Source: Micromonospora cathayae (GTDB taxonomy: Bacteria; Actinomycetota; Actinomycetes; Mycobacteriales; Micromonosporaceae). Taken from it: a stretch of 64,000 bases of DNA. Both the position numbers and the translations under genes were made by a program. Below, piece after piece: positions 1-64,000 of this stretch (the first letter of the stretch is position 1; each line of letters starts with the position of its first letter). The DNA is taken from assembly GCF_028993575.1 (NCBI RefSeq), contig NZ_CP118615.1, positions 1,736,001 to 1,800,000 of the forward strand, written 5' to 3'. The notes beneath the pieces were generated by a model, which saw only the letters and a list, made by a program, of their open reading frames with translations, was not told the origin of the DNA and ran no database searches.

Positions 1-252
1 GTTGACCGCGATCAGCAGCGCCGCGAGGCCGATGCCGGCCAGCGTCCGGGGGCGGCGCAGCAGGGCCCGTAGGGCGGCGAACCGGCGCAGGACGGCCAGC
101 AGCAACGCGACCAGCACCACCGACCAGACGATCCGGTGGGCGAGCACCTCCACCGGCCCGGACGGCCGGAGCAGCCGCAGGAACAGCGGATAGAACCCCC
201 ACACCAGGTACGCCCCGAGGGCGTACAGGTAACCGGAACGGGCTGCGGTCAC
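1..252 (-). CDS. rarD: RarD-type EamA-family transporter, N-terminal part (cut by window edge)
   Basis: This is the N-terminal 84 residues of an integral membrane protein that runs off the left edge. The start is GTG at 252, which overlaps the stop of the upstream GNAT gene (GTGA). After a short leader the protein reads ALGAYLVWGFYPLFLRLL, then a conserved HRIVWS stretch, then a second hydrophobic helix and AALLIAVN. This order (a YxxWG helix, then HR.xWS about 25 residues later) is the hallmark of RarD, a 10-TM drug/metabolite transporter family member originally linked to chloramphenicol resistance. The substrate is unknown. Family assignment is firm; the rest of the protein is outside the window. 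Confidence 0.85.
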   Translation of the reverse strand, partial: MTAARSGYLYALGAYLVWGFYPLFLRLLRPSGPVEVLAHRIVWSVVLVALLLAVLRRFAALRALLRRPRTLAGIGLAALLIAVN

Positions 253-692
253 GAGCCGTCGCGCCGGTCGAGCTGCATCCACCGGGCGGGCTCCGGCAGC
301 GGGGTGAAGCCGGCCTTCGCGTACACGTCGTGCGCGTCGTTGGTGGCCAGCAGGATCCGGCGTACCCCGAGGTCGGCCAGGTGGTCGCGGACCGCGTCGG
401 CCAGCCAGGTGCCCAGCCCGCGGCCCCGCTCGGCCGGGTCGACGTACACGTCGCAGAGCCACCCGAAGGTGGCCCGGTCGGTGACCACCCGGGCCACCCC
501 CACCTGGCCGCCGTCGCCCGGCCGGTACACCCCGTACCCGATGGAGCCGGCGAACGCCCGGACCACCAGCTCCCGGTCCCGCCCCATCGCCCAGTACGCG
601 TCGGTGGAGAGCCAGCGGTGTACCAGGTCCAGGTCGAGGCGGGTCGGGTCGGTGGAGAGCTGGTAGCCGTCGGCGCGGGTGATGGTCAGCAC
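249..692 (-). CDS. GNAT-family N-acetyltransferase
   Basis: A 147-residue single-domain acetyltransferase. The acetyl-CoA-binding motif A is visible as RGRGLG at residues 89-94, preceded by the beta strand CDVYVDP, and motif B ends in an NDAHDVYAKAGF segment typical of the GNAT C-terminus. It should transfer an acetyl group from acetyl-CoA to a small molecule or protein amine; the substrate cannot be read from the sequence. The start is GTG at 692. Its stop overlaps the start of the rarD-like gene, so the two are probably co-transcribed and translationally coupled. Confidence 0.85.
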   Translation of the reverse strand: MLTITRADGYQLSTDPTRLDLDLVHRWLSTDAYWAMGRDRELVVRAFAGSIGYGVYRPGDGGQVGVARVVTDRATFGWLCDVYVDPAERGRGLGTWLADAVRDHLADLGVRRILLATNDAHDVYAKAGFTPLPEPARWMQLDRRDGS

Positions 693-856
693 GTTCGTGA
701 GGCTAGCCCTGGCGGGCCGACCGACGGTGACCGGTTTCCCGGATGGTGGCCGACCGGTGCGGGGCCGGTCACCCGGCCGGCGGCCGACCGGTCCCGGTCG
801 AGCGCTTTCCGTCGGGGGTGGTGCCGGCCGGGTGGTCTCCGTCGGGGAGTGGTGGG

Positions 857-1234
857 TCAGTCGCGGTCGAGGACGACGCCGAGGATCCAGGTCACCACGC
901 CGACGAAGAGCGCGCCGAGCACTGCGGTGGGCCAGAAACCGTCCACCTCGAACGGCAGCCCGGCCTGGCCGGCGATCCAGCCGGTGAGCAGGAAGAGCAA
1001 CCCGTTGACCACCAGCGCGATCAACCCCAGGGTCAGCAGGTAGAACCCGCAGCCCACGGTCTTGATGATCGGCTGGAGCACGGCGTTGACCACGCCGAAG
1101 ATCACCGAGACGAGGATCAGGGTGACGACGGTCTCGACGGTCGAGTCGGAGTCGACGGCGATCCCGGGGATGAGGAGGGTGGCCAGCCAGAGCGCCAGCA
1201 CCGTGCTGCCCAACCGGATCAGAAGGGATTTCAT
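857..1234 (-). CDS. Phage holin family (YvlD-like) small membrane protein
   Basis: A 125-residue protein with four predicted transmembrane helices (about residues 3-24, 34-56, 62-88 and 100-121), a short polar stretch after helix 1 (DSDSTVET) and NAVLQPIIK in the second helix. This matches the widespread PF04020 group named after phage holins (B. subtilis YvlD type), which in bacteria are chromosomal membrane proteins of unknown function rather than lysis holins. It starts at ATG 1234. It stands alone, 154 bp from the EccE gene, with no phage genes nearby. Confidence 0.8.
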   Translation of the reverse strand: MKSLLIRLGSTVLALWLATLLIPGIAVDSDSTVETVVTLILVSVIFGVVNAVLQPIIKTVGCGFYLLTLGLIALVVNGLLFLLTGWIAGQAGLPFEVDGFWPTAVLGALFVGVVTWILGVVLDRD

Positions 1235-1388
1235 GGCGGCGATGGTGCCATGACCAGGCGACCGGTGGAACCCGTCACCCTCGGCATCGTCGACGCCGGT
1301 CGATGCCGGGGGCGGTGGCCGCCGGCAGCGGGGGTCAGCGGGCCGGCGGGCCGGCCGTCCCGTGCAGGAGCGGCGGCCGACGTCGGGG

Positions 1389-3299
1389 TCAGCGGCGGGT
1401 CGGTGGCCCGATCAACTGGCTCTCGATCGGGGTCGGCGACAACAGCGCCCACCGCAGCGCCCGCCGGTTCACCACCGCGACCATGTCCTCCCGGATCCGG
1501 GTCAGCCACTCGGCCGAGCCGCCCAGTCCGAGCGCACCACCCGCCAGGGCGGCCTCCGCCCGGTCCAGCGGCTGGAGCACGGCCAGGTCGGACCGGCCGA
1601 GGGCGTCCCCGTCGGCCGGGGTCAACTCGTCCCGGACGACCAGGGTGGCCTGCCAGCCCGGCCCGGGAGCGGGATCCGCGACGACCGGCCCGGCGTCCAC
1701 CACCAGCAGCAGCGGACGCAGCGGCGACCCGGCCGGGCCACCCGGTGGCCGACCGGGCGGCAGCGTCGCGATCGAACCGCCCGGCACCCCCACCCCCCGG
1801 ACGAACGGCTCCCAGGCCCGGGGCCGGGCGGTCTGCACCACCACCCGGGCCCCCAGCGCCATCGCCCGCAGGGCGACCACCTGGGCGGCACGTACCCCGC
1901 CGACCAGGAAGATCCGGGTGGCCTCCGGCCGGAAGATCCGGAGGGTGACCGCACCACCGCGCCGGTTCATGCCGATCATCAGGCCGGCGGTGCCGAGAGG
2001 CAGTTCCAACGTGTCGATCCGGCCGACCGGCAGGGCCGGGCCCAGCCCGGCGCGGGCGAGCGGCAGGGTGGCGGCGAACCCGGGAAGCTGGTAGCCGTCG
2101 AGCCGGCGCACCTCGCCGCCCAGCCCACCGACCAGCCGACGTAACGCCTGCTCGGCCACGGACAACTCGCCCGGACTGTCGGCGGCCAGCCGCACCGACA
2201 GCTCGACCGGCAGCACGGCCGGGTCGGTGCCGCGCGGGCCGGCGCACACCGCGACGGTGACCGCCGCGGTGGGCAGGCCGAGCAGCCGCGGTACGAGCTG
2301 CCGGCCGCCCTCGGCAGCCAGGTCGGGCCAGCGGCGCAGCCGGAACGTGCTCTGCACCAGGCCACCCAGGCGGACCACCTGCCAGCTCTCCCGGGCCGGC
2401 TGGTCGCCGTCGTGGTGGGCCAGTTCCCCGAGTACCCGCAGCGCGGCGGCCCCGCCCAGCGGACGGGTCGCAGCCGGCCCGAGCCGGCGGGCCACCTTCC
2501 GGACCGCGCCGGAGAGGGCCCGACGCAGCTCCTCGTCGGACCAGCCGTCGACCCGGAGCACCCGGACGGCCAGCACCGCCCGCTCCCGACCGGGCAGCCG
2601 CCCCTCGGTGAGCTGCCGGTACGACGTCGCCACCTTGCTGCCACCCGCACCCGGCGTGGGCGCGGGCGACCCGGCGAACAGCAGCTGGACCCGCAGCGGA
2701 GGGCTCTCCGGGCCGACCGGGGGGAGCAGCGCGGCCGGGGAGGGCAGCAGCCGGGGGTCGTCCCCGAGCAGCCCGCCCGGGTCGGCCAGTTCCAGCAGGG
2801 CGGTCAGCCCGTCCGGGTCACCGACCACGGCGGCCGGGTCACCGGCCAGCTCGGCGGCGCGCAGCGAGGCGTCCGGCGCGACCAGGGCGAGCAGCGCCCC
2901 CGGGGCGGCGGCCGGCGGCAGGACCCGCCGGCGGGTCAGGTGACCGACGGCGATCGCCAGCCACTCGAACAGCCACCGTCCCCGGATGCGCAGCCAGGCG
3001 ACCGGCAGCAGCACCGCCGCGACCAGCACCGCCGCGCCGACGGCCAGCATGCCCCGGCCGACGGCGGCGGCGACCACGGCGACCGCCACCTGCGCGGCGA
3101 CGACCTGCCCGGCCCGTATCCCGAACACCGTCCGGGCTCGTCGCGCACTCCACCGGGCGGGCGGCGGGGTCCGCTGTCCGGCCCGGCCGTCCACGGTGGA
3201 CGGCGGTGGAACCGGCGGACCGGGCCGCCCGGCCGTGGCCGGGGCCGGTGCGCCGACCTGCGCCGAGGAGCCCGGATGCCCGGTCTGCGTCATCGTCAC
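1389..3299 (-). CDS. eccE: Type VII (ESX) secretion protein EccE
   Basis: EccE is a membrane component at the periphery of the ESX/type VII secretion pore. About 30 N-terminal residues are followed by a Pro-rich stretch, then two adjacent transmembrane helices around residues 65-110 ending in RIRGRWLFEW, and then a long, Arg- and Leu-rich cytosolic domain. This is the usual EccE architecture, and the length (636 residues) is within the family range. I place the start at GTG 3299 because GGAGG lies 6 nt upstream; a longer reading frame to 3392 has no ribosome site. It is divergent from the WXG100 pair. The other pore proteins EccB, EccC and EccD are not in the window. Confidence 0.85.
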   Translation of the reverse strand: MTMTQTGHPGSSAQVGAPAPATAGRPGPPVPPPSTVDGRAGQRTPPPARWSARRARTVFGIRAGQVVAAQVAVAVVAAAVGRGMLAVGAAVLVAAVLLPVAWLRIRGRWLFEWLAIAVGHLTRRRVLPPAAAPGALLALVAPDASLRAAELAGDPAAVVGDPDGLTALLELADPGGLLGDDPRLLPSPAALLPPVGPESPPLRVQLLFAGSPAPTPGAGGSKVATSYRQLTEGRLPGRERAVLAVRVLRVDGWSDEELRRALSGAVRKVARRLGPAATRPLGGAAALRVLGELAHHDGDQPARESWQVVRLGGLVQSTFRLRRWPDLAAEGGRQLVPRLLGLPTAAVTVAVCAGPRGTDPAVLPVELSVRLAADSPGELSVAEQALRRLVGGLGGEVRRLDGYQLPGFAATLPLARAGLGPALPVGRIDTLELPLGTAGLMIGMNRRGGAVTLRIFRPEATRIFLVGGVRAAQVVALRAMALGARVVVQTARPRAWEPFVRGVGVPGGSIATLPPGRPPGGPAGSPLRPLLLVVDAGPVVADPAPGPGWQATLVVRDELTPADGDALGRSDLAVLQPLDRAEAALAGGALGLGGSAEWLTRIREDMVAVVNRRALRWALLSPTPIESQLIGPPTRR

Positions 3300-3560
3300 C
3301 GTGCGCCTCCCCGTCCGATCCACGAACCAACGGTCCGGTACAGCGGCCCATGCTAGGGGCTCGGTCCGCCCGGGACGGGGCCGGTTGTCCACAGGCGACC
3401 TGGGCGGGGTAGCACAACCATGGGCCGCCCGCTACCGTCAGCGACGAACTCCGCTGACCCGCTCCGACCGCGGTCCGCTGACGGGACGCGGGGCGACCGA
3501 CGCGTCCACCCGGGGGTGTCGGCGGGCAGCCACGACCGATGAGACGAGGTGACATCCGGG

Positions 3561-3878
3561 GTGTCCCAGACCCAGGCAGAAGCCGCGGTGATGCAGCAGA
3601 CCGCCACGAAGTTCGAGCAGGTCGACCAGTCGCTGCAGACGATGTTGAGCCGGCTGATGGCCGAGCTGGAGGTGTTGCAGCAGGCCTGGCGAGGGGCCGG
3701 TGGCCGGTCGTTCGAGCAGGTCAAGCAGCAGTGGTCGCAGGACCAGGCGACGCTGCACCGGGCGCTGCGGGAGACCTCGCAGGCGATCCGTACCGCCGGC
3801 ACGCAGTACGACACGTCGGACTCTGAGGCGGCCAGCCGGGTGGCCAACACCAACCGCGGCATCCAACTGCCGCTGTAG
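3561..3878 (+). CDS. WXG100-family protein (EsxB/CFP-10-like)
   Basis: A small helical-hairpin substrate of type VII secretion, 105 residues. The turn motif is W43-R-G45 (QQAWRGAGG), and a C-terminal YDTSD fits the YxxxD/E secretion signal. GAGGTGA at 3546-3552 sits 8 nt before GTG 3561, so I prefer this start over GTG 3549, which lies inside the ribosome site. The next gene, 30 bp on, is a second WXG100 protein, so the two probably form the usual heterodimer secreted by the ESX machine. Divergent eccE and nearby mycP support this. Confidence 0.9.
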   Translation: MSQTQAEAAVMQQTATKFEQVDQSLQTMLSRLMAELEVLQQAWRGAGGRSFEQVKQQWSQDQATLHRALRETSQAIRTAGTQYDTSDSEAASRVANTNRGIQLPL

Positions 3879-3908
3879 ACCACCGATCCGCGAGAAGGGG
3901 AAGATCCG

Positions 3909-4202
3909 ATGAACGACGGTGTGCTGGTCGTCAACTTCGCCGCGCTCCAGCAGGCCAGCGCGGACATCCAGCGGGCGCTGAACACGCTGGACTCGCAGCT
4001 CGGTCAGTTGGAGCGGGACGCGGCGCCGCTGGTGGCGACCTGGTCCGGCGACGCCAAGGAGGCGTACGCCCAGCGGCAGACCCGCTGGCGTTCGGCCTCG
4101 CAGGACCTCCAGACGATGCTGCGGGACATCAAGGTCGCGGTGGACGACTCCGCCGCCGACTACCTGAACACCGAGAAGAGGAACGTCAACCTCTTCCAGT
4201 GA
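3909..4202 (+). CDS. WXG100-family protein (EsxA/ESAT-6-like)
   Basis: The second WXG100 partner, 97 residues, with W45-S-G47 in the hairpin turn (VATWSGDAK) and YLNTE at residues 85-89, another YxxxD/E export signal. Having the signal on both partners is unusual, because in mycobacterial pairs it is normally on the CFP-10-like partner. AGAAGGGG precedes ATG 3909. It lies 30 bp behind the first WXG100 gene in an evident two-gene operon and should heterodimerise with it. Confidence 0.9.
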   Translation: MNDGVLVVNFAALQQASADIQRALNTLDSQLGQLERDAAPLVATWSGDAKEAYAQRQTRWRSASQDLQTMLRDIKVAVDDSAADYLNTEKRNVNLFQ

Positions 4203-4362
4203 GGCCGGCGGCCGGCGGGAGTCGCTGCCAGGGCGTTCCCGCCGGCCCTCCGGACGCCCGGTCGCGCGGCGGGCCGTCACGTCCCGGCGTGGCCGGGACG
4301 CCATGGATCCGGAGCCGGTCCCGGCGTGGTGGGGACGCTGTCGGTCCGGGGGTGGGATGCGG

Positions 4363-5562
4363 TCAGTCCGGTGCCGGGGGATGCCAGCGACGGCGGGCAC
4401 CGCGCGGCAGCACCACCGCCAATACCAGCGCGACCGCGACCCCGCTGGCGGTGACGGCGGCGACCAGGAGCGCCCGCCGCCGGGCCTCGGCGCGCCGCTG
4501 CTCCCGGGCGATCAGCGCCGGGTCGGCCCGGTCCGCCGGGAGCCCCTCGGCCCGACCGGACCGCCCGGCCCCGCTCGTCCCGGTCCCGGTGACCGCCCGG
4601 TACGGGTTGAGCACCCCCGCGCCGTAGCCGGCCCCCCGCCCGGGTGCCGGGTCCGCGCTGGCGACGATCCGCTGAGCCACCTGGGCGGCGGTCAGCTCCG
4701 GCCGGTACTGCCTCAGCAACGCGGCGGTGGCCGCCACGAACGGGGTCGCGTAGCTGGTCCCCTCCGCCCGCCGGTGTCCCCGCCCAGGGGCGGCCATCAG
4801 CACCTCACTGCCCGGGGCGACCACGTCGACGTAGCTGCCGACCTGGGAGAAGTCGGCCCGGGAGCCGCTCGCGGCGATGGCACCCACCCCGAGCACCCCG
4901 TCGTAGGCGGCCGGGTAGGGGCGCGGGTCGCCGTTGTCGTGCAGGTTCCCGGCGGCGGCGACCACCACCACGTCCCGTTCCACCGCGTACCTGATCGCGG
5001 CCCGCACGACGGGCTCGTCGGCGTACAGCACGACGGAGAGGTTGAGCACGTCGGCGTCGTTGTCCACCGCCCACCGGATGGCCCGGGCGAAGACCGCCGC
5101 GCTGACCGTACGCCCCGACTCCCGGCCCTCGACCACCTGCTGCTCGCTGACCCGTACCGGCAGGACGCGGGCGTCCGGAGCCAACCCGCGGAAGGCGACT
5201 CCGGCCGCGGGGCCGGCGGCGATGATGCTCGCCACCCCGGTGCCGTGGCCGGCGCAGTCCCGCCGGCCGTCGCCGCCCGGGTCGAGGAAGTCCGCCCCGT
5301 CGAGGACCCGCCCCCGCAGTTGCGGGTGCCGGCGGTCCACGCCCGAGTCGATCACGGCGACGACCGTCCCGGTCCCGGTGGCGAGCGGGGCCAGCCGGTC
5401 GGGGGCGTACCGTAGCTGTGGCCAGGGTGCCTCGGCCACCGGCCGGGTCGGGGCGAGGGGCGTGGCACAGTCCGGCGCGGCGGCGGCCGGGCTGACCGGG
5501 AGAGCGGCCAGCAGCAGGGCGGCCAGCCCGGCGGCGACCGGACGCGAACTCGGTCCGGGCAT
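4363..5562 (-). CDS. mycP: Mycosin, subtilisin-like serine protease of the type VII secretion system
   Basis: A 399-residue S8 protease. An N-terminal signal peptide ends near residue 29 (SPAAAAPD). The catalytic triad is visible: D72 in VAVIDSGVD, H106 in CAGHGTGVAS and S270 in EGTSYATPF, with oxyanion N206 in AAAGN. A Pro/Gly linker is followed by one transmembrane helix near residues 365-388 and a basic tail, which anchors the protease domain outside the membrane. This is the mycosin layout; mycosins stabilise the ESX membrane complex and cleave selected substrates. It is encoded convergently to the WXG100 pair, which supports the assignment. Confidence 0.93.
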   Translation of the reverse strand: MPGPSSRPVAAGLAALLLAALPVSPAAAAPDCATPLAPTRPVAEAPWPQLRYAPDRLAPLATGTGTVVAVIDSGVDRRHPQLRGRVLDGADFLDPGGDGRRDCAGHGTGVASIIAAGPAAGVAFRGLAPDARVLPVRVSEQQVVEGRESGRTVSAAVFARAIRWAVDNDADVLNLSVVLYADEPVVRAAIRYAVERDVVVVAAAGNLHDNGDPRPYPAAYDGVLGVGAIAASGSRADFSQVGSYVDVVAPGSEVLMAAPGRGHRRAEGTSYATPFVAATAALLRQYRPELTAAQVAQRIVASADPAPGRGAGYGAGVLNPYRAVTGTGTSGAGRSGRAEGLPADRADPALIAREQRRAEARRRALLVAAVTASGVAVALVLAVVLPRGARRRWHPPAPD

Positions 5563-5713
5563 TCGTCGCCTCCGTATCGTGTCGGCTCCGGGACGGCATG
5601 TTAGCGCCCCGAAGTCATCGACGCGGGTCGCGGCGGCCAGACATTGTGATCTTGTTACTACCTTGTAGGTTGTACGCGATGCCTATGGCCTGTTCACGGG
5701 AGGAGAGGTGGCC

Positions 5714-8605
5714 GTGACCGAATGGGAGCCGGCCACCGAGGCCGAGGCCGCGATGCGGGACGCGCTCCGCGCGAACGACCAGGAACTCTACTTCCGGGTC
5801 CTGGCCCGGACGGACCTGCACCTGCCGGTCTCGGCGGAGGCGCTGGCCGGGCAGGCCCCGATGGGGTGGGGGACCTGGACCACCGGCGGTCGTACCCACG
5901 TGCTCGCCTTCACCTCTGAGGCCGCGCTACGGGCCTGCCTCGGGGACAACGGTGGGTCGAGCCGGCGCAGCGCCTATCACGACCTGGCGGCCGGCTGGCC
6001 CAACCACGAGTGGTGGCTGGCGGTGAACCCGGGACTACCGATCGAGGGTTACCTGCCGGCCTGGTTCGTGTCGCAGTTGTCCCGGGGGGACGTCCGGTTG
6101 CCCGGCCGTACCCTCGGTGCCCGCGCCCGGCTGGAGCGGGCGGAGCAGATCGCCCGGACCCGGGGCGGGGGCGGCGAGCCCACCGCGCCCACCGACGCCG
6201 TTCCGCCGTCGCCACCGCCGCCCCGGGTGTCGTCGCCCACGCCGTCCCCGTACGGGACGAACCGTCCGCCGATGGCGACTCCGCCGCGCCGCAGCACCCT
6301 GGACCGGTCGGCGGAGGCCACCGAGGCGCTCCGGTTTCCGCCGCCCGACCAGGCCCAGCCCGGTCCCGATCCGGCCGGGGGCCCCGGCGAACCGGTCTCC
6401 GGCTGGCTGACCAACCCGCGTCGGCTGGCCCGTCCCGACCCGGGGCCGCCTCCACCGGCGAACGGCCAGCCCGCTGGGAGCGCCCCCCGGAACTCCTTCT
6501 TCGAGCCGGCTCCTCCCGGGCGCAGTGCCGGGCCCGCGCCGGTGTCCCCGCTGCGTCCGCAGGAACGGGCCGTCCCGCCGTCCCGCCTGGGTGAGCCCGG
6601 CCGTGCCTTCCCCCGACGGCGACCGGTCCAACCGGGCGACGAGCCCACCCGGGCGTTCCAGTTCACCGAGCAGCCGCCCGCCGAGCAGCCGCCGGTACCG
6701 CCCCCACCGCCCCCCGCGACCGGAAGCCGGTTCGGCGCGCCGGCGTCGGCCGCCGAGCCCACCCAGGCGCTGCCCCGCCGTCAGCCGCCGCCCCCGGAGC
6801 CGGCGGTCGCCGAGCCCACCCAGGCCCTGCCGCGCCGGATGCCGCCGCCCGCCGTCGCCGAGCCCACCCAGGCGTTGCCGCGGCGGACCCCACCGGGTCT
6901 GGACGAGGCGGTCGGGCAGGAACCGACCCAGCCGATCCCGCCGCCCGCCGGGCCGGCGAGCCACCCGGATCCCGCGCCGGTCACCACGTCGGGCGGTTAC
7001 CCCACGGCCGCCGTCGCCCCGGTAGCGGACCCACCCGGGTACGTCGATCCCGCCCCACCTGGCTATCCGGAGGCCGTGCCATCCGGGTACGCCGGTCCCG
7101 TGCCACCCGGGCATCCGGACACCGTTCCGACCGGGTACGCCGATCCGACGTCGGGGACGGACCCGTCGACCGGGTACGCAGGCGGGGCGGCGACCGGGTA
7201 TGCGGGTGAGGCGGCGCCGACCGAGCCGATCCCGGTCCCGCCCGAGCCGCGTCGTCCGCCCTCGCCGGTCGTCATCGAGGGGACCGTCGTCGACTCCCGG
7301 GATCTTGCCGCGCCGGCGCCGGCGTACCACCCGGAGACCGGCGTCGGGTCGGGGTACCCGGCCGACCCGGCACCGACCTCTCCGTCCGGTGGGGTGACCG
7401 GGGCGTGGGGGGACGAGCCGACCGCGGTGACCGTGCCGGACCGGCCAGCTCCGGAACCGGCCGGGCCGGCACCGACCGTGTCCGAGCCGTCCCTGGCCGG
7501 GTCGCCGGTGGTCGGGCCGACTGTGGCCGAGCCGACCGTGGTCGAGTCGCCAGTGGCCGAGTCGTCGGTGGCCGATTCCTCAGCGGCCGAGGCGACCGCG
7601 CCGCTCGGGACCACGGACCCGTCGACCGTCGACTTCCGGCCCGCCAACGACGTGGAGGAGGATCTGCTCGCGGCGGCGGGCACCGGCAGCACCGACACGT
7701 TCCTGTCCACCCTGCTCCTGGCCCGGGTGCTGCTGCCGGTCGCCGCCGAGTCCGCGCCGGGCAGCCAACCCGGCGAGAGCGGGTTCGTCTGGCGTACCGA
7801 GCAGCTCGACGGTGAGACGTACGTGGTGGTGTACACCTCGCCGGAGCGGCTGGCGGACCGGGCGATCGTCTCGGTCGAGACGGTACGGGTCAGGTTCGTC
7901 CAGCTCATCCGACGGTGGCCGGACGAGCAGTGGTCGTTCGCGGTGAACCCGGGCACCCCGGTCGGGGCGAAGCTCCCCGGCGAGCAGATCGTGGCGCTGG
8001 CCAACTGGGCCGCCGAGGTCGGGCTGGGCGACGACGTTGAGCCGGAGCCGAGCCCCGAACCGCCGGCCGCCGACGTGCCGGTCAGCCCGGCCCGGTACGC
8101 CACCACGCCCGAGGACCCGACCCGACCGCCGATGATGCAGAAGGCCATCGCGCCCAGCCAGCTCGCCTACTACCTGGAGCGGGGCTACGACCGGGTCTCC
8201 GGCTTCGTGCACCGGGCCGGTGAGGTGGCGCACCTCAACACGCCGGGGCGGCTGTACGCGGCCCTCGGCCTCGGCTACCCGGACTCCCCGTTCTCCCCGG
8301 ACGCCGACGAGGTCTACGTGCTGCGCTGGCCGGCGTACCGGCCGAGCCTCTACCGGATCCCGTACGGCGGCCAGAACGAGGGCGCGATGCGGGCCATGGA
8401 GGGCTGGGTGATCGAGCGCCCGCCGTTCCGGGGCAACGGCTTCGCGCCGGGCGAGAGCAGTGACGTGGTCGCCGAGTTCAAGGTGGACAGCGCCCGGCTG
8501 CCGCACGGTACGCAGCTCTGGCGGATCGGGGCGGACGGCAGCGAGCGGGTGGTCGCGGTCCTGGACACCGACGCGGTGCTCTGGCGACAGGTCGGGGAAG
8601 CGTGA
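5714..8605 (+). CDS. Large SseB-domain protein with Pro-rich repeats (T7SS-associated)
   Basis: A 963-residue protein without signal peptide or membrane segment. Residues about 10-135 form an SseB-like domain (QELYFRVLARTDLHLPV, then VLAFTSEAALRACL, then WWLAVNPGLPIEGYLP). Residues about 150-620 are low-complexity Pro/Gly/Thr-rich, with several copies of EPTQALPRR around residues 345-400 and GY-containing repeats. A second SseB-like domain follows at about 630-770 (WSFAVNPGTPVGAKLPGEQI). A C-terminal region (about 780-960) with LYRIPYGGQNEG is found with it in actinomycetes. GGAGAGG 5 nt before GTG 5714 fixes the start. Function is unknown; Thr-rich EPTQ repeats could be kinase targets (inference). 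It is divergent from mycP and coupled to the next gene. Confidence 0.8.
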   Translation: MTEWEPATEAEAAMRDALRANDQELYFRVLARTDLHLPVSAEALAGQAPMGWGTWTTGGRTHVLAFTSEAALRACLGDNGGSSRRSAYHDLAAGWPNHEWWLAVNPGLPIEGYLPAWFVSQLSRGDVRLPGRTLGARARLERAEQIARTRGGGGEPTAPTDAVPPSPPPPRVSSPTPSPYGTNRPPMATPPRRSTLDRSAEATEALRFPPPDQAQPGPDPAGGPGEPVSGWLTNPRRLARPDPGPPPPANGQPAGSAPRNSFFEPAPPGRSAGPAPVSPLRPQERAVPPSRLGEPGRAFPRRRPVQPGDEPTRAFQFTEQPPAEQPPVPPPPPPATGSRFGAPASAAEPTQALPRRQPPPPEPAVAEPTQALPRRMPPPAVAEPTQALPRRTPPGLDEAVGQEPTQPIPPPAGPASHPDPAPVTTSGGYPTAAVAPVADPPGYVDPAPPGYPEAVPSGYAGPVPPGHPDTVPTGYADPTSGTDPSTGYAGGAATGYAGEAAPTEPIPVPPEPRRPPSPVVIEGTVVDSRDLAAPAPAYHPETGVGSGYPADPAPTSPSGGVTGAWGDEPTAVTVPDRPAPEPAGPAPTVSEPSLAGSPVVGPTVAEPTVVESPVAESSVADSSAAEATAPLGTTDPSTVDFRPANDVEEDLLAAAGTGSTDTFLSTLLLARVLLPVAAESAPGSQPGESGFVWRTEQLDGETYVVVYTSPERLADRAIVSVETVRVRFVQLIRRWPDEQWSFAVNPGTPVGAKLPGEQIVALANWAAEVGLGDDVEPEPSPEPPAADVPVSPARYATTPEDPTRPPMMQKAIAPSQLAYYLERGYDRVSGFVHRAGEVAHLNTPGRLYAALGLGYPDSPFSPDADEVYVLRWPAYRPSLYRIPYGGQNEGAMRAMEGWVIERPPFRGNGFAPGESSDVVAEFKVDSARLPHGTQLWRIGADGSERVVAVLDTDAVLWRQVGEA

Positions 8606-8967
8606 TGCGCGACGGCTACGTGGCCCGCTGGCGCGGGCGGGAGTACCAGGCCAGCCCGGACGGCGGCGAGGTCCGGCTCTACCAGCCGGAACCGGGGGAG
8701 GGCTTCGAGGAGGTCCGGCCCGGCCGGTACGTGCGGGTGCTGCCGGTGGACGAGGTGGACGACCTGGCGTACATCCGGACCACCTGCACCTGGCAGGGGC
8801 AGCCGTTCATCGTGCTGGCCGAGCACGACGGCTGGCTGCGGGTGGAGTACACCGGCGGCCGCTGGCCGGTGGCGCAGGCGATGGGGCTGGAGGTCTTCGA
8901 CTTCGGCGTCTACCAGGGTTGGGCGCCCGCCAGCGAGGTCGCCGACCTGCGCGAACACCGGGTCTGA
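8605..8967 (+). CDS. Conserved small protein following the SseB gene, unknown function
   Basis: A 120-residue acidic soluble protein (starts MRDGYVARWRGREY) rich in aromatic residues and Val/Gly, probably a small beta-rich domain. I recognise no catalytic motif. The ATG overlaps the TGA of the large SseB-domain gene, so the two are translationally coupled and probably work together. A GTG one codon earlier is an alternative start. The aromatic WxGxEYxAxPD pattern recalls small proteins found beside type VII loci in Micromonosporaceae, but that is only impression. Confidence 0.75.
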   Translation: MRDGYVARWRGREYQASPDGGEVRLYQPEPGEGFEEVRPGRYVRVLPVDEVDDLAYIRTTCTWQGQPFIVLAEHDGWLRVEYTGGRWPVAQAMGLEVFDFGVYQGWAPASEVADLREHRV

Positions 8968-9090
8968 CGACCCGCCCCCGTCGTCCCCGATCCCGTCCAC
9001 GAGCCCCGGCCGCCGGGGTCGTCCGGGCGGCCGACGGGCGGTGTGCGGCCGGCGGGGTGCGCGCGTCGTCCCGGGGCGGCGCGGTACGGG

Positions 9091-10023
9091 TCAGGACTTC
9101 GCCCAGCGCAGCACCTCGCCCAGCACCACGTCCGGCGACTCCAGGTGCGGGAAGTGGCCGACGGACTCCAGCAGTCGCCACTCGTACGGGGCCTGGACGT
9201 AGCGGCCGGAGCCCTGGGCGGTACGCGGCAGGGAGGCGAGATCCTCCGCGCCGTGCAGTTGCAGGGTCGGGGTGACCAGCGGCTTCTGCATCAGCTTCAC
9301 GAACCGGTAGCCGTGCAGCCGCAGCACCGACCGGAACGCCCACCGGTACGCCTCCAGGGCGCAGAAGGCGGCCTGCGGGATCCGCATCGCCTCCCGGCAG
9401 CGGGCCGCGTACGGGGCGAAGCCGGGACTGTCCACCCACTGCTGTCCGCCCCAGCGGCGCAGCACCTCCTCGACCCGGGCCGCCTCGTTGCGGGTGAGCA
9501 CGTGCTCGTACCGGGGGAGCTGGAACTTCAGGGTGGGGGTGGCGGCGCTGAACTGCCCGCGGGGGTCGGCGAAGATGCCGGCCCGCAGCCGCAGCGGGTG
9601 CGGCGCGCCCAGCACCACCAGCCGCCGGACCAGCGCCGGATGGAACGAGGCGGCGGTCCAGGCGAGCAGTCCGCCGGCCCCGCTGCCGACCACGGTGGCG
9701 GAGCGTTCGCCGAGCGCCCGGATCAGGCCGGCCACGTCGGCGGCGAGGGTGTAGCCGTCGTACCCCCGGGGTGGCTTGTCGGTGGCGCCGTAACCGCGCA
9801 GGTCGACCGCGACGGCCCGGAAGCCGGCGTCCGCGACGGCGGGCAGCATCTCGTGCCAGGCCCACCAGAACTCGGGGAAGCCGTGCAGGAAGAGCACCAT
9901 CGGCCCGGTACCGGCCTCGACCACGTGGAACCGGCTGCCGTTCGCGCCGACGAACCGGTGGTGCCACGGCCCTTCGGTCAGGACGCAGGACTCGTCGATC
10001 GGCCCGTCATGCTGCTCGGTCAT
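9091..10023 (-). CDS. Alpha/beta hydrolase, EphE-like, nucleophile position degenerate
   Basis: A 310-residue alpha/beta-hydrolase fold protein related to mycobacterial EphE. The oxyanion segment HGFPEFWWAW and the DLRGYGATDKPPRGYDGYTL strand are typical of the epoxide-hydrolase branch, and a late SVGHFPHLE gives the catalytic His. However, the nucleophile elbow reads VVGSGAGG where VGHDWGG is expected, so the Asp nucleophile is missing. It may be a non-canonical or inactive member. ATG 10023 is preceded by TAGGCT at 6 nt and no ribosome site, so I read it as a leaderless transcript. Mycobacterial ephE is also near acetyl-CoA synthetase. Confidence 0.8.
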   Translation of the reverse strand: MTEQHDGPIDESCVLTEGPWHHRFVGANGSRFHVVEAGTGPMVLFLHGFPEFWWAWHEMLPAVADAGFRAVAVDLRGYGATDKPPRGYDGYTLAADVAGLIRALGERSATVVGSGAGGLLAWTAASFHPALVRRLVVLGAPHPLRLRAGIFADPRGQFSAATPTLKFQLPRYEHVLTRNEAARVEEVLRRWGGQQWVDSPGFAPYAARCREAMRIPQAAFCALEAYRWAFRSVLRLHGYRFVKLMQKPLVTPTLQLHGAEDLASLPRTAQGSGRYVQAPYEWRLLESVGHFPHLESPDVVLGEVLRWAKS

Positions 10024-10126
10024 GTCCACAGCCTAGGACCCGGCGGCATCCTGGCTGCTGGTACGGGGTTACCGGGGCGTTCCGGCCGGGTCGGGTCAGG
10101 TCGGCGGGCCGTGCCCGGACAGGCGA

Positions 10127-10155
10127 ACGGCGCCCGGGGGTGCCCCGGGCGCCGT
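10127..10155 (-). terminator. Hairpin terminator after the first M6 protease gene
   Basis: A perfect 13-bp stem (ACGGCGCCCGGGG paired with its complement) closes a 3-nt loop 18 bp beyond the stop of the M6 protease gene on the minus strand. There is no T-run, as is common in high-GC actinomycetes. Confidence 0.7.
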
Positions 10156-10172
10156 CGCGTGGTGCGGTCGGA

Positions 10173-12578
10173 TCAGGAGAAGCGGACCTTGACGGAGGTG
10201 CCGTCCTGCTCCAGGACCCGGATCTTGGTGCCGGTCGCGGGGAGCTTGACCCCGTGGTTCGGCAGCTCCGGGAACCAGTACTGCTTGGTGTCGTCGAACA
10301 GCGGCTGCGCCGCCTGGCCGCGGATGTACTGCGGCTGGCTGTTGAGGTGCAGCGTGAACGAGTCGGCCTTCTTCAGGCTGAACGGCGCGTCGTAGACCTG
10401 GACGCGGGCCCGCCAGGGCTGCCCGGTCAGGTTGTAGAGGGGCCGCGGACGCGAGTCGATGATCATGTTCCGGCCCTCGCCCGGGTGGTCGAACGTGTCG
10501 TTGTCCGCCCAGCGCAGGTTCCAGTACGAGATCAGCAGACCCTCCTGGTACGCGTAGTGGTCCACGTAGTCCGGGCGGGTGTTCGCGTAGCCGAAGAAGT
10601 ACGGGCCGGTCTTCAGGTACTTGTCGTACGACACGTACGTCCGGTTGCCGGCGATGTAGTAGTTGTCGAACTTCCGGGTGTAGGTCTCCGCCTGGATCGT
10701 CCAGCCGTTGAGGGCCCAGGCACCCGGGCCGCTCTCGCCGCCGTCGACCGAGATCGGGGCACCGTCGGCGGTCACGGTGATCGCGTCACCGTAGAAGCCA
10801 CCCTCGGAAACCCCACCGTCGGTCTGGTAGCGCAGGCGGACCTGCACGTTCTGGCCGGCGGCGAAGTCCAGCGGGATGTTGATGTCGCGCCACGCGCCGT
10901 TGCTGGAGCCGTCCAGCGCCGGCACGGTGGTGTCCGGGATGTTGGGGATCGGGGTGCCGTCGACCGTGCCCGGCAGCGGGGTCCAGGCCCCGCCGTTGAC
11001 CGACGCCTCGAAGAAGAGGTAGTCGTAGCCGGCCTCGATGCTGTAGCGGCCCTTCAGCGACAGCGCCGCCGACGACTTGCCGGTGAGGTCCACCGACTTC
11101 GTCATCGTGGTGTTGAGGTCGTCCTCGTTGCCGGAGAAGAACTGCTTGGTGCCCTCGAACGGCTTGCCGTTGTCGAAGGCGTAATCCCGCTGCGGGAGCA
11201 CCACCACGGCGGCCTGCGGCTTGGCGGAGTTGTACTCCTGCGGGCCGAGTTCCAGGGTGCGCTGCTGACCGGCCACGACCACCTCGTAGTCGAGCCAGCC
11301 GAGCTGGAGCTTGTTCCACGCGCCGAGGTCACCGCCGCGCTCACCGATGCCGCCGTCGTTCTTGGCGCCGAGCCGGCTCTGGGCCATCAGGGTCCAGTGC
11401 TCGTTGTTGTTGTCGCCGCCGTTGTTGAGGTTGTAGTCGTCCGGCAGGCCGAGGTCGTGGGCGTACTCGTGGTAGAAGACGCTCCGACCGCCGTTCTCCG
11501 GCTGCACGGTGTAGTCACCGATCCAGATCCCGGTGCTGCCGATCTGGGTGCCACCGGCCGGGAAGTTCGCCGGGCCGGTCCGACCGATGTCGGAGTTGTA
11601 GGCGTACCAGCGGTGGCTCCAGATGGCGTCCTCACCCTGCCACGGGTCACCGTCGGCCTGGTCGCCACCGGCGTGCACGATCTGGAAGTGGTCGATGTAG
11701 CCGTCCGGCTCGTTGAAGTTGCCGTCGCCGTCGTGGTCGTACCGGTCCCACTGGTCGAACGACTTCATGTCCGCGGCGATCTGCGCGTCCGTCCGGCCGG
11801 CGGCCTTCTGGTCGGCGACCCACTGGTTGGCGGCGTCGCGGACCAGCGCCCAGATGTTGCTGCAGGTGGTCGCGGCGCACGGGTAGCCGTTGGAACGGCC
11901 GTACCGGGCCTCGTTGTACCGCACCTTCACCCAGTCGGTGACGGTGCCGTCCACCGAGTACCGGCCCGAGGACTGCGCCTCGTAGTACTGCTTGACCGAC
12001 TCGTCGCCCTTGCCGGTGCCGAAGTACAGCTTCCGGAAGTAGTCGGCGTTGAAGTCCTGCTCCCACACGGTGGAGTTGTCCACCGCCCGGTTCGGCTCGG
12101 GGATCTCGTTGCGCAGCGGCCCGTCGAACCGGGCCGGCCCGGCGGTGTTCGGGTCGGTGTCCTGGTCCGGGTAGTCCGGGTGCCGCTCGTTGCCGAACTC
12201 GGCGAGGATCACGAAGATCCGGTCGGTCTTCTCGCGGGCCAGCTCGACGTACTGGTCCTTGGTCTGCTTGCCGCCCTTGGCCGAGCGGGCCGTGGGGCCG
12301 GCGGCGGCCGGGGTCTCGCCGACCTTGACGACCGTGCTGCCGTTGATCTTCTCAGCCTTGGCGCGCCCGGAGAGGACGTTGCTCAGACCTTCCTGGCGCA
12401 GGGCGCGCCGCTTGGTCTCGAGCGGGTTGGGCAGGTCGTGGTCGGCGTGGGCGGGTTCGGCGACCGACGGGGCCGCGCCCGGCGTGTTGGCCGGGGGCGC
12501 GGCGGTGGCGGAGGTGCCGACCGCCAGACCCGTCGCCGTCAACGTCAACCCGAGCAGACCCACTGCGACTTTGCGCAC
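10173..12578 (-). CDS. Secreted M6-family metalloprotease (immune inhibitor A type)
   Basis: An 801-residue secreted protease. A signal peptide (residues 1-27, ending TSATAA) leads a propeptide, then the M6 catalytic domain with the zinc motif HEYAHDLGLPDDY near residue 370 (HExxHxxGxxD, with D as the further metal ligand). Downstream are beta-rich segments (VNGGAWTPLPG, then VQVRLRYQTDGG) typical of the immune-inhibitor-A/VEG C-terminal region. Such enzymes degrade extracellular proteins. GGAGG 6 nt before GTG 12578 sets the start. A paralogue lies directly upstream on the same strand, separated by a terminator and an AT-richer promoter region, so they are probably separately expressed duplicates. 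Confidence 0.92.
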   Translation of the reverse strand: MRKVAVGLLGLTLTATGLAVGTSATAAPPANTPGAAPSVAEPAHADHDLPNPLETKRRALRQEGLSNVLSGRAKAEKINGSTVVKVGETPAAAGPTARSAKGGKQTKDQYVELAREKTDRIFVILAEFGNERHPDYPDQDTDPNTAGPARFDGPLRNEIPEPNRAVDNSTVWEQDFNADYFRKLYFGTGKGDESVKQYYEAQSSGRYSVDGTVTDWVKVRYNEARYGRSNGYPCAATTCSNIWALVRDAANQWVADQKAAGRTDAQIAADMKSFDQWDRYDHDGDGNFNEPDGYIDHFQIVHAGGDQADGDPWQGEDAIWSHRWYAYNSDIGRTGPANFPAGGTQIGSTGIWIGDYTVQPENGGRSVFYHEYAHDLGLPDDYNLNNGGDNNNEHWTLMAQSRLGAKNDGGIGERGGDLGAWNKLQLGWLDYEVVVAGQQRTLELGPQEYNSAKPQAAVVVLPQRDYAFDNGKPFEGTKQFFSGNEDDLNTTMTKSVDLTGKSSAALSLKGRYSIEAGYDYLFFEASVNGGAWTPLPGTVDGTPIPNIPDTTVPALDGSSNGAWRDINIPLDFAAGQNVQVRLRYQTDGGVSEGGFYGDAITVTADGAPISVDGGESGPGAWALNGWTIQAETYTRKFDNYYIAGNRTYVSYDKYLKTGPYFFGYANTRPDYVDHYAYQEGLLISYWNLRWADNDTFDHPGEGRNMIIDSRPRPLYNLTGQPWRARVQVYDAPFSLKKADSFTLHLNSQPQYIRGQAAQPLFDDTKQYWFPELPNHGVKLPATGTKIRVLEQDGTSVKVRFS

Positions 12579-12833
12579 GTGGTACCTCCGGTGTAAAGGG
12601 AACCGGCCCGATCGGGGTGCTGGGCCGGTGATCAGATCCCACGAGTGGGACTACTGGTGAACATAGACACTGGTGGGACCGGTGGGAAGACGCTGACATG
12701 GATTTGTTGCACAAACTAGTTGCGAACGCTTTTCAGTGTCACAAGCATGATCCCCGCCCCCGCTGGACGATCTCGGCGCCCGCACCGCCGTGCGTACCGC
12801 CCGCACCGGCGGTCGCCCCCGCAGCAGCACGAC
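12579..12833 (-). promoter_or_regulatory. AT-richer promoter region of the first M6 protease gene
   Basis: The 336 bp between the two M6 genes hold no gene. The half next to GTG 12578 is clearly more AT-rich than its surroundings (about 12640-12750) and contains the short palindrome TTGTTGCACAA and a nearby GTTGCGAAC, plus two close copies of ACTGGTG at about 12650-12680. I read this as the promoter and control region, but cannot assign hexamers with confidence. Confidence 0.4.
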
Positions 12834-12870
12834 GGGGCCCGCCCGGAGCGGTCAGCTCCGGACGGGCCCC
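12834..12870 (-). terminator. Hairpin terminator after the second M6 protease gene
   Basis: An imperfect 15-16 bp GC-rich stem closes a 5-nt loop (GGTCA on the plus strand), 45 bp past the stop at 12915. It separates the two M6 protease transcription units. Confidence 0.65.
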
Positions 12871-12914
12871 GCCCGGTACCGCCCGTCGCCGGGACGGCAC
12901 GGCACCGGTTCAGG

Positions 12915-15707
12915 TCACGGAGTGGCCGGGGTGACCTGGATCCAGGCGTGCTGGTTGTTCGGCGCGGCCCGCTTGATGGTGAGCTTCACGCCGTAGTTCA
13001 CCCCCAGGTCACCGGGATTGCCGGTGCCCAGGATGGTGAAGCCGAGGTCGGTCCCGTACACCCCGGTCGCCGGGGTGCCGTCCGGGTTGACCGCCCGGGT
13101 GGTGTATGCCGCGTTGCCGCGCGACGGCAGCACCACCGAGGCGTCGCTGTCCCGGGCGAACAGCTGCGAACCGTTGCGCACCTCGATGCCCGGGACCCAG
13201 CCCCTGGCGTCGGTGAAGCCCTTCACCGCCGGCTGCGCCGGGAAGCTGGTGCAGTACTCGCTGAACGGCTCACCCGCCGCCTCCAGGCACTCGGTGAACG
13301 GGTACGTCGGGTGCAGCGAGAACGCCGCGTTCGACGACTGCGGCCGGCTGGGCAGGTTGTCCAGCGTCGACGGGTCCTTCACGGCCGCCTCGCCGGTACG
13401 GCGCAGCGGGTCGAAGTTGGCGTCCACGATCAGCAGGCCGCCCTTGGCCCCGTAGCTGGGCAGCGAGGTGAGCTGCGCGGTGGTGTGGTTGACGTCGCCG
13501 AGAGTGGTGTCCCGGTACCAGACCAGCATGCCCGGCGCGTTGTACGCGACCCGGTCGACCTTCCAGGCGTCGTTCGAGTACACCGTGTCGTAGGTGTACT
13601 TCAGGCCCTTGTCGAAGCCGTCGAAGTTGCGCCACTCGGCCAGGTAGTAGTGCGCCTGGACCTTGGTGCCCGAGTCGGTGTGCCAGCCGCCGCCGGTGGT
13701 GTCGGTGAAGGTGCCGCCGGTCTTCGTCCAGCCGGCCTCGCCGCCCTCGACGTCGTCGCTCCAGGTGGTGGCCCCGCCGCCGGTGACCGAGAAGTCGTCG
13801 GCGAACCAGCCCCGCTCGGCGAACGCCGCGTCGGTGGCGTACCGCAGCCGCACCTGGACCGTGGTGCCCGCGTACGCCGACAGGTCGACGTAGTCGTGCC
13901 GCCAGCCGTGCGAGTCACCGGTCAGGCCGTACTTCTTGTTGCCGAAGTCGACCATCCGGCCGTTCGGGTCGGCGTACCCGTCGTTGGTGCTGACCAGGTT
14001 GCCGGCCTCGTCGTACACCTTCAGCTCGGTCCAGGACGTACCGCCGTTGGTCGAGACCTCGACGAAGCCGTAGTCCCAGTCCTCCTCGATGACGTAGTTG
14101 TTCCACATCCAGAACTTCGCGTCGGCGGCGGCCGGGACGGCCACCTCGCGGCTCAGCTTGACGTCCGCCCAGTCCTGGTCGGCGCCGCTGTACCACATGT
14201 TCTCGCCGCTGTGCGGATCGGCAAGGTTGATCACCTTGTCCGGCAGGTTCACCTTGATGCCGTCCTGGGTGCCGCGCGGGGTCCGCGAGGTCTGCCCGAG
14301 CAGGACGGTGCGCGGACTCGCGCCGACCGGGATCTCCAGCGGGTCGGCCCAGCCGAGCACCCACTTGTCCCACAGGCCCATGTGCGTGGGCAGCGCCTGG
14401 AACACCTCGCCGGAGTGCGAGCCGGACGCCATCAGGTCCCAGAAGTCCACGTCCGAGTCGGCGTTGCCGGAGGTGTCGTAGAGGTCCGGCAGGCCCAGGT
14501 CGTGGCCGTACTCGTGGGCGAAGACGCCGACCCCGGCGTCCTCCGGCTGCACGATGTAGTTCGAGATCCGCTTGTCGGTGCCGGGGATGGTGTAGCCGCC
14601 GGCCACCGCCGAGGAGTGCGCCCAGATGGCGTACGTGCCCTCCGCGCCGCCGCCGCGCGACTTGCCCTGGCCGGCGTGCACCAGCACCAGGTGGTCGATC
14701 ACGCCGTCCGGCTCGTGGAAGTTGCCGTCGCCGTCCCGGTCGCCCTGGTCCTCGATGTCGTAGTCGGCCCAGGGGAAGCTCGGGTCCATCGCGGCCAGCG
14801 CGTTCACCGCGTCGGTGGCGAGCCGGCCCGCGCCCTGCGGGTTGTCCGGGTGCCCGTTCATCGACTGCTGCCGGCCGGCCACCCACGCGCCGGTCTCGTC
14901 CTGGAAGCAGCGCGACGCCGCGTACCAGCCCTCCGAGTGCGGCAGCTTGATCCACGGGCTGGCCTGCCCGTCGACCGTGTACGCGCCCTTGGACATCTCC
15001 AGGTACATGTTGCGCATGGTGCGGCCGGAGATGTCGATGCCCGGCCGGCCGTCCGGCCCGGTCAGGTCGGTACGGACCCGCTGGGTGATGCCCTGGGTGG
15101 AGTAGAGCATCTTGTTGAAGTGCGCGGGCGAGAAGTCCGGCACCCAGAACGAGTTGTTGTCCTCGTTGGCGTACGAGGCCGGGTTCGGGATGTTGTTGTG
15201 CAACGGTCCGTTCTGGACGGTGCCGGGGACGCAGGTCCGGTCCCCGAAGACCGTCTTCGGCACCATCGTCCCGGTGAAGTCGTCGTTCGCCTGGTCGTTG
15301 AACTCGACCAGCAGGGTGAGCAGCTTCGCCGTCTGGGTGCTCGGGGCCTTCTTGAACCGCCGCGGGTTCTCCCCGGTCCGGATCGCCTTCGCCTCGGCCT
15401 TCGCCAGTTCCCGGGCGGTCACCGGGTTGCCCCGGGCGTACTTTCGGTCGTACGCGCGGGCCGCGTCGACGGCCGGCGCGTGGATGCCACCCTTGCCCTT
15501 GACCTCGCGACCCTCGGTGTCGGGTTGCACCGCCGGCTCGGCGTAGTTGATGTAGTACTCGTCCGCGCCGATCACGGCGGGGGCGGGTCCGGTCGGTTCG
15601 GCCGCGGCGTTGCCGGGCACGATCAGTGCCGAGGCGGCCAGCGCGACGGCCGGGAGTGCGACGATCAGGCGTCGACGCGACCCGCGTAGCGGGACAATGT
15701 GTTTCAT
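12915..15707 (-). CDS. Secreted M6-family metalloprotease (immune inhibitor A type), paralogue
   Basis: A 930-residue paralogue of the downstream M6 protease. The signal peptide is longer and basic at its N-terminus (RGSRRRLIV, then a hydrophobic core ending GNAAA). The zinc site is HEYGHDLGLPDLYD near residue 397. The order of propeptide, catalytic domain and beta-rich C-terminal domain (VRLRYATDAAFAERGW) is the same. I choose ATG 15707 because GGAG lies just upstream and the longer frame to 15776 adds only non-conserved residues before the signal peptide. It is probably a feeding or defence protease secreted to the medium. Confidence 0.9.
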   Translation of the reverse strand: MKHIVPLRGSRRRLIVALPAVALAASALIVPGNAAAEPTGPAPAVIGADEYYINYAEPAVQPDTEGREVKGKGGIHAPAVDAARAYDRKYARGNPVTARELAKAEAKAIRTGENPRRFKKAPSTQTAKLLTLLVEFNDQANDDFTGTMVPKTVFGDRTCVPGTVQNGPLHNNIPNPASYANEDNNSFWVPDFSPAHFNKMLYSTQGITQRVRTDLTGPDGRPGIDISGRTMRNMYLEMSKGAYTVDGQASPWIKLPHSEGWYAASRCFQDETGAWVAGRQQSMNGHPDNPQGAGRLATDAVNALAAMDPSFPWADYDIEDQGDRDGDGNFHEPDGVIDHLVLVHAGQGKSRGGGAEGTYAIWAHSSAVAGGYTIPGTDKRISNYIVQPEDAGVGVFAHEYGHDLGLPDLYDTSGNADSDVDFWDLMASGSHSGEVFQALPTHMGLWDKWVLGWADPLEIPVGASPRTVLLGQTSRTPRGTQDGIKVNLPDKVINLADPHSGENMWYSGADQDWADVKLSREVAVPAAADAKFWMWNNYVIEEDWDYGFVEVSTNGGTSWTELKVYDEAGNLVSTNDGYADPNGRMVDFGNKKYGLTGDSHGWRHDYVDLSAYAGTTVQVRLRYATDAAFAERGWFADDFSVTGGGATTWSDDVEGGEAGWTKTGGTFTDTTGGGWHTDSGTKVQAHYYLAEWRNFDGFDKGLKYTYDTVYSNDAWKVDRVAYNAPGMLVWYRDTTLGDVNHTTAQLTSLPSYGAKGGLLIVDANFDPLRRTGEAAVKDPSTLDNLPSRPQSSNAAFSLHPTYPFTECLEAAGEPFSEYCTSFPAQPAVKGFTDARGWVPGIEVRNGSQLFARDSDASVVLPSRGNAAYTTRAVNPDGTPATGVYGTDLGFTILGTGNPGDLGVNYGVKLTIKRAAPNNQHAWIQVTPATP

Positions 15708-15945
15708 GCCGCTCCATCTCTCGGGCATGGAAGGAAAGCCGGAATCACGACCGGGCGGTAAAGCGACGGTCGTCAACGGATCCGACGGCGTGAAAGTAGT
15801 TCAGAAATCGACCGGGGTACAGATCTCCGGACGCTCTCCAGCCGATCAGCCTTCTCCGGTTCCCCCGACCGTCCGAGAGTGGATCACGGCCGGGCCGAGG
15901 CGGATCCCGCCCCGGGGCCGCAGTGGAGCATGCCGGAAAAACAAC

Positions 15946-15979
15946 GGTGGGTGACGGTCCGGTCGGACCGTCACCCACC
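15946..15979 (-). terminator. Intrinsic terminator of acsA
   Basis: A perfect 15-bp stem (GGTGGGTGACGGTCC and its complement, loop GGTC) begins 19 bp beyond the acsA stop. On the minus strand it is followed by GTTGTTTTTCC, a true U-tract, making this one of the few textbook intrinsic terminators in the window. Confidence 0.85.
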
Positions 15980-15997
15980 GGGCGACACGTCGGTACG

Positions 15998-17962
<1,965 letters not shown>

Positions 17963-18099
17963 GGGCGTGACTCCTCGTCGCTCGGATGACCTGCGTCTCG
18001 TTGCAGGAAGGTTAACTTCGCCGGCCTGCCCCCGCGACCGCCGTCACCTCCGGCGCGCCCAGCGGCCCACCCGGCGCGCCCACCGGCGGCCAGGACCGG

Positions 18100-18260
18100 C
18101 CGACGGCAGCCGCACCGGCCCGGGCCGGTGCGGCCGTCCCCACCAGCGGCCACCGGTCCCGGAACCGGCGGCGGCCACCGGTCCGGGACCGGCCGGCGGC
18201 GACCACCAGCGGCCAGGGTCGGCCGGCGGCGGCCACACCGGTCCTGGGCCGGGCCGACCC
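18100..18260. repeat. GC-rich imperfect repeats between acsA and the Fic-like gene
   Basis: The 369 bp between 17963 and 18331 hold no gene. About 160 bp of it is built of degenerate repeats around the theme CGGCGGCCACCGGTCCGGG, in roughly four copies of irregular length. I see no hairpin with a U-tract here. Confidence 0.5.
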
Positions 18261-18331
18261 GTCCGGCCCCGGCGTCGGCCCCGGGTCCGGTTGCCCGTCG
18301 GTGGGTCCCGGGCGGTCGCTAGCGTGGGTGG

Positions 18332-19078
18332 GTGACCACCGATCCGCTCGCCCCACTGCTCACCCTCGCCGACGTCGCCCCGGCCGTCGAACGGGCCCGG
18401 GACCAGGTCGACCAGGCCCTGCGACACCGCGCGCTGCGGCGGCACGGCGGCCAGGTCGCCGCCGAGGTGAGCCTGCGGTCCGCGGTGGCGAGCGCCGCCC
18501 TCGAGGGGTACGCCCACGAGCGGGAGTCGGTCCGCGCCGGTACGGTCACCGATCCGGTGCTCCAGGGCGCGCTGCGGGTGGCCGGAGCGCTACCGGGACT
18601 CACCGAGCTCTGGCCGAAGGCCCCCCGGCAGGTGCTGGCGAAGCTGCACGTGCTCGCCGCCCGGGACGTCGTACCCGAGGCGGAACTGGGACGTCCGGTG
18701 GCCGACCCGGTGGTCGGGGCCCGGTTGGACGGGCTGGCCGGGCTGGTCGCCGGTGGCACCAGCGTCCCGCCGCCGCTGCTCGCCGCGGTGGTGCACGGGG
18801 AACTGCTGGCACTGCGGCCGTTCGCCGGGCCGTCCGGCGTGGTGGCCCGCGCCGCCGCCCGGCTGGTGCTGCTGTCGACCGGCTTCGACCCGCGGGGCCT
18901 GCTGGCGATGGACGTCGGGCACCGGGAGCGGGAACCCGAGTACGTCGGCGCGGCCGGCGCTTTCGCCACCGGAACCCCGGACGGGCTGCGTTCCTGGCTG
19001 CGCCACTGCATGACCGCCACCGAGGTGGCCGCCGCCCAGCTCACCGTCGTCGGCGACGACGTCCTCGCCGCCGCCTGA
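18332..19078 (+). CDS. Fic-like protein with degenerate active site
   Basis: A 248-residue helical protein. An N-terminal RSAVASAALEGY segment resembles the ExSSxIEG-type region found in Fic proteins, and a central HGELLALRPFAGPSGVVAR corresponds to the Fic core HPFxDGNGRxxR. The catalytic His (HPF to RPF) and the phosphate-binding DGNGR are lost. It is therefore probably not an AMPylating enzyme. Homologues beside acsA in actinomycetes are often labelled 'oxidoreductase', without visible support here. The start is GTG 18332 with TAGCGT 6 nt upstream and no ribosome site, which suggests a leaderless mRNA. Role unknown. Confidence 0.65.
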   Translation: MTTDPLAPLLTLADVAPAVERARDQVDQALRHRALRRHGGQVAAEVSLRSAVASAALEGYAHERESVRAGTVTDPVLQGALRVAGALPGLTELWPKAPRQVLAKLHVLAARDVVPEAELGRPVADPVVGARLDGLAGLVAGGTSVPPPLLAAVVHGELLALRPFAGPSGVVARAAARLVLLSTGFDPRGLLAMDVGHREREPEYVGAAGAFATGTPDGLRSWLRHCMTATEVAAAQLTVVGDDVLAAA

Positions 19079-19089
19079 CGGCCGCCGGT

Positions 19090-19203
19090 CACGGTACCGT
19101 CGGCGGCTCGCGGCCGGCCGGCACCGCTGCCGGGTCACGGTGCCGGCTCCCGGCCGGCGGGCACGGTACCGGCGGCGGCTCCCGGCCACCGCCACCGCTG
19201 GCC
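19090..19203. repeat. Imperfect 42-bp direct repeat, 72-bp period
   Basis: Segments 19090-19131 and 19162-19203 are imperfect copies, sharing CACGGTACCG, CGGCGGCTC and CACCGCTG in the same order. They fill the gap between the converging Fic-like and TetR genes. Confidence 0.6.
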
Positions 19204-19205
19204 GG

Positions 19206-19838
19206 TCATGGCCGGCGGGTGGCCTTGGTGATCTTGCGCTGGAGGAGCTGCCGGGTGACCGGGCCGAGCTCGTCCACGATCTCGATGAGCACGCCGAGCT
19301 GGTCGAGCGCGGCCATCGCCCGCTCGGCGCCGGCGGCGTCCACCCCGTCGTAGAGTTCCAGCCCGACGAACGCCGCGGACACCGCCCGTGCCAGCCCCGG
19401 CACGTCGGCGACCTCGGCGAAGGGCGAGCCGGTCAGCAGCCGGCGCAGCACGGCCTCGATCTCGTCCACCCAGATCCGGAGCGCGTCGGCGGTCGGTGCG
19501 ACGAGCCGCTCCTCGGTCTGCGCTCCGGCCAGCATCTGGGCCAGCACCGAGACGTTGCCCGAGGTCCGCTCCTCGGCGTGCAGCGCCCGCCCGACCTCCA
19601 GCAGCTCCCGCAGGCTGCGTACCCCGGCCAAACGGCCCGACCAGCTGGCGACCCGCTCGGCGGTACCGGCCCGGCAGGCCGCCGCGAGCAGGTCGTCCAC
19701 GCTGCCGAAGTGGTAGAACACCAGCGCCTGGTTCACGCCGGCGGCGGCGGCGATGGTCCGCGCCGACACCCCGGCGATACCGTGCTGGCGGATGGCCGTC
19801 AACGCTCCGGCGAGGAGACGCTGCTTGGTGTCGGACAT
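19206..19838 (-). CDS. TetR-family transcriptional regulator
   Basis: A 210-residue regulator. The N-terminal helix-turn-helix is clear (LTAIRQHGIAGVSARTIAAAAG followed by NQALVFYHFGSVDDLL, residues about 12-55); the rest is a helical ligand-binding domain. It is the last gene of a three-gene minus-strand operon, 37 bp after the ICMT-like gene. The operon's promoter carries two near-identical inverted repeats at 22050 and 22083, which are the natural targets for this protein, so it probably represses its own operon until a ligand binds. GGAG lies 4 nt before the ATG. Confidence 0.88.
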   Translation of the reverse strand: MSDTKQRLLAGALTAIRQHGIAGVSARTIAAAAGVNQALVFYHFGSVDDLLAAACRAGTAERVASWSGRLAGVRSLRELLEVGRALHAEERTSGNVSVLAQMLAGAQTEERLVAPTADALRIWVDEIEAVLRRLLTGSPFAEVADVPGLARAVSAAFVGLELYDGVDAAGAERAMAALDQLGVLIEIVDELGPVTRQLLQRKITKATRRP

Positions 19839-19874
19839 CGCTCTCCTCGCGGTCGTGCCGGTGCGGCGGTGCGA

Positions 19875-21131
19875 TCATCCCGGACGGGCCGGGTGCGGCG
19901 GTGCGATCATCGCATCGGTCACCACCTGCGCCAGCCAGGTGACTCCCGGCAACCGCAGCAGCCACCCCAGCCACGCCCAGCCGAAGTGCAGGTGCTCCAG
20001 CGCACGGGCGACGGCGGCCACCCCCCGTTCCGCGTGGCCGTCGCCGCCCGCGTACCCGGCCCGCCACAGCACCCCGTACGGGTACCGCGCGGCGGGCACG
20101 ATCACGAGGTTCACCGGACCCCGGCGGTCGAGGAACCGGCGGAGCCCCGAACACGGCCCGCACCCGTCGTCGAGCCAGAGCACCGCCGGTTCACCCGGGA
20201 GGTACGGCCGCCACCGGGGCCACCAGGGGCGTACCCGCAGGCGGTGGTCCCGCCAGCGTGCCCCGTACCGGCTCTCCAGGTCGTACGCCTCGTGCGGGCC
20301 GGCCACCGCGACGCCGAAGGCCACCGCGAGCGCCGCGCACCCCACGAGCGGAAGGCTGCCGGTAACCAGTGCGGTGAGCAGGAGCAGGGCCACCGCGCCG
20401 GTCTGCATCGGATTGGCGAGAAAGGCGTACGGGCCGGTGGTCACCAGCCGGCGCGGCGGATCCCACGGGTACGGCGTTCCGCCGCCCCGGACCGCGAACT
20501 CGCGCACCGCCGCGAGGGCCGGGACGGCGGGTAGCAGGGCCAGCTGCGCGAGGAGCAGCGCGCCGGACACCGTCAGGTCGCCCAGGCGCGCCCAGGAGCC
20601 GTCGGTGAGGGTGAAGGTCACCGTGGGGAGGAACCACAGCAGCAGAACGCCGAACAGCCCGGTCTGGAGCAGGACGCGGGCCCGCAGGTGTCGTCGCCGG
20701 GCGCTCCACCGGCCGAGCAACTGGGCCGGCAGGGCCACACCGAGCAGCCCGACCGCCTCACCGGCCAGCCAGTCCGGCCCGAGCCGGAGCAGCGGAGCCA
20801 GGGCCGGCATGGTGACCGCGTCCAGCCAACCCAGCAGGCCCAGGGCGACCGGCAGGGGCAGCACCCGGCGCAGCAGCACCGGCAGCGGCCCCCACAGGGC
20901 GGCCCAGCCGATCCACAGGTCCACCGGCAATTCCCGGTACGCCCCGTGCACCGGCGCGAACGTGTACCAGCCGGTGGACCGGGCCAGCTCGTGCAGGACG
21001 GCGACGCCGACGGCGGCGGCCACGAACGACAGCAGCGCAGCCGCCCGCGCGTTCCGGTCCCGGTCCCACCGGGCCGCCGCCAGCACCGCCAGCAGGGGCA
21101 GACCCAGGCAGAGGTACCGGATCGCGGTCAC
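19875..21131 (-). CDS. Integral membrane methyltransferase-like (ICMT/PEMT) protein fused to a DCC-type thioredoxin-like domain
   Basis: A 418-residue protein. Residues 1-300 hold many membrane helices; near residues 230-250 the segment RLVTTGPYAFLANPMQTG is the isoprenylcysteine-carboxylmethyltransferase/PEMT signature, followed by E..YDLESRYGARW. From about residue 318 a soluble domain begins with VLWLDDGCGPCSGLRRF, matching the DxxCxxC motif of the DCC (DUF393) thiol-oxidoreductase-like family. Fusion of the two is unusual. It may modify and redox-handle a lipid or small molecule in the membrane (inference). The GTG start overlaps the stop of the upstream gene (GTGA), so it is coupled to it. 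Confidence 0.75.
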   Translation of the reverse strand: MTAIRYLCLGLPLLAVLAAARWDRDRNARAAALLSFVAAAVGVAVLHELARSTGWYTFAPVHGAYRELPVDLWIGWAALWGPLPVLLRRVLPLPVALGLLGWLDAVTMPALAPLLRLGPDWLAGEAVGLLGVALPAQLLGRWSARRRHLRARVLLQTGLFGVLLLWFLPTVTFTLTDGSWARLGDLTVSGALLLAQLALLPAVPALAAVREFAVRGGGTPYPWDPPRRLVTTGPYAFLANPMQTGAVALLLLTALVTGSLPLVGCAALAVAFGVAVAGPHEAYDLESRYGARWRDHRLRVRPWWPRWRPYLPGEPAVLWLDDGCGPCSGLRRFLDRRGPVNLVIVPAARYPYGVLWRAGYAGGDGHAERGVAAVARALEHLHFGWAWLGWLLRLPGVTWLAQVVTDAMIAPPHPARPG

Positions 21132-22024
21132 CGCAGCGCCATCATGTCGAGCAGGTGCCCGCCGCCCTGGTGGAGCAGGGCGTCCTGGAGAGGCCCGAAG
21201 TACCAGGACGGGTCGAGACCGCGTCGGTACCCGATGAGGAGGCGGACCTCGGTGTGGTCCGCGTCGACCGCCCGCCAGCGCAGGTCGGCCCGCTGCCAGG
21301 TGAACCAGCGGCCGGTGATGGCGGTGTCCTCGACGAACCGGAAGGTCAGGTGTCCGGGCGTGCCGGCCGTGACCTCGGCGACGAGTCGCCCGCCGGGTCC
21401 GTGGGCGCTGCCGTGGTAACCGAACGTCCAGCGGTCACCCGGGCCGAGACCACCGCCGTCGACGTGTGCCGGCAGGGGCACGCCCAGCAGCCGTAGCGCC
21501 GGGGCCCGGACCGGGGTGGGCCGCGGACCGGCCGCCAGGCGGTCGGCCACCACGGCGGCGGGGAGCGCGACCAGCCGGACCACCTCCACCGACTGGTCCG
21601 GAGCGATCCGTGGCCCGATCCCGCTGCCCTCCAGGCCGGGCAGGAGCAGCAGCGGCACAAGGAGGACCGAGTAGCTGCGGGAGGAGGCGCGGCGAACCAG
21701 GTTGATCAGCGCCAGCGCGCCGTGGGCCACCGCGTAGACCAGGGGTGCCGCCAACACGACGCAGATCGCGCCCTCCTGCAGGGCCACCGCCGCCAGCAGC
21801 AGGGCGATCGTGGTGGTGACGAAGACCTGGCCGTGCGGGGTACGGCCCGGGGTCAGGGCCAGGGCCGCGGCCAGCAGGACCGGCAGGGCGACGAAGAGCA
21901 GCGCGCTGTCGGCCCGACCGTCCCGCACGGCGACCGCGAAGACCACCAGCCCGAAGAGGCCGATCAGCCCGGCCAGGATCCAGTTCGCGCTGGTCCGGCG
22001 GGGCGGTGGTGCCGGCTCCACCAC
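21128..22024 (-). CDS. Membrane protein with C-terminal SRPBCC-like domain, first gene of TetR-controlled operon
   Basis: A 298-residue protein. The N-terminal half has about four membrane helices (residues 12-125). The C-terminal half is a soluble beta-rich domain with GDRWTFGYHGSAHGPGGRLVAEV and TWQRADLRWRAVDADHTEVRL, which resembles START/SRPBCC lipid-binding proteins. AGGAGG 6 nt before GTG 22024 sets the start; a longer frame to 22090 would read through the operator. The gene leads an operon with an ICMT-like membrane protein and a TetR regulator. A lipid- or hydrophobic-ligand role is likely but unproven. Confidence 0.7.
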   Translation of the reverse strand: MVEPAPPPRRTSANWILAGLIGLFGLVVFAVAVRDGRADSALLFVALPVLLAAALALTPGRTPHGQVFVTTTIALLLAAVALQEGAICVVLAAPLVYAVAHGALALINLVRRASSRSYSVLLVPLLLLPGLEGSGIGPRIAPDQSVEVVRLVALPAAVVADRLAAGPRPTPVRAPALRLLGVPLPAHVDGGGLGPGDRWTFGYHGSAHGPGGRLVAEVTAGTPGHLTFRFVEDTAITGRWFTWQRADLRWRAVDADHTEVRLLIGYRRGLDPSWYFGPLQDALLHQGGGHLLDMMALR

Positions 22025-22049
22025 GGCGTACCTCCTCGTTCTCGGGGTT

Positions 22050-22098
22050 TTGAGCGACCGCTCAACGGGAGCGTAGAGGAGTTTGAGCAACCGCTCAA
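22050..22098 (-). promoter_or_regulatory. Promoter with twin TetR-type operators
   Basis: On the minus strand TTGAGC (22093-22098) and TACGCT (22070-22075) are spaced by exactly 17 nt, a good -35/-10 pair. Two inverted repeats overlap it: TTGAGCGACCGCTCAA at 22050-22065 (7-bp arms, 2-nt centre) around the predicted start of transcription, and TTGAGCAACCGCTCAA at 22083-22098, covering the -35. They are 33 bp apart, three helical turns. The TetR gene at the end of the operon is the obvious ligand. Confidence 0.8.
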
Positions 22099-22165
22099 GA
22101 GGGGTTGTCGGGTTCCGGACACGGCGACGAGCCGGAACGGCACGCCGGGCCGGACGGGGCCGGGA

Positions 22166-22337
22166 GGTGCGGAAGACACGGTCAGCCGACCGGATCGATG
22201 TGCGGAGAGGGCGCGGTCAGCGATCGGACCGACACGAGGAGGACAGGGCGGCCGACGATCAGGCCGACATGAGGAAGACGCGCGGCCAGCGACCGGACCG
22301 ACATGGGGAGAATGCGCGGTCAGGCGACCGGGCGGTG
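22166..22337. repeat. About five tandem imperfect repeats of about 35 bp
   Basis: Units begin near 22166, 22201, 22237, 22272 and 22306. The shared pattern is GGAAGACGCGCGGTCAGCGA followed by a CCGGACCGACATG-like end. Nothing codes here. The array lies between the operator region and the HAD gene. Confidence 0.65.
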
Positions 22338-22381
22338 CGCGGAAGAGCGGGGCGAACGGGGTGAATCCGGCCGGGTGGCGG

Positions 22382-23185
22382 TCAGGCGACCGGGGCGATC
22401 CGGGTGCGACGGTGGCGGCCGTACCAGGCGATGCCGATAGCGACACCCACCCCGACGCCCAGCGCGGCGGCGGCAACCGGGACCGCCGGCCGTTCCCGCA
22501 GCCGGCGGCCGAGCGGGATCGGGTGCCGGAACTCCAGCACCGGCCAGGAGTTCTCGCTGGCCAGCCTGCGGAGCTGCCGGTCCGGGTTCACCACCGTGGG
22601 GTGCCCGACACACTCCAGCAGCGGGCGGTCACTGTACGAGTCGGAGTAGGCGTACGACTCGGCCAGGTCGTAGCCCCGGGCGGTGGCCAACTCGCCGACC
22701 GCCTCGACCTTGCTCGGCCCGGCGGCGTAGAACTCGACCTCGCCGCTGTACCGGCCGTCCTGCACCGCCATCCGGGTGGCGATCACGTCGGTCACCCCGA
22801 GCAGCTCACCGATCGGCCGGACCATCTCCTCGCCGGAGGCGGAGACCAGCACGACGTCCCGGCCGGCGGCCTGGTGCTCCTCGATCAGGGCGGCGGCCTC
22901 GGCGTACACGTAAGGGTTGATCAGCTCGTGCAACGTCTCCGCGACGATCTGGCGGACCTGTTCCACCTGCCAGCCCTTGCACAGGGCGGCCAGGTAGTCC
23001 CGGGTGCGGGCCATGGTCTGCTCGTCGGTGCCGCCCAACCGGAACATCAGTTGGGCGTACGCGGACTTGACGACGTCCCGCCGGGTGATCAGCCCGTCGC
23101 GGTAGAACGGCCGACCGAAGGCCAGCGCGCTCGACTTGGCGATGACGGTCTTGTCCAGATCAAAGAAAGCGGCACCTCGGCCCAC
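22382..23185 (-). CDS. HAD-IB family phosphatase (SerB-like) with C-terminal membrane anchor
   Basis: A 267-residue HAD hydrolase. Motif I is FFDLDKTVI (residues 7-15, nucleophile D9), motif II VLVSASGEE with S at the HAD position, and motif III/IV AYSDSYSDRPLL, where D..D ligates Mg. A Leu/Arg tail with one hydrophobic helix (about residues 232-255) suggests membrane attachment. Family members include phosphoserine phosphatase-like enzymes; substrate unknown. It corresponds to the HAD gene next to ssd in mycobacteria and streptomycetes. GTG 23185 has TAGACT 8 nt upstream and no ribosome site, so it is probably leaderless. Confidence 0.88.
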   Translation of the reverse strand: MGRGAAFFDLDKTVIAKSSALAFGRPFYRDGLITRRDVVKSAYAQLMFRLGGTDEQTMARTRDYLAALCKGWQVEQVRQIVAETLHELINPYVYAEAAALIEEHQAAGRDVVLVSASGEEMVRPIGELLGVTDVIATRMAVQDGRYSGEVEFYAAGPSKVEAVGELATARGYDLAESYAYSDSYSDRPLLECVGHPTVVNPDRQLRRLASENSWPVLEFRHPIPLGRRLRERPAVPVAAAALGVGVGVAIGIAWYGRHRRTRIAPVA

Positions 23186-23399
23186 GGCGCGAAAGTCTAG
23201 CCCGATGGTCTAGGGTCGGCGGGTGCCTGGGGGCGGAGGACCCCGCTCACCTGCGCACACGCTGCCAGAAAGCCGGCTCCAAGTGACCACCGTCACACGA
23301 CTTGAGTGGAAATTCGCAGGGAGTGGAGGTTAGGCCACTCGACGTGAGCAGGTCTGCTACGGCATGCTGGTAGTGCGACGACTTTTCACATCTGCACAA
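23186..23399. other. Intergenic region between the HAD gene and 6C RNA
   Basis: There is no gene. It holds the minus-strand HAD promoter (TAGACT at 23194-23199), a small hairpin GAGTGG/CCACTC near 23320-23340, and an AT-richer stretch before 6C RNA. In other actinobacteria a 6S-like RNA (Ms1/scr3559 group) is reported near this HAD gene; I cannot confirm one here from sequence alone. Confidence 0.4.
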
Positions 23400-23516
23400 C
23401 AACGGCCCTCGGCGGTTGCACCCCCCGTAACCGCTGAGTGAGTTCGGCTCAATCCCCCCCGGAGCCGAACTCCACGACGACCCCCGTCTCCCCCCGACGG
23501 GGGTCGTCCCTTTTCC
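23400..23516 (+). ncRNA. 6C small RNA
   Basis: Three consecutive hairpins carry C-rich loops. Hairpin 1 (23412-23434) has stem GCGGTT/AACCGC and a loop with six C. Hairpin 2 (23441-23471) has stem AGTTCGGCTC/GAGCCGAACT and a loop with seven C. Hairpin 3 (23476-23508) has the perfect 13-bp stem GACGACCCCCGTC, a loop TCCCCCC and then CCCTTTT, an intrinsic terminator. Hairpins with six or more loop cytosines define the actinobacterial 6C RNA family, whose C-rich loops pair with G-rich mRNA starts in mycobacteria. Its place beside the HAD gene and (before element insertion) ssd agrees with the family's known location. The 5' end is uncertain. Confidence 0.75.
23489..23512 (+). repeat. attL core (left 24-bp direct repeat of the integrated element)
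   Basis: Identical over 24 bp to 40192-40215 and in the same orientation. It begins with the loop of the 6C RNA terminator (TCCCCCC), includes the complete 3' arm GACGGGGGTCGTC and ends in CCCTT. The integrase gene ends 26 bp inside it, the usual int-att arrangement. Insertion therefore leaves a complete 6C terminator. Confidence 0.8.
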
Positions 23517-23537
23517 CTGGGAGCGCGCCACCGCAGG

Positions 23538-24809
23538 TCACAGGTCATCCCCGTCCTCTTCGGGAGCGTTCTCAGCGGGCGTTTCCCCGGCCGGAGGCAG
23601 CAGAGAGGCAGCAGGGCCGTCGAAGGCAGCCAGGACGCGAGCCGCGTAGTCGTCCGGGGTGTGGGTGTACCGGTTGAGGGTCGTCGACGCCTGCTCGTGG
23701 CCCATCACCCGCTGTACCAGGTTGATCGGTACGCCGTCGGTCACCAGCCACGTTGCGTAGGCGTGCCGCAGGTCGTGGAACCGCATCCCGCCGGCAGCCT
23801 TGGCCGCGACCTGGGCGACCGCTTCCCGCTCGGTGGTGAACTCCGCCGACCGCTCGACGCCGTCCCGGTCGACCCAGACAGCTAGGTACCGGTGCGGACC
23901 GGAATTGATCACCTGGCCGAGCAGGCCGGCGCGGACCAGCGACGGGAGCCAGACCCGGCGACGGAAGTTCGACCGGCGCAGCGGACGTCCGACCCGGTCC
24001 CGGAAGACGAGGGTTCCGGGGTCCGGATCACCGGAGTCGGCGCGGAGCTGGCGCAGCGCGGCCAGCAGGAAGCCCGGCAGCGGGATGGTGCGGACGCCGG
24101 CCCGGCTCTTCGGGTACGGGCGGAGCACGATGCCGCCGTGCGTCTCCTCGGCGACCTGGACCACGCGCACGGAAGCCCGCTCGAGGTCGACCGACGACCA
24201 GGTCAGCCCGGCGCACTCACCCCAGCGGAGCCCGGCCCCGGCAGCAGCGCTGACGATGGCCCGGTGCCGAGGCGGGACGGCCGGGAGCAGTCGGTCAAAG
24301 AAGTCCTTCCGACCGATTGTGATCGGCTTGACGTCACGCGATCGGTCACGCGGTAGCCGCACACCCTCGGCGGGGTTGACGGCGATCAGCCGGGCCTGAA
24401 CAGCCGTCTTGAGGATCATCGACAGCAGTTGGTAGCACTTGGCGATCGTGGTCGGCGCAAGCTGCCGGTTGAGGCCGGTCACCCACTCCTGCACCGACAT
24501 GAAGTCGACCTTCCCGAGCGGCCAGTCACCCCACTTGGGCAGGACGTGAGCGCGGAGCATCGAGACGGTCCGTTCGGCGGTACGTGCCTCCACCGTCCGG
24601 GTGGCGAGCCACTGTTCAGCGAAGTCGCCGAACCGGGTCCGCCCGGCGTGCGGGTTGACGTACGTGCCCCGGTTGAGGCTGCCCTCCACTTCGGCCAGGA
24701 ATGCATTGGCCTCGCGCTTCGTGCGGAAACTCTTCGACTTCTGCGCGCCGGCCGGGTCACGCCAGCAGGCCCGGAAGGTCCCGGCCGGAGTCTTGCGGAC
24801 GAAGCCCAT
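23538..24809 (-). CDS. int: Site-specific tyrosine recombinase (integrase)
   Basis: A 423-residue phage-type integrase. An N-terminal AP2-like arm-binding region (TFRACWRDPAGAQKSKSF) and a core-binding domain (FAEQWLATRTVEARTAERTV) precede the catalytic domain. The catalytic Arg lies in GLRWGECAGLTW, then HDLRHAYAT (HxxR), then MGHEQASTTLNRYTH with the second His and nucleophile Tyr. It integrates and, with Xis, excises the element at the flanking 24-bp core. The ATG overlaps the xis stop (ATGA), so expression is coupled. A degenerate copy of its 3' end lies outside attR. Confidence 0.95.
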   Translation of the reverse strand: MGFVRKTPAGTFRACWRDPAGAQKSKSFRTKREANAFLAEVEGSLNRGTYVNPHAGRTRFGDFAEQWLATRTVEARTAERTVSMLRAHVLPKWGDWPLGKVDFMSVQEWVTGLNRQLAPTTIAKCYQLLSMILKTAVQARLIAVNPAEGVRLPRDRSRDVKPITIGRKDFFDRLLPAVPPRHRAIVSAAAGAGLRWGECAGLTWSSVDLERASVRVVQVAEETHGGIVLRPYPKSRAGVRTIPLPGFLLAALRQLRADSGDPDPGTLVFRDRVGRPLRRSNFRRRVWLPSLVRAGLLGQVINSGPHRYLAVWVDRDGVERSAEFTTEREAVAQVAAKAAGGMRFHDLRHAYATWLVTDGVPINLVQRVMGHEQASTTLNRYTHTPDDYAARVLAAFDGPAASLLPPAGETPAENAPEEDGDDL

Positions 24810-25081
24810 CAGCGCCTCCGTCCGTGTTCGGTGCCGGTGGCGGCGGCCGGTTCCGCGATGCCGTCGAGCCAGGCATGGAACCGGGTACGCGGGATCAGCC
24901 AGCGCCCACCGAGCCGGGTCGCGGGGATCGTGCCGTCACGGACGAGCGCGTACGTGCTGCCCAGCGAGATCCCGAGCAGCTTGGAAACCTCGCGGACGGT
25001 GTAGGTGACCGGTTCGACGACCGTCGCGCCGGAGCGGGGGAGGAGCCGGAGGACCGGACTCCTGCCAGCGGTGTTGCTCAC
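24809..25081 (-). CDS. xis: Excisionase-family winged helix DNA-binding protein
   Basis: A 90-residue protein with one MerR/Xis-like helix-turn-helix (YTVREVSKLLGISLGSTYALV, then the wing with PATRLGGRWLIPRTRFHAWL). Such proteins bend att DNA and direct the integrase towards excision. CAGGAGG lies 8 nt before GTG 25081. The stop overlaps the int start, the standard xis-int pair of AICEs. Confidence 0.9.
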   Translation of the reverse strand: MSNTAGRSPVLRLLPRSGATVVEPVTYTVREVSKLLGISLGSTYALVRDGTIPATRLGGRWLIPRTRFHAWLDGIAEPAAATGTEHGRRR

Positions 25082-25108
25082 TGCGTTGACCTCCTGAGGG
25101 GTGTCGGA

Positions 25109-26887
25109 TCAGGCGGCGGCCGGCACGGTGCCGGCCGAGGGGGTGCCGAGTTCGTGGGCGAGTTCCTCGCGGCCGGCGGCGCGTCGCTCACGGGCGAGAG
25201 CGGCGGCGGTGTTGGCGAGCAGCGCGTCTCCGCTGGTGTGCCAGCCGACCCCGGCGAAGGTGAGAGCGCCGACGATCAGGGTGGTGTCGTCGAGGTGGTC
25301 GACGGCCTGGACGCCGTCGGGGTGCGCGTGGTCCTGGTCCTCACTGCGCCGGAAGGTGACCCGGGTGTCGCGCAGGAGTTGGAAGGTCACCGAGTAGCGG
25401 CGGGCTTTGGTGAGGAAGTGGCCGCCGAAGCCGAGCATGTGCGCCCAGCGGCGCAGCCGGGCGTACGGGTTGGCCGTCGCCGGTTTCGTCGATTCGGTGT
25501 CAAGGCCGGCTTGACGTTCGGCGACGCAGACGGGGCAGGCGGCGTACCGGGTGTGGGTGCCGCAGTCGGGGCACTCCCAGGGGTCGACGAAGCCGGGCCG
25601 GGGCCGGTGGTCGCGGGGCCGCTGCGAGAGCGGCACGGGCGTGCCGGTGGGTCGGCCGAGTCGCCAGCAGGCGTCGACGAGGCGGGCGGTGTGGTCGCCG
25701 TCGGGGTCGGCGTAGTCGCCGATGGTGTCGGCGGTCAGCCGGACGGATCGGTGCCCGGTTACCTCGGTGCTCTTGGTGGCGTACTTGGCAAGGTAGCCGG
25801 CAACCATGCTGTCGGTGACCTCGCCACGGCCGGTCAGCGAGATTGGCCGGATATCGAGCTGTGCGCCCCAGCGGATCAGCCACCCTTCCGGCTGGTCGGG
25901 GTGCGGCGGGGTGGTGAAGGCGATCAGGTCGACGGCGTACCGGATCGCGTCGTCGAGGTCGGCGGCGGTGAACCCGGCCGGTGGTGGGACGACGGCGGCC
26001 GGGTCGTGCGGGTTGACGCCGTCGAGGCGGATCAGGGCGTGGAAGTGCACCGCCGCGCGGGCCTGGAACTCGGCGGCCTTCCCGTGCGAGATCCGGACCG
26101 GGGAGACGAGGCGGGTCTTGCCGGACGGGCTGGTGACCTGCACGCGGGGGATACCGCGGCGGCGGGCGAGCTTGGTGAGGTACCGCTCCGCGGCCTGCTT
26201 GGTGCGGTGCCACAGTTCGCCGGTGTGCAGGTTCCAGACGACCTGGTGAGCGTGGTCGTAGCAGTCGAGGCAGAGCGGTTGCCCAAGAACGGCGTCGGCC
26301 TGGTCGTGCCGTGCCCAGCACACGGCCGGGCGGCCGTGGGGGCAGGTGCCGGCGTCGCGGCGGGCGTGGCAGGGGTCGGGCCGGCAGTCGCAGCGGTGCC
26401 GGTTGCCGCAGGTGTGCCGCTTGACCGCGCGGACATGCACCGCGCCGAACGAGGGTGCGGTGAAGGTGGCGAACACCGCCGGGTGTCGGGTGACGGTGTC
26501 GGGGACGCCCTTGCCGCCGACGAGGCCGGCGCGCAGGAGCTGGTAGGCGTCGCGCTGGTAGACGGTCGCGCAGGCCGGGCAGACGGTGGCCCGGCGGTTG
26601 CCGCACGCCTTGTAGATCGTGGCGTCGGGCATGCCATCGGTGTGCCGCTGGTCCAGCATCCGGCCGGTGGCCGGGTCGACGGTGTAGAGGCTGCCGGCGA
26701 GGCGGATCGGGCGGGTGCAGCCGGCGGCGGCCCGGACGTGCTCCAGCCAGCCGAAGTAGTCGGGTCGGCCGGCACGGTGCAGGGCCTGCCCGGCGGCGGT
26801 GTAGCCGGCCAGCGGGATGGTGTCGGCGTTCGAGCCCACACCCCGGGCCAGAGCGGCACGGGGTGTGAGGTCCAGCGTCGAGGCCAT
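25109..26887 (-). CDS. RepSA-like rolling-circle replication initiator
   Basis: A 592-residue Rep. Several Cys pairs in the first half (CPACATVY, CGNRHRCDC, CLDCYDH) look like zinc-binding fingers. The metal-binding HUH motif is HFHALIRLD near residue 280, and the catalytic Tyr is in GYLAKYATK near residue 364. This is the pattern of the RepSA proteins of pSAM2-type AICEs, which nick an origin and replicate the excised circle by rolling circle. ATG 26887 overlaps the stop of the upstream small gene; a longer frame to 27163 is in the antisense-like Pro/Arg composition of a shadow. The palindrome at 25499 lies inside it. Confidence 0.9.
   Translation of the reverse strand: MASTLDLTPRAALARGVGSNADTIPLAGYTAAGQALHRAGRPDYFGWLEHVRAAAGCTRPIRLAGSLYTVDPATGRMLDQRHTDGMPDATIYKACGNRRATVCPACATVYQRDAYQLLRAGLVGGKGVPDTVTRHPAVFATFTAPSFGAVHVRAVKRHTCGNRHRCDCRPDPCHARRDAGTCPHGRPAVCWARHDQADAVLGQPLCLDCYDHAHQVVWNLHTGELWHRTKQAAERYLTKLARRRGIPRVQVTSPSGKTRLVSPVRISHGKAAEFQARAAVHFHALIRLDGVNPHDPAAVVPPPAGFTAADLDDAIRYAVDLIAFTTPPHPDQPEGWLIRWGAQLDIRPISLTGRGEVTDSMVAGYLAKYATKSTEVTGHRSVRLTADTIGDYADPDGDHTARLVDACWRLGRPTGTPVPLSQRPRDHRPRPGFVDPWECPDCGTHTRYAACPVCVAERQAGLDTESTKPATANPYARLRRWAHMLGFGGHFLTKARRYSVTFQLLRDTRVTFRRSEDQDHAHPDGVQAVDHLDDTTLIVGALTFAGVGWHTSGDALLANTAAALARERRAAGREELAHELGTPSAGTVPAAA
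25499..25515. repeat. 17-bp palindrome, copy 1 of 3
   Basis: GTCAAGGCCGGCTTGAC, a perfect palindrome inside the rep coding region. Near-identical copies lie at 28715 and 35272; I found none outside the element. Possible site for an element-encoded DNA-binding protein. Confidence 0.6.
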
Positions 26888-27156
26888 CAGGCGGCAACCC
26901 CGTCGTCGGGGTGCCGGTTGGTGATGGTGCGTTCGGAGACGATGACCCGGCAGGCACCGCACTGGCGAGCAGCCGGTTCGTGCCGGTGGCACGGGATGAA
27001 GGTGGTCACGTCGCCGCAGCGAAGGGTGACCGGAGTCCGGCAGGGACCGCCGGGGATGACGTGCACGACGGTGCGTCGGGTGTCGTACGGATGGGGCTCC
27101 GGCTCGGCCGGGCAGGTGTGGAGGACGTGTTCGATGTCGACGATGTGGATGGTCAT
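26887..27156 (-). CDS. Small AICE protein, unknown function, Cys/His-rich C-terminus
   Basis: An 89-residue protein (starts MTIHIVDIEHVLHTC). The second half carries FIPCHRHEPAARQCGACRV, a C-x-H-x-H and CxxC pattern that could bind zinc. ATGA overlaps join it to the Spd-like gene before it and to rep after it, so it is translated as part of the replication/transfer operon. No closer family recognised. Confidence 0.7.
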   Translation of the reverse strand: MTIHIVDIEHVLHTCPAEPEPHPYDTRRTVVHVIPGGPCRTPVTLRCGDVTTFIPCHRHEPAARQCGACRVIVSERTITNRHPDDGVAA

Positions 27157-28067
27157 CGGGCACCTACCGGGGTGCCGTTGACGGTGGGTTCGGTGATGGC
27201 GTCCAGGAGCGCCGCCGCGACGGGCGGGGTGAGGTTGAGCCGGGCGGCCAGCTCGTCGGCGGTGATGGGGTGGCCGGTGGCCTGCTCGTGCTGGACGGCG
27301 GCGAACCGTGCCGTCGGCAGCAGGTGGGTAGGGACCGTCACCGGCTCAGCGGCCGGCGTGCTGACCGGCTCAGGAGCCGGGACGGCGGTCGGTGTGGGGG
27401 TCGGGTCGGCAACCGCGACGGGCACCGGGTCGGAGTCGGGTTCGGTGGTGACGGCCGGCTCTGCCGGCGTGGCGGGTGCCGAGGTGATGGCAGCCGGCGG
27501 AGTCGGCTCGGAGGTGACCTGCTCTGCCACCTGGACGGAGATGGGGTTGACCTGCTCGACGGCAGACGGTTGGTTCTTGGCGGCCAGGTCGTTGGCGGCG
27601 GCGAGGAGTGCGGCGGCTTCGGCTTCGATGGCGGCGAAGTCGGGTCGGATGCGTCCGGCGACGAGTTCGACGCCGATGACGAGGACGACGACCAAGGCGA
27701 AGACGAGGCGTAGGCCGAGGCTGCCGGGGGACGCGAAGTTGATGGTTGCCGACAGCAGCGCGGCACCGACGAAGACGACCATCGCGCCCCGCTTGGCGTC
27801 ACGGGCGATGCCCGAGGTACGGACGACGGTCAGCATCGACACCATGGCGGCGTCGAAGATCAGCGGGACGAGGTAGGCGAAGTAGCCGGCGTTCTGGGTC
27901 CACAGGTAGTGGGCCTGGTGCAGGTAGCTGGTCAGCAGCGCACCGAGCAGGACGAAGCGGTTGTACCGCTTGATGGAACCGATTGCCTTGAGCATGGTCG
28001 GCACCGCGTTGCGGGCGTACTCGGCGGCGAACTGTTCGGTGAACGTGCCGGTTTCGGGTGCGGTCAT
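27153..28067 (-). CDS. Spd-like (DUF2637-type) membrane protein of the transfer operon
   Basis: A 304-residue protein. Residues about 25-145 contain four to five membrane helices (RFVLLGALLTSYLHQAHYLW, then VPLIFDAAMVSMLTVV and others). A charged helix (about 148-175) follows, then a long Pro/Thr/Val-rich linker and a C-terminal helix-turn-helix-like segment (ITADELAARLNLTPPVAAALL). It resembles the DUF2637/SpdB-type proteins linked to intramycelial plasmid spread. ATG 28067 is internal to a longer open frame whose N-terminus is low-complexity and overlaps the RRQRL gene, so it is rejected. Confidence 0.8.
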   Translation of the reverse strand: MTAPETGTFTEQFAAEYARNAVPTMLKAIGSIKRYNRFVLLGALLTSYLHQAHYLWTQNAGYFAYLVPLIFDAAMVSMLTVVRTSGIARDAKRGAMVVFVGAALLSATINFASPGSLGLRLVFALVVVLVIGVELVAGRIRPDFAAIEAEAAALLAAANDLAAKNQPSAVEQVNPISVQVAEQVTSEPTPPAAITSAPATPAEPAVTTEPDSDPVPVAVADPTPTPTAVPAPEPVSTPAAEPVTVPTHLLPTARFAAVQHEQATGHPITADELAARLNLTPPVAAALLDAITEPTVNGTPVGAR

Positions 28068-28069
28068 GG

Positions 28070-28444
28070 TCAGTGGCCTCCGTGGCAGTCGAGGCAGCAG
28101 CCGTAGCGGCGGGGGATGTAGTAGGGCTTGACCTGCTCGCAGAGTCGGCAGGTCCGACGGGCACGCAGCGCCTTGCCGATGGCGGCCCGTTGGGAGGCGG
28201 TGGCGGTGCGCTTGGGCTTGGCCAGGTCGAGCCGGTACAGGTAGGCGACGCGCTTGCCGCGCCGCCAGAGGATCTGGGCGACAGGGGTCTGTCCGCCGGG
28301 GCGGAGGCCGGCGGCCCGCAGTTGCCGGACGGTGGCGAGCCCGGCCGGGGCCATCAGGTAGGGGAAGGTGGGGAACCCGTGGCGGGTGCCGAGCGGGTCG
28401 TAGAACCGCAGGCGCAGACCGATCAGGTGGGTGAGGTCGGTCAT
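28070..28444 (-). CDS. RRQRL-motif zinc-binding protein
   Basis: A 124-residue protein with GFPTFPYLMAPAGLATVRQLRAAGLRPGGQ, then ILWRRGKRVAYLYR, then LAKPKRTAT, and a C-terminal zinc pair CRLCEQ...CCLDCHGG. This is the order seen in the small 'RRQRL motif-containing zinc-binding' proteins of actinomycete plasmids and AICEs, although the motif here reads VRQLR. Role unknown, presumably nucleic-acid binding in replication or transfer. It overlaps the upstream HTH gene by ATGA and ends 2 bp before the Spd-like gene. Confidence 0.8.
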   Translation of the reverse strand: MTDLTHLIGLRLRFYDPLGTRHGFPTFPYLMAPAGLATVRQLRAAGLRPGGQTPVAQILWRRGKRVAYLYRLDLAKPKRTATASQRAAIGKALRARRTCRLCEQVKPYYIPRRYGCCLDCHGGH

Positions 28445-28746
28445 GGCCGGTCACCCCAGCGCTGCTGGGCGGCCTGGCGGGAGATGCCGAGCCGGGCACC
28501 GATCTCGGCCCAGGAGTAGCCGAAGGCACGGAGGCCGACGACGGCCGCACCGATCGCGTCATCGAGAGCGGCCGAGAGGGAGACCAGGTCGCGGAGGGCT
28601 TCCACGTCTCCGGTGGCGACCCGGCGACCGTGGGCACGGATGATCCGCCGTGCGAAGGCGGCGAACTCGTCGTTCTCGACGACGTCCCGACGCCGTTGCT
28701 GTCGGGGGAGGGGCGTCAAGGACGCCTTGACGGTCGGAGCGGTCAT
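28441..28746 (-). CDS. Small HTH DNA-binding protein (sigma-70 region 4-like)
   Basis: A 101-residue protein. The C-terminus is a clear helix-turn-helix (GYSWAEIGARLGISRQAAQQRW), and the N-terminus is basic (RQQRRRD). It likely binds element DNA. The second palindromic 17-bp repeat lies within its first codons (28715-28731), so it could be autoregulated (inference). ATGA overlaps on both sides place it in the long minus-strand operon. Confidence 0.8.
   Translation of the reverse strand: MTAPTVKASLTPLPRQQRRRDVVENDEFAAFARRIIRAHGRRVATGDVEALRDLVSLSAALDDAIGAAVVGLRAFGYSWAEIGARLGISRQAAQQRWGDRP
28715..28731. repeat. 17-bp palindrome, copy 2 of 3
   Basis: GTCAAGGACGCCTTGAC, at the 5' end of the small HTH gene. 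Arms GTCAAG/CTTGAC match the copies at 25499 and 35272. Confidence 0.6.
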
Positions 28747-28928
28747 GCGGCACCGCCCGGGGTCGGGTCTACCTGCTGGTGGTCGGTGGCCCAGGATTCG
28801 GCACAGACCTTGTGGCAGGGCTTGCCCTTGGGGCTACGGCAGATGGCCGGTTGCCCGCAGATGACGCAGGGTTCCGGGGTGCCGGCGCTGCCGGACTTGC
28901 TCCAGTCGATGAAGACGGTGGTGGTCAT
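28743..28928 (-). CDS. Very small zinc-ribbon-like AICE protein
   Basis: A 61-residue protein with CVICGQPAIC and CHKVC, four or more Cys spaced like a zinc ribbon, and KGKPCHKVC as the second half. ATGA overlaps with both neighbours. Similar tiny zinc proteins are common in AICE transfer operons; function unknown. Confidence 0.7.
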   Translation of the reverse strand: MTTTVFIDWSKSGSAGTPEPCVICGQPAICRSPKGKPCHKVCAESWATDHQQVDPTPGGAA

Positions 28929-29368
28929 CGGGAGTCACCACCGGTCGCGTGGCGGTGCTCCCACTCGTCGGCGGCGGCGTTGAGGGCGTCGATGACGTCC
29001 TCGGCGGTGTGGCCGGCGCTGTCGTTCCAGGCGAACGGTTCGGAGTGCTCTTCGAGCCAGTAGCCGTCCTCGTCGACGAGGTGGATGGGGTGGGCGAGGT
29101 CGAGGTAGGCGACCATCGCGGCGATAGCTGCCCGGTAGACCGCCCGGTAGTCGGGATGCACCTCGGTGAGGTGCTTGGCCTGCCGGCCCTCACAGGCCAT
29201 GCCGATAGCCCCGACCAGACAGGCGGGCGGGGTGGGGTCGGTCCAGTCGGTGGGCAGGTAGTACATGCCCTGAATCCAGCCGTGCCGGCTCAGGTAGAGG
29301 GCAGCACCACGGAGAACCTCGGCCGGGGTGGCCGGTTCTCCGGTGGGCGGGTTGTGGGTAGCCTTCAT
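28925..29368 (-). CDS. DUF6197-like AICE protein
   Basis: A 147-residue soluble protein beginning MKATHNPPTGEPATPAEVLRG, with ALYLSRHGWIQGMYY, ACLVGAIGMACEGR and a C-terminal FAWNDSAGHTAEDVIDALNAA. This pattern (an early xxL..AxxxLxxHGW, then CLxGAI, then WNDxxGRTxxEVixaLr) is common in small actinomycete proteins of the DUF6197 group with unknown function. AAAGGA lies about 10 nt upstream of ATG 29368; a GTG three codons earlier has no room for a ribosome site. Confidence 0.75.
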   Translation of the reverse strand: MKATHNPPTGEPATPAEVLRGAALYLSRHGWIQGMYYLPTDWTDPTPPACLVGAIGMACEGRQAKHLTEVHPDYRAVYRAAIAAMVAYLDLAHPIHLVDEDGYWLEEHSEPFAWNDSAGHTAEDVIDALNAAADEWEHRHATGGDSR

Positions 29369-29453
29369 GGCAGCCACGTCCTTTCGAGGGCTGTTGGTGA
29401 GGCCGGCAGGACCAGCTCTGCTGGCAGGCGGAATGCGCTGGTCCTGTCGGTTG

Positions 29454-29633
29454 CTAGGTGGTGGGGGTCAGGCGGACGACGATTCGCAGCCGCGTGTCTG
29501 CCGCGCTGACCGGAGCGGGTACGGACATGAAGACGAGCCGGCCGCACTGGCGGGCCATCGCCTGAATCACGTCGATCTCTTCGCGGGTGCCGGTGACGAC
29601 CATTTCGGTGAACCGGCGAGGGGTGTGCTTCAT
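29454..29633 (-). CDS. 59-residue AICE protein, unknown
   Basis: A short gene: ATG 29633 overlaps the TGA of the FtsK-like gene (ATGA) and it ends with TAG at 29454. The product reads MKHTPRRFTEMVVTGTREEI and continues as an alpha/beta-like domain with RLVFMSVPAPVSAADTRLR. Codon use with strong third-position GC and the coupled overlap argue that it is real. No family recognised. Confidence 0.65.
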   Translation of the reverse strand: MKHTPRRFTEMVVTGTREEIDVIQAMARQCGRLVFMSVPAPVSAADTRLRIVVRLTPTT

Positions 29634-30499
29634 GCGGCCATCCCCCAGTCAGCGGGAGTACCGGTCGGGGTGGTGAGGCCACCGGGGCGACGGACCCAGG
29701 CGGCGTAGTCGGCGATGCCGGCGATCTGGGCGTCGGAGAGGTAGGCGGCCTTGATGCGGCGGGGCGTGCCGCCCTCCGCGATGAGGTAGGCCGCGCCCTG
29801 GTTGGTGGGCGGGATGTCGGTGGCGGAGTAGCCCTGCTCGGCCCAGCCGTGGCCGAGGACGATGTTCGAGCTGTTCGGGGTGGTGCAGCGGAACGCGGCC
29901 CGGTAGCCGAACAGGTCCCGCAGGCTGGTGGGGATGATGTCGAACGACGGCCGCTGGGTGGCGGCGACGACGGGGATGCCGGCGGCCCGGCCCCGGGCGA
30001 CCAGGTCGCGGAGCAGGGCGACGAATTCTTCCTGTTCCTGCTTGCTGCCGACGGTGGCGGAGAAGAAGGCGATCTCGTCGACCAGGACGGTGATCACGCT
30101 GAGTCGGTCGGCGGCGGTCAGCTTGCGGCGGCCGTGGGCGCGCAGCCAGGCGTACCGGTTGTTCATCACCTGCTGGAGCCGTCGCAGGACGGCCAGGGCG
30201 GCGGTGATGTCGGGGCCGATGAAGGCGTCGGCGATGTCTTCCCACTGCCCGAGTTCGACGAGCTTGCCGTCGAGGAGCACGAGCCGGGAGTCGACGGACA
30301 GGGCCGCGTGTGCGGCGATGGTGTTGAGGAGGCCGGACTTGCCGCCGCCGGGCTCACCGCCGGCGAGGAGGTTGCGGTAGGCCAGGGTGATGTAGACGGG
30401 CTGTCCGAACTCGTCGATGCCGATGAAGATCGGGTCGAACATCGACAGGCCAGGCCCCACCGGAACACCGGCGGTCGGGGCGGCAGTGGTGCGGTTCAT
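29630..30499 (-). CDS. FtsK/SpoIIIE-type DNA translocase (TraB/TraSA-like conjugation motor)
   Basis: A 289-residue ATPase. Walker A is GGEPGGGKSGLLN (about residues 46-58), Walker B ITVLVDEIAFF (about 132-142), and TQRPS and RDLFGYRAAFRC follow as in FtsK domains. It lacks membrane helices. In AICEs a single protein of this kind moves double-stranded DNA between hyphae and recognises a clt sequence. AAGGAGGG 5 nt before ATG 30499 fixes the start. The separate membrane protein encoded just upstream probably supplies its membrane part. Confidence 0.9.
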   Translation of the reverse strand: MNRTTAAPTAGVPVGPGLSMFDPIFIGIDEFGQPVYITLAYRNLLAGGEPGGGKSGLLNTIAAHAALSVDSRLVLLDGKLVELGQWEDIADAFIGPDITAALAVLRRLQQVMNNRYAWLRAHGRRKLTAADRLSVITVLVDEIAFFSATVGSKQEQEEFVALLRDLVARGRAAGIPVVAATQRPSFDIIPTSLRDLFGYRAAFRCTTPNSSNIVLGHGWAEQGYSATDIPPTNQGAAYLIAEGGTPRRIKAAYLSDAQIAGIADYAAWVRRPGGLTTPTGTPADWGMAA

Positions 30500-30588
30500 G
30501 GTGGCCCTCCTTGGGCGGTTGTTGGGCGCGAGGAACCCCACGAACGAGCCGTAGCGGGCTCCTCGCGTCCTGGTTGATGTGGTTGGGA

Positions 30589-31509
30589 TCAGATCCAGTC
30601 GGACATGTCGTCGGTGTCGGTCGACGACGAAGCCGCCGACGGCTTGGAGCCGTTGGCGGTGGCCGGGCGGGGTGCCGGCAGGGTGACGGTGGAGGCTTCC
30701 ACGTCGGGAAGATCCAGGGCCGTCGGTGGCGTGACCGGTGCCCGGTCGCTGACCGGGGTGTCGGGATCGATCACGTCGACCAGAGGTGAACCGACGGTCG
30801 CGGTGAGCACCTCACGGCGCTTGATGTCGAACCGCAGGAACGCGGCATTGCTGTCGGAGGCCCGCTCGATCAGGGCGGACGAGGCGTGACAGGTGACAGC
30901 GATCTTGTCGAGGCGGCCTTCCAGGTCCTTGGCCGACAGGCCGGGACGCAGGTAGACCCAGACCCGCTCACCCACCGGGGTGGGGCGAGCCCAGAGGATC
31001 AGCGGCAGGGAGCCGGACTGGTTGGCGATGATGAACTGCGAGAAGCACACCCGCAGCCGGTGGCGCACGATCAGGCACCAGGCCCAGGCAACGATGGCCC
31101 GGCGGACCACCGGGATGGCGGCGGGGACACCAACGACCAGGGCGACCACGGCGAGGGTCACCAGGGCCGGGGTGTGGGTGGCGAGTTGCACCCAGGCGGC
31201 GAGCAGGGTCGTCGTGATCAGGATTTCGGGCAGCCACCACCACAGCAGCCGCAGGACCGGCCAGATACGGACGAGCAGCCAGGCGGCGGCACCGGTCGGG
31301 ATGCCGATGGCCGCGCCGACGAACAGGGCAATGATCGGGTGCCAGTACGAGGCGGCGACCACGGCCGACAGGAGACCGACGATGACGCCGGTCAGCACGA
31401 ACGCCAGCCGGGCGTTACGTGCGGAGGAACGGTGAACCCTGGCCTCGATGACCGTCACCGTTGGCGAGGACTTCCGCCCGAACAGGCGGGCAGGGCTAGA
31501 CTTGGACAC
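30589..31509 (-). CDS. Membrane protein preceding the FtsK-like motor, probable transfer partner
   Basis: A 306-residue protein. Residues about 33-75 and 80-140 hold four hydrophobic helices. A soluble domain then reads RPTPVGERVWVYLRPGLSAKDLEGRLDKIAVTCHA (quoted in part by position, about residues 188-225), like the segment that comes before Walker A in full-length TraB/FtsK proteins. The tail is Ser/Thr/Asp-rich. It looks like the N-terminal half of a TraB whose motor is encoded separately. GGGAGGA lies 6 nt before GTG 31509. Confidence 0.7.
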   Translation of the reverse strand: MSKSSPARLFGRKSSPTVTVIEARVHRSSARNARLAFVLTGVIVGLLSAVVAASYWHPIIALFVGAAIGIPTGAAAWLLVRIWPVLRLLWWWLPEILITTTLLAAWVQLATHTPALVTLAVVALVVGVPAAIPVVRRAIVAWAWCLIVRHRLRVCFSQFIIANQSGSLPLILWARPTPVGERVWVYLRPGLSAKDLEGRLDKIAVTCHASSALIERASDSNAAFLRFDIKRREVLTATVGSPLVDVIDPDTPVSDRAPVTPPTALDLPDVEASTVTLPAPRPATANGSKPSAASSSTDTDDMSDWI

Positions 31510-31599
31510 GACACGTCCTCCCAGGAATTGGGGTGGATGGGTTGGAGAGAGCGGGGTCGGCAGGTGTAGGAGCCAGTACCGGCCCCGCGCTCGAATCGC

Positions 31600-31776
31600 C
31601 TAGTTGCGCGTGATCTGCACGACCACACGGCGGCCCGGGAAGTCCTTCAGGATTTCCCGCTTGGCCCAACTGACATCGCTGAAGCAGACCAGGTAGCTGA
31701 AGGACGTACCTTCGGCTTTGACCTCACGGTCGGCGTACTGGGAACAAACGGGGTACTGGCACAGCATGTGCATCAT
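31600..31776 (-). CDS. 58-residue AICE protein, unknown
   Basis: ATG 31776 with AAAGGGAA close upstream; stop TAG at 31600. The product starts MMHMLCQYPVCSQYADREV and ends DFPGRRVVVQITRN, with two early Cys and another mid-chain. A longer frame to 32097 runs antisense-like through the next gene and is rejected. It lies between the DUF3307-like and membrane protein genes of the same operon. Function not recognised. Confidence 0.6.
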   Translation of the reverse strand: MMHMLCQYPVCSQYADREVKAEGTSFSYLVCFSDVSWAKREILKDFPGRRVVVQITRN

Positions 31777-31787
31777 GGCGTTCCCTT

Positions 31788-32216
31788 TCAGAGAGCAGCG
31801 ACGAGAAGCGCGGACGCCCACAGGCATGCCGCGTGAAGGGACTGGTCGGCCAGGTACATCCCGCAGATCGGGGCCTGACGGTCGGCGAAATCGCCGCTTC
31901 CGGTGTGGTTGAGAATCCAGCGCACCGGCCAACGCCGGTCGAGGATCGCGTGAGAGACCGCCGAGAAGGCGAGTCCGGCGGCGAGCCCGGCCACGGTGAC
32001 CGGCAGATCGAGGACGGCGATGGTGATGGTGAGCATCACCACGACGACCAGGTGATAGGCCACGACGTGGCCCAACAGGTGACGCCAGCCGTCCCAACCC
32101 GGGGCGGCCTTGTGTGCGGCCTGCTTGTCGGACTGGCCGAGAACGTGGTCAGCGACCTGGTGGCCGGCGTAGAACGTCGCCGCGACAACGGCGAACACGA
32201 TGGCGGATTCGAGCAT
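31788..32216 (-). CDS. DUF3307-like small membrane protein
   Basis: A 142-residue protein with about four hydrophobic helices. AATFYAGHQVADHVLGQ, GWRHLLGHVVAYHL and VSHAILDRRWPVRW follow in order; the repeated His in helices and the HxxxDRR ending are the DUF3307 pattern, found often in actinomycete plasmids and AICEs. Function unknown. GGGAG 8 nt before ATG 32216 sets the start. Confidence 0.75.
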   Translation of the reverse strand: MLESAIVFAVVAATFYAGHQVADHVLGQSDKQAAHKAAPGWDGWRHLLGHVVAYHLVVVVMLTITIAVLDLPVTVAGLAAGLAFSAVSHAILDRRWPVRWILNHTGSGDFADRQAPICGMYLADQSLHAACLWASALLVAAL

Positions 32217-32452
32217 GACAACCACTCCCTGCATTCGGGGGACGATGGGTTGGAAGGTGGGCGGGGCCGGCAGGTGTAGGAGCCAGTCCGACCCCGCGCC
32301 ACAGATTTCGAGAAGGGCAACCACGGGTTGCCAGGATCGGGAAGGTAGGAGCCAGCGACTTTCCCGAACCGATGAGAACCGGATCAGCGGACCATCAGGC
32401 CGCTACAGATGCCACGGACACCGGTGGCAGACACAGCACGATGTGCGAGGAA

Positions 32453-32773
32453 CTACTTCGCCGCCGAGGTGCCAGCCGCCGGCTTCAGCGAGATCGCGCG
32501 GAACGCGACGCCGTTGCGCCCGTTGGTCGCCCACGGGATGGCCTCCAACTGCTCGACCGCGATGAGCTGTCCCACCTTCACGCTCGGCTTTTCACCCGCC
32601 GTGGTGATGGTGATGACCTCACCGCCCGTCTCGTCGAGTACGAAGACCTGGGTGGACCACATGAGCCGGCCCGTTCCCTTCTCGGACCGCTGGTTGCCGT
32701 TCTGGTCGTTCTTCGGCTCCGGGTCCTTCGACACCGTCACCTGCTTGCCCTGGGTGTCCACGTACAGCTTCAC
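32453..32773 (-). CDS. Conserved AICE protein, unknown, first gene of the minus-strand operon
   Basis: A 106-residue soluble protein starting with MKLYVDTQGKQVTVSKDPEP (GTG start) and containing GRLMWSTQVFVLDETGGEVI and IPWATNGRNGVAFRA; probably an OB-like beta barrel. AGGAGG 6 nt before GTG 32773 fixes the start. I recognise it as a recurrent leading gene of AICE transfer/replication operons but know no function. It is the first gene downstream of the divergent regulatory region, so it is the most likely point of control. Confidence 0.7.
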   Translation of the reverse strand: MKLYVDTQGKQVTVSKDPEPKNDQNGNQRSEKGTGRLMWSTQVFVLDETGGEVITITTAGEKPSVKVGQLIAVEQLEAIPWATNGRNGVAFRAISLKPAAGTSAAK

Positions 32774-32886
32774 TACAGACCTCCTGTGTCTCGGGCCAGA
32801 GATTGAGCGTGTCCCCGGTGGACATTTGCTCGTGGCCTCTGCCGACAACACTCCCGGAAATGGGCGGACGAGCCACCCGACGAGGT

Positions 32887-32933
32887 GGACGACTAGGGAC
32901 GTCTTTGCTACCTTGAATGCGTCCTAGTCGTCC
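32887..32933. promoter_or_regulatory. Divergent control region with 11-bp inverted repeat
   Basis: GGACGACTAGG (32887-32897) and its exact complement CCTAGTCGTCC (32923-32933) flank a 25-bp AT-richer spacer, centres 36 bp apart. It sits just upstream of the HTH/PLD regulator gene and in front of the minus-strand operon, so it is a natural operator for that regulator. Confidence 0.6.
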
Positions 32934-32948
32934 CCTCTGGAGGGTCGG

Positions 32949-33707
32949 ATGCCGAACAACCGCCTGCGTGACGCCATCCTCCGCAACGGCATGACGCCCG
33001 CAGTGATCGCCGAGAAGATCGGGGTCGACCCGAAGACGGTGGAACGGTGGATCACCCAGGACCGGACGCCGTACCCGCGCCACCGGCACGCAATCGCCGC
33101 ACTCGTCCGCGAGGATGAGTCGTACCTCTGGCCAGACGCGGTGACTGCGGAGGCTGCCTCGCAGATCGGGCAGAGCGAGATGATCCAGCTCTACTCCCGG
33201 CGATCCTCTGTGCCGTACGACCTCTGGCGCCGCCTGATCGAGCGGGCGGAGAAGCGGATCGACGTGTTGGCCTACGCCGGCCTGTTCCTGGTGGAGCAGG
33301 ATCCGATGCTCGTCGACACCCTGCGGCAGAAGGCGGAGGACGGCGTCGAGGTGAAGATCCTGCTCGGTGATCCGACCAGCGACGCTATCGAGCGTAAGAG
33401 CGTCGAGGAGGGTACGCCCGGCGTGATGGCCGCGAAGATCCGTCAGGTGCAGCAGTACTACAACCGGCTGGACGGCGTGCAAGGCGTCAAGGTGCTCTAC
33501 CACGACACGACGCTGTACAACTCGATCTACCGCTTCGATGACGAGATGCTGGTGAACATGCACGTGCTCGGGTTCCCGGCACCACACGCGCCCGTGATGC
33601 ACCTGCGCAGGATCAACGGCGGTGACCTGTTCCGCACCTACTCCGACAGCTTCGACCGGGTCCTGTCGGCCTCCTGGTCGCTGAAGGGCGGCGAGGTGGC
33701 AGCCTAG
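32949..33707 (+). CDS. XRE-type HTH regulator with PLD-like C-terminal domain
   Basis: A 252-residue protein. The N-terminus is a helix-turn-helix (RNGMTPAVIAEKIGVDPKTV, then ERWITQDRTPYPRHR). The C-terminal two thirds (from about residue 80: YSRRSSVPYDLWRRLIERAE) resembles a phospholipase-D-like fold, but without a full HKD motif (YHDTTLYNS instead). Proteins with this layout recur in AICEs as the regulator divergent from the replication and transfer operon. TGGAGGG lies 4 nt before the ATG. The 11-bp inverted repeat in front of it is a candidate operator. The Nudix gene follows 5 bp later. Confidence 0.85.
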   Translation: MPNNRLRDAILRNGMTPAVIAEKIGVDPKTVERWITQDRTPYPRHRHAIAALVREDESYLWPDAVTAEAASQIGQSEMIQLYSRRSSVPYDLWRRLIERAEKRIDVLAYAGLFLVEQDPMLVDTLRQKAEDGVEVKILLGDPTSDAIERKSVEEGTPGVMAAKIRQVQQYYNRLDGVQGVKVLYHDTTLYNSIYRFDDEMLVNMHVLGFPAPHAPVMHLRRINGGDLFRTYSDSFDRVLSASWSLKGGEVAA

Positions 33708-33712
33708 AGGGC

Positions 33713-34183
33713 ATGGCGAGGATCGAGCACTACCACGACCCGAACGCGCCGAGGGCCAACACCATCGTCGTGGCGGTCTCCGTCTTCGTCCGGGACGACC
33801 GTGGCCGGGTGCTGCTCATCCAGCGCACCGACAACGGGCTGTGGTCGCTGCCAAGCGGCGGCCAGGAGATCGGCGAGTCGGTCGCGCAGACGGCGGTCCG
33901 GGAGACCCACGAGGAGACCGGCATCAGCGTCGAGGTGACCGGCTTGGTAGGCGTCTATTCCGACCCCGGCCACGTCATCGAGTACTCGGACGGCGAGGTG
34001 CGGCAACAGTTCTCGCTCTGCTTCCGCGCTGTGCCGGTCGGCGGCGAGCCGACCCCGAGCGACGAGTCAAGCGACGTCCGATGGGTCGCGCGCGACGAGC
34101 TGGGGACGCTGGACATCCACCCGTCGACCCTGCTCCGCATTCAGCACGGCTATCAGGAACGCGGCGAACCCTACATCGGCTGA
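33713..34183 (+). CDS. Nudix hydrolase (Pif-like candidate)
   Basis: A 156-residue Nudix protein. The box GGQEIGESVAQTAVRETHEE plus TGI fits the GX5EX7REUXEEXGU consensus completely, so it should be catalytically competent. In pSAM2 the plasmid immunity factor Pif is also a Nudix protein, blocking transfer into cells that already carry the element. The position here, directly behind the AICE regulator (5 bp), makes that role plausible but unproven. It overlaps the end of the HD-domain gene by 13 bp in convergent orientation. Confidence 0.9.
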   Translation: MARIEHYHDPNAPRANTIVVAVSVFVRDDRGRVLLIQRTDNGLWSLPSGGQEIGESVAQTAVRETHEETGISVEVTGLVGVYSDPGHVIEYSDGEVRQQFSLCFRAVPVGGEPTPSDESSDVRWVARDELGTLDIHPSTLLRIQHGYQERGEPYIG

Positions 34184-34737
34184 CGAACCCGGCCGGGCAG
34201 ACGGCGCTCAGTACGCTGGACGGCAGCCACCATCTCCGGCTCGGCACGGATGATGAACCGGGTCACCAGGTGATCCGGCCCGTACCGCGACCGGATCTCC
34301 GCCAGCCGCTCCAGTACCTCGAAGTCCTGCCCGTCCGGCCCGGTGGTCATGTCCGAGAAGCACAGCGCGTCGGTGACCGCCGTTTCCTCTCGCGGGAACT
34401 CCGCCGCCAGGACGTCACCGAGTCCGCGTTCCTCCGCTTCCAGCCAGGCGCAGGAGTGATGCGCGACAAGGGCGGCAATCCTCTCGTCGAAGCGTTCCCG
34501 CCGCAGCCACCGACCACCGTCGAGCGCGTGGAACCCGGTGTCGACAAGCTCGGCGTTGTAGCCGATGTCGTGTAGCCACGCGGACGCCACGAGGACGTCA
34601 CGATCTTCGGCCGGAACCGCCTCGCTGACGGTCCTCGCTTTGGCGGCGACCGCCTGGACGTGGCTCCATCGACGTGGCAGCGGAGTCTCCAGCTTGCGTC
34701 GGGCGATCTCCCGGGCGACATCGACGAGGGCGGCCAT
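34171..34737 (-). CDS. HD-domain phosphohydrolase-like protein
   Basis: A 188-residue protein. The HD signature is visible: RRWSHVQAVAAKA (first His), ASAWLHDIGYN (HD), and VAHHSCAW followed by DALCFSDMT (later His/Asp). It probably hydrolyses a nucleotide or other phosphate compound; target unknown. Such proteins accompany the Nudix gene in many AICEs. ATG 34737 has TACCCT 6 nt upstream and no ribosome site, which fits a leaderless mRNA; upstream in-frame ATG codons lack a ribosome site too. Confidence 0.8.
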   Translation of the reverse strand: MAALVDVAREIARRKLETPLPRRWSHVQAVAAKARTVSEAVPAEDRDVLVASAWLHDIGYNAELVDTGFHALDGGRWLRRERFDERIAALVAHHSCAWLEAEERGLGDVLAAEFPREETAVTDALCFSDMTTGPDGQDFEVLERLAEIRSRYGPDHLVTRFIIRAEPEMVAAVQRTERRLPGRVRQPM

Positions 34738-35271
34738 GCGGTCAGGGTACGGAGAGCGCACGGTCCGCGCCATCCCGTGTCGATTGGGCGACCGGAACCT
34801 AGGTGGCGGCCGGCTGCCGGCGATGTGGTTCAAAGTTTCTGTACGTCTTCAAGGCGGCCCTGGACGGGCCGCACGCGCCGCCGCCAGGGCGCGTGCCCGT
34901 CGCTGCGCTGGCGCTCCACTCCGGTCACGCAACACGCCCGGCGGCTGGCGCGGAGGGCGGGTAGCCCGGTGGGCCGCCGCATGACGACAGGCCGTTGCCC
35001 GGCGGGGTGGCGGGGCCGGCAGCCGGCCGGGCCGCGCGGCCGACACCCGCGCGGCGTGGGGGAGCGAACGCCGGCTCCGTCGGCGGCCGGCGGCCGGTGG
35101 TGGGGTTGCGGTTACTGCGCCTCCGGCGGGGGCGCTCCGGCTCCAGGACCGGCCGGGGGTCCGTCGGCGGCTCGCGGTCCGTGGGTGGTGGCGGTGGGGA
35201 GCCATCCCGCCCGCCGTCGACCCGGGCGAGCCGAGCAGACCACCGCCCGACCCGCCAGCGTCCGTGCGGGT
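34738..35271. other. GC-rich noncoding stretch within the AICE
   Basis: About 530 bp of very high GC without a believable gene; all open frames here are Pro/Arg/Gly-rich shadows. It has a 9-bp hairpin (GCACGCGCC at 34871 with its complement at 34888) and ends at the third 17-bp palindrome. It separates the backbone from the lower-GC cargo. A cis-acting site such as clt is possible but not shown. Confidence 0.5.
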
Positions 35272-35288
35272 GTCAAGGCCGTCTTGAC
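35272..35288. repeat. 17-bp palindrome, copy 3 of 3
   Basis: GTCAAGGCCGTCTTGAC; it contains the stop codon of the methyltransferase gene on the minus strand. The arms match the copies at 25499 and 28715. Confidence 0.6.
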
Positions 35289-36433
35289 GTGGCGGGCCGG
35301 GCAGCGGCCCGCTCCACAGGAGTGCGGGTCGACGGCAGACGGGATGGCAGGGGTCCAGGTGTGGCGGACTGTCCGCAATCCGACAACTGGGCCGAGCCGC
35401 CTTGGACGAGACGGCGGACAGTCGCTCCAAGAGCCTTCGCCATACGAACCGGAACGGCGTTACCTATTTGCCGCTCAATTGATCCAAAGTCACCCTTAAA
35501 AGCATAGGTCGGTGGAAAGGTCTGGAAAGCTGCCGCCTCGCGAAGCGTGAGGCCGCGATGTTCCGTTGGATGAATGAATGAACCGCACGCCGGAGTGGTG
35601 CACCTGGTGGTCATCGTCGGCGCAGGTTCATCCAAGCGAACTCGACCGTACGATGCCGTCGCATGCCTGGCCCGCAGATTGTCATGACAAGCCAAACGAT
35701 GCTCTGGAGGCAGGTCGAAACGGTTGCCTCCAACAGGGATTGCCTTGATGCGAGCAAGAACCTTTGGCGAATGAACACGATGCCTATCCAGGTTGCTGCC
35801 TTCCAGTATCGTGGAGGACAGTTGCTCCAAGGCGGTTCGTGCGGTCGTTGGATTCTCCGTGAACCATTCTCCGAGTAGGTCGGAGACAGTGTCGGGGAGC
35901 CGGACGCGGCGACCGCGAATGGCCAGCATGATCAATCGTCGCCTTCGCTGAGGCACCCCAACCCAGGCAGCATCGAGACGGAAACTCTTGATCTGGTAGC
36001 CCAGCGCGCTAAGGGCCTTCTGAAGTCGGCTGAACCGCGCGTCCCTCTCAAGGCCAGGAACGTTCTCTAACAACACCGCAGAGGGTTTGAAGGCGCGCAC
36101 GAACCGGATCACGTCGAGAACCAGGTCGTTCCGGGCGCTACCTTTTGCCGAATCGCCGCCAGGGCCGAGAGTCGAGAACCCTTGACACGGCGGACATGCC
36201 TTCAGGAGCGTCAGTTCGCCGACATTCAGGTTCAAGTCCCGGCGCATACCCGTCGCAGTTAACAGCCGAATGTCGCGATCCCAAAGCTTGACATCAGGGT
36301 GATTGATTCTATAAGACGCGGCGGCATCGGGGTCAACTTCCACAGCCCCAATGACGTCAAATCCAGCTGACCGAAGTCCCTCGGTGGCGCCACCGGCGCC
36401 GGCGAACAAGTCGACGCATGTTAGGCGGATCAC
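35273..36433 (-). CDS. C5 cytosine-specific DNA methyltransferase (Dcm type)
   Basis: A 386-residue methyltransferase. Motif I is VDLFAGAGGATEGL (residues 8-21), motif IV ACPPCQGFSTLG with the catalytic Cys, motif VI VLLENVPGL, motif VIII PQRRRRLIML, and the C-terminal motifs end with RQIGNAVPV. It methylates cytosine at C5; the target recognition domain (about residues 190-290) does not tell me the site. About 45 unconserved residues follow motif X. GTG 36433 has TAGCAT 6 nt upstream, so it is probably leaderless. It is divergent from the MORC-like ATPase gene across 124 bp, and both have lower GC than the backbone, so they form one cargo module. Confidence 0.93.
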   Translation of the reverse strand: MIRLTCVDLFAGAGGATEGLRSAGFDVIGAVEVDPDAAASYRINHPDVKLWDRDIRLLTATGMRRDLNLNVGELTLLKACPPCQGFSTLGPGGDSAKGSARNDLVLDVIRFVRAFKPSAVLLENVPGLERDARFSRLQKALSALGYQIKSFRLDAAWVGVPQRRRRLIMLAIRGRRVRLPDTVSDLLGEWFTENPTTARTALEQLSSTILEGSNLDRHRVHSPKVLARIKAIPVGGNRFDLPPEHRLACHDNLRARHATASYGRVRLDEPAPTMTTRCTTPACGSFIHPTEHRGLTLREAAAFQTFPPTYAFKGDFGSIERQIGNAVPVRMAKALGATVRRLVQGGSAQLSDCGQSATPGPLPSRLPSTRTPVERAAARPATSRRP

Positions 36434-36466
36434 GCCCGCATGCTACCTGATCAAGGGCGCGCAGTG

Positions 36467-36504
36467 TACCCCACACGCCGTAGTAGACAGTGGACAGTGG
36501 GGTA
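36467..36504. promoter_or_regulatory. Inverted repeat in the divergent promoter of the methyltransferase/MORC cassette
   Basis: TACCCCAC (36467-36474) and its complement GTGGGGTA (36497-36504) are 30 bp apart. A short direct repeat GACAGTGGACAGTG overlaps the right arm. The pair lies between the divergent starts at 36433 and 36558 and could coordinate the two genes. Confidence 0.5.
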
Positions 36505-36557
36505 GCGAGCCCGGCTCTGATCCGTCACTATGCATGTTCTGACGGCGAGGAGGTCCA

Positions 36558-38849
36558 GTGCACGAGACCTATCAACCTGGAGAACGTGGCGGTGCAGGCG
36601 GATCTCCGCAGCCATCGTCTTCAGGTGGAGCGCAGGTGCCAGCTACGCGCCCTGCGGCTGACGGGGCAGCTGGGCTACCTAAGTACACGATGAAGATCAG
36701 CCGGCTCACCATCGACAAGCTGGGCATTAAGCTCTATGACAGGGTCACGGCCGTTCTTGCCGAGCTGATCGCAAACTCTTACGACGCGGACGCGGCGACA
36801 GTAACCATCACCCTGCCTTGGGGAACACTTTTGGCCCGTGCCGGCAAGTCCGGACCAGGCGACCATGTGCAGCTTGCCGAAGCTGGTGACGGGAGGCACC
36901 AGGCGGTTGAGGTAGCGGATGCACAAGGAGCGCTACTGAGCAGTGATGACGCCGGTGGAGTAGACGGTCAGGGGCGAGGCCATGAGATCTTGATCGTGGA
37001 TGACGGCCACGGCATGACGTCCGATGAGTTGAACAAGCAATATCTCTCGGTTGGCGCAGACCGGAGGAAACGGACGGGAAGTGATAAATCTCGCCACCGC
37101 CACCGACCGGTCATGGGCCGTAAGGGTATCGGGAAGCTTGCCCCCTTTGGGATCTGCGAGACCGTAGAGGTAATCACCGCTGGCGGCGAAGAAACGCCGA
37201 TGGGCTATCGCGTGTCGCATATCATAATGCGGTTGTCGGAAATGCTTGCTGACACGGATGATGAATACAATCCGCAGCCAGGCGAGTTCGACGGGACGTT
37301 CTCCAAAGAGTCGGGCACAACTGTAAAACTGAGGGACTTCTTCAGAAAGCGTGTCCCTAGTCGTGATGAACTCGATAGGCAGCTTTCGGCTCGGTTCGGC
37401 CTGACGCGTACTGACTGGATGGTCAGAGTCGTAAACTCGCTCAATGCCCAGCAGTCATTTGAGCTAGGCACACTGAAAATAGATTTTATGGACGACACCT
37501 TTATGGATGTGTCCGATATGCCGGTCAGATTCGAAGATAGCTTTCTGCCTGTCACGGGCTTCGTCGCCTACTCGAAGAAGCCGTATAAGGACCCGGCTAT
37601 GGCTGGTGTCCGAATATATGCGCGAGGTAAGATTGTCGCCCAGACGCGGGATTTTGACATCGGCGCTGGCTTCACTGGCGAATTCACTCTAAGGTCATAC
37701 CTTGTCGGCGAGATTCATGCCGAATGGCTAGACCAGGAAGATGATTTAGTGCGGTCGGACCGCCAGGACATTATCTGGCATTCAGACCAGGGTGAGGCTC
37801 TGAGGAATTGGGGGCAGAAACTTACCAAAGCCCTCGCTAAGCGTGGCGCGGCGGCAATGAAAAAAGAGAAATGGGCGGAGTTCGAGAAAAAATCTGATCT
37901 GAAGAAGCGCCTTGATCAAGCAGCGCCGAATGAGCCGGAGCTGAAGCACTCCGTAACTGAGGCGGCGAAACTGCTTGTCAAGGACGTTGACCCCGAGGCC
38001 CTGGAGGATCAGGACCACGTCGACCGGCTAACTGAACTCGCCTTCTCTATTGGCCCGCACCAAACGTTACTTGGAACCCTCAGAGAGGTTTCCGAGACGA
38101 CGGCTACAACAGTTGACGCTGTCATGGCACTGTTTCAGCGGGCTCGTATGGTTGAAATGTACTCCCTGGGGCAAGTGGCTGAGGAGCGCCTCGACGTAAT
38201 CACAAAGCTGGAAGAGTTAATTGCCAATGGGAGGACGCTTGAGAGGCCATTGCAAGAGCTAATCGAGCAGGCACCCTGGCTATTGGCTCCCGAGTGGACG
38301 CCTCTCGGGATGAATGAGTCACTGAAGCGGGTGCGGGCAAGCTTCGAGGCATGGTATGAGAAGGTCTTCGGGGTTGCCGTCGTTACGTCTGCCATCGACA
38401 ACGAGCGAAAGGAGCCCGACTTCGTTATGCTCAACGACGCCGGAGTCCTCTGGATCGTTGAGATCAAACGGCTTGAATATCACCTGACGGATGAAGAGTA
38501 TCAGCGCGGGTTCGGCTATCTCGCCGCACTGACGAAATTCCTTGACGATAATCCAGTTCTCGGCGAGCAGTTCCCGATACGAAGGTTAACTTTCGTGTCC
38601 GATTATATGGACAAACTTAGCCCTGTTTCGCTCTCGTCTTTGAATTCGGATGCTCGCGTCTCTCACCGTACCTGGCATGAACTCCTCGACTTCACCAAGC
38701 GCGCACACCGGGACTTCCTAGTAAGAGTAGAGTCGTCCGGAGTCAGTCTCCGGGCGGATGAGGACCCAGTCGATGAGCAGACGCTGTTTGAGGATCCGCA
38801 CATTCCCGTGAGCGACGGTGACCGCCCCACAAACCAGCCGACTCAATGA
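36558..38849 (+). CDS. MORC/MutL-like GHKL ATPase with C-terminal PD-(D/E)XK-like nuclease domain (predicted restriction partner)
   Basis: A 763-residue protein. After about 40 residues the GHKL ATPase domain starts with TMKISRLTIDKLGIKLYDRV and the N-box AELIANSYDADA; LIVDDGHGM is the G1 box and MGRKGIGKLAPFG the lid. A central helical part leads to a C-terminal domain with EPDFVMLNDAGVLWIVEIKR (near residues 625-645), a PD...ExK nuclease signature. Such MutL/MORC-like ATPases linked to DNA methyltransferases have been described as components of restriction-modification systems (Iyer, Abhiman and Aravind). GAGGAGG precedes GTG 36558. Divergent from the C5 methyltransferase. GC is clearly lower than in the neighbours, which points to separate acquisition. 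Confidence 0.8.
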   Translation: MHETYQPGERGGAGGSPQPSSSGGAQVPATRPAADGAAGLPKYTMKISRLTIDKLGIKLYDRVTAVLAELIANSYDADAATVTITLPWGTLLARAGKSGPGDHVQLAEAGDGRHQAVEVADAQGALLSSDDAGGVDGQGRGHEILIVDDGHGMTSDELNKQYLSVGADRRKRTGSDKSRHRHRPVMGRKGIGKLAPFGICETVEVITAGGEETPMGYRVSHIIMRLSEMLADTDDEYNPQPGEFDGTFSKESGTTVKLRDFFRKRVPSRDELDRQLSARFGLTRTDWMVRVVNSLNAQQSFELGTLKIDFMDDTFMDVSDMPVRFEDSFLPVTGFVAYSKKPYKDPAMAGVRIYARGKIVAQTRDFDIGAGFTGEFTLRSYLVGEIHAEWLDQEDDLVRSDRQDIIWHSDQGEALRNWGQKLTKALAKRGAAAMKKEKWAEFEKKSDLKKRLDQAAPNEPELKHSVTEAAKLLVKDVDPEALEDQDHVDRLTELAFSIGPHQTLLGTLREVSETTATTVDAVMALFQRARMVEMYSLGQVAEERLDVITKLEELIANGRTLERPLQELIEQAPWLLAPEWTPLGMNESLKRVRASFEAWYEKVFGVAVVTSAIDNERKEPDFVMLNDAGVLWIVEIKRLEYHLTDEEYQRGFGYLAALTKFLDDNPVLGEQFPIRRLTFVSDYMDKLSPVSLSSLNSDARVSHRTWHELLDFTKRAHRDFLVRVESSGVSLRADEDPVDEQTLFEDPHIPVSDGDRPTNQPTQ

Positions 38850-39104
38850 GTGTCTATTGCGGGCTGACCGGATCCTGGGCTGCGACTGGGTCGGCGACGA
38901 CATGTCGAGCGTGGGAGCCAGGATCCGGCCGAGCAGCCAAGCCCGCGACCTTAAGACGATGCCGTACCGGACGATCAGGCTGGCATGAGGATCAAGCTGT
39001 GGGCCGGTGCCGGGCGGCTAACTCGTGATGCGTCGACCGGCCCGAGTGAACGAGGCGGTTGTGAAGCCTGGGAGACTTCGCCAGCGGCCCCTAGACTGCT
39101 GACC

Positions 39105-39869
39105 GTGAGTCGTTCCCGCCACGCCCGCGACGAGTACGCCCAGAACACCCTTGCGCTCGGCCTTGGATACGAACGCCCGGGAGCACCGGCTCTCTTTGAT
39201 GCGGCTGTCACGAACGCACTCGTCGCCATCGTTGCGTACGAGTGGCCCGGGGAAGAGGTTGAGCCTGGCAGGACAGGACACATGCTCTCCGCGCGACGTC
39301 TGCTGAATCTCATCGATTCGAAGGTTGGTAGTGACGCCGAGCTGTCCGATGCCGCCAGACGAGTCGCGAACCACACTGGTGTGTTGCGGAAGACTGTGAC
39401 GGAGTTGGCACCCGCCAGGCATGGGAGCGGGGGTTGGGCCTCCGTCCATCCAAACGCCGTGGAAGCACTGCGAGACCTAGATCAGCATCCGGCCCTGCTT
39501 GTGCTGGACATGTTCGAGGGCGATGAGCGTGAGGCGCAGGATCTAGCCCGCGACGCAGACGCACGAGCTTTCGCAGAGTTGTACCTCGCTCTGCTCAGTG
39601 AGGATGAGGTTGCACGTCGAGTGGCAAACCTTGATGACGCTTTGCCGTTTGACCCGAAGGAGCGAGCGGCAAGCCCTGATCCGCAAGAGTGCGACGTATG
39701 CGGGCAAGAGACACTAGTGGTTACAAGCATTGATCCTCACGGGGTTGGCGTGGGAATCGGAACCTGCTTTGTATGTGGCTATCACCGTGGAGAGGCGGCA
39801 GCGACGTTGGAGGCCCGGCACCGCATCTACCTTGATGACGAGTTGGGTAGCGAGTCCTCACCCGGATAG
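39105..39869 (+). CDS. Unknown protein with C-terminal zinc finger, third gene of the cargo
   Basis: A 254-residue protein, mostly helical and acidic, with a four-Cys finger near the end (CDVCGQE, then CFVCGYHRG about 35 residues later). The first half (residues 1-90) includes ARDEYAQNTLALGLGYERPG and MLSARRLLNLIDSK. No family recognised. GTG 39105 has TAGACT 7 nt upstream, fitting a leaderless mRNA; the longer frame to 38985 reads through this promoter. It is 255 bp behind the MORC-like gene on the same strand and may be a third part of the same defence-like module or independent cargo. Confidence 0.7.
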   Translation: MSRSRHARDEYAQNTLALGLGYERPGAPALFDAAVTNALVAIVAYEWPGEEVEPGRTGHMLSARRLLNLIDSKVGSDAELSDAARRVANHTGVLRKTVTELAPARHGSGGWASVHPNAVEALRDLDQHPALLVLDMFEGDEREAQDLARDADARAFAELYLALLSEDEVARRVANLDDALPFDPKERAASPDPQECDVCGQETLVVTSIDPHGVGVGIGTCFVCGYHRGEAAATLEARHRIYLDDELGSESSPG

Positions 39870-40191
39870 ACGTGCCATGAGAGCTTCCTAGCAGAACGAC
39901 ATGGGGTGGCAGCGGAATGGCTGCCGACAGTAACGATGACAGCAACCATGCCGGACGGCAGCTTGCTGAGGAACACGTGCACCGACGAAGCCCGATCTTG
40001 CAGCCGTTCCCGGACGCGTGCGGACGCTGTGCACAGAGCTTGTAAGCGAGGCATCGGGCAGCGGCAAGGCAGCAAGAAGGCAGCGCGAGCGTCGATGCAG
40101 GTCGGCCCCGAACGTGAACCGACGACGCCTGGCACCTGCTCACCGACGCAGGCCGCCACCGTTTGACAGCGGCCGGCAGTTTCAGTCCGCA
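39870..40191. other. AICE right end, no gene seen
   Basis: About 320 bp between the zinc-finger gene and attR. No open frame with convincing codon use, and no strong hairpin. Confidence 0.5.
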
Positions 40192-40215
40192 TCCCCCCGA
40201 CGGGGGTCGTCCCTT
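40192..40215 (+). repeat. attR core (right 24-bp direct repeat)
   Basis: Exact copy of 23489-23512, same orientation. Here only the loop and 3' arm of the 6C terminator are present (CCGACGGGGGTCGTC), without the 5' arm, as expected for the displaced end of the target gene after integration. Confidence 0.8.
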
Positions 40216-40240
40216 GTCCGGGTAGACGCTCCGGCGCAGC

Positions 40241-40306
40241 TCACAGGTTGTCGCCGTCCTCGTCGGAGCCGTCCCCGGAGGCTGATCCCCGGCCGGAAGC
40301 GGCGGG
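40241..40306 (-). pseudogene. Remnant of an integrase 3' end
   Basis: Read on the minus strand this gives GPAAS, a Gly/Ser-rich stretch and then EDGDNL-stop. The element's own integrase ends GPAASLLPPAG...EDGDDL-stop at the same distance from the core. The sequence between stop and core is also recognisably alike (CTGTGA, a GCTGCG/CCTGCG stretch, then AAGGGACGACCCC). Upstream of GPAAS the similarity stops. It looks like the tail of a related, otherwise deleted element that used the same att site. Confidence 0.6.
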
Positions 40307-40519
40307 ACCTGTGACGGCGCCCGGCTCCCATGATCGTCCGAGGGCTGGGGTGTGGTGCAGCGGAACGCTCTTGTGCACGACACCCGTGGTGCCGGTGGAG
40401 GCCCTGCTGTCGGTGACCTCGCTGCGGGCCGGTCAGCGGGAGGGGCCGGACGTCCACCCGATCGCCCCGGCACATGAGTCGGCGTTCCGGCCGCTCCCGA
40501 GGGGCGAAGCGGTCTGCCG

Positions 40520-40580
40520 GACGGTGACCGGATCGCGCCGCGGGTCAGTCAGACGGTGACCGGATCGCGCCGCGGGTCAG
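40520..40580. repeat. Two tandem copies of a 29-bp sequence, 32-bp period
   Basis: 40520-40548 and 40552-40580 are identical; each begins GACGGTGACCGGATCGCGCC. They are separated by 3 bp. Looks like a recent local duplication. Confidence 0.75.
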
Positions 40581-40665
40581 CCAGGAGACGGCCATCGACA
40601 ATTGAGCTTCGAATGGCTATGCGAATGGACCGGTCCGGTGCCCTGCTCGGAGGGAGGAAAGGCTG

Positions 40666-40842
40666 ATGCGTTTTCGCTCGGTCGTGCGTGCCTGGGCGGG
40701 CTCGTCGGTGTCGTCGTCGCTTCGTCCGCCAGCGCCGCTCCATCGCCTCCGATAACCGAAAGACCGAACGGGCACGTCGCGGTGTCCGCCGGCCCGACCG
40801 CCACCCTCGTCGGGGCCGTCGACCGGACACCACGACTTCTCT
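40666..40842 (+). pseudogene. Possible frameshifted small secreted protein
   Basis: A strong ribosome site (GGAGGGAGGAAAGG) precedes ATG 40666, which starts MRFRSVVRAW. In the next frame from about 40690 the sequence reads ACLGGLVGVVVASSASAAPS, a good signal-peptide core and cleavage site, then about 35 residues to a stop at 40842. Joining the two needs one frameshift. It could be a broken secreted peptide gene, or coincidence. Confidence 0.25.
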
Positions 40843-41345
40843 GACGTATTGCAGAGCAAGATTGTCCGACCGCAGCCACATTGTTTCCTGGTGCGGGAGG
40901 TCTTGACATTCTCGCCGTACGGGTCGACCTGCGTCGCCGTCGCTCGGCGGCAACGCTCCCGGAACCGATGCAGTGGCAAGGTTCTGGCCGAAGGCCCGAC
41001 CTTCGGGCTGCCGGCCACGAGCGCCTTCATCGGCGTCCAGGAATCAATCGGGCGGCCACCGGCGGCGTTCTCGGGCCGGAGACGAGAAGCGAGACCGCGC
41101 CGCGAGAAGAGGCATTCGCTGGACGCGGCCGCCTGGTTCGTCTGAGGGTTGATGGAACAGGACGGCCGAGCCGGTCGGTTGCCCGCCGGCCGGCGAAAGT
41201 GGCGACGGACGTCGCCGGCGGCCCGCGCCCGTTTCGGACAGTTCTCCGTGTCGACGGGCGTGGATCAGTCGACTTTCGGCCGGGCGGCCAGGATGGCGAT
41301 TCGGTCGACCGTGGATGATCGCATTCCGGAACGCTTTCCGGTCGA

Positions 41346-41999
41346 CTACTGGATGATCGCCCGGGCGGGCTCGGCGACCGGCTGGAACACGGCCAGCGTC
41401 GAACCGTACCGGTTGGTGACCACCCACGGGTGGCCCACCTGCGTGGCCTGCGGGTGCGACTCTCCCGCCGCCAACCGGGTGACGCGCACCCGGTAGCCCC
41501 ACTCGTTCAGCCGGTACAGGGTCACCTGGTCGTCGCGGCGGTTGACGAACTCGACGGTCGTCTCCGGTCCGCCGTCCTCCGCCCGCAGCTCCCGTTCGCT
41601 GCTGGCCGGCAGCGGAGTCAGTTCCGGTACCTCCGGGGAGCGGGAGGGGGTGGGGGAGGCGGGACCCGGAGTGGGACTGGTGGTCCTGGTCGGCTCCGGC
41701 GGGGCGCTACGCGACGGCGACGTGGTCCCCGACGGGCTGGCCCGGACCGGCTGGACCGGCCGTGCCGACCCGCTGGGGGCGGCACCGGCGAGGGTGGGCA
41801 GCGGCACGGCGGGCAGCGGCGGCTCGACCACCCGTGGAGGCGGACGTTCCTCGGCGGGGGCCATCGCCCACCCCACCGTGGTGGTCAACGCGGTGACCGC
41901 GAGCGCGACCAGCAGCAGGTGCCACAGCCGCTTCGGGCGGGCCGCGGTCTCGTCGGTGCCCGCCCGTGCACCCGGTGTGTGTTCCCTGGACTCAACCAT
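41346..41999 (-). CDS. Membrane-anchored protein with VHL-beta-like domain
   Basis: A 217-residue protein. Residues about 24-45 form one membrane helix after a short charged N-terminus; a Pro/Ser/Thr-rich linker spans about 50-140; the C-terminal 70 residues read TTVEFVNRRDDQVTLYRLNE, then RVTRLAAGESHPQATQVGHP and WVVTNRYGSTLAVFQP by position. FVNR..., L..GES...T..GHPWVVT and LAVFQP in this order match the von Hippel-Lindau beta domain, a small beta sandwich known to occur in some bacteria. The domain would be outside the cell. I choose ATG 41999; the frame to 42083 is longer but unsupported. Ligand unknown. Confidence 0.75.
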   Translation of the reverse strand: MVESREHTPGARAGTDETAARPKRLWHLLLVALAVTALTTTVGWAMAPAEERPPPRVVEPPLPAVPLPTLAGAAPSGSARPVQPVRASPSGTTSPSRSAPPEPTRTTSPTPGPASPTPSRSPEVPELTPLPASSERELRAEDGGPETTVEFVNRRDDQVTLYRLNEWGYRVRVTRLAAGESHPQATQVGHPWVVTNRYGSTLAVFQPVAEPARAIIQ

Positions 42000-42287
42000 C
42001 GACGTTCTGGTCTCCGTTCGCCGACGCTGCCGCCAAAGGCGGGCGAAGGCCCGATCATCCGTACGGACGTTCTCGTGGATCAATGGACCTTACCGGCACC
42101 GTTCGATGTGATCACGCGGGGACCAGCGACAACCGCCGGTCCGAGGTCCGTCCGCTTAGCAGATCAACTGCCGGATCGGGGGTTGTCCACAGGCGGTCGA
42201 GTTATCCACAGGTACGGGTCGGAAGCCAGCGGGCGGGGTGTCCGGTGGAGCAGGGTCTCGGCAACACCCCGACCACTGGAGGCCGCG

Positions 42288-43388
42288 ATGCCATCCCGTA
42301 CCGCCGTCCGGCCGCGCCAACGACTGCCGCTGGTCGTCACCGCAGACGCCGAGCTGCTCGACGACCTGCTCCGGCTCGCTGCCGCCGGCGGCACCGAGGT
42401 CGAGGTGGCCGCCGACCCGGCGGCGGCCCGAACCCGGTGGTCGCCGGCCCCGCTCGTGCTCGTCGGCAGCGACCAGGCCCAGCACTGCCTGCGGGCCCGG
42501 CTACCGCGCCGGGCCCGGCTGGTGCTGGTCGGGCGCTCCGGCGTGACGGACCCGGGCTGGGAGGTCGCCGAGCTGATCGGCGCGGAACACGTGGCCGTGC
42601 TTCCGGCGGCCGAGCCCTGGATCGTCGACCGGTTCACCGAGTGCGCGCCCCAGCAGACGGCCGCTGCCGCCCGGGTCGTGGCCATACTCGGCGGGCGGGG
42701 TGGGGCCGGTGCCAGCGTGCTCGCCGGTGGTCTGGCGGTCACCGCCGCCCGGGCCGGGCTGCGTACCCTCCTCGTCGACGCGGACCCGCTCGGCGGCGGC
42801 CTGGACCTGGTGCTCGGCTGGGAGGATCTGGCGGGGCTGCGCTGGCCCGCCCTCACCGACGCCGACGGCCGGGTCGACCCACCCGCCCTGGTCCAGGCGT
42901 TGCCCAGTCGAGGCGACCTGGTGGTCCTCTCCTGGGACCGGGGCGACCTGCTGCCACTGCCCTCGCCGGCGATGGCCGCCACCCTCGACGCCGCCCGGCG
43001 GGGCCGGGACATGGTCGTCGTCGACCTGCCCCGGCAACTCGACGACGCCGCCGTCGTCGCACTGCAGGCCGCCGACCAGGCCTTCGTGATCGTCCCGGCC
43101 GAGCTGCGGGCCACCGCCGCGGCGACCCGGGTGGTCGCCGCCGCAGCGCCGCACTGCGCCGAACTCGCGGTGATCGTGCGCGGCCCCGCCCCCGGGCGGT
43201 TGAAGGCCGCCGAGGTGGCCCGGTCACTCGGTCTGCCGTTGGCCGGCACGCTCCGCCCGGAGCCGGCCATCTGCCGAGGGCTGGAACGGGGCGAGGCCCC
43301 GGCGGCGGCCGGTCAGGGTCCACTCGCCGCCCTCTGCCAGCGGATCGTCGCCGATCTGACCGGCCGGCCCGTCGAGGACGCGGCATGA
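42288..43388 (+). CDS. ssd: Septum site-determining/CpaE-like protein Ssd
   Basis: A 366-residue MinD/ParA-superfamily protein. The N-terminal 115 residues form a receiver-like domain; the ATPase-like domain begins with ARVVAILGGRGGAGASVLAG near residue 130. The deviant Walker A lysines are missing (GGAGAS instead of GGxGKT), as in actinobacterial Ssd, so nucleotide binding may be weak. DADPLGGGLD follows. In mycobacteria Ssd affects septum formation; in Tad systems CpaE places the pilus. GGAGG 5 nt before ATG 42288. Stop overlaps the TadA start (ATGA). First gene of the tad operon. Confidence 0.88.
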   Translation: MPSRTAVRPRQRLPLVVTADAELLDDLLRLAAAGGTEVEVAADPAAARTRWSPAPLVLVGSDQAQHCLRARLPRRARLVLVGRSGVTDPGWEVAELIGAEHVAVLPAAEPWIVDRFTECAPQQTAAAARVVAILGGRGGAGASVLAGGLAVTAARAGLRTLLVDADPLGGGLDLVLGWEDLAGLRWPALTDADGRVDPPALVQALPSRGDLVVLSWDRGDLLPLPSPAMAATLDAARRGRDMVVVDLPRQLDDAAVVALQAADQAFVIVPAELRATAAATRVVAAAAPHCAELAVIVRGPAPGRLKAAEVARSLGLPLAGTLRPEPAICRGLERGEAPAAAGQGPLAALCQRIVADLTGRPVEDAA

Positions 43389-44647
43389 CCGGCCAGCCCC
43401 GGGCCGGATCCGCCGCCGGCCGTCCGGGCACGGCTGCGCCCGACCTGTCCGCCCGGGTACGCCAGCGCTTCGCGGCCGAGGCCACCCCGGTCACGCCCGC
43501 TGCCGTGGTGTCGGCGGTACGCGCCGAGCCCACCGCCGCCGTCCTCGGCGACACGGTGGTGCTGCGGATGGCCGACCGGGTGCACGACGACCTGGTGGGT
43601 GCCGGTCCGCTCGGTCCGCTCCTGGCCGATCCCGAGGTGACCGACGTACTGGTCAACGGCACCCGGGTCTGGGTCGACCGGGGCGACGGCCTGCGGCAGG
43701 TGGCGGTGCCGGTCGGCACCGTCGACGACGTACGCCGGCTGGCGCAGCGGCTCGCCGCCACCGCCGGCCGCAGGCTCGACGACGGCTCCCCGTACGCCGA
43801 CGCCCGGCTCGCTGACGGCACCCGACTGCACGCCGTCCTGCCCCCGGTGGCGACCGACGGCCCGTACCTGTCGCTGCGGACCTTCCGGCAGCGTCCCTTC
43901 ACCCTCGACGAACTGGTCGACCACGGCACCGTGCCCCGGCCGGTGGCCCCACTGCTCGCCGCCGTCGTGGCGGCCCGGTTGGCGTACCTGGTCACCGGGG
44001 GCACCGGCTCGGGCAAGACCACCCTGCTCAACACGTTGCTGGGGTTGGTGCCGGGCACGGAGCGGATCGTGCTGGTGGAGGACGCCGCCGAGCTGCACCC
44101 GCGGCACCCGCACGTGGTCGGGCTGCAGGCCCGCACCTCCAACGTGGAGGGCTCCGGCGCGGTGGGGCTGAGCGACCTGGTCCGGCAGGCGCTACGGATG
44201 CGACCGGACCGGCTGGTAGTGGGTGAGTGCCGGGGTGGGGAGGTGGTCGGCCTGCTCGCCGCCCTGAACACCGGCCACGACGGCGGAGCGGGCACCCTGC
44301 ACGCCAACGCCCCGTCCGACGTGCCGGCCCGGCTGGAGGCGCTCGGCCTGCTCGGCGGGTTGCCGCGGGCCGCCCTGCACGCCCAGGTGACCGCCGCCCT
44401 TCAGGTGGTGTTCCAGATGCGGCGGGGCCGGCACGGGCGGGTGCTGGAGTCGGTCTCCCTGCTGCTGCCGGACGGGCCGGATCGGCTGGTCAGCGTCGTG
44501 CCTGCCTGGCTGCGGGGACGCGGCCTGGGCCTCGCCGCGCGGGCACTCGGAGCACTGATCCAGCAGCGCGGAGTTCCGGTTCCGCCGATCCTGGCCCAAC
44601 CCTGGCCGGGTGGGGCCTGGTCCGGCTCGGCGGAGACGTCGTCGTGA
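43385..44647 (+). CDS. TadA/CpaF-type secretion ATPase
   Basis: A 420-residue type II/IV secretion ATPase. The N-terminal domain has PLGPLLADPEVTDVLVNG. Walker A is VTGGTGSGKTTLLN (about residues 203-216), followed by the Asp box VLVEDAAELHPRHPH, Walker B MRPDRLVVGECRG and the His box NTGHDGGAGTLHAN. It powers assembly of Flp/Tad pili. It overlaps ssd and tadB by 4 bp each, so the operon is tightly coupled. Confidence 0.93.
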   Translation: MTGQPRAGSAAGRPGTAAPDLSARVRQRFAAEATPVTPAAVVSAVRAEPTAAVLGDTVVLRMADRVHDDLVGAGPLGPLLADPEVTDVLVNGTRVWVDRGDGLRQVAVPVGTVDDVRRLAQRLAATAGRRLDDGSPYADARLADGTRLHAVLPPVATDGPYLSLRTFRQRPFTLDELVDHGTVPRPVAPLLAAVVAARLAYLVTGGTGSGKTTLLNTLLGLVPGTERIVLVEDAAELHPRHPHVVGLQARTSNVEGSGAVGLSDLVRQALRMRPDRLVVGECRGGEVVGLLAALNTGHDGGAGTLHANAPSDVPARLEALGLLGGLPRAALHAQVTAALQVVFQMRRGRHGRVLESVSLLLPDGPDRLVSVVPAWLRGRGLGLAARALGALIQQRGVPVPPILAQPWPGGAWSGSAETSS

Positions 44648-45702
44648 GTGCCTCCGCCTGGCCGGTGGTCCTGCTGGTTCTCGCCGCAGCGGCCGTGATC
44701 GGGTGGCCGACGGGCGGCTCGCGGCCCCGGCACCGCGCGCTCTTTTCCGTGATCGGCCCCACCGGCGGGGGTTCGACCGACAGTCGGGCCGCCCGTCCGG
44801 GGACGCGATTGACGGCGGGGCTGCGGAGCCACGGCCACCTGCCCCGATGGCCGGTCGCCGGGCCGATGCGATCACCGGCCCGGCAGGCACCGGCCGGGCC
44901 GCCCAGCCGCCGCGACCCGACCCGTCCGGCAGCCGGCGGCGGCCCCGCCGCCCCACCACCCGACGGGTGGCCGGGCGACGCCGGCCCGCACCGTGCCGTC
45001 ACCGGCGGGTCCGGCCGGACGGGTCCAGCGGGTCGTCCGGTGACCGGCATCGGCCGGTGGAGGCTGGTGCCCCGCGTCCGTACCGCGCTGGTGACCGGTG
45101 CAGCGGCGGTCGTCGGCGGGGTGGTCGCCGGGCCGGTGGCCGCTCTGGTCGCTGCCGCGTACGTCGCCCTGGGGACGCGGGCCCTGCTGCGCCGACGGGC
45201 CGTCGCGGCGACCGACCAGCTCCGCCGTCGTCAGTTGGACGACCTGGGTGCACTCGCCGCCGACCTGCGAGCGGGTCTGCCGGTCCCGGTGGGCCTTGCC
45301 GGGGAGGAGCACATCGGGGCGGTTTCTGGCGGCACAGGTTCCACCACCGTCGTCCCTCCTTCCCGGCTCGACCGGCTGGCCCGCGCCGCCGCCCGCCTCG
45401 CCGACCGGACCGGCGCGCCCCTGGCGGAGCTGGTGGAGCGGATCGAAGCCGACGCGCGGGCGGTGGACCGGGGGCTGGCCGCCGCGGCCGCCCAGGCTGC
45501 CGGGGCGCGGGCCACCGCCTGGCTGCTCGCCGCCCTGCCGCTCGGCGGCATCGTGCTCGGGTACACCGTCGGTGTCGATCCGGTCGGGGTGCTGCTGCAC
45601 ACCCCGGTCGGCGCGGCCTGCGCGCTGGGAGCCACCGGACTCCAGACCGTCGGACTGCTCTGGGCGGAGCGGCTCGGCGCCCCGCCGCACGGGGTGCGCT
45701 GA
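44644..45702 (+). CDS. TadB-like type II secretion F-domain protein
   Basis: A 352-residue inner-membrane platform protein. One N-terminal helix is followed by about 110 residues of Pro/Arg/Gly-rich low complexity, two helices (about 150-185), then the helical F domain (DDLGALAADLRAGLPVPVGL, VERIEADARAVDRGLAAAAA) and two more C-terminal helices. The long Pro-rich insertion is unusual for TadB. GTG 44644 overlaps the tadA stop (GTGA); it ends in an overlap with tadC. Confidence 0.82.
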   Translation: MSASAWPVVLLVLAAAAVIGWPTGGSRPRHRALFSVIGPTGGGSTDSRAARPGTRLTAGLRSHGHLPRWPVAGPMRSPARQAPAGPPSRRDPTRPAAGGGPAAPPPDGWPGDAGPHRAVTGGSGRTGPAGRPVTGIGRWRLVPRVRTALVTGAAAVVGGVVAGPVAALVAAAYVALGTRALLRRRAVAATDQLRRRQLDDLGALAADLRAGLPVPVGLAGEEHIGAVSGGTGSTTVVPPSRLDRLARAAARLADRTGAPLAELVERIEADARAVDRGLAAAAAQAAGARATAWLLAALPLGGIVLGYTVGVDPVGVLLHTPVGAACALGATGLQTVGLLWAERLGAPPHGVR

Positions 45703-46355
45703 TGGCCGGTCGACCCAGTGCCGCCGGCGGTCACACCGGTGGCGAGCCGCAGACACCGCCCCGACTCGACCGCGTCCGGTTGGCCGCCGTACTGGCCGGG
45801 ATCTCGGTCGTGGTGGTCCTCGGTGGTTGGTCCGGAATGGTCGGCGGGCTGCTGACCGCCACCGCGGCGGACCGGCTGCTCCGGCGGATCGAGTCGCCGG
45901 CCGTCCGGGACCGCCGGCTCGCCGAGGCGGCTGACCTGCCGCTGGCCGCGGACCTGCTGGCAGCGGCGATGCGGGGTGGCGCTCCCGTCGACCGGGCGGT
46001 GACCGCCGTGGCGGAGGCGCTCGGCGGGCCACTCGCCGACCGGCTCGGGCGGGTCGGGCGGACCCTGCACCTCGGCGGTGGTCCGGGCGAGGCGTGGGCG
46101 CACCTCGCGCCCGTCACCGGAGCGGACCGGCTGGTCACCGCTGCGGTCCGCTCCGCCGAGAGCGGTGCCGCGTTGGCCGGAGCCCTTACCCGCCTCGCCG
46201 ACGACCTGCGTACCGACCGGGCCGTCGCCGCCGAGGCGTCCGCCCGCCGGGCCGGCGTCCTGATCGTGCTGCCGTTGGGGCTCTGCTTCCTGCCGGCCTT
46301 CATTCTCGCCGGCCTGGTGCCGGTGATCGTCGCCGTCCTCGGCGACGTGCTCTGA
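45702..46355 (+). CDS. TadC-like type II secretion F-domain protein
   Basis: A 217-residue platform protein with a membrane helix at about 27-60, the F domain (LPLAADLLAAAMRGGAPVDR, SAESGAALAGALTRLADDLR) and a C-terminal hydrophobic helix (about 190-217). Partner of TadB in the pilus assembly platform. ATG 45702 overlaps the tadB stop (TGATG). Confidence 0.85.
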   Translation: MAGRPSAAGGHTGGEPQTPPRLDRVRLAAVLAGISVVVVLGGWSGMVGGLLTATAADRLLRRIESPAVRDRRLAEAADLPLAADLLAAAMRGGAPVDRAVTAVAEALGGPLADRLGRVGRTLHLGGGPGEAWAHLAPVTGADRLVTAAVRSAESGAALAGALTRLADDLRTDRAVAAEASARRAGVLIVLPLGLCFLPAFILAGLVPVIVAVLGDVL

Positions 46356-46383
46356 GGAACGAACCGTCGAGAAAGGAACAGTC

Positions 46384-46551
46384 GTGCGCAAACTGATGGC
46401 CCGCCTGCGCGGGGACGCCGGAATGAACACCGCCGAGTACGCCGTCGGCACCCTCGCCGCCGTCGCCTTCGCCGGCATTCTGCTGAAGGTGCTGACCAGC
46501 GGCAACGTGCAGTCCGCGCTGACTGCGGTGATCGACCGGGCGCTCAAGTGA
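46384..46551 (+). CDS. DUF4244 protein (Flp pilin-like)
   Basis: A 55-residue protein: a short basic start (MRKLMARLRGDAGMNTAEYA) followed by one hydrophobic helix (AVGTLAAVAFAGILLKVLTS). G/M-N-T-A-E-Y is close to the prepilin site G-xTxEY. It is the likely major pilin of this Tad-type system in actinomycetes. AAAGGA 6 nt before GTG 46384. Its stop overlaps the TadE start. Confidence 0.85.
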   Translation: MRKLMARLRGDAGMNTAEYAVGTLAAVAFAGILLKVLTSGNVQSALTAVIDRALK

Positions 46552-46970
46552 CCGCGCGCCGGCCGGCTGACCGCCCCTGCGGTTCCGCCACGTCCCGCAA
46601 CGGTCGACGCGGCTGCCGGCCGGGCGGCGACCAGGGTTCCTTCACGGCCGAGTTGGCGGCCGGCCTGCCGGCGCTGATGCTGCTTCTTCTGACCGGGCTG
46701 ACCGCGGTGAACGCTGCGACCACGAAAGCCGCCTGTCTGGACACCGCCCGGGAGGCGGCGCTCGCCGCCTCCCGGGGCCGGTCCGGCACCGAGGCCGGAG
46801 CCGGTAGCGCCCCGGACGGAGCCGACATCGCGATCCGGGTCGGTGGGGACCGGGTCACCGTGACGGTGCGGGCACCCGTACGGGCACTGGGCGCGCACCT
46901 ACCCCGGCTCACGGTGACAGCCACGGCGGTCGCCGCCGTCGAGCCCGGCATCCCGTATCCGGTGGAGTGA
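46548..46970 (+). CDS. TadE-like pseudopilin
   Basis: A 140-residue protein with GDQGSFTAELAAGLPALMLL: the prepilin-type site G-SFTAE before a hydrophobic helix (about residues 36-55), then an external domain. This is the actinobacterial TadE pattern (Rv3655c type). GTG 46548 overlaps the DUF4244 stop (GTGA). Confidence 0.85.
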   Translation: MTARRPADRPCGSATSRNGRRGCRPGGDQGSFTAELAAGLPALMLLLLTGLTAVNAATTKAACLDTAREAALAASRGRSGTEAGAGSAPDGADIAIRVGGDRVTVTVRAPVRALGAHLPRLTVTATAVAAVEPGIPYPVE

Positions 46971-46987
46971 AAGGAGGGATGTGGTCC

Positions 46988-47371
46988 GTGGGCAGGGCAG
47001 GAGTTGGTGCCGTACTGGTGCCGGACGGCCGGGACCAGGGTGGGGCGAGTGTGTTGCTGCTCGCGGTCGGTCTGGTGCTGCTGCTGACCGGGGTGTTCGG
47101 TGCGGTGGTCGGCGCGGCCCGCACCGCCCGGCAGCAGGCCCGGATGGCGGCCGACTTCGCTGCCCTGGCCGGCGCGGCCCTCGGTGTCCGGGGTGAGGAG
47201 GCCGCCTGTCGCCGGGCCGCCGACTTCGCCAACGCCAACCGGGCGAGGCTGACCCGATGTCAGCTGGAAGGGCTGGACCTGCTGGTCACGACCGAGGTGA
47301 CGGTCGAGTTGGCCCCCGGGCTGACCCGCCGGGCCAGCATCACCTCACGCGCCGGCCCGACCCGCGGCTGA
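46988..47371 (+). CDS. TadG/Rv3654c-like protein
   Basis: A 127-residue protein with DQGGASVLLLAVGLVLLLTG: a cleavage-like G-GAS site before a hydrophobic helix, followed by RQQARMAADFAALAGAALG, the conserved stretch of the Rv3654c/TadG-like helicase-neighbour family. It ends the tad operon. AAGGAGGG lies 9 nt before GTG 46988, which I prefer to GTG 46967 that leaves no ribosome site. Confidence 0.8.
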   Translation: MGRAGVGAVLVPDGRDQGGASVLLLAVGLVLLLTGVFGAVVGAARTARQQARMAADFAALAGAALGVRGEEAACRRAADFANANRARLTRCQLEGLDLLVTTEVTVELAPGLTRRASITSRAGPTRG

Positions 47372-47418
47372 CCCACGTCATGTCGGGGCGGGGCGGGGCG
47401 GCGGTAGGGCCGGCTGGT

Positions 47419-47997
47419 TCAGCGGCCCTGGAGGGCGTCCAACCCGATCGCCATCGCGATCACCAGGCGACGGTCGATGCCCGGGTGCGCCACGTCGACG
47501 GTGTACCGGTCGCGCAGACCCCACTGCTTCACCACTGAGAAGACCGGCTGCCCCTGGGCGACGAAGTCGAAGTGGTACGGCAACCAGGACAGCGAGTCGA
47601 CGAACCGGCGCAGCACCGCCACCGGCATACTCCGCTCCTGGCCGGTGACCGGTGGCAGGCCGGGCTGCTCGACGTGCCAGGTCGAGCGCAGCAGCGACTG
47701 GGCGAAGTCCTTCCGGAACAGCCCGATCGGGTTGCCGGTGGGGTCGGTGACGTCGTACGTGGCCCCGATGTCGAGCCGCTGTCGGGCCTTGAAGCCGAGC
47801 AGCGGGTACTGCTTGCTGTCGTCGGTGTAGATGGTCACCTGCTCCTTGAAGGCCAGCCGCTTCTGCTGAGCGAAGGCGAGCAGCCCACCCTCGGAGCCGT
47901 CCGGGGCGACCGCGTGCACCTCGTACTGATTGACCATCATCCGGATGCGCTGCCGGACATGGAACCGCTGCTGACCCTGGAGCTGCTCAAGCTGCAT
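47419..47997 (-). CDS. LURP-one-related (phospholipid scramblase-like fold) protein
   Basis: A 192-residue soluble protein beginning MQLEQLQGQQRFHVRQRIRM. MVNQYEV, FAQQKRLAFKEQVTIYTDD, LLGFKARQRLDIGATYDVTD and GNPIGLFRKDFAQSLLRSTW follow, which is the LURP-one/Tubby-like barrel order. Function in bacteria unknown. GGAGG 7 nt before ATG 47997; longer frame upstream is Pro-rich noncoding repeat. Convergent with the tad operon. Confidence 0.8.
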   Translation of the reverse strand: MQLEQLQGQQRFHVRQRIRMMVNQYEVHAVAPDGSEGGLLAFAQQKRLAFKEQVTIYTDDSKQYPLLGFKARQRLDIGATYDVTDPTGNPIGLFRKDFAQSLLRSTWHVEQPGLPPVTGQERSMPVAVLRRFVDSLSWLPYHFDFVAQGQPVFSVVKQWGLRDRYTVDVAHPGIDRRLVIAMAIGLDALQGR

Positions 47998-48199
47998 GAG
48001 AGTTCCTCCCCATTTCTGGGCCCGACTCTCGCACAGCTTCCGGCCGACCGCTGGACCAGACCTGGCCGACGGCGGGGTGGAGGTCCGGCGCGGGGAGAAA
48101 TCGGGCCCGATGGTGGGCCGAGGTCCGGCTTTGAGTGAGCGCCGGGCGACAGCAGGGTGAGATCCGGGCGACGTGGGGTGAAGTTCGACGCTGGGTCGG

Positions 48200-48490
48200 A
48201 TCCGGGGGTGAGATCCGGGCCGCTGCGGGTAGGGCCGGAGCGTCGGGGAGCGCCGGCGTGGCCGGGCGGTTGCCGGAGCGTTGGGGGGCGTCGGGGTGGC
48301 CGGGTGAGGGCCGGCGCGGTAAGGGAGAGCCGGCATGGCCGGGCGGTGGCCGGAGCGCCGGGGAGAGTCGGCGTGGCGGGGTCGGGGTCCGGAGCCCTCG
48401 GGAGCGCTGCGGGGGCCGGGTAGGGGCCGGCGCGGTGAGGGGAGAGCCGGCATGGCCCGGCTGGTGGCGGCCGACCGGGCGAGAGTCGGC
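48200..48490. repeat. GC-rich imperfect repeats of about 40 bp
   Basis: About 530 bp between 47998 and 48527 have no gene. GGGAGAGCCGGCATGGCC-like units start near 48246, 48286, 48325, 48362 and 48444, period about 40 bp (the last gap is two periods). Same character as the other intergenic GC-rich repeats of this window. Confidence 0.6.
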
Positions 48491-48527
48491 CGCCACCGGG
48501 GAGCATGCGCGGGGCAGGGTGCGCGGG

Positions 48528-48734
48528 TCAGCGGGCACCGTCTACCGTCGCGCGCAGTACCCAGGCGTTGAGGACCTGGTGGATGGCGCGGAGCCGCTCG
48601 TTGATCTGGTCCAGCCGTTCGGCCTGGGCGAGCTGGGCCAGGGCCGCGCCGAGGGCGATCTGCTGGTCACGGGTCAGGTTTTCCTGGTCGATGGTGTAGA
48701 GCAGGTCGACGGTCTCGGTGATGGTGTCGGCCAC
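48528..48734 (-). CDS. Small conserved protein, unknown (68 residues)
   Basis: GTG 48734 with GAGGAG 5 nt upstream; the product starts MADTITETVDLLYTIDQENL and is a predicted amphipathic helical protein with LAQLAQAERLDQINERLRAI. Codon use is normal. Same strand as the helicase gene, 61 bp behind it. No family recognised. Confidence 0.7.
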   Translation of the reverse strand: MADTITETVDLLYTIDQENLTRDQQIALGAALAQLAQAERLDQINERLRAIHQVLNAWVLRATVDGAR

Positions 48735-48795
48735 AACTCCTCCTCGGGGGGGCATGGAAGCGCTCCCAAGCCACCATGCCCCGAAAGGACCTGAT

Positions 48796-51357
48796 CTATG
48801 CGTGCGTCTCGCCTGGCAGACTCGCCAGGACCACGTCGAGGACCTGGACGGCGGCCGACTTGTCCAGCGGATTGTTGCCGTTTCCGCACTTCGGGGACTG
48901 TACGCAGGACGGGCAGCCGGTCTCACAACCGCACTCGGCGATCGCTTCCCGGGTGGCCCGCAGCCACGCCGCCGCCGTCCGGTACGCCCGCTCGGCGAAC
49001 CCCGCCCCGCCCGGATGTCCGTCGTAGACGAAGACGGTCGGGGCCCCGGTGTCCGGGTGCAGCGCGGTGGACAGCCCGCCGATGTCCCACCGGTCACAGG
49101 TCGCCATCAACGGCAGCAACCCGATCGCGGCATGTTCGGCGGCGTGCAGCGCACCGGGCACGTCGGGTGGCTCCACCCCGGCCGCCGCCAGCGTCTCCGG
49201 CGTGAGGGTGAACCAGACCGCGACGGTACGCAGTTCCCGGGCCGGCAGGTCCAGCGGCCGGGTGTCGATCACCTCACCGGACGCGATGCGCCGCCGCTGG
49301 TACGAGACCACCTGGTTGGTCACGTCCACCTCACCGAGGAACAACTGCACCGGCCCGGCGTCGACCCGGGACCGCACCGACACCACCGACAGCGCGGTGA
49401 CGTCCCGGGCATGCGTGGACCAGTCCGGCTCCTCGGCGTGCACCAGCGCGCACCCGTCGGCCAGGTCCAGTTCGTCCACCACGTACGACACGCCCTGGTG
49501 CAGGTAGACCGCGCCGGGGTGGACCAGCACGTGCGACGAACCGCCGTCGACGGTACCGAGCAACCGTCCGGTGGCCGCCTCGACCACGCAGACCGGTGCG
49601 CCCCCCTCGCCGCGCAGGTCCACCTCGGGACGTTCCCGGTGCCGCCAGTACCAGCCGGTCGGCCGCTGTCGCAGCGCCTGCGCCGCGACCAGCGCGTCCA
49701 CCGCTTCCTTCGCCCCGTCGCCGAAGAGTTCCAGGTCGGCCGGGGTCAGCGGGGACTCGACCGCCGCGCAGGCCAACTGCGGTGCCAGCACGTACGGGTT
49801 GGCCGGGTCGAGCACCGTCGCCTCCACCGGCGCGCCGAACAGCGCCTCCGGGTGGTGCACCAGGTAGGTGTCGAGCGGGTCGTCCCGGGCCACCAGTACG
49901 GCCAGCGCCTCGTCGCCGGAGCGCCCCGCCCGCCCGGCCTGCTGCCACAGCGACGCCCGGGTGCCCGGGTACCCGCAGATCAGCACCGCGTCCAGGCCGA
50001 CCAGGTCGACCCCCAGTTCCAATGCGTTGGTGGAGGCCAGCCCGAGCAGCTCGCCGTCGAGCAGGGCCCGTTCCAGCTCGCGCCGCTCCTCGCGCAGATA
50101 GCCGGCCCGGTACGCGGCCACCCGGGCCCCGAGGCCGGGCACCGCCTCGTCGAGGGCCCGCCGTGCGTTGGCCGCCACCACCTCGGCACCGCGCCGGGAC
50201 CGGACGAACGCGAGCGTGCTTACCCCCTCGATGACGGTGTCGGCGAGCAGGTCCGCCGTCTCGCGCAGCGCCGACCGGCGGACCGGCGTCAGATCCTCCG
50301 GCCCGTCGGCGGTGGCCGGCTGCATCGGGGGTTCCCAGAGGGCGAAGGTCACCCCGCCGCGCGGCGAGGTGTCCTCGGTGACGGCGGCGACCGGTAGGCC
50401 GGTGAGCCGCCCGGCGGCCGTCGCCGGATCCCCGGACGTGGCCGAGGCCAGCACGAACGTCGGGCCGGTCGAGCCGGCGGGCGGAGCCCCCGACCGGAGG
50501 GCGGGTCCGGCGTCCCGGTCCACCAGCCCACCGGCCGGGCCGGCGACGGCGGGGCTGCCGGACGGGCCGGCGAGGGTGGGGCCGGACGAGCGTGCCAGGG
50601 TGGCACCCGGCGAACCGGTGGTACCCGACGGGCCGGCGAACACCGGACCGGGCGGGCCGACGGGCATGGAGGTACGGCTCGGCCGTCCGCTCAGCCTGCG
50701 GAGCCGGCGCAGCACGTGCGCCACGTGCGAGCCGAAGACGCCCCGGTAGGTGTGGCACTCGTCGACGATCACGTACGTCAGCCGGCGCAGGAAACCGGAC
50801 CAGTGCGCGTGCCCGGGGAGGATGCCGTGGTGCAACATGTCCGGGTTGGTCAGCACGAACCGGGCGTGCCGGCGGATCCACTCCCGTTCGGCGCGCGGGG
50901 TGTCCCCGTCGTAGGTGGCCGGGCGTACCCCGTCCAGCTCAAGCCCGGCGACGGCGCGGAACTGGTCGGCGGCGAGCGCCTTGGTCGGGGCGAGGTAGAG
51001 CACGGTGGCCCGGGGGTCGGCGAGCAGGGTGGCCAGCGCGGGAAGCTGGTACGCCAGGGACTTGCCGGAGGCGGTGCCGGTGGCGACCACCACGTGCTGC
51101 CGGTCGTACGCGAGGCTGGCCGCCTCGGCCTGGTGCCGCCACGGCGCGACCACCCCGCGTCGGGCGAACGCCGCGCGCAGTTCCGCCGGGGCCCAGTCCG
51201 GCCACGGCACCGGTACGCCGGGCCGGGCCGGTACCCGTTCGACGTGGGTGACCGGGTCGGCGGCGGTCCGGGCGCGGAGCCGGCGCAGCAGCTCCTCCGG
51301 GGTGCGGCCGGGACCGGAACCGGTCGACACGGTGGCTGCGGAGGTCACGTCCTGCAC
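48796..51357 (-). CDS. DEAD/DEAH helicase with DUF1998 domain (MrfA/Hrq1-like)
   Basis: An 853-residue superfamily 2 helicase. Walker A/motif I is VVATGTASGKSLAYQLP (about residues 90-106), motif II is VIVDECHTY (DECH), motif III TFVLASATSGD, and the C-terminal helicase lobe has GRAGRSGDEALAVLVARDDP. The last 80 residues carry four Cys (CGCETGCPSCVQSPKCG) of the DUF1998/MrfB-binding type zinc domain. Such enzymes (B. subtilis MrfA, yeast Hrq1) repair DNA crosslinks and alkylation. An unusual GPSG-rich low-complexity insert lies at about residues 230-300. Divergent from bldG, as in Streptomyces. Start codon GTG 51357 lacks a ribosome site. Confidence 0.9.
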   Translation of the reverse strand: MQDVTSAATVSTGSGPGRTPEELLRRLRARTAADPVTHVERVPARPGVPVPWPDWAPAELRAAFARRGVVAPWRHQAEAASLAYDRQHVVVATGTASGKSLAYQLPALATLLADPRATVLYLAPTKALAADQFRAVAGLELDGVRPATYDGDTPRAEREWIRRHARFVLTNPDMLHHGILPGHAHWSGFLRRLTYVIVDECHTYRGVFGSHVAHVLRRLRRLSGRPSRTSMPVGPPGPVFAGPSGTTGSPGATLARSSGPTLAGPSGSPAVAGPAGGLVDRDAGPALRSGAPPAGSTGPTFVLASATSGDPATAAGRLTGLPVAAVTEDTSPRGGVTFALWEPPMQPATADGPEDLTPVRRSALRETADLLADTVIEGVSTLAFVRSRRGAEVVAANARRALDEAVPGLGARVAAYRAGYLREERRELERALLDGELLGLASTNALELGVDLVGLDAVLICGYPGTRASLWQQAGRAGRSGDEALAVLVARDDPLDTYLVHHPEALFGAPVEATVLDPANPYVLAPQLACAAVESPLTPADLELFGDGAKEAVDALVAAQALRQRPTGWYWRHRERPEVDLRGEGGAPVCVVEAATGRLLGTVDGGSSHVLVHPGAVYLHQGVSYVVDELDLADGCALVHAEEPDWSTHARDVTALSVVSVRSRVDAGPVQLFLGEVDVTNQVVSYQRRRIASGEVIDTRPLDLPARELRTVAVWFTLTPETLAAAGVEPPDVPGALHAAEHAAIGLLPLMATCDRWDIGGLSTALHPDTGAPTVFVYDGHPGGAGFAERAYRTAAAWLRATREAIAECGCETGCPSCVQSPKCGNGNNPLDKSAAVQVLDVVLASLPGETHA

Positions 51358-51490
51358 TCTCGCACTGGGGTACCGGAGTCCGCACGCCCGGGGCTGGGTA
51401 GGAGGAGCCCGACGCCGGTGACCTGATCGGGTCGGCGGCGGAGATGGTTAGATGCCCAGGAGAGTTCAGGGCTCTTGCGAGGGAGGACCG

Positions 51491-51847
51491 ATGGAGCTGT
51501 CGCTGGCGACCCGCACCGTGGGGGAGCACACGGTGCTCGAGGTCGGCGGTGAGGTCGACGTCTACACCGCCCCCCGCCTGCGTGAACGGCTCATCGAGCT
51601 GATCGACGGTGGGGCCCGCCGGGTGGTGGTCGACCTGGGTCGGGTGGACTTCCTCGACTCGACCGGTCTCGGCGTGCTGGTCGGCGCGTTGAAGCGGCTG
51701 CGGTCGGCCGGTGGCACCTTCGCGCTGGTCTGTGACAAGGAGCCGCTGCTCAAGATCTTCCGGATCACCGCGCTGGACCAGGTCTTCCCGCTGCATCCCA
51801 CGGTCGACGCGGCGGTCGCCGCCGACCCGTCAACCCCGGGCGCGTGA
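51491..51847 (+). CDS. bldG: Anti-sigma factor antagonist BldG (STAS domain)
   Basis: A 118-residue STAS protein. [15 protein letters not shown] and [20 protein letters not shown] contain the phosphorylated Ser57 (DSTG) known from Streptomyces BldG. It binds and is phosphorylated by partner anti-sigma kinases, controlling development and stress responses. GGGAGG precedes ATG 51491. The next gene overlaps its stop, and the DUF1998 helicase is divergent upstream; both match the bldG locus of Streptomyces. Confidence 0.92.
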
Positions 51848-52281
51848 TGGCGACGGTCCGGCTCTCCTTCTCGCCCGCCCCGGTCCACGTCCGCACCGCC
51901 CGACTGGTGGGGGTGGCGGTCGCCCGACGGGCCGGGGTCCGCGAGGATCTGCTGGACGAGGTGCGCCTCGCCATCGGTGAGGCGTGCACCCGGGCGGTCG
52001 CCCTGCACCGGCAGTACGGGGTGTCCGACCCGGTGCTGGTCGAGATGTCGGACTCCGGGGCGTACGCGGTGCGGGTGGTGGACCGGGCCCCGATCGAGGC
52101 GGGGATCGGCCTGGCCGCGCTGGACGCGGACCAGTTGGCGAACGAGTCGTTGACCGACGAGGCGCTCACCACCGGGGTGGGCTTCGCGCTGCTCGCCGGG
52201 TTCGTGGAGGACCTTCAGGTGCGCCCGGTGGACGAGGGCATCGGCACCGAGGTACGGATGGTCTGGCCCGTCGGCCGCTGA
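51847..52281 (+). CDS. apgA: Anti-sigma regulatory factor (ApgA-like GHKL protein)
   Basis: A 144-residue RsbW/SpoIIAB-type protein starting [20 protein letters not shown]. The expected N-box is LAIGEACTRAVALH: Asn is replaced by Arg (EACTNAV in SpoIIAB), and the C-terminal G-box GVGFALLAGFV is partial. Kinase activity is therefore doubtful; it may only bind. ATG 51847 overlaps the bldG stop, so the pair is co-translated, as with ApgA in Streptomyces. Confidence 0.85.
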   Translation: MATVRLSFSPAPVHVRTARLVGVAVARRAGVREDLLDEVRLAIGEACTRAVALHRQYGVSDPVLVEMSDSGAYAVRVVDRAPIEAGIGLAALDADQLANESLTDEALTTGVGFALLAGFVEDLQVRPVDEGIGTEVRMVWPVGR

Positions 52282-52379
52282 CCTGCGGGCCGGGCAGGCG
52301 CACCGGGTCCCCGGACCCGGACCACGTGCCGTCGGCCGCTGACCTGCGCGTAGGACACCAGAACCGCGAAGAACACCGA

Positions 52380-52413
52380 GAACAGGCCGTACCCGCACGG
52401 GTACGGCCTGTTC
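52380..52413 (+). terminator. Terminator of the bldG operon
   Basis: A perfect 15-bp stem GAACAGGCCGTACCC/complement with loop GCAC, 99 bp past the apgA stop. No U-tract follows directly; AT-rich sequence starts 15 bp later. Confidence 0.75.
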
Positions 52414-52684
52414 GGCGTGCGTCCCGCCTATATCAGATTTTCTCTCATATCACAGCGACGAAGATCATCGACACGTGGCGTACCCTCGGTGTGACCTCCG
52501 ACACGGGGTGGGGCTACAGTACGCGGGTTGTCAGCAAGTGTCCGGCCCACCACCAGCGGCTATTTGTGATCTTCGCTGTCCGCGTACCGGCGGTGGTTCG
52601 GCTCCGCTTGTGAGTCCGCATCCAGGCGTCCGGTCGGTACGTCCCTCCGGCCGGCGCGCGAGTGTTCGGTACAGGAGGACACAG
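52414..52684 (+). promoter_or_regulatory. Leader region of hppA
   Basis: No gene. An unusually AT-rich segment (about 52430-52450, with TATATCAGATTTTCTCTCATAT) suggests the promoter of hppA some 230 bp upstream of its start; a long leader of about 200 nt would result. AGGAGG at the end is the hppA ribosome site. I see no known riboswitch. Confidence 0.4.
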
Positions 52685-55051
52685 ATGTCCGGGATCTTGG
52701 CCGCCGACGGCGGCGAGCTCTCCCTTACCGGTGCCAACGTGTCGTACGTCGTCATCGCCGCGGTCATCGCGTTGGTGGCGCTCGTCTTCGCCGCCGCCTT
52801 GACCAAGGCGGTACTGGCAGCCGGTAAGGGCACCACCAACATGCAGGAGATCTCCGGGGCCGTCCAGGAGGGCGCCTCGGCCTATCTGCTCCGGCAGTTC
52901 AGAACACTCGCCGTGTTCGTGGTCGTCGCCGTCGTACTCCTCTTCCTGCTGCCGGTGCACGACACCGACGGCAGCGAGACCATGGTGAAGATCGGGCGGT
53001 CCGCCTTCTTCGTCGTGGGCGCGGGGTTCAGCGCCTTCATCGGCGGCGCCGGGATGTGGCTCGCCACGCGGGCCAACCTGCGGGTGGCCGCGGCGGCCCG
53101 GGAGCGCCAGGGTGGCCGGGAGGCGGCCATGAAGATCGCCTTCCGTACCGGTGGTGTGGTCGGCTTCCTCACCGTCGGCCTCGGCCTGTTCGGCGCGGCG
53201 CTGGTCGTCCTGATCTACCGGGGTGACGCGCCGACCGTGCTGGAGGGCTTCGGCTTCGGGGCCGCGCTGCTGGCCATGTTCATGCGGGTCGGCGGCGGCA
53301 TCTTCACCAAGGCCGCCGACGTCGGCGCCGACCTGGTCGGCAAGGTCGAGCAGGGCATCCCCGAGGACGACCCGCGCAACGCCGCCACCATCGCCGACAA
53401 CGTGGGCGACAACGTCGGCGACTGCGCCGGCATGGCCGCCGACCTGTTCGAGTCGTACGCGGTCACGCTGGTCGCCGCCCTGATCCTCGGTCGGGCCGCG
53501 TTCGGCGAGGAGGGCCTGGTCTTCCCGCTGATCATCTCCACCATCGGCGTGGTCATCGCGATCATCGGCGTCTTCATCACCCGGCTGCGCGCCACCGACC
53601 GGTCCGGCCTGACCGCGATCAACCGGGCCTTCTACCTCTCCGCGCTGATCTCCGCGGTGCTGGTGGCGATCGCCGCCTTCGCGTACCTGCCGGCGAGCTT
53701 CGCCGACCTCGACGGCGGCCTCACCGACGTGGACCGCAACCCGCGCCTGGTCGCCATCGGCGCGGTGATCATCGGTATCGTGCTGGCCGCCGCCATCCAG
53801 GCGCTCACCGGCTACTTCACCGAGACCGACAAGCGCCCGGTGCAGGACATCGGCAAGAGCTCGCAGACCGGCCCGGCCACCGTCATCCTCGCCGGCATCA
53901 GCGTCGGCCTGGAGTCGGCGGTCTACTCGGCGCTGCTGATCGGGGCCGGCGTGTTCGGCGCGTTCCTGCTCGGCGGCAGCTCGATCACCCTGTCCCTGTT
54001 CGCCGTCGCGCTGGCCGGCACCGGCCTGCTCACCACGGTCGGCGTGATCGTGGCGATGGACACCTTCGGCCCGATCTCCGACAACGCGCAGGGCGTGGCC
54101 GAGATGTCCGGCGACATCGACGAGCACGGCGCGCAAACCCTCACCGAGCTGGACGCGGTCGGCAACACCACCAAGGCGATCACCAAGGGCATCGCGATCG
54201 CCACGGCGGTGCTGGCCGCCACCGCACTGTTCGGCTCGTACACCGACACGCTGCGCACCGCGTACGCCGACGCCGGCGTCGGGGACGTCGGCGCGGAGAT
54301 CCTCAACTCGCTCAACGTCGCCAACCCGCGCAACCTGGTCGGCCTCATCATCGGCGCTGCGGTGGTCTTCCTCTTCTCCGGTCTGGCCATCAACGCGGTG
54401 TCCCGCTCGGCCGGCGCGGTGGTGATGGAGGTCCGCCGGCAGTTCCGTGAGCTGCCCGGCATCATGGACCGCACCCAGCGTCCCGAGTACGGCAAGGTCG
54501 TCGACATCTGCACCCGGGACGCCCAGCGCGAGCTGATCACCCCCGGCCTGCTCGCCATCCTCGCCCCGATCGCGGTCGGTTTCGGCCTCGGGCCGGGCGC
54601 ACTGGCGTCGTACCTGGCCGGAGCGATCGGCGCCGGCACGCTGATGGCGGTCTTCCTGTCCAACTCCGGTGGGGCCTGGGACAACGCCAAGAAGATGGTC
54701 GAGGACGGCGCGTACGGCGGCAAGGGCTCCGAGGCGCACGCCGCCACGGTCATCGGCGACACCGTCGGCGACCCGTTCAAGGACACCGCCGGCCCGGCGA
54801 TCAACCCGCTGATCAAGGTGATGAACCTGGTCTCGCTGCTGATCGCGCCGGCCGTGGTGGCCTGGAGCGTCGGCGACGACCGGAACACCGCCCTGCGGGT
54901 CACGGTCGCGGTGGTGGCGACGTTGATCATCGTCGCGGCGGTGATGTTCAGCAAGCGCAAGGGCGTCGCGATGTCCGACTCCGACTCCGACACCGACGGC
55001 GGGACCGTCGCCGGCAACCCGGGCACCCGGGCGGAGACGGTCGGCGCCTGA
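52685..55051 (+). CDS. hppA: Membrane-bound proton-pumping pyrophosphatase (K+-independent type)
   Basis: A 788-residue protein with about 16 membrane helices. The substrate loop DVGADLVGKVE, the Asp-rich loops NVGDNVGDCAGM and a late GDTVGDPFKDTAGP are clear. GNTTKA at residues 493-498 has Lys (K497), which marks the K+-independent subfamily (K+-dependent ones have Ala). It hydrolyses PPi and pumps H+ out or across an internal membrane. AGGAGG 6 nt before ATG. It follows the bldG operon as in Streptomyces. Confidence 0.96.
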   Translation: MSGILAADGGELSLTGANVSYVVIAAVIALVALVFAAALTKAVLAAGKGTTNMQEISGAVQEGASAYLLRQFRTLAVFVVVAVVLLFLLPVHDTDGSETMVKIGRSAFFVVGAGFSAFIGGAGMWLATRANLRVAAAARERQGGREAAMKIAFRTGGVVGFLTVGLGLFGAALVVLIYRGDAPTVLEGFGFGAALLAMFMRVGGGIFTKAADVGADLVGKVEQGIPEDDPRNAATIADNVGDNVGDCAGMAADLFESYAVTLVAALILGRAAFGEEGLVFPLIISTIGVVIAIIGVFITRLRATDRSGLTAINRAFYLSALISAVLVAIAAFAYLPASFADLDGGLTDVDRNPRLVAIGAVIIGIVLAAAIQALTGYFTETDKRPVQDIGKSSQTGPATVILAGISVGLESAVYSALLIGAGVFGAFLLGGSSITLSLFAVALAGTGLLTTVGVIVAMDTFGPISDNAQGVAEMSGDIDEHGAQTLTELDAVGNTTKAITKGIAIATAVLAATALFGSYTDTLRTAYADAGVGDVGAEILNSLNVANPRNLVGLIIGAAVVFLFSGLAINAVSRSAGAVVMEVRRQFRELPGIMDRTQRPEYGKVVDICTRDAQRELITPGLLAILAPIAVGFGLGPGALASYLAGAIGAGTLMAVFLSNSGGAWDNAKKMVEDGAYGGKGSEAHAATVIGDTVGDPFKDTAGPAINPLIKVMNLVSLLIAPAVVAWSVGDDRNTALRVTVAVVATLIIVAAVMFSKRKGVAMSDSDSDTDGGTVAGNPGTRAETVGA

Positions 55052-55199
55052 GCCGTACCAGGATCGGGTCGTCCCCGGCCGGCGGGTCCACGCCGGCCGG
55101 GGACCTCCGTCCACTGCGGGGCCGGGCCGCCGCCGGGCCCCGGACCAGGGCATCGACGGCGGGGTGGCGCATTACCACCGAGGCCGTACGCTGCAACGC

Positions 55200-55742
55200 A
55201 TGCGTACGTGCCGGGCGGCAACCGCCGGAAAGCTCACGGTGGTCCTGGCCACGGTCGTCCTGCTCGCCGGCGCGTGCGGCGGTGGTCCCAGCCCTCGGGT
55301 GTGGGCGGCGGCGGTCTGCGAGGCGCTCACCCCGTGGCGGGCGGAGATCAGCAAGCTGACCAGCAGCACCCAGCAGCAGATGACCGCGCAGACCACTCCG
55401 GCCCAGGCCAAGGAGAACCTGGTCCGGCTGTTCGCCGGGGCCGAGAAGGCCAGCGAGAGCGCCCGCAGGCGGGTCGAGCAGGCCGGGGTGCCGGACACCG
55501 AGCACGGTGAGCAGGTCTCGGCCGGTTTCCTCAGCTCGCTGGAGAAGGTCCGGGACGCCTACGGCCGGGCGCGGCGCACCATCGCCGGTCTCGGCACCGG
55601 CACGCCGACCGAGTTCTACGACGGGGTCCGGGGCGCGGTCGAGACCCTCAACAAGGAGTACGACGCGAGTGCGCTGGACACCAGCAAACTCAACTCGGAA
55701 GAACTCAAAGAGGCCTTCGACGAGGTCCCGGAGTGTCGCTGA
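55200..55742 (+). CDS. Putative lipoprotein, unknown function
   Basis: A 180-residue protein. A signal peptide with hydrophobic core (LTVVLATVVLLAGACGGG) ends in a lipobox-like AGAC; the -3 position is weak, but Cys-Gly-Gly-Gly after it is typical. The rest is helical and charged, with an FYDGVRGAVETLN segment. ATG 55200 has TACGCT 7 nt upstream and no ribosome site, so it is probably leaderless; the frame to 55164 reads into this promoter. The last codons overlap the next gene. Confidence 0.75.
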   Translation: MRTCRAATAGKLTVVLATVVLLAGACGGGPSPRVWAAAVCEALTPWRAEISKLTSSTQQQMTAQTTPAQAKENLVRLFAGAEKASESARRRVEQAGVPDTEHGEQVSAGFLSSLEKVRDAYGRARRTIAGLGTGTPTEFYDGVRGAVETLNKEYDASALDTSKLNSEELKEAFDEVPECR

Positions 55743-56548
55743 CGCCAGCCGAGCCGCCGCCTGTCGCCGAGCCACCACGCCCGGCCGGGTCGCCGTCTGC
55801 TGCCGGGCCGTCGCCGGTGGCCGACCTCCCGTCGCCTGCCGGGCCGTCGCCTGCCGCCGGGCCCCCGTCGGCTGTCGTCGGGCCGTCGCCCAGCGCCGGG
55901 CCGTCGCCGCCGTCCGGCGGGCCGGTGCGCCAGCTCTCCCTCTTCGGTACCGAGGCAGCCGACCCGTCCCCGGCGGACCTGGCCGGTCTGCTCGTCGGGC
56001 CGGGTGAGATCGTCCGGATGGGCGGCACGGCCCGCCTGTCGATCATGGTGGACGCCGCCTGGCGGGTGCACGTGCTCGTCGCCGAACTGGCGACCCGGGG
56101 GCTGGCGGCGAACTGGGAGGCGACCCCTGACGGTCGACACCTGGTACGTACCTCGTACACCAGCGCGCTGGCCCCGCTCGCGGTCGCCTGGCTGCGCGGA
56201 CAGCCGGAGCAGGCCGGTGACCGCACCGGGGTCGGGCCGGCACCGGTGAAGCGGCCCCCGCCCGGCTTCCACCTCAACGGCCGCCGGCTGCGGCTCTGGC
56301 TCGCCGCCGCGGGTGTTGCCGAACCGTCCGGTCACCTGCTCCGGCTCGGCCCGGACGACGGGCCGTGCCACGGTCCGGCGGGTGCGGCGCTGGCCGCCGT
56401 CGGGCTGACCGCGGCGTTCCTGGACGTCGGTGCGGGCGGTCCGGCGTACCGGATCACCGGCCGGCGTCGCCTCGCCCGCCTCGCCGAACTGGTCGGCGAC
56501 CGGCCGGCGGCGGCCCCGTCGACGCAGTGGCCGTCCGGGGTATCCTGA
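55733..56548 (+). CDS. Conserved actinobacterial protein upstream of topA, unknown
   Basis: A 271-residue protein. The first 62 residues are Pro/Ser/Ala-rich repeats (GPSPAAGPPS-like). RQLSLFGTEAADPSPADLAG begins the folded part, followed by GGTARLSIMVDAAWRVHVLV and a second repeat-like segment. The QLSLFG motif is shared by homologues next to topA. No catalytic motif seen. GTG 55733 overlaps the lipoprotein stop by 10 bp, so the two are coupled. Confidence 0.75.
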   Translation: MSLTPAEPPPVAEPPRPAGSPSAAGPSPVADLPSPAGPSPAAGPPSAVVGPSPSAGPSPPSGGPVRQLSLFGTEAADPSPADLAGLLVGPGEIVRMGGTARLSIMVDAAWRVHVLVAELATRGLAANWEATPDGRHLVRTSYTSALAPLAVAWLRGQPEQAGDRTGVGPAPVKRPPPGFHLNGRRLRLWLAAAGVAEPSGHLLRLGPDDGPCHGPAGAALAAVGLTAAFLDVGAGGPAYRITGRRRLARLAELVGDRPAAAPSTQWPSGVS

Positions 56549-56983
56549 TCACTCCCTGCTTGCCGTGACTCAGTGTGACCGATCGCCCGCAGAAAGTGCG
56601 AACCGGACCGTACGGTACTCCGGTTCCCCGCCCTCGTGGGCGACTGCCGGGTGTCCTCCGGACGGTCTGGCCTGCTGTCGGGTAGGGGACCGAAGGGTGC
56701 CGAACGGCGCTCGGGACCGGCCGGTCAGGTGGTCGCCCGCGAGCCGACGTTCGACACAGTGGCCCGCCCGAGGGCCGATCGTCGGTGTACGGTGACGCCG
56801 TCCGGCAGATGCGTCCACGCGGCGTCGGGCGGCGACCGCCGTCGTGGGCGGGTTCCCGCCCACGAAACCCCGAACGCGGACGGCGCGTTACGTTGGACAT
56901 CCGGCCGCCGGCGGCGGCGGTAGTACCGCCGGTGCCGTCCGGTTGGCGGCCGGGCCACGAGCAGGAGTGAGGTCGCGGGAGAC
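56549..56983. other. 435-bp region before topA, no gene seen
   Basis: GC-rich with scattered short inverted repeats. No open frame looks real on either strand. The topA promoter must lie here, but I cannot assign it. Confidence 0.4.
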
Positions 56984-59800
56984 GTGCCGAGCAACGCCAA
57001 AACCACCCGTCTGGTCATCGTCGAGTCACCGGCGAAGGCCAAGACGATCTCGGGCTACCTGGGCCCGGGGTACGTCGTGGAGGCCAGCTTCGGGCACGTC
57101 CGCGACCTGCCCCGCAACGCCGCCGACGTGCCGACGAAGTACAAGGGCGAGCCGTGGGCCCGGCTCGGCGTCGACGTCGACAACGGCTTCCACGCCCTGT
57201 ACGTGGTCTCCGCCGACCGGAGGCAGCAGATCACCAAGCTGACCCGGCTGGCCAAGGAGGTCGACGAGATCTTCCTGGCCACGGACGAGGACCGCGAGGG
57301 CGAGGCGATCGCCTGGCACCTGGTGGAGACCCTCAAGCCCAAGGTGCCGGTCAAGCGGATGGTCTTCCACGAGATCACCAAGCCGGCCATCCAGGCGGCG
57401 GTGGCGAACCCGCGCGAGATCGACCGGGCCCTGGTCGACGCCCAGGAGGCCCGCCGGATCCTCGACCGGCTCTACGGCTACGAGGTCTCGCCGGTGCTCT
57501 GGAAGAAGGTCATGCCGAAGCTCTCGGCGGGCCGGGTCCAGTCGGTCGCCACCCGGATCGTGGTGGAACGCGAGCGGCAGCGGATGGCGTTCCGCACCGC
57601 CGAGTACTGGGACATCCTCGCCAGCCTGTCCGTGGCGAAGCCCGGTGAGGGGCCGCGCAGCTTCTCCGCCACCCTGGTCGCGCTGAACGGCGACCGGATC
57701 GCCACCGGCAAGGACTTCGAGCCGACCACCGGCCGGGTGAAGCCCGGTGCCGGCGTGGTGCACCTCGACGAGGGTGGGGCCCGGGGGCTCGCCGCCCGCC
57801 TGGCGGGTCGGCCGTTCACGGTCACCCGGGTCGAGGAGAAGCCCTACCGGCGTCGCCCGTACGCGCCGTTCATCACCTCCACCCTCCAGCAGGAGGCGGC
57901 CCGCAAGCTCCGGTTCTCGTCCCAGCAGACGATGCGTACCGCGCAGCGGCTCTACGAGAACGGCTACATCACCTACATGCGTACCGACTCGGTGAACCTG
58001 TCGGAGACCGCCATCGCGGCGGCCCGCCGGCAGATCGTCGAGCTGTACGGCGAGCGCAGCGTGCCGCCGGAGCCGCGCCGCTACACCGGCAAGGTGAAGA
58101 ACGCCCAGGAGGCGCACGAGGCGATCCGCCCGGCGGGGGACAACTTCCGTACCCCGGGGGACGTGGCCAAGGAACTGTCCGGCGACGAGTTCAAGCTCTA
58201 CGAGCTGATCTGGCGGCGGACCATCGCCTCGCAGATGACCGACGCGGTCGGTTCCAGCGTGTCGGTGCGGATCCGGGCGATCTCCTCCGCCCAGGAGGAG
58301 GCCGACTTCGGGGCGACCGGCAAGACCATCACCGACCCGGGCTTCCTGCGCGCGTACGTCGAGTCGTCCGACGACGAGAACGCCGAGGCCGAGGACGCCG
58401 AGCGTCGGCTGCCCAACCTGGTCAAGGACCAGCCGTTGACCGCCGACGAGCTGGCCGCCCAGGGCCACCACACCCAGCCGCCGTCGCGCTACACCGAGGC
58501 GTCCCTGGTCAAGGCGCTGGAGGAGCTCGGCATCGGCCGCCCGTCCACCTACGCGTCGATCATGCAGACGATCCAGGACCGGGGGTACGTCACCAAGCGC
58601 GGCCAGGCGATGATCCCGTCGTTCCTGGCGTTCGCGGTGATCGGGCTGATGGAGCGGCACTACCCGCGCCTGGTCGACTACAACTTCACCGCCAGCATGG
58701 AGAACGAGCTGGACGAGATCGCCGGTGGTGACCACGCGGCGGTCGACTTCCTCACCGCGTTCTACTTCGGCAGCGCCAACGGGGCCGGTGACCAGGCCAT
58801 CGCCCACGCGGGCGGGCTGAAGAAGCTGGTCACCGAGAACCTCACCGACATCGACGCGCGCAGCGTCAACTCGATCCCGCTGTTCACCGACGACGAGGGC
58901 CGCGAGGTGGTGGTCCGGGTCGGCCGGTACGGGCCGTACCTCCAGCGGGCGGTGCCGGGTGAGGCCGCGCACGAGGGCGAGGAGGGTGGTGCCCCCGGTG
59001 ACCGGGCCCCGCTGCCGGAGGGGTTGGCCCCCGACGAGCTGACCCCGGAAAAGGTGCACGAGCTGTTCCTCGGCGGTGGCGGTGAGCGCAAGCTCGGCGA
59101 CGACCCGGCGACCGGGGAGCCGATCCTGCTCAAGTCCGGCCGGTTCGGCCCGTACGTCTCCAGCGGGGAGCGGAAGTCGTCGCTGCTGCGCACCCAGTCA
59201 CCGGACACGCTCACCTTCGACGAGGCGTTGAAGCTGCTCAGCCTGCCCCGGCTGGTCGGGGTGGCCCCCGACGGGGTGGAGGTGTTCGCCAACAACGGCC
59301 GCTACGGTCCGTACGTCAAGCGGGGTGAGGAGTTCCGTTCGCTGGACTCCGAGGAGAAGATGTTCACGGTCACCCTGGACGAGGCGTTGGCCCTGCTCGC
59401 CGCCCCGAAGACCCGCCAGCGTCGGGCCGCCGCGCCGCCGTTGCGGGAGATGGGTGCCGACCCGCTGACCGAGAAGCCGCTGGTGATCAAGGACGGTCGG
59501 TTCGGCCCGTACGTCACCGACGGCGAGACGAACGCGTCGCTGCGCCGGGGGCAGACGCCGGAGGCGCTGACCGTCGAGGAAGCCTCGGAGATGCTTGCCG
59601 AGAAGCGGGCCAAGGGTCCCGCCCCGAAGAAGGCCGCCAAGAAGGCCGCCCCGGCGAAGAAGGCCCCGGCGAAGAAGACGGCGGCTGCCAAGAAGGCCGG
59701 GGACACGAAGACCCCGGCCGCCAAGAAGACCCCGGCCAAGAAGACGCCCGCGAAGAAGACCACGGCCCCGCCGAGGAAGTCCGGCGTCAAACCGGAGTGA
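56984..59800 (+). CDS. topA: DNA topoisomerase I
   Basis: A 938-residue type IA topoisomerase relaxing negative supercoils. The Toprim domain has LVIVESPAKAKTISGYLGPG and ATDEDREGEAIAWH (Mg-binding DxDxE), the active-site Tyr331 is in ITYMRTDSVNLS, and ATP-independent core motifs are present. The C-terminus has several RFGPYV-type repeats that replace zinc fingers in actinobacteria, and ends with a Lys/Ala/Pro-rich tail (AKKTPAKKTPAKK) that binds DNA. Start GTG 56984. Confidence 0.97.
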   Translation: MPSNAKTTRLVIVESPAKAKTISGYLGPGYVVEASFGHVRDLPRNAADVPTKYKGEPWARLGVDVDNGFHALYVVSADRRQQITKLTRLAKEVDEIFLATDEDREGEAIAWHLVETLKPKVPVKRMVFHEITKPAIQAAVANPREIDRALVDAQEARRILDRLYGYEVSPVLWKKVMPKLSAGRVQSVATRIVVERERQRMAFRTAEYWDILASLSVAKPGEGPRSFSATLVALNGDRIATGKDFEPTTGRVKPGAGVVHLDEGGARGLAARLAGRPFTVTRVEEKPYRRRPYAPFITSTLQQEAARKLRFSSQQTMRTAQRLYENGYITYMRTDSVNLSETAIAAARRQIVELYGERSVPPEPRRYTGKVKNAQEAHEAIRPAGDNFRTPGDVAKELSGDEFKLYELIWRRTIASQMTDAVGSSVSVRIRAISSAQEEADFGATGKTITDPGFLRAYVESSDDENAEAEDAERRLPNLVKDQPLTADELAAQGHHTQPPSRYTEASLVKALEELGIGRPSTYASIMQTIQDRGYVTKRGQAMIPSFLAFAVIGLMERHYPRLVDYNFTASMENELDEIAGGDHAAVDFLTAFYFGSANGAGDQAIAHAGGLKKLVTENLTDIDARSVNSIPLFTDDEGREVVVRVGRYGPYLQRAVPGEAAHEGEEGGAPGDRAPLPEGLAPDELTPEKVHELFLGGGGERKLGDDPATGEPILLKSGRFGPYVSSGERKSSLLRTQSPDTLTFDEALKLLSLPRLVGVAPDGVEVFANNGRYGPYVKRGEEFRSLDSEEKMFTVTLDEALALLAAPKTRQRRAAAPPLREMGADPLTEKPLVIKDGRFGPYVTDGETNASLRRGQTPEALTVEEASEMLAEKRAKGPAPKKAAKKAAPAKKAPAKKTAAAKKAGDTKTPAAKKTPAKKTPAKKTTAPPRKSGVKPE

Positions 59801-59817
59801 CCGGCCCGGAGTTCCGG

Positions 59818-59867
59818 TGATCGTGGTGGCGAACGGCCCTCCCGGGGGCCGGTTCCCACCACGATCA
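59818..59867. terminator. Bidirectional terminator between topA and the lactone oxidase gene
   Basis: Outer 12-bp stem TGATCGTGGTGG/CCACCACGATCA with an inner GGCCC/GGGCC hairpin. It lies directly behind the topA stop and just overlaps the last codon of the convergent oxidase gene. Confidence 0.75.
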
Positions 59868-61178
59868 GCCGAGCACGCGGGTCAGGTAGGGGTTGGTGAA
59901 GACCCGGTGGGGGTCCAGGCGGGTGCGGAGGGTCTGGAAGTCGTGGAAGCGGGGGTAGACGGGGGCGAGGGAAGCCGCGTCCCGGTAGTGCAGCTTGCCC
60001 CAGTGCGGGCGACCGCCCAACCCCTCGGCGACCGCCTCGAACGCCCGGAAGTACGGCTCGTACGGCATCCCGACGTACTGGTGCACGGCCAGGTAGACGG
60101 ACTCCCGCCCGTACCCGTGCGACAGCCAGATGTCGTCCGGGGCGGTGAACCGCACCTCGACCGGGAACAGCACCTTGAACGGCAGCCCGTCGACGATCCG
60201 GCGCAGCGCGGTCAACGCCTCGCCGAGGGCGGCGCGCGGCAGGCCGTACTCCATCTCCACGAAACGGACCCGGCGCGGGGTGCAGAAGATCCGGTCCGAG
60301 CGGCCGGTGTAGCGGCGTTCGGTCAGCGCCCGCGCGCTGACCGCGGCGATCGTCGGGACCAGCCGGGGTGACGCCCGGCCGAGCCGGCAGGCCCGCTCGA
60401 AGACGGTGTTCGCCAGGAAGTCGTCGTCCAGCCAGCCCCGCCAGGGTGCCAGCGGCCGGTCGTCGTCGGCCACCCGGTCGTTGGTCTTGACCTGCACCCG
60501 GTCGGTGTACGGGAACCAGTAGAACTCGACGTGGTCGTGCCCTTCCAGCAGGGTGGGCAGGTCGGCCAGCACGTCGGCCAGCTTCGCCGGGCGTTCGTGG
60601 GCGAGCAGGGTGAAGGCGTCCACGCAGCGCAGGGTCAGCTCGGTGACGACGCCGAGCGCACCGAGCCCCACCCGGGCGGCGGCGAACACGTCCGGGTGCT
60701 CGTCGGCGGTGCAGCGCAGCACCTCCCCGGTACCGGTGACCAGCGTCAACGCCTCGACGGCGGTGGCCAGGCAGCCCAGCCGCGCGCCGGTGCCGTGGGT
60801 GCCGGTGGCGAGCGCGCCGGAGATGGTCTGCGCGTCGATGTCGCCCAGGTTGGGCAGGGCCAGGCCGTGCCCGGCGAGCAGTTCGTTGAGCGCACGCAGG
60901 GTCATCCCGGCGGGCACCGTGACCAGCCGGCGCTCCCGGTCCACCCGGACCGGCTCGGCCAGGTCGGTCAGCTCCATCCGCCGCCCGTCGGTGGCGGCGA
61001 TGCCGGTGAACGAGTGGCCGCTGCCGACCGGCCTGATCCGGGCGCCGGTCTCGACGGCGGCCCGGACCGCCGAGGCCACCTCGGTGGTGTCGTGGGGCCG
61101 CAGTACCGTCTCGGCGACGCTGCGCTGGTTGCCCGCCCAGTTCGACCAGGCGGTGTCGACGGATGTCGTCCGAACCAT
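59865..61178 (-). CDS. D-arabinono-1,4-lactone oxidase family FAD enzyme
   Basis: A 437-residue VAO-type flavoenzyme. IRPVGSGHSFTGIAATDG binds FAD, with the His as possible covalent FAD attachment; ISGALATGTHGTGARLG and an ALO C-terminal domain with VEVRFTAPDDIWLS and HWGKLHYRDA follow. It oxidises a sugar lactone or sugar alcohol using O2. GGAGGGG before ATG 61178 fixes the start. Divergent from a TetR gene that probably controls it. Confidence 0.88.
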   Translation of the reverse strand: MVRTTSVDTAWSNWAGNQRSVAETVLRPHDTTEVASAVRAAVETGARIRPVGSGHSFTGIAATDGRRMELTDLAEPVRVDRERRLVTVPAGMTLRALNELLAGHGLALPNLGDIDAQTISGALATGTHGTGARLGCLATAVEALTLVTGTGEVLRCTADEHPDVFAAARVGLGALGVVTELTLRCVDAFTLLAHERPAKLADVLADLPTLLEGHDHVEFYWFPYTDRVQVKTNDRVADDDRPLAPWRGWLDDDFLANTVFERACRLGRASPRLVPTIAAVSARALTERRYTGRSDRIFCTPRRVRFVEMEYGLPRAALGEALTALRRIVDGLPFKVLFPVEVRFTAPDDIWLSHGYGRESVYLAVHQYVGMPYEPYFRAFEAVAEGLGGRPHWGKLHYRDAASLAPVYPRFHDFQTLRTRLDPHRVFTNPYLTRVLG

Positions 61179-61273
61179 GCCTGCCCCTCCATCCACAATC
61201 CGAACTGTTTTCATATCAGGAACGTTGTGCCTGGTAAACACCGCAATGCCGGTCCGATCGTTAGAACCGGTAG

Positions 61274-61291
61274 CGTCACGCTTCCGTGACG
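61274..61291. promoter_or_regulatory. Candidate TetR operator between the oxidase and TetR genes
   Basis: CGTCACGCTTCCGTGACG: 7-bp perfect arms and a 4-nt centre, overlapping a possible -10 (TAGCGT at 61272-61277) of the TetR gene, midway between the divergent starts. Confidence 0.6.
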
Positions 61292-61329
61292 TGTCGATAT
61301 GTTCATCCGTCGAAGGGGGGTGGCGTCGA

Positions 61330-62031
61330 GTGTCCACACCAGCCGCCACGACCGGGCCGCTGCGCCGGGTACCGGTGCAGGGGCGAAGTGTCGCGCGGGT
61401 CCAGCGGATGCTGGACGCCTGCGCCGAGCTCGTCGACGAGGTGGGGTACGAGGGGCTGACCACGACCCTCCTCGCCGAGCGGGCCGAGGTGGCGATCGGC
61501 TCGGTCTACCAGTTCTTCCCGGACAAGCGGGCGATCGTGCAGGCGTTGACCCTGCGCACGATGGAGTCCTACCTCCAGCGGCTCGACGAGCGGTTCGCCT
61601 CCGACGACCTCTCCGACTGGTGGGACGGGGTCGACGCGGCGATCGACGAGTACATCACGATGCACCGCACCGTCCCCGGGTTCCGTACCCTGCACTTCGG
61701 CGACGTGGTCGACCTGCACCTGCTGGACGAGCAGCGGGACAACAACGGCGTGATCGCCGACCAGTTGGCCCGGGTGCTGACCGAGCGGTTCGGTCTGACC
61801 GACGAGCCCCACCTGCGGTTCATCCTGGAGATCGCCGTGGAGGCCGCCGACTCCCTGATCAAGCTGGCGTTCCGCCGCCAGCCCGAGGGGGACGACCGGG
61901 TACTGGACGAGGCGAAGGCGCTGATCCGGGAGTACCTGCACCGCCAGGTGGCCGCCAGCGCCACCACCGCCACTGCCACCACCGCCGGCACCGCCGGCAC
62001 CCCGGCCGCCTCCGGCGCGGAGCCGGGCTGA
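61330..62031 (+). CDS. TetR-family transcriptional regulator
   Basis: A 233-residue regulator. HTH: ELVDEVGYEGLTTTLLAERA and then GSVYQFFPDKRAIV (about residues 28-70). The C-terminal ligand domain ends in a Thr/Ala-rich tail (TATATTAGTAGTPA). AAGGGGGG 9 nt before GTG 61330. The inverted repeat at 61274 in the divergent promoter is its probable operator, controlling itself and the sugar-lactone oxidase. Confidence 0.88.
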   Translation: MSTPAATTGPLRRVPVQGRSVARVQRMLDACAELVDEVGYEGLTTTLLAERAEVAIGSVYQFFPDKRAIVQALTLRTMESYLQRLDERFASDDLSDWWDGVDAAIDEYITMHRTVPGFRTLHFGDVVDLHLLDEQRDNNGVIADQLARVLTERFGLTDEPHLRFILEIAVEAADSLIKLAFRRQPEGDDRVLDEAKALIREYLHRQVAASATTATATTAGTAGTPAASGAEPG

Positions 62032-62269
62032 GCACAGGTGATCCACGCTGCGCGGGTGGTTGAGCCCGGGCAGCCGGCCGGCTCCGGCGCGGTGCCGGGC
62101 CGAGCGCAGGTCCGGCGGTACGGCGGTCCGGTGCAGCGGACCGCCGTGCGTCAGCACCGCCGCCACCGACCGGTCGCGCGGGCCGACGGCCCGCCCCGCA
62201 CGGGCAGGGCGTTCGGGCGTCCCGAGGTCGACCCTGGGATGCGGGACGCGTGGCTGTGCGCCGACGCGT

Positions 62270-63478
62270 TCAGAGGAAGGCGTGGCCATCGCCCCGGTAG
62301 GTGGGGACGGTCGCCACCACGGCGTCCCCGTCCACCAGGTGCAGTTCGTTGACCCGCTCACCGACCTCGCCGGCCTTGGCGTGGCGGAACCAGACCCGGT
62401 CGCCCACCCGCAGCAGGTCGGCCGGCGCGCCGGCCAGCGGGGTCTGCACCTCGCCCGCGCCCTCGGTGCCGACCAGCCGCAGCCCGGCCGGCAACCAGGG
62501 CCGGGGGAGCCGGCTCGGGTCGGCCGGACCGGAGGCGATCCAGCCGCCGCCGAGCACGGTGGCCAGCCCCGGTGCCGGACGGCGGACCACCGCGCAGGCG
62601 AAGAACGCCGCCGGGACGGGCCGCCAGGCCCGGTACGCGTCGAACAACGTCGGCCCGTACAGCCCGGAACCGGCGGTGATCTCGGTGACCGACTGGTCGG
62701 CGCTGGTCGCGGCCACGCTGCCGGTGCCGCCGCCGTTGACGAACTCCAGGTCGGCGTGCGCCCGTACGGCGGCCACCGCCGCGCCCCGGCGGGCCAGCAG
62801 TTCCCGGTACGACCGGCGCTGCATCGCCCGGATCGCGGTGGCCCGGAGCGTCTGCCCCGGTGGGGCGTCGCCCAGCCCGGCGATCTGCGCCTCGTACGCC
62901 ATCACGCCCACCAGCCGGAAGCCGCGCCGGCCGGCGACGGTGGCGGCGAACGCGCCGGCCGCCGTGGCGCTGTGCAGCGGGGACCGGCGCACCCCGACGT
63001 GCAGCCGACCGCGCAGGGGCCGCCAGGAGGCGTCCAGGTCGAGGCAGAGCCGCAGCTCGGGGCGCTGCCCGGGGGCGCGTACCACGTCGATCAGGTCGAG
63101 TTGGGCCGGGGCGTCCACCATCAGGGTCACCGTGTCGGCGAGCGCCGGGTCGGCGGCCAGTTCGGCCAGGGCGGCCCGGTCGGCGGTCGGGTACGCCACC
63201 ACCACGTCGTCGCTGACGCCGGTGCGGACCAGGTGGATCGCCTCGGGCAGGGTGAACGCCAGCACACCCTGCCAGCCGGGCCGGGCGAGGACCCGGCTCA
63301 GCAGGTCACGACTGCGTACCGACTTGCTGGCGACCCGGATCGGCTTGCCGGCGGCGCGGTCGGCGAGCGCGGCGGCGTTGGCGTCGAACGCGGCCAGGTC
63401 CACGGCGACGAACGGCGGGTCGAGGTGGGCGGTCGCCTGGTCCAGGCGGTCGCGGAGCAGGTCGCGTTCGGTGGCCAC
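62270..63478 (-). CDS. PLP-dependent amino acid deaminase/aldolase (alanine racemase-fold)
   Basis: A 402-residue fold-type III PLP enzyme. The PLP lysine is K52 in IRVASKSVRSRDLL; FVNGGGTGS binds phosphate, and the C-terminal beta domain has GDRVWFRHAKAGEVGERVNE with an early zinc/His-type HxxxG pattern as in D-threonine aldolase relatives. Substrate unknown. GTG 63478 has TAGCGT 6 nt upstream and no ribosome site: probably leaderless. Confidence 0.85.
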   Translation of the reverse strand: MATERDLLRDRLDQATAHLDPPFVAVDLAAFDANAAALADRAAGKPIRVASKSVRSRDLLSRVLARPGWQGVLAFTLPEAIHLVRTGVSDDVVVAYPTADRAALAELAADPALADTVTLMVDAPAQLDLIDVVRAPGQRPELRLCLDLDASWRPLRGRLHVGVRRSPLHSATAAGAFAATVAGRRGFRLVGVMAYEAQIAGLGDAPPGQTLRATAIRAMQRRSYRELLARRGAAVAAVRAHADLEFVNGGGTGSVAATSADQSVTEITAGSGLYGPTLFDAYRAWRPVPAAFFACAVVRRPAPGLATVLGGGWIASGPADPSRLPRPWLPAGLRLVGTEGAGEVQTPLAGAPADLLRVGDRVWFRHAKAGEVGERVNELHLVDGDAVVATVPTYRGDGHAFL

Positions 63479-63665
63479 GGATGCACGCTAACTGTGAGGA
63501 CGGGTAATGCGAAACACCCTCGCATCCTTCGGGTCTGTGGCGTCGGGCGTCGAACCCCTAGGCTGCCCGAGCAGGAGAATGTCACTGAGCGGGACGACTG
63601 CCCACCGCGACTAGAGTGTGACACCGGGGGATGCCCAGAGATGGGCCGGCACTGGAGGTACGGCC

Positions 63666-64000
63666 ATCGAAAGCCAGCAGAACGGCGAGTCGTCCGGCGT
63701 GTCGCCGACGAGCCAGGTCGACCGGACCGGCTACGCCGCACTTCGCTCCGTGCTGCGCATCCGGCCGTTCCGCCGGTTGTGGATCGTGCTCGGCGCGGCC
63801 TCGTACGGTGACTGGCTGGGCCTGCTCGCCACCTCCGTCTTCGCCGCCAGCCAGGTGGAGGGCAGCACCGCCAAGGGTGCCGCGTTCGGCACCCTGATCG
63901 CGATCCGGCTGCTGCCCGCGCTGCTGCTCGGCGCGGTCGCCGGGGTTCTCGCCGACCGGTTCGACCGGCGCTGGACGATGGTCATCTGTGACGTGCTCCG
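63666..64000 (+). CDS. MFS transporter, N-terminal part (cut by window edge)
   Basis: The visible part is TGYAALRSVLRIRPFRRLWI, then a membrane helix, then ASQVEGSTAKGAAFGTLIAI and the MFS loop motif GVLADRFDRRWTM. It is the first third of a 12-TM exporter-type MFS protein. Start is unclear: GGAGG sits 7 nt before an ATC codon at 63666; in-frame GTG codons are at 63618 (directly behind a TAGAGT) and at 63699. I give the ATC position because the ribosome site points to it. Confidence 0.75.
   Translation, partial: MESQQNGESSGVSPTSQVDRTGYAALRSVLRIRPFRRLWIVLGAASYGDWLGLLATSVFAASQVEGSTAKGAAFGTLIAIRLLPALLLGAVAGVLADRFDRRWTMVICDVL

Follow-up and report, generated by a model that had tools for sequence, protein, structure and literature searches.

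A pSAM2-type AICE at the terminator hairpin of the 6C small RNA gene of Micromonospora cathayae

The stretch of DNA analysed here (64,000 nucleotides of Micromonospora cathayae, referred to below as the window) very probably contains a pSAM2-type AICE inserted in the terminator hairpin of the 6C small RNA gene. The element has given the hairpin a new 3' half, and its integrase probably belongs to a group that shifted from the anticodon stem-loop of tRNA genes. That a family of AICEs targets 6C is well supported by the comparison of genomes.

The 6C gene, the cores and the genes between them

Features of the window, by position:
22382..23185, minus strand, HAD-family gene, left chromosomal neighbour (PF12710, 120.9 bits)
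23408..23438, plus strand, extra first C-loop hairpin, 5' of the Rfam 6C model (RNA fold; upstream C-run counts)
23437..23512, plus strand, 6C small RNA (Rfam, 69.2 bits), with a terminal hairpin (23476-23508) that the element completes
23489..23512, plus strand, attL core (exact 24-bp repeat): the terminal hairpin from its 7-nt loop through the 3' arm to the start of the U-tract
23538..24809, minus strand, tyrosine integrase, 423 aa, convergent with 6C (PF00589, 77.7 bits; relatives at 6C)
24809..25081, minus strand, Xis-like protein, HTH_17 (PF12728, 55.2 bits)
25109..27163, minus strand, replication initiator RepSA (PF20199, 486 bits; NF041486, 355 bits, below the equivalog cut-off of 700)
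27153..28637, minus strand, DUF2637-domain ORF (PF10935, 27.9 bits)
28925..29377, minus strand, DUF6197 protein (PF19698, 98 bits)
29630..30541, minus strand, FtsK/SpoIIIE-type (TraB-like) DNA translocase, short, 303 aa (PF01580, 51.2 bits, cut-off 24; TraB NF041214, 44 bits, cut-off 800)
30589..31509, minus strand, conserved element protein (75-79% identical in the elements of relatives; no Pfam match)
32949..33707, plus strand, HTH / PLD-like protein (PF13091 and PF13384 below threshold; 79-87% identical in relatives)
33713..34183, plus strand, NUDIX hydrolase (PF00293, 83.1 bits)
35273..36433, minus strand, C-5 cytosine DNA methyltransferase, cargo (PF00145, 179.4 bits)
36558..38849, plus strand, BbrUII/HgiDII-like restriction enzyme, cargo (NF050001, 253 bits, below the cut-off of 550)
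40052..40191, plus strand, right end of the element (similar to the right ends of related elements)
40192..40215, plus strand, attR core, displaced half-terminator (exact repeat; fold of the copy)
40216..40491, minus strand, remnant of an older AICE of this type, with the 3' end of int at about 40216-40303 and a repSA piece at about 40402-40491 (sequence similarity)
41351..41643, no strand, chromosomal flank (67-69% identity; close behind 6C in empty-site genomes)
41430..43388, plus strand, ORF with a ParA/MinD-like C-terminal part, right chromosomal neighbour (PF13614, 28.7 bits, residues 415-453)

A preliminary description of this DNA had predicted a 6C RNA with C-rich loops. The loops lie where it placed them, and the Rfam 6C model (RF01066) matches the gene over model positions 1-75, with a score well above the gathering score of 47 bits and an E value of 5.6e-7. 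A genome-wide search for 6C gave no other copy in this genome. The predicted fold of 23400-23516 has three C-loop hairpins at -67.7 kcal/mol (z -8.9, with none of 200 shuffles as low), the third of which has a perfect 13-bp stem (23476-23488 with 23496-23508) around a 7-nt loop, followed by the U-tract. The Rfam model covers the second and third hairpins and the first is additional to it. This extra hairpin lies directly 5' of the model, with a similar one in most of the fetched Micromonosporaceae loci, and of 270 6C hits (fetched loci, many of them redundant) 254 have a C-run in the 60 nt upstream. The Rfam 6C model may be too short here. There is no tRNA or tmRNA gene within the window, which rules out either as the target used here.

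An exact 24-bp direct repeat was found at the end of 6C (23489-23512) and again at 40192-40215, the two copies being separated by 16.7 kb. Markov-1 simulations of 23001-41000, 40 in all, contained no exact direct repeat longer than 16 bp. Under a looser control that tolerates up to three mismatches, 0.48 occurrences of a 19-bp piece are expected from the shuffled window; two were observed, both with no mismatches, and this number was reached in 6 of 100 shuffles. No third copy of the core was detected in the window at up to three mismatches, and viral contigs gave no exact match. As had been proposed, the left core coincides with the loop, the 3' arm and the start of the U-tract of the third hairpin. 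The right copy has the same core but lacks the terminal hairpin, its fold being no better than that of its own shuffles (z -0.5), and it is the displaced half-terminator that the preliminary description saw in it. The whole 13-bp hairpin is present at attL, so that, as the sequence shows, 6C has retained its terminator after the insertion: the 3' half now comes from the element, and the old half has moved to the far end. This is the arrangement of RNA-gene islands, where the core makes the 3' part of the target complete again and a fragment is displaced to the other end, here with a target that is neither a tRNA nor a tmRNA.

The predicted genes between the cores are a pSAM2-type AICE set, in agreement with the earlier assignment: a site-specific tyrosine integrase adjoining the att site, an Xis-like protein, RepSA, an FtsK/SpoIIIE-type transfer protein and a NUDIX hydrolase. 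The replication initiator and the transfer protein are recognised by their Pfam domains, though neither reaches its equivalog cut-off (those of NCBIfam for RepSA and TraB, respectively). NUDIX hydrolases are frequent in AICEs according to the available part of one survey (PMC3218068). The DUF2637 ORF may have a Spd-like role, and its annotated start is probably too far upstream. The HTH / PLD-like protein is probably regulatory. The methyltransferase and the BbrUII/HgiDII-like enzyme, which bears a HATPase_c_3 domain, form a divergent pair at 35273-38849 and are probably a restriction-modification system that the AICE carries as cargo.

Self-transfer of this copy is uncertain, because its FtsK protein is short and scores far under the cut-off for TraB. 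This, the decayed element next to it (see below) and the many 6C loci with just partial integrases or remnants would fit an immobile relic and no working AICE. Such a relic is rather unlikely given that the frames of the integrase, the Xis-like protein and RepSA are open, that the integrase retains the R, H-x-x-R, H and Y residues, which we take to be the catalytic ones, and that both cores are exact.

Empty sites and the remnant of an older element

The HAD gene adjoins 6C in all 149 Micromonospora loci examined, and many loci that lack the element have ssd (a name that comes from the preliminary description) close to 6C. In three genomes with an empty site (G003, G082 and G077) the chromosomal flank begins 41, 53 and 88 bp after 6C, respectively, with 67-69% identity, and the alignment of the joined flanks contains one intact 6C and one core. 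The predicted order of HAD gene, 6C and ssd with a single core was therefore found in the three of them.

The right boundary proposed earlier stood as far as the cores and the empty-site prediction are concerned, but a decayed older element comes first beyond the right core, and the similarity to the chromosomal flank of other genomes, which begins at 41351-41379, places the return of the chromosome near 41350. About 1.1 kb of the presumed right flank holds an earlier decayed insertion. The segment between attR and the chromosome (40216-41350) is the shrunken remnant of an AICE of the same type. Similarity between the flanks of the left and right copies extends to 113 nt at 72%, because the 3' end of int of the older element persists to the right of the second core. 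The tblastx part of the remnant comparison was left unused, being noisy in G+C-rich DNA. In addition, two adjoining 32-bp direct repeats, 91% identical, were found in the decayed stretch (40511-40574). Accretion and decay of AICEs have been described, as far as the available text of the report goes (PMC9513070).

The target in Micromonospora and beyond

Within the genus, 6C is present once in each of 150 of the 151 genomes, that of the window included. The exception (G001) has an integrase at a contig end. In Micromonospora endophytica (L121) the contig ends inside 6C, with model positions 37-73 present. A match to the integrase family was found just downstream of 6C in 65 of the 149 other loci (21 full, i.e., at least 380 aa, 17 partial and 27 small) and no match in 84, about one third of which were covered for 1.5 kb only. 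A second search of these unmatched loci, with a profile built from 72 integrases, yielded one hit (L304, from G138; E 0.001), which overlaps the position of 6C and reads as a short integrase remnant, making 65 of 149 a lower bound. The nearest integrase match was at most 170 bp from the core in 64 of the 65 loci and 730 bp in the other. Compared by eye, 35 of the 41 integrase matches with at least 60% identity were within about 350 bp of 6C, and none of the 20 with less than 60% was at 6C. The six exceptions were the second element of a tandem (G149), one integrase each in G090 (contig C6) and G001 (at the contig end mentioned), two of the fragmentary G014, and a 79%-identical partial integrase away from 6C in G125. 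Locus L129, whose coordinates agree with the G090 case, has a type A right end (see below) and a core on the int side, as in a tandem array. Also by eye, a RepSA match adjoins the 6C-side integrase in 20 of 20 genomes, that of the window included, although it is partial in some (e.g., G007 and G248).

Seventeen genomes combine a full-length integrase match with 17 kb or more of sequence downstream. All but one of them (16 of 17) had a second core, whose first copy was 8.9-27.5 kb away. No second core was found in the remaining one (G029), in three genomes with short contigs or, within 8.7-15.9 kb, in three cases from other genera. One copy, in G013, has one mismatch. In all 18 copies from the 16 genomes, and likewise in the window, the common block starts within one nucleotide of the start of the terminator loop (15 of the 18 begin at the first loop nucleotide, two begin one nucleotide earlier and the remaining one begins one nucleotide later). 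Some 6C loops have 8 nt and not 7. In G013 the block is cut short by the mismatch; elsewhere it reaches into or beyond the U-tract, and past the U-tract the DNA varies among loci.

In named genomes, we retained the best 79 of 432 loci with related integrases. 6C adjoins the integrase in 24 of these 79, all of them Micromonosporaceae and from at least six genera (Micromonospora, Salinispora, Phytohabitans, Plantactinospora, Actinoplanes and Actinocatenispora). When only near-complete integrases among the best 79 of 432 were considered (60 loci), 16 were at 6C, 35 at the 3' end of a tRNA gene in the same orientation (Val, Pro, Ala, Asp, Ile and Glu) and nine had neither within 400 bp, some of these being at contig ends. 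A second copy of part of the tRNA was found in 17 of 34 tRNA loci (some are near-duplicates, and L141 and L204 are seemingly one contig). The block begins 2-5 nt ahead of the anticodon in every one of the 17 (at position 29-34 of the tRNA, the anticodon being at 33-36), which places its start at the anticodon loop or at most 3 nt before it. In the 6C users it begins at the 7-nt terminator loop. The elements at tRNA-Ala, Val, Pro, Asp and Ile genes, with integrases 44-59% identical, are thus alike in family, orientation and a block starting at a stem-loop, and differ in that their loop is the anticodon loop of a tRNA and not that of the 6C terminator.

The integrase tree comprised 72 sequences, with L167, L178, L182 and L185 omitted for stops or frameshifts. 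Also omitted were 19 of the 79 named loci, eight of them at 6C and most with a partial integrase. The use of 6C required two changes on this tree, against a mean of 19.8 for shuffled labels, and none of 500 shuffles was as low. The 6C users fall in a clade of 26 sequences (support 100/99) that also includes two tandem second elements and a tRNA-Ala user (L132), and whose internal branching order is unsettled. A single target shift is not proven, because L132 sits inside the clade. The sequences next to this clade, five of them from the genus, are users of tRNA-Ala(TGC).

In the class-level search 6C was found in 129 of 246 genomes, and 47 loci from outside Micromonosporaceae were taken for a scan of the 1.5-2.5 kb downstream. 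With a profile of this integrase family alone, which unrelated recombinases (serine ones included) could escape, none of the 47 had an integrase beside 6C, and in the other genera of Micromonosporaceae there were hits in 4 of 44 loci (L085, L340, L351 and L361, the last one weak with E 3e-5). Relatives of the integrase on plasmids and phages (82 and 1059 records, respectively) were all below 60% identity. Beside 6C in Actinoplanes couchii (L163, 7170-11262) there is a distant integrase (49%) with a Prim-Pol protein near it, and no RepSA was among the three ORFs tested; this is perhaps a second, separate use of the 6C target. Three of the genomes listed (G172, G268 and G421) have two 6C matches each, against one in nearly all the others. 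Extra 6C copies are also known on mycobacterial chromosomes and plasmids, and in the available part of that report the authors favour horizontal acquisition, with duplication possible (PMC9569102). Any link of the mycobacterial copies to elements of this kind would be a guess.

An integrase reads DNA and not RNA, and the core is just 24 bp long, so the target might be the HAD-ssd intergenic DNA and its overlap with 6C incidental. The common block starting at the loop in every copy, over DNA that varies past the U-tract, makes this highly improbable, as do the integrases of Actinocatenispora, Actinoplanes and Phytohabitans, found at 6C despite variant letters in the hairpin, and the relatives that use tRNA anticodon stem-loops with the same geometry.

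The right end of the element in the window matches those in seven other genomes with 76-82% identity, reaching the core; the match stops exactly there in two of the seven and 7-49 bp past it in the others. Two types could be distinguished. Type A elements (integrases about 87% identical) have a right end finishing in CCGCAT or close to it in eight of ten genomes (not in G064 and G066), and type B elements (integrases 65-68% identical) one finishing in AGGTCACTTT or one letter off in seven of seven. In G149 (L088 and L089) a type A and a type B element are in tandem at one 6C, with three cores and the right end specific to each type. It is hardly credible, even in a region whose older remnant on the right side speaks for rearrangement, that the 24-bp repeat is no att site and only the leftover of a terminator duplication or of recombination among decayed elements, when the DNA before the core resembles element right ends, the match stopping exactly at the core in two genomes, and type B elements carry a different, nearly constant right end before the same core.

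Mechanism, known systems and significance

Tyrosine recombinases act on core binding sites that are inverted with respect to each other and flank an overlap of 6-8 bp. In the mechanism that we favour, the integrase would recombine attB with attP through a common segment that extends from the 7-nt loop through the 3' arm to the start of the U-tract. The incoming element supplies the 3' half of the hairpin and pushes the old half to its own far end, as the terminator retained in the sequence shows. From the positions, the cores and the tree, which are observed, we infer that the 13-bp arms would be the core binding sites of the integrase, that strands would be exchanged in the loop and that the target would have moved from the tRNA anticodon stem-loop to the 6C terminator stem-loop and not the other way round. 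The shift is likely on the evidence of the tree and the core geometry, since in both sites inverted repeats enclose a loop of about 7 nt. Sites centred on the anticodon are used by about half of the islands in Islander (2083 of 3919, in the part of the work available; PMC4383910). It is quite possible, if tentative, that this integrase family recognises inverted repeats in DNA around a constant loop of about 7 bp, that sRNA terminators can replace anticodon stem-loops, and that one or two shifts gave rise to a 6C-specialised AICE lineage that swaps the 3' half of the sRNA with each integration, so that the terminator would evolve as a shared property of host and element.

tmRNA carries a tRNA-like end and 6C has none, which sets the two apart. 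As far as the available texts go, the tmRNA genes targeted by phages and islands (Islander, PMC4383910; attB-11 of M. abscessus, PMC8092301) are alike in offering as attB an RNA gene beyond plain tRNA. The PrrF1/PrrF2 islands of P. aeruginosa also resemble the present case, with a conserved sRNA locus as hotspot and at least one sRNA left intact, and differ in the insertion downstream of PrrF1 or PrrF2, the duplicated locus, and the bacteria and integrases involved; no description of half-terminator replacement was found in the accessible part of that study (PMC8373256). The new target class announced in the preliminary description was therefore an overstatement, and an sRNA as attB is not wholly new, because islands at PrrF1/PrrF2 and tmRNA genes had been published. 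The vast majority of AICEs with tyrosine integrases are in tRNA genes, the pSLS subfamily excepted, in the portion of the survey at hand (PMC3218068). To judge from the same portion and from that of the report on pACPL of Actinoplanes (PMC3364876), pSAM2-type AICEs share with the element in the window the Int-Y, Xis, RepSA, FtsK-type Tra and NUDIX genes, the size, an integrase gene adjoining the att site and the 3' end of an RNA gene as site, and the element in the window differs in having an sRNA terminator hairpin as target. In the available part of the literature on 6C RNA, that found with 6C RNA and integrase included, there was no description of 6C as an att site.

The finding suggests how integrases could leave tRNA genes and yet retain their advantages, i.e., a constant sequence, an inverted repeat and a 3' end that can be repaired. 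Other constant hairpins, sRNA terminators for instance, would be predicted to serve as hidden integration sites; 22.8% of the mapped islands were in the intergenic class in one survey, by the part of it available (PMC12424338). For Micromonospora, a single-copy attB present in nearly all the genomes examined, together with a matching integrase, would be useful for integration vectors. A natural experiment is offered as well, with the target shift present in some members of a single integrase family and absent from others.
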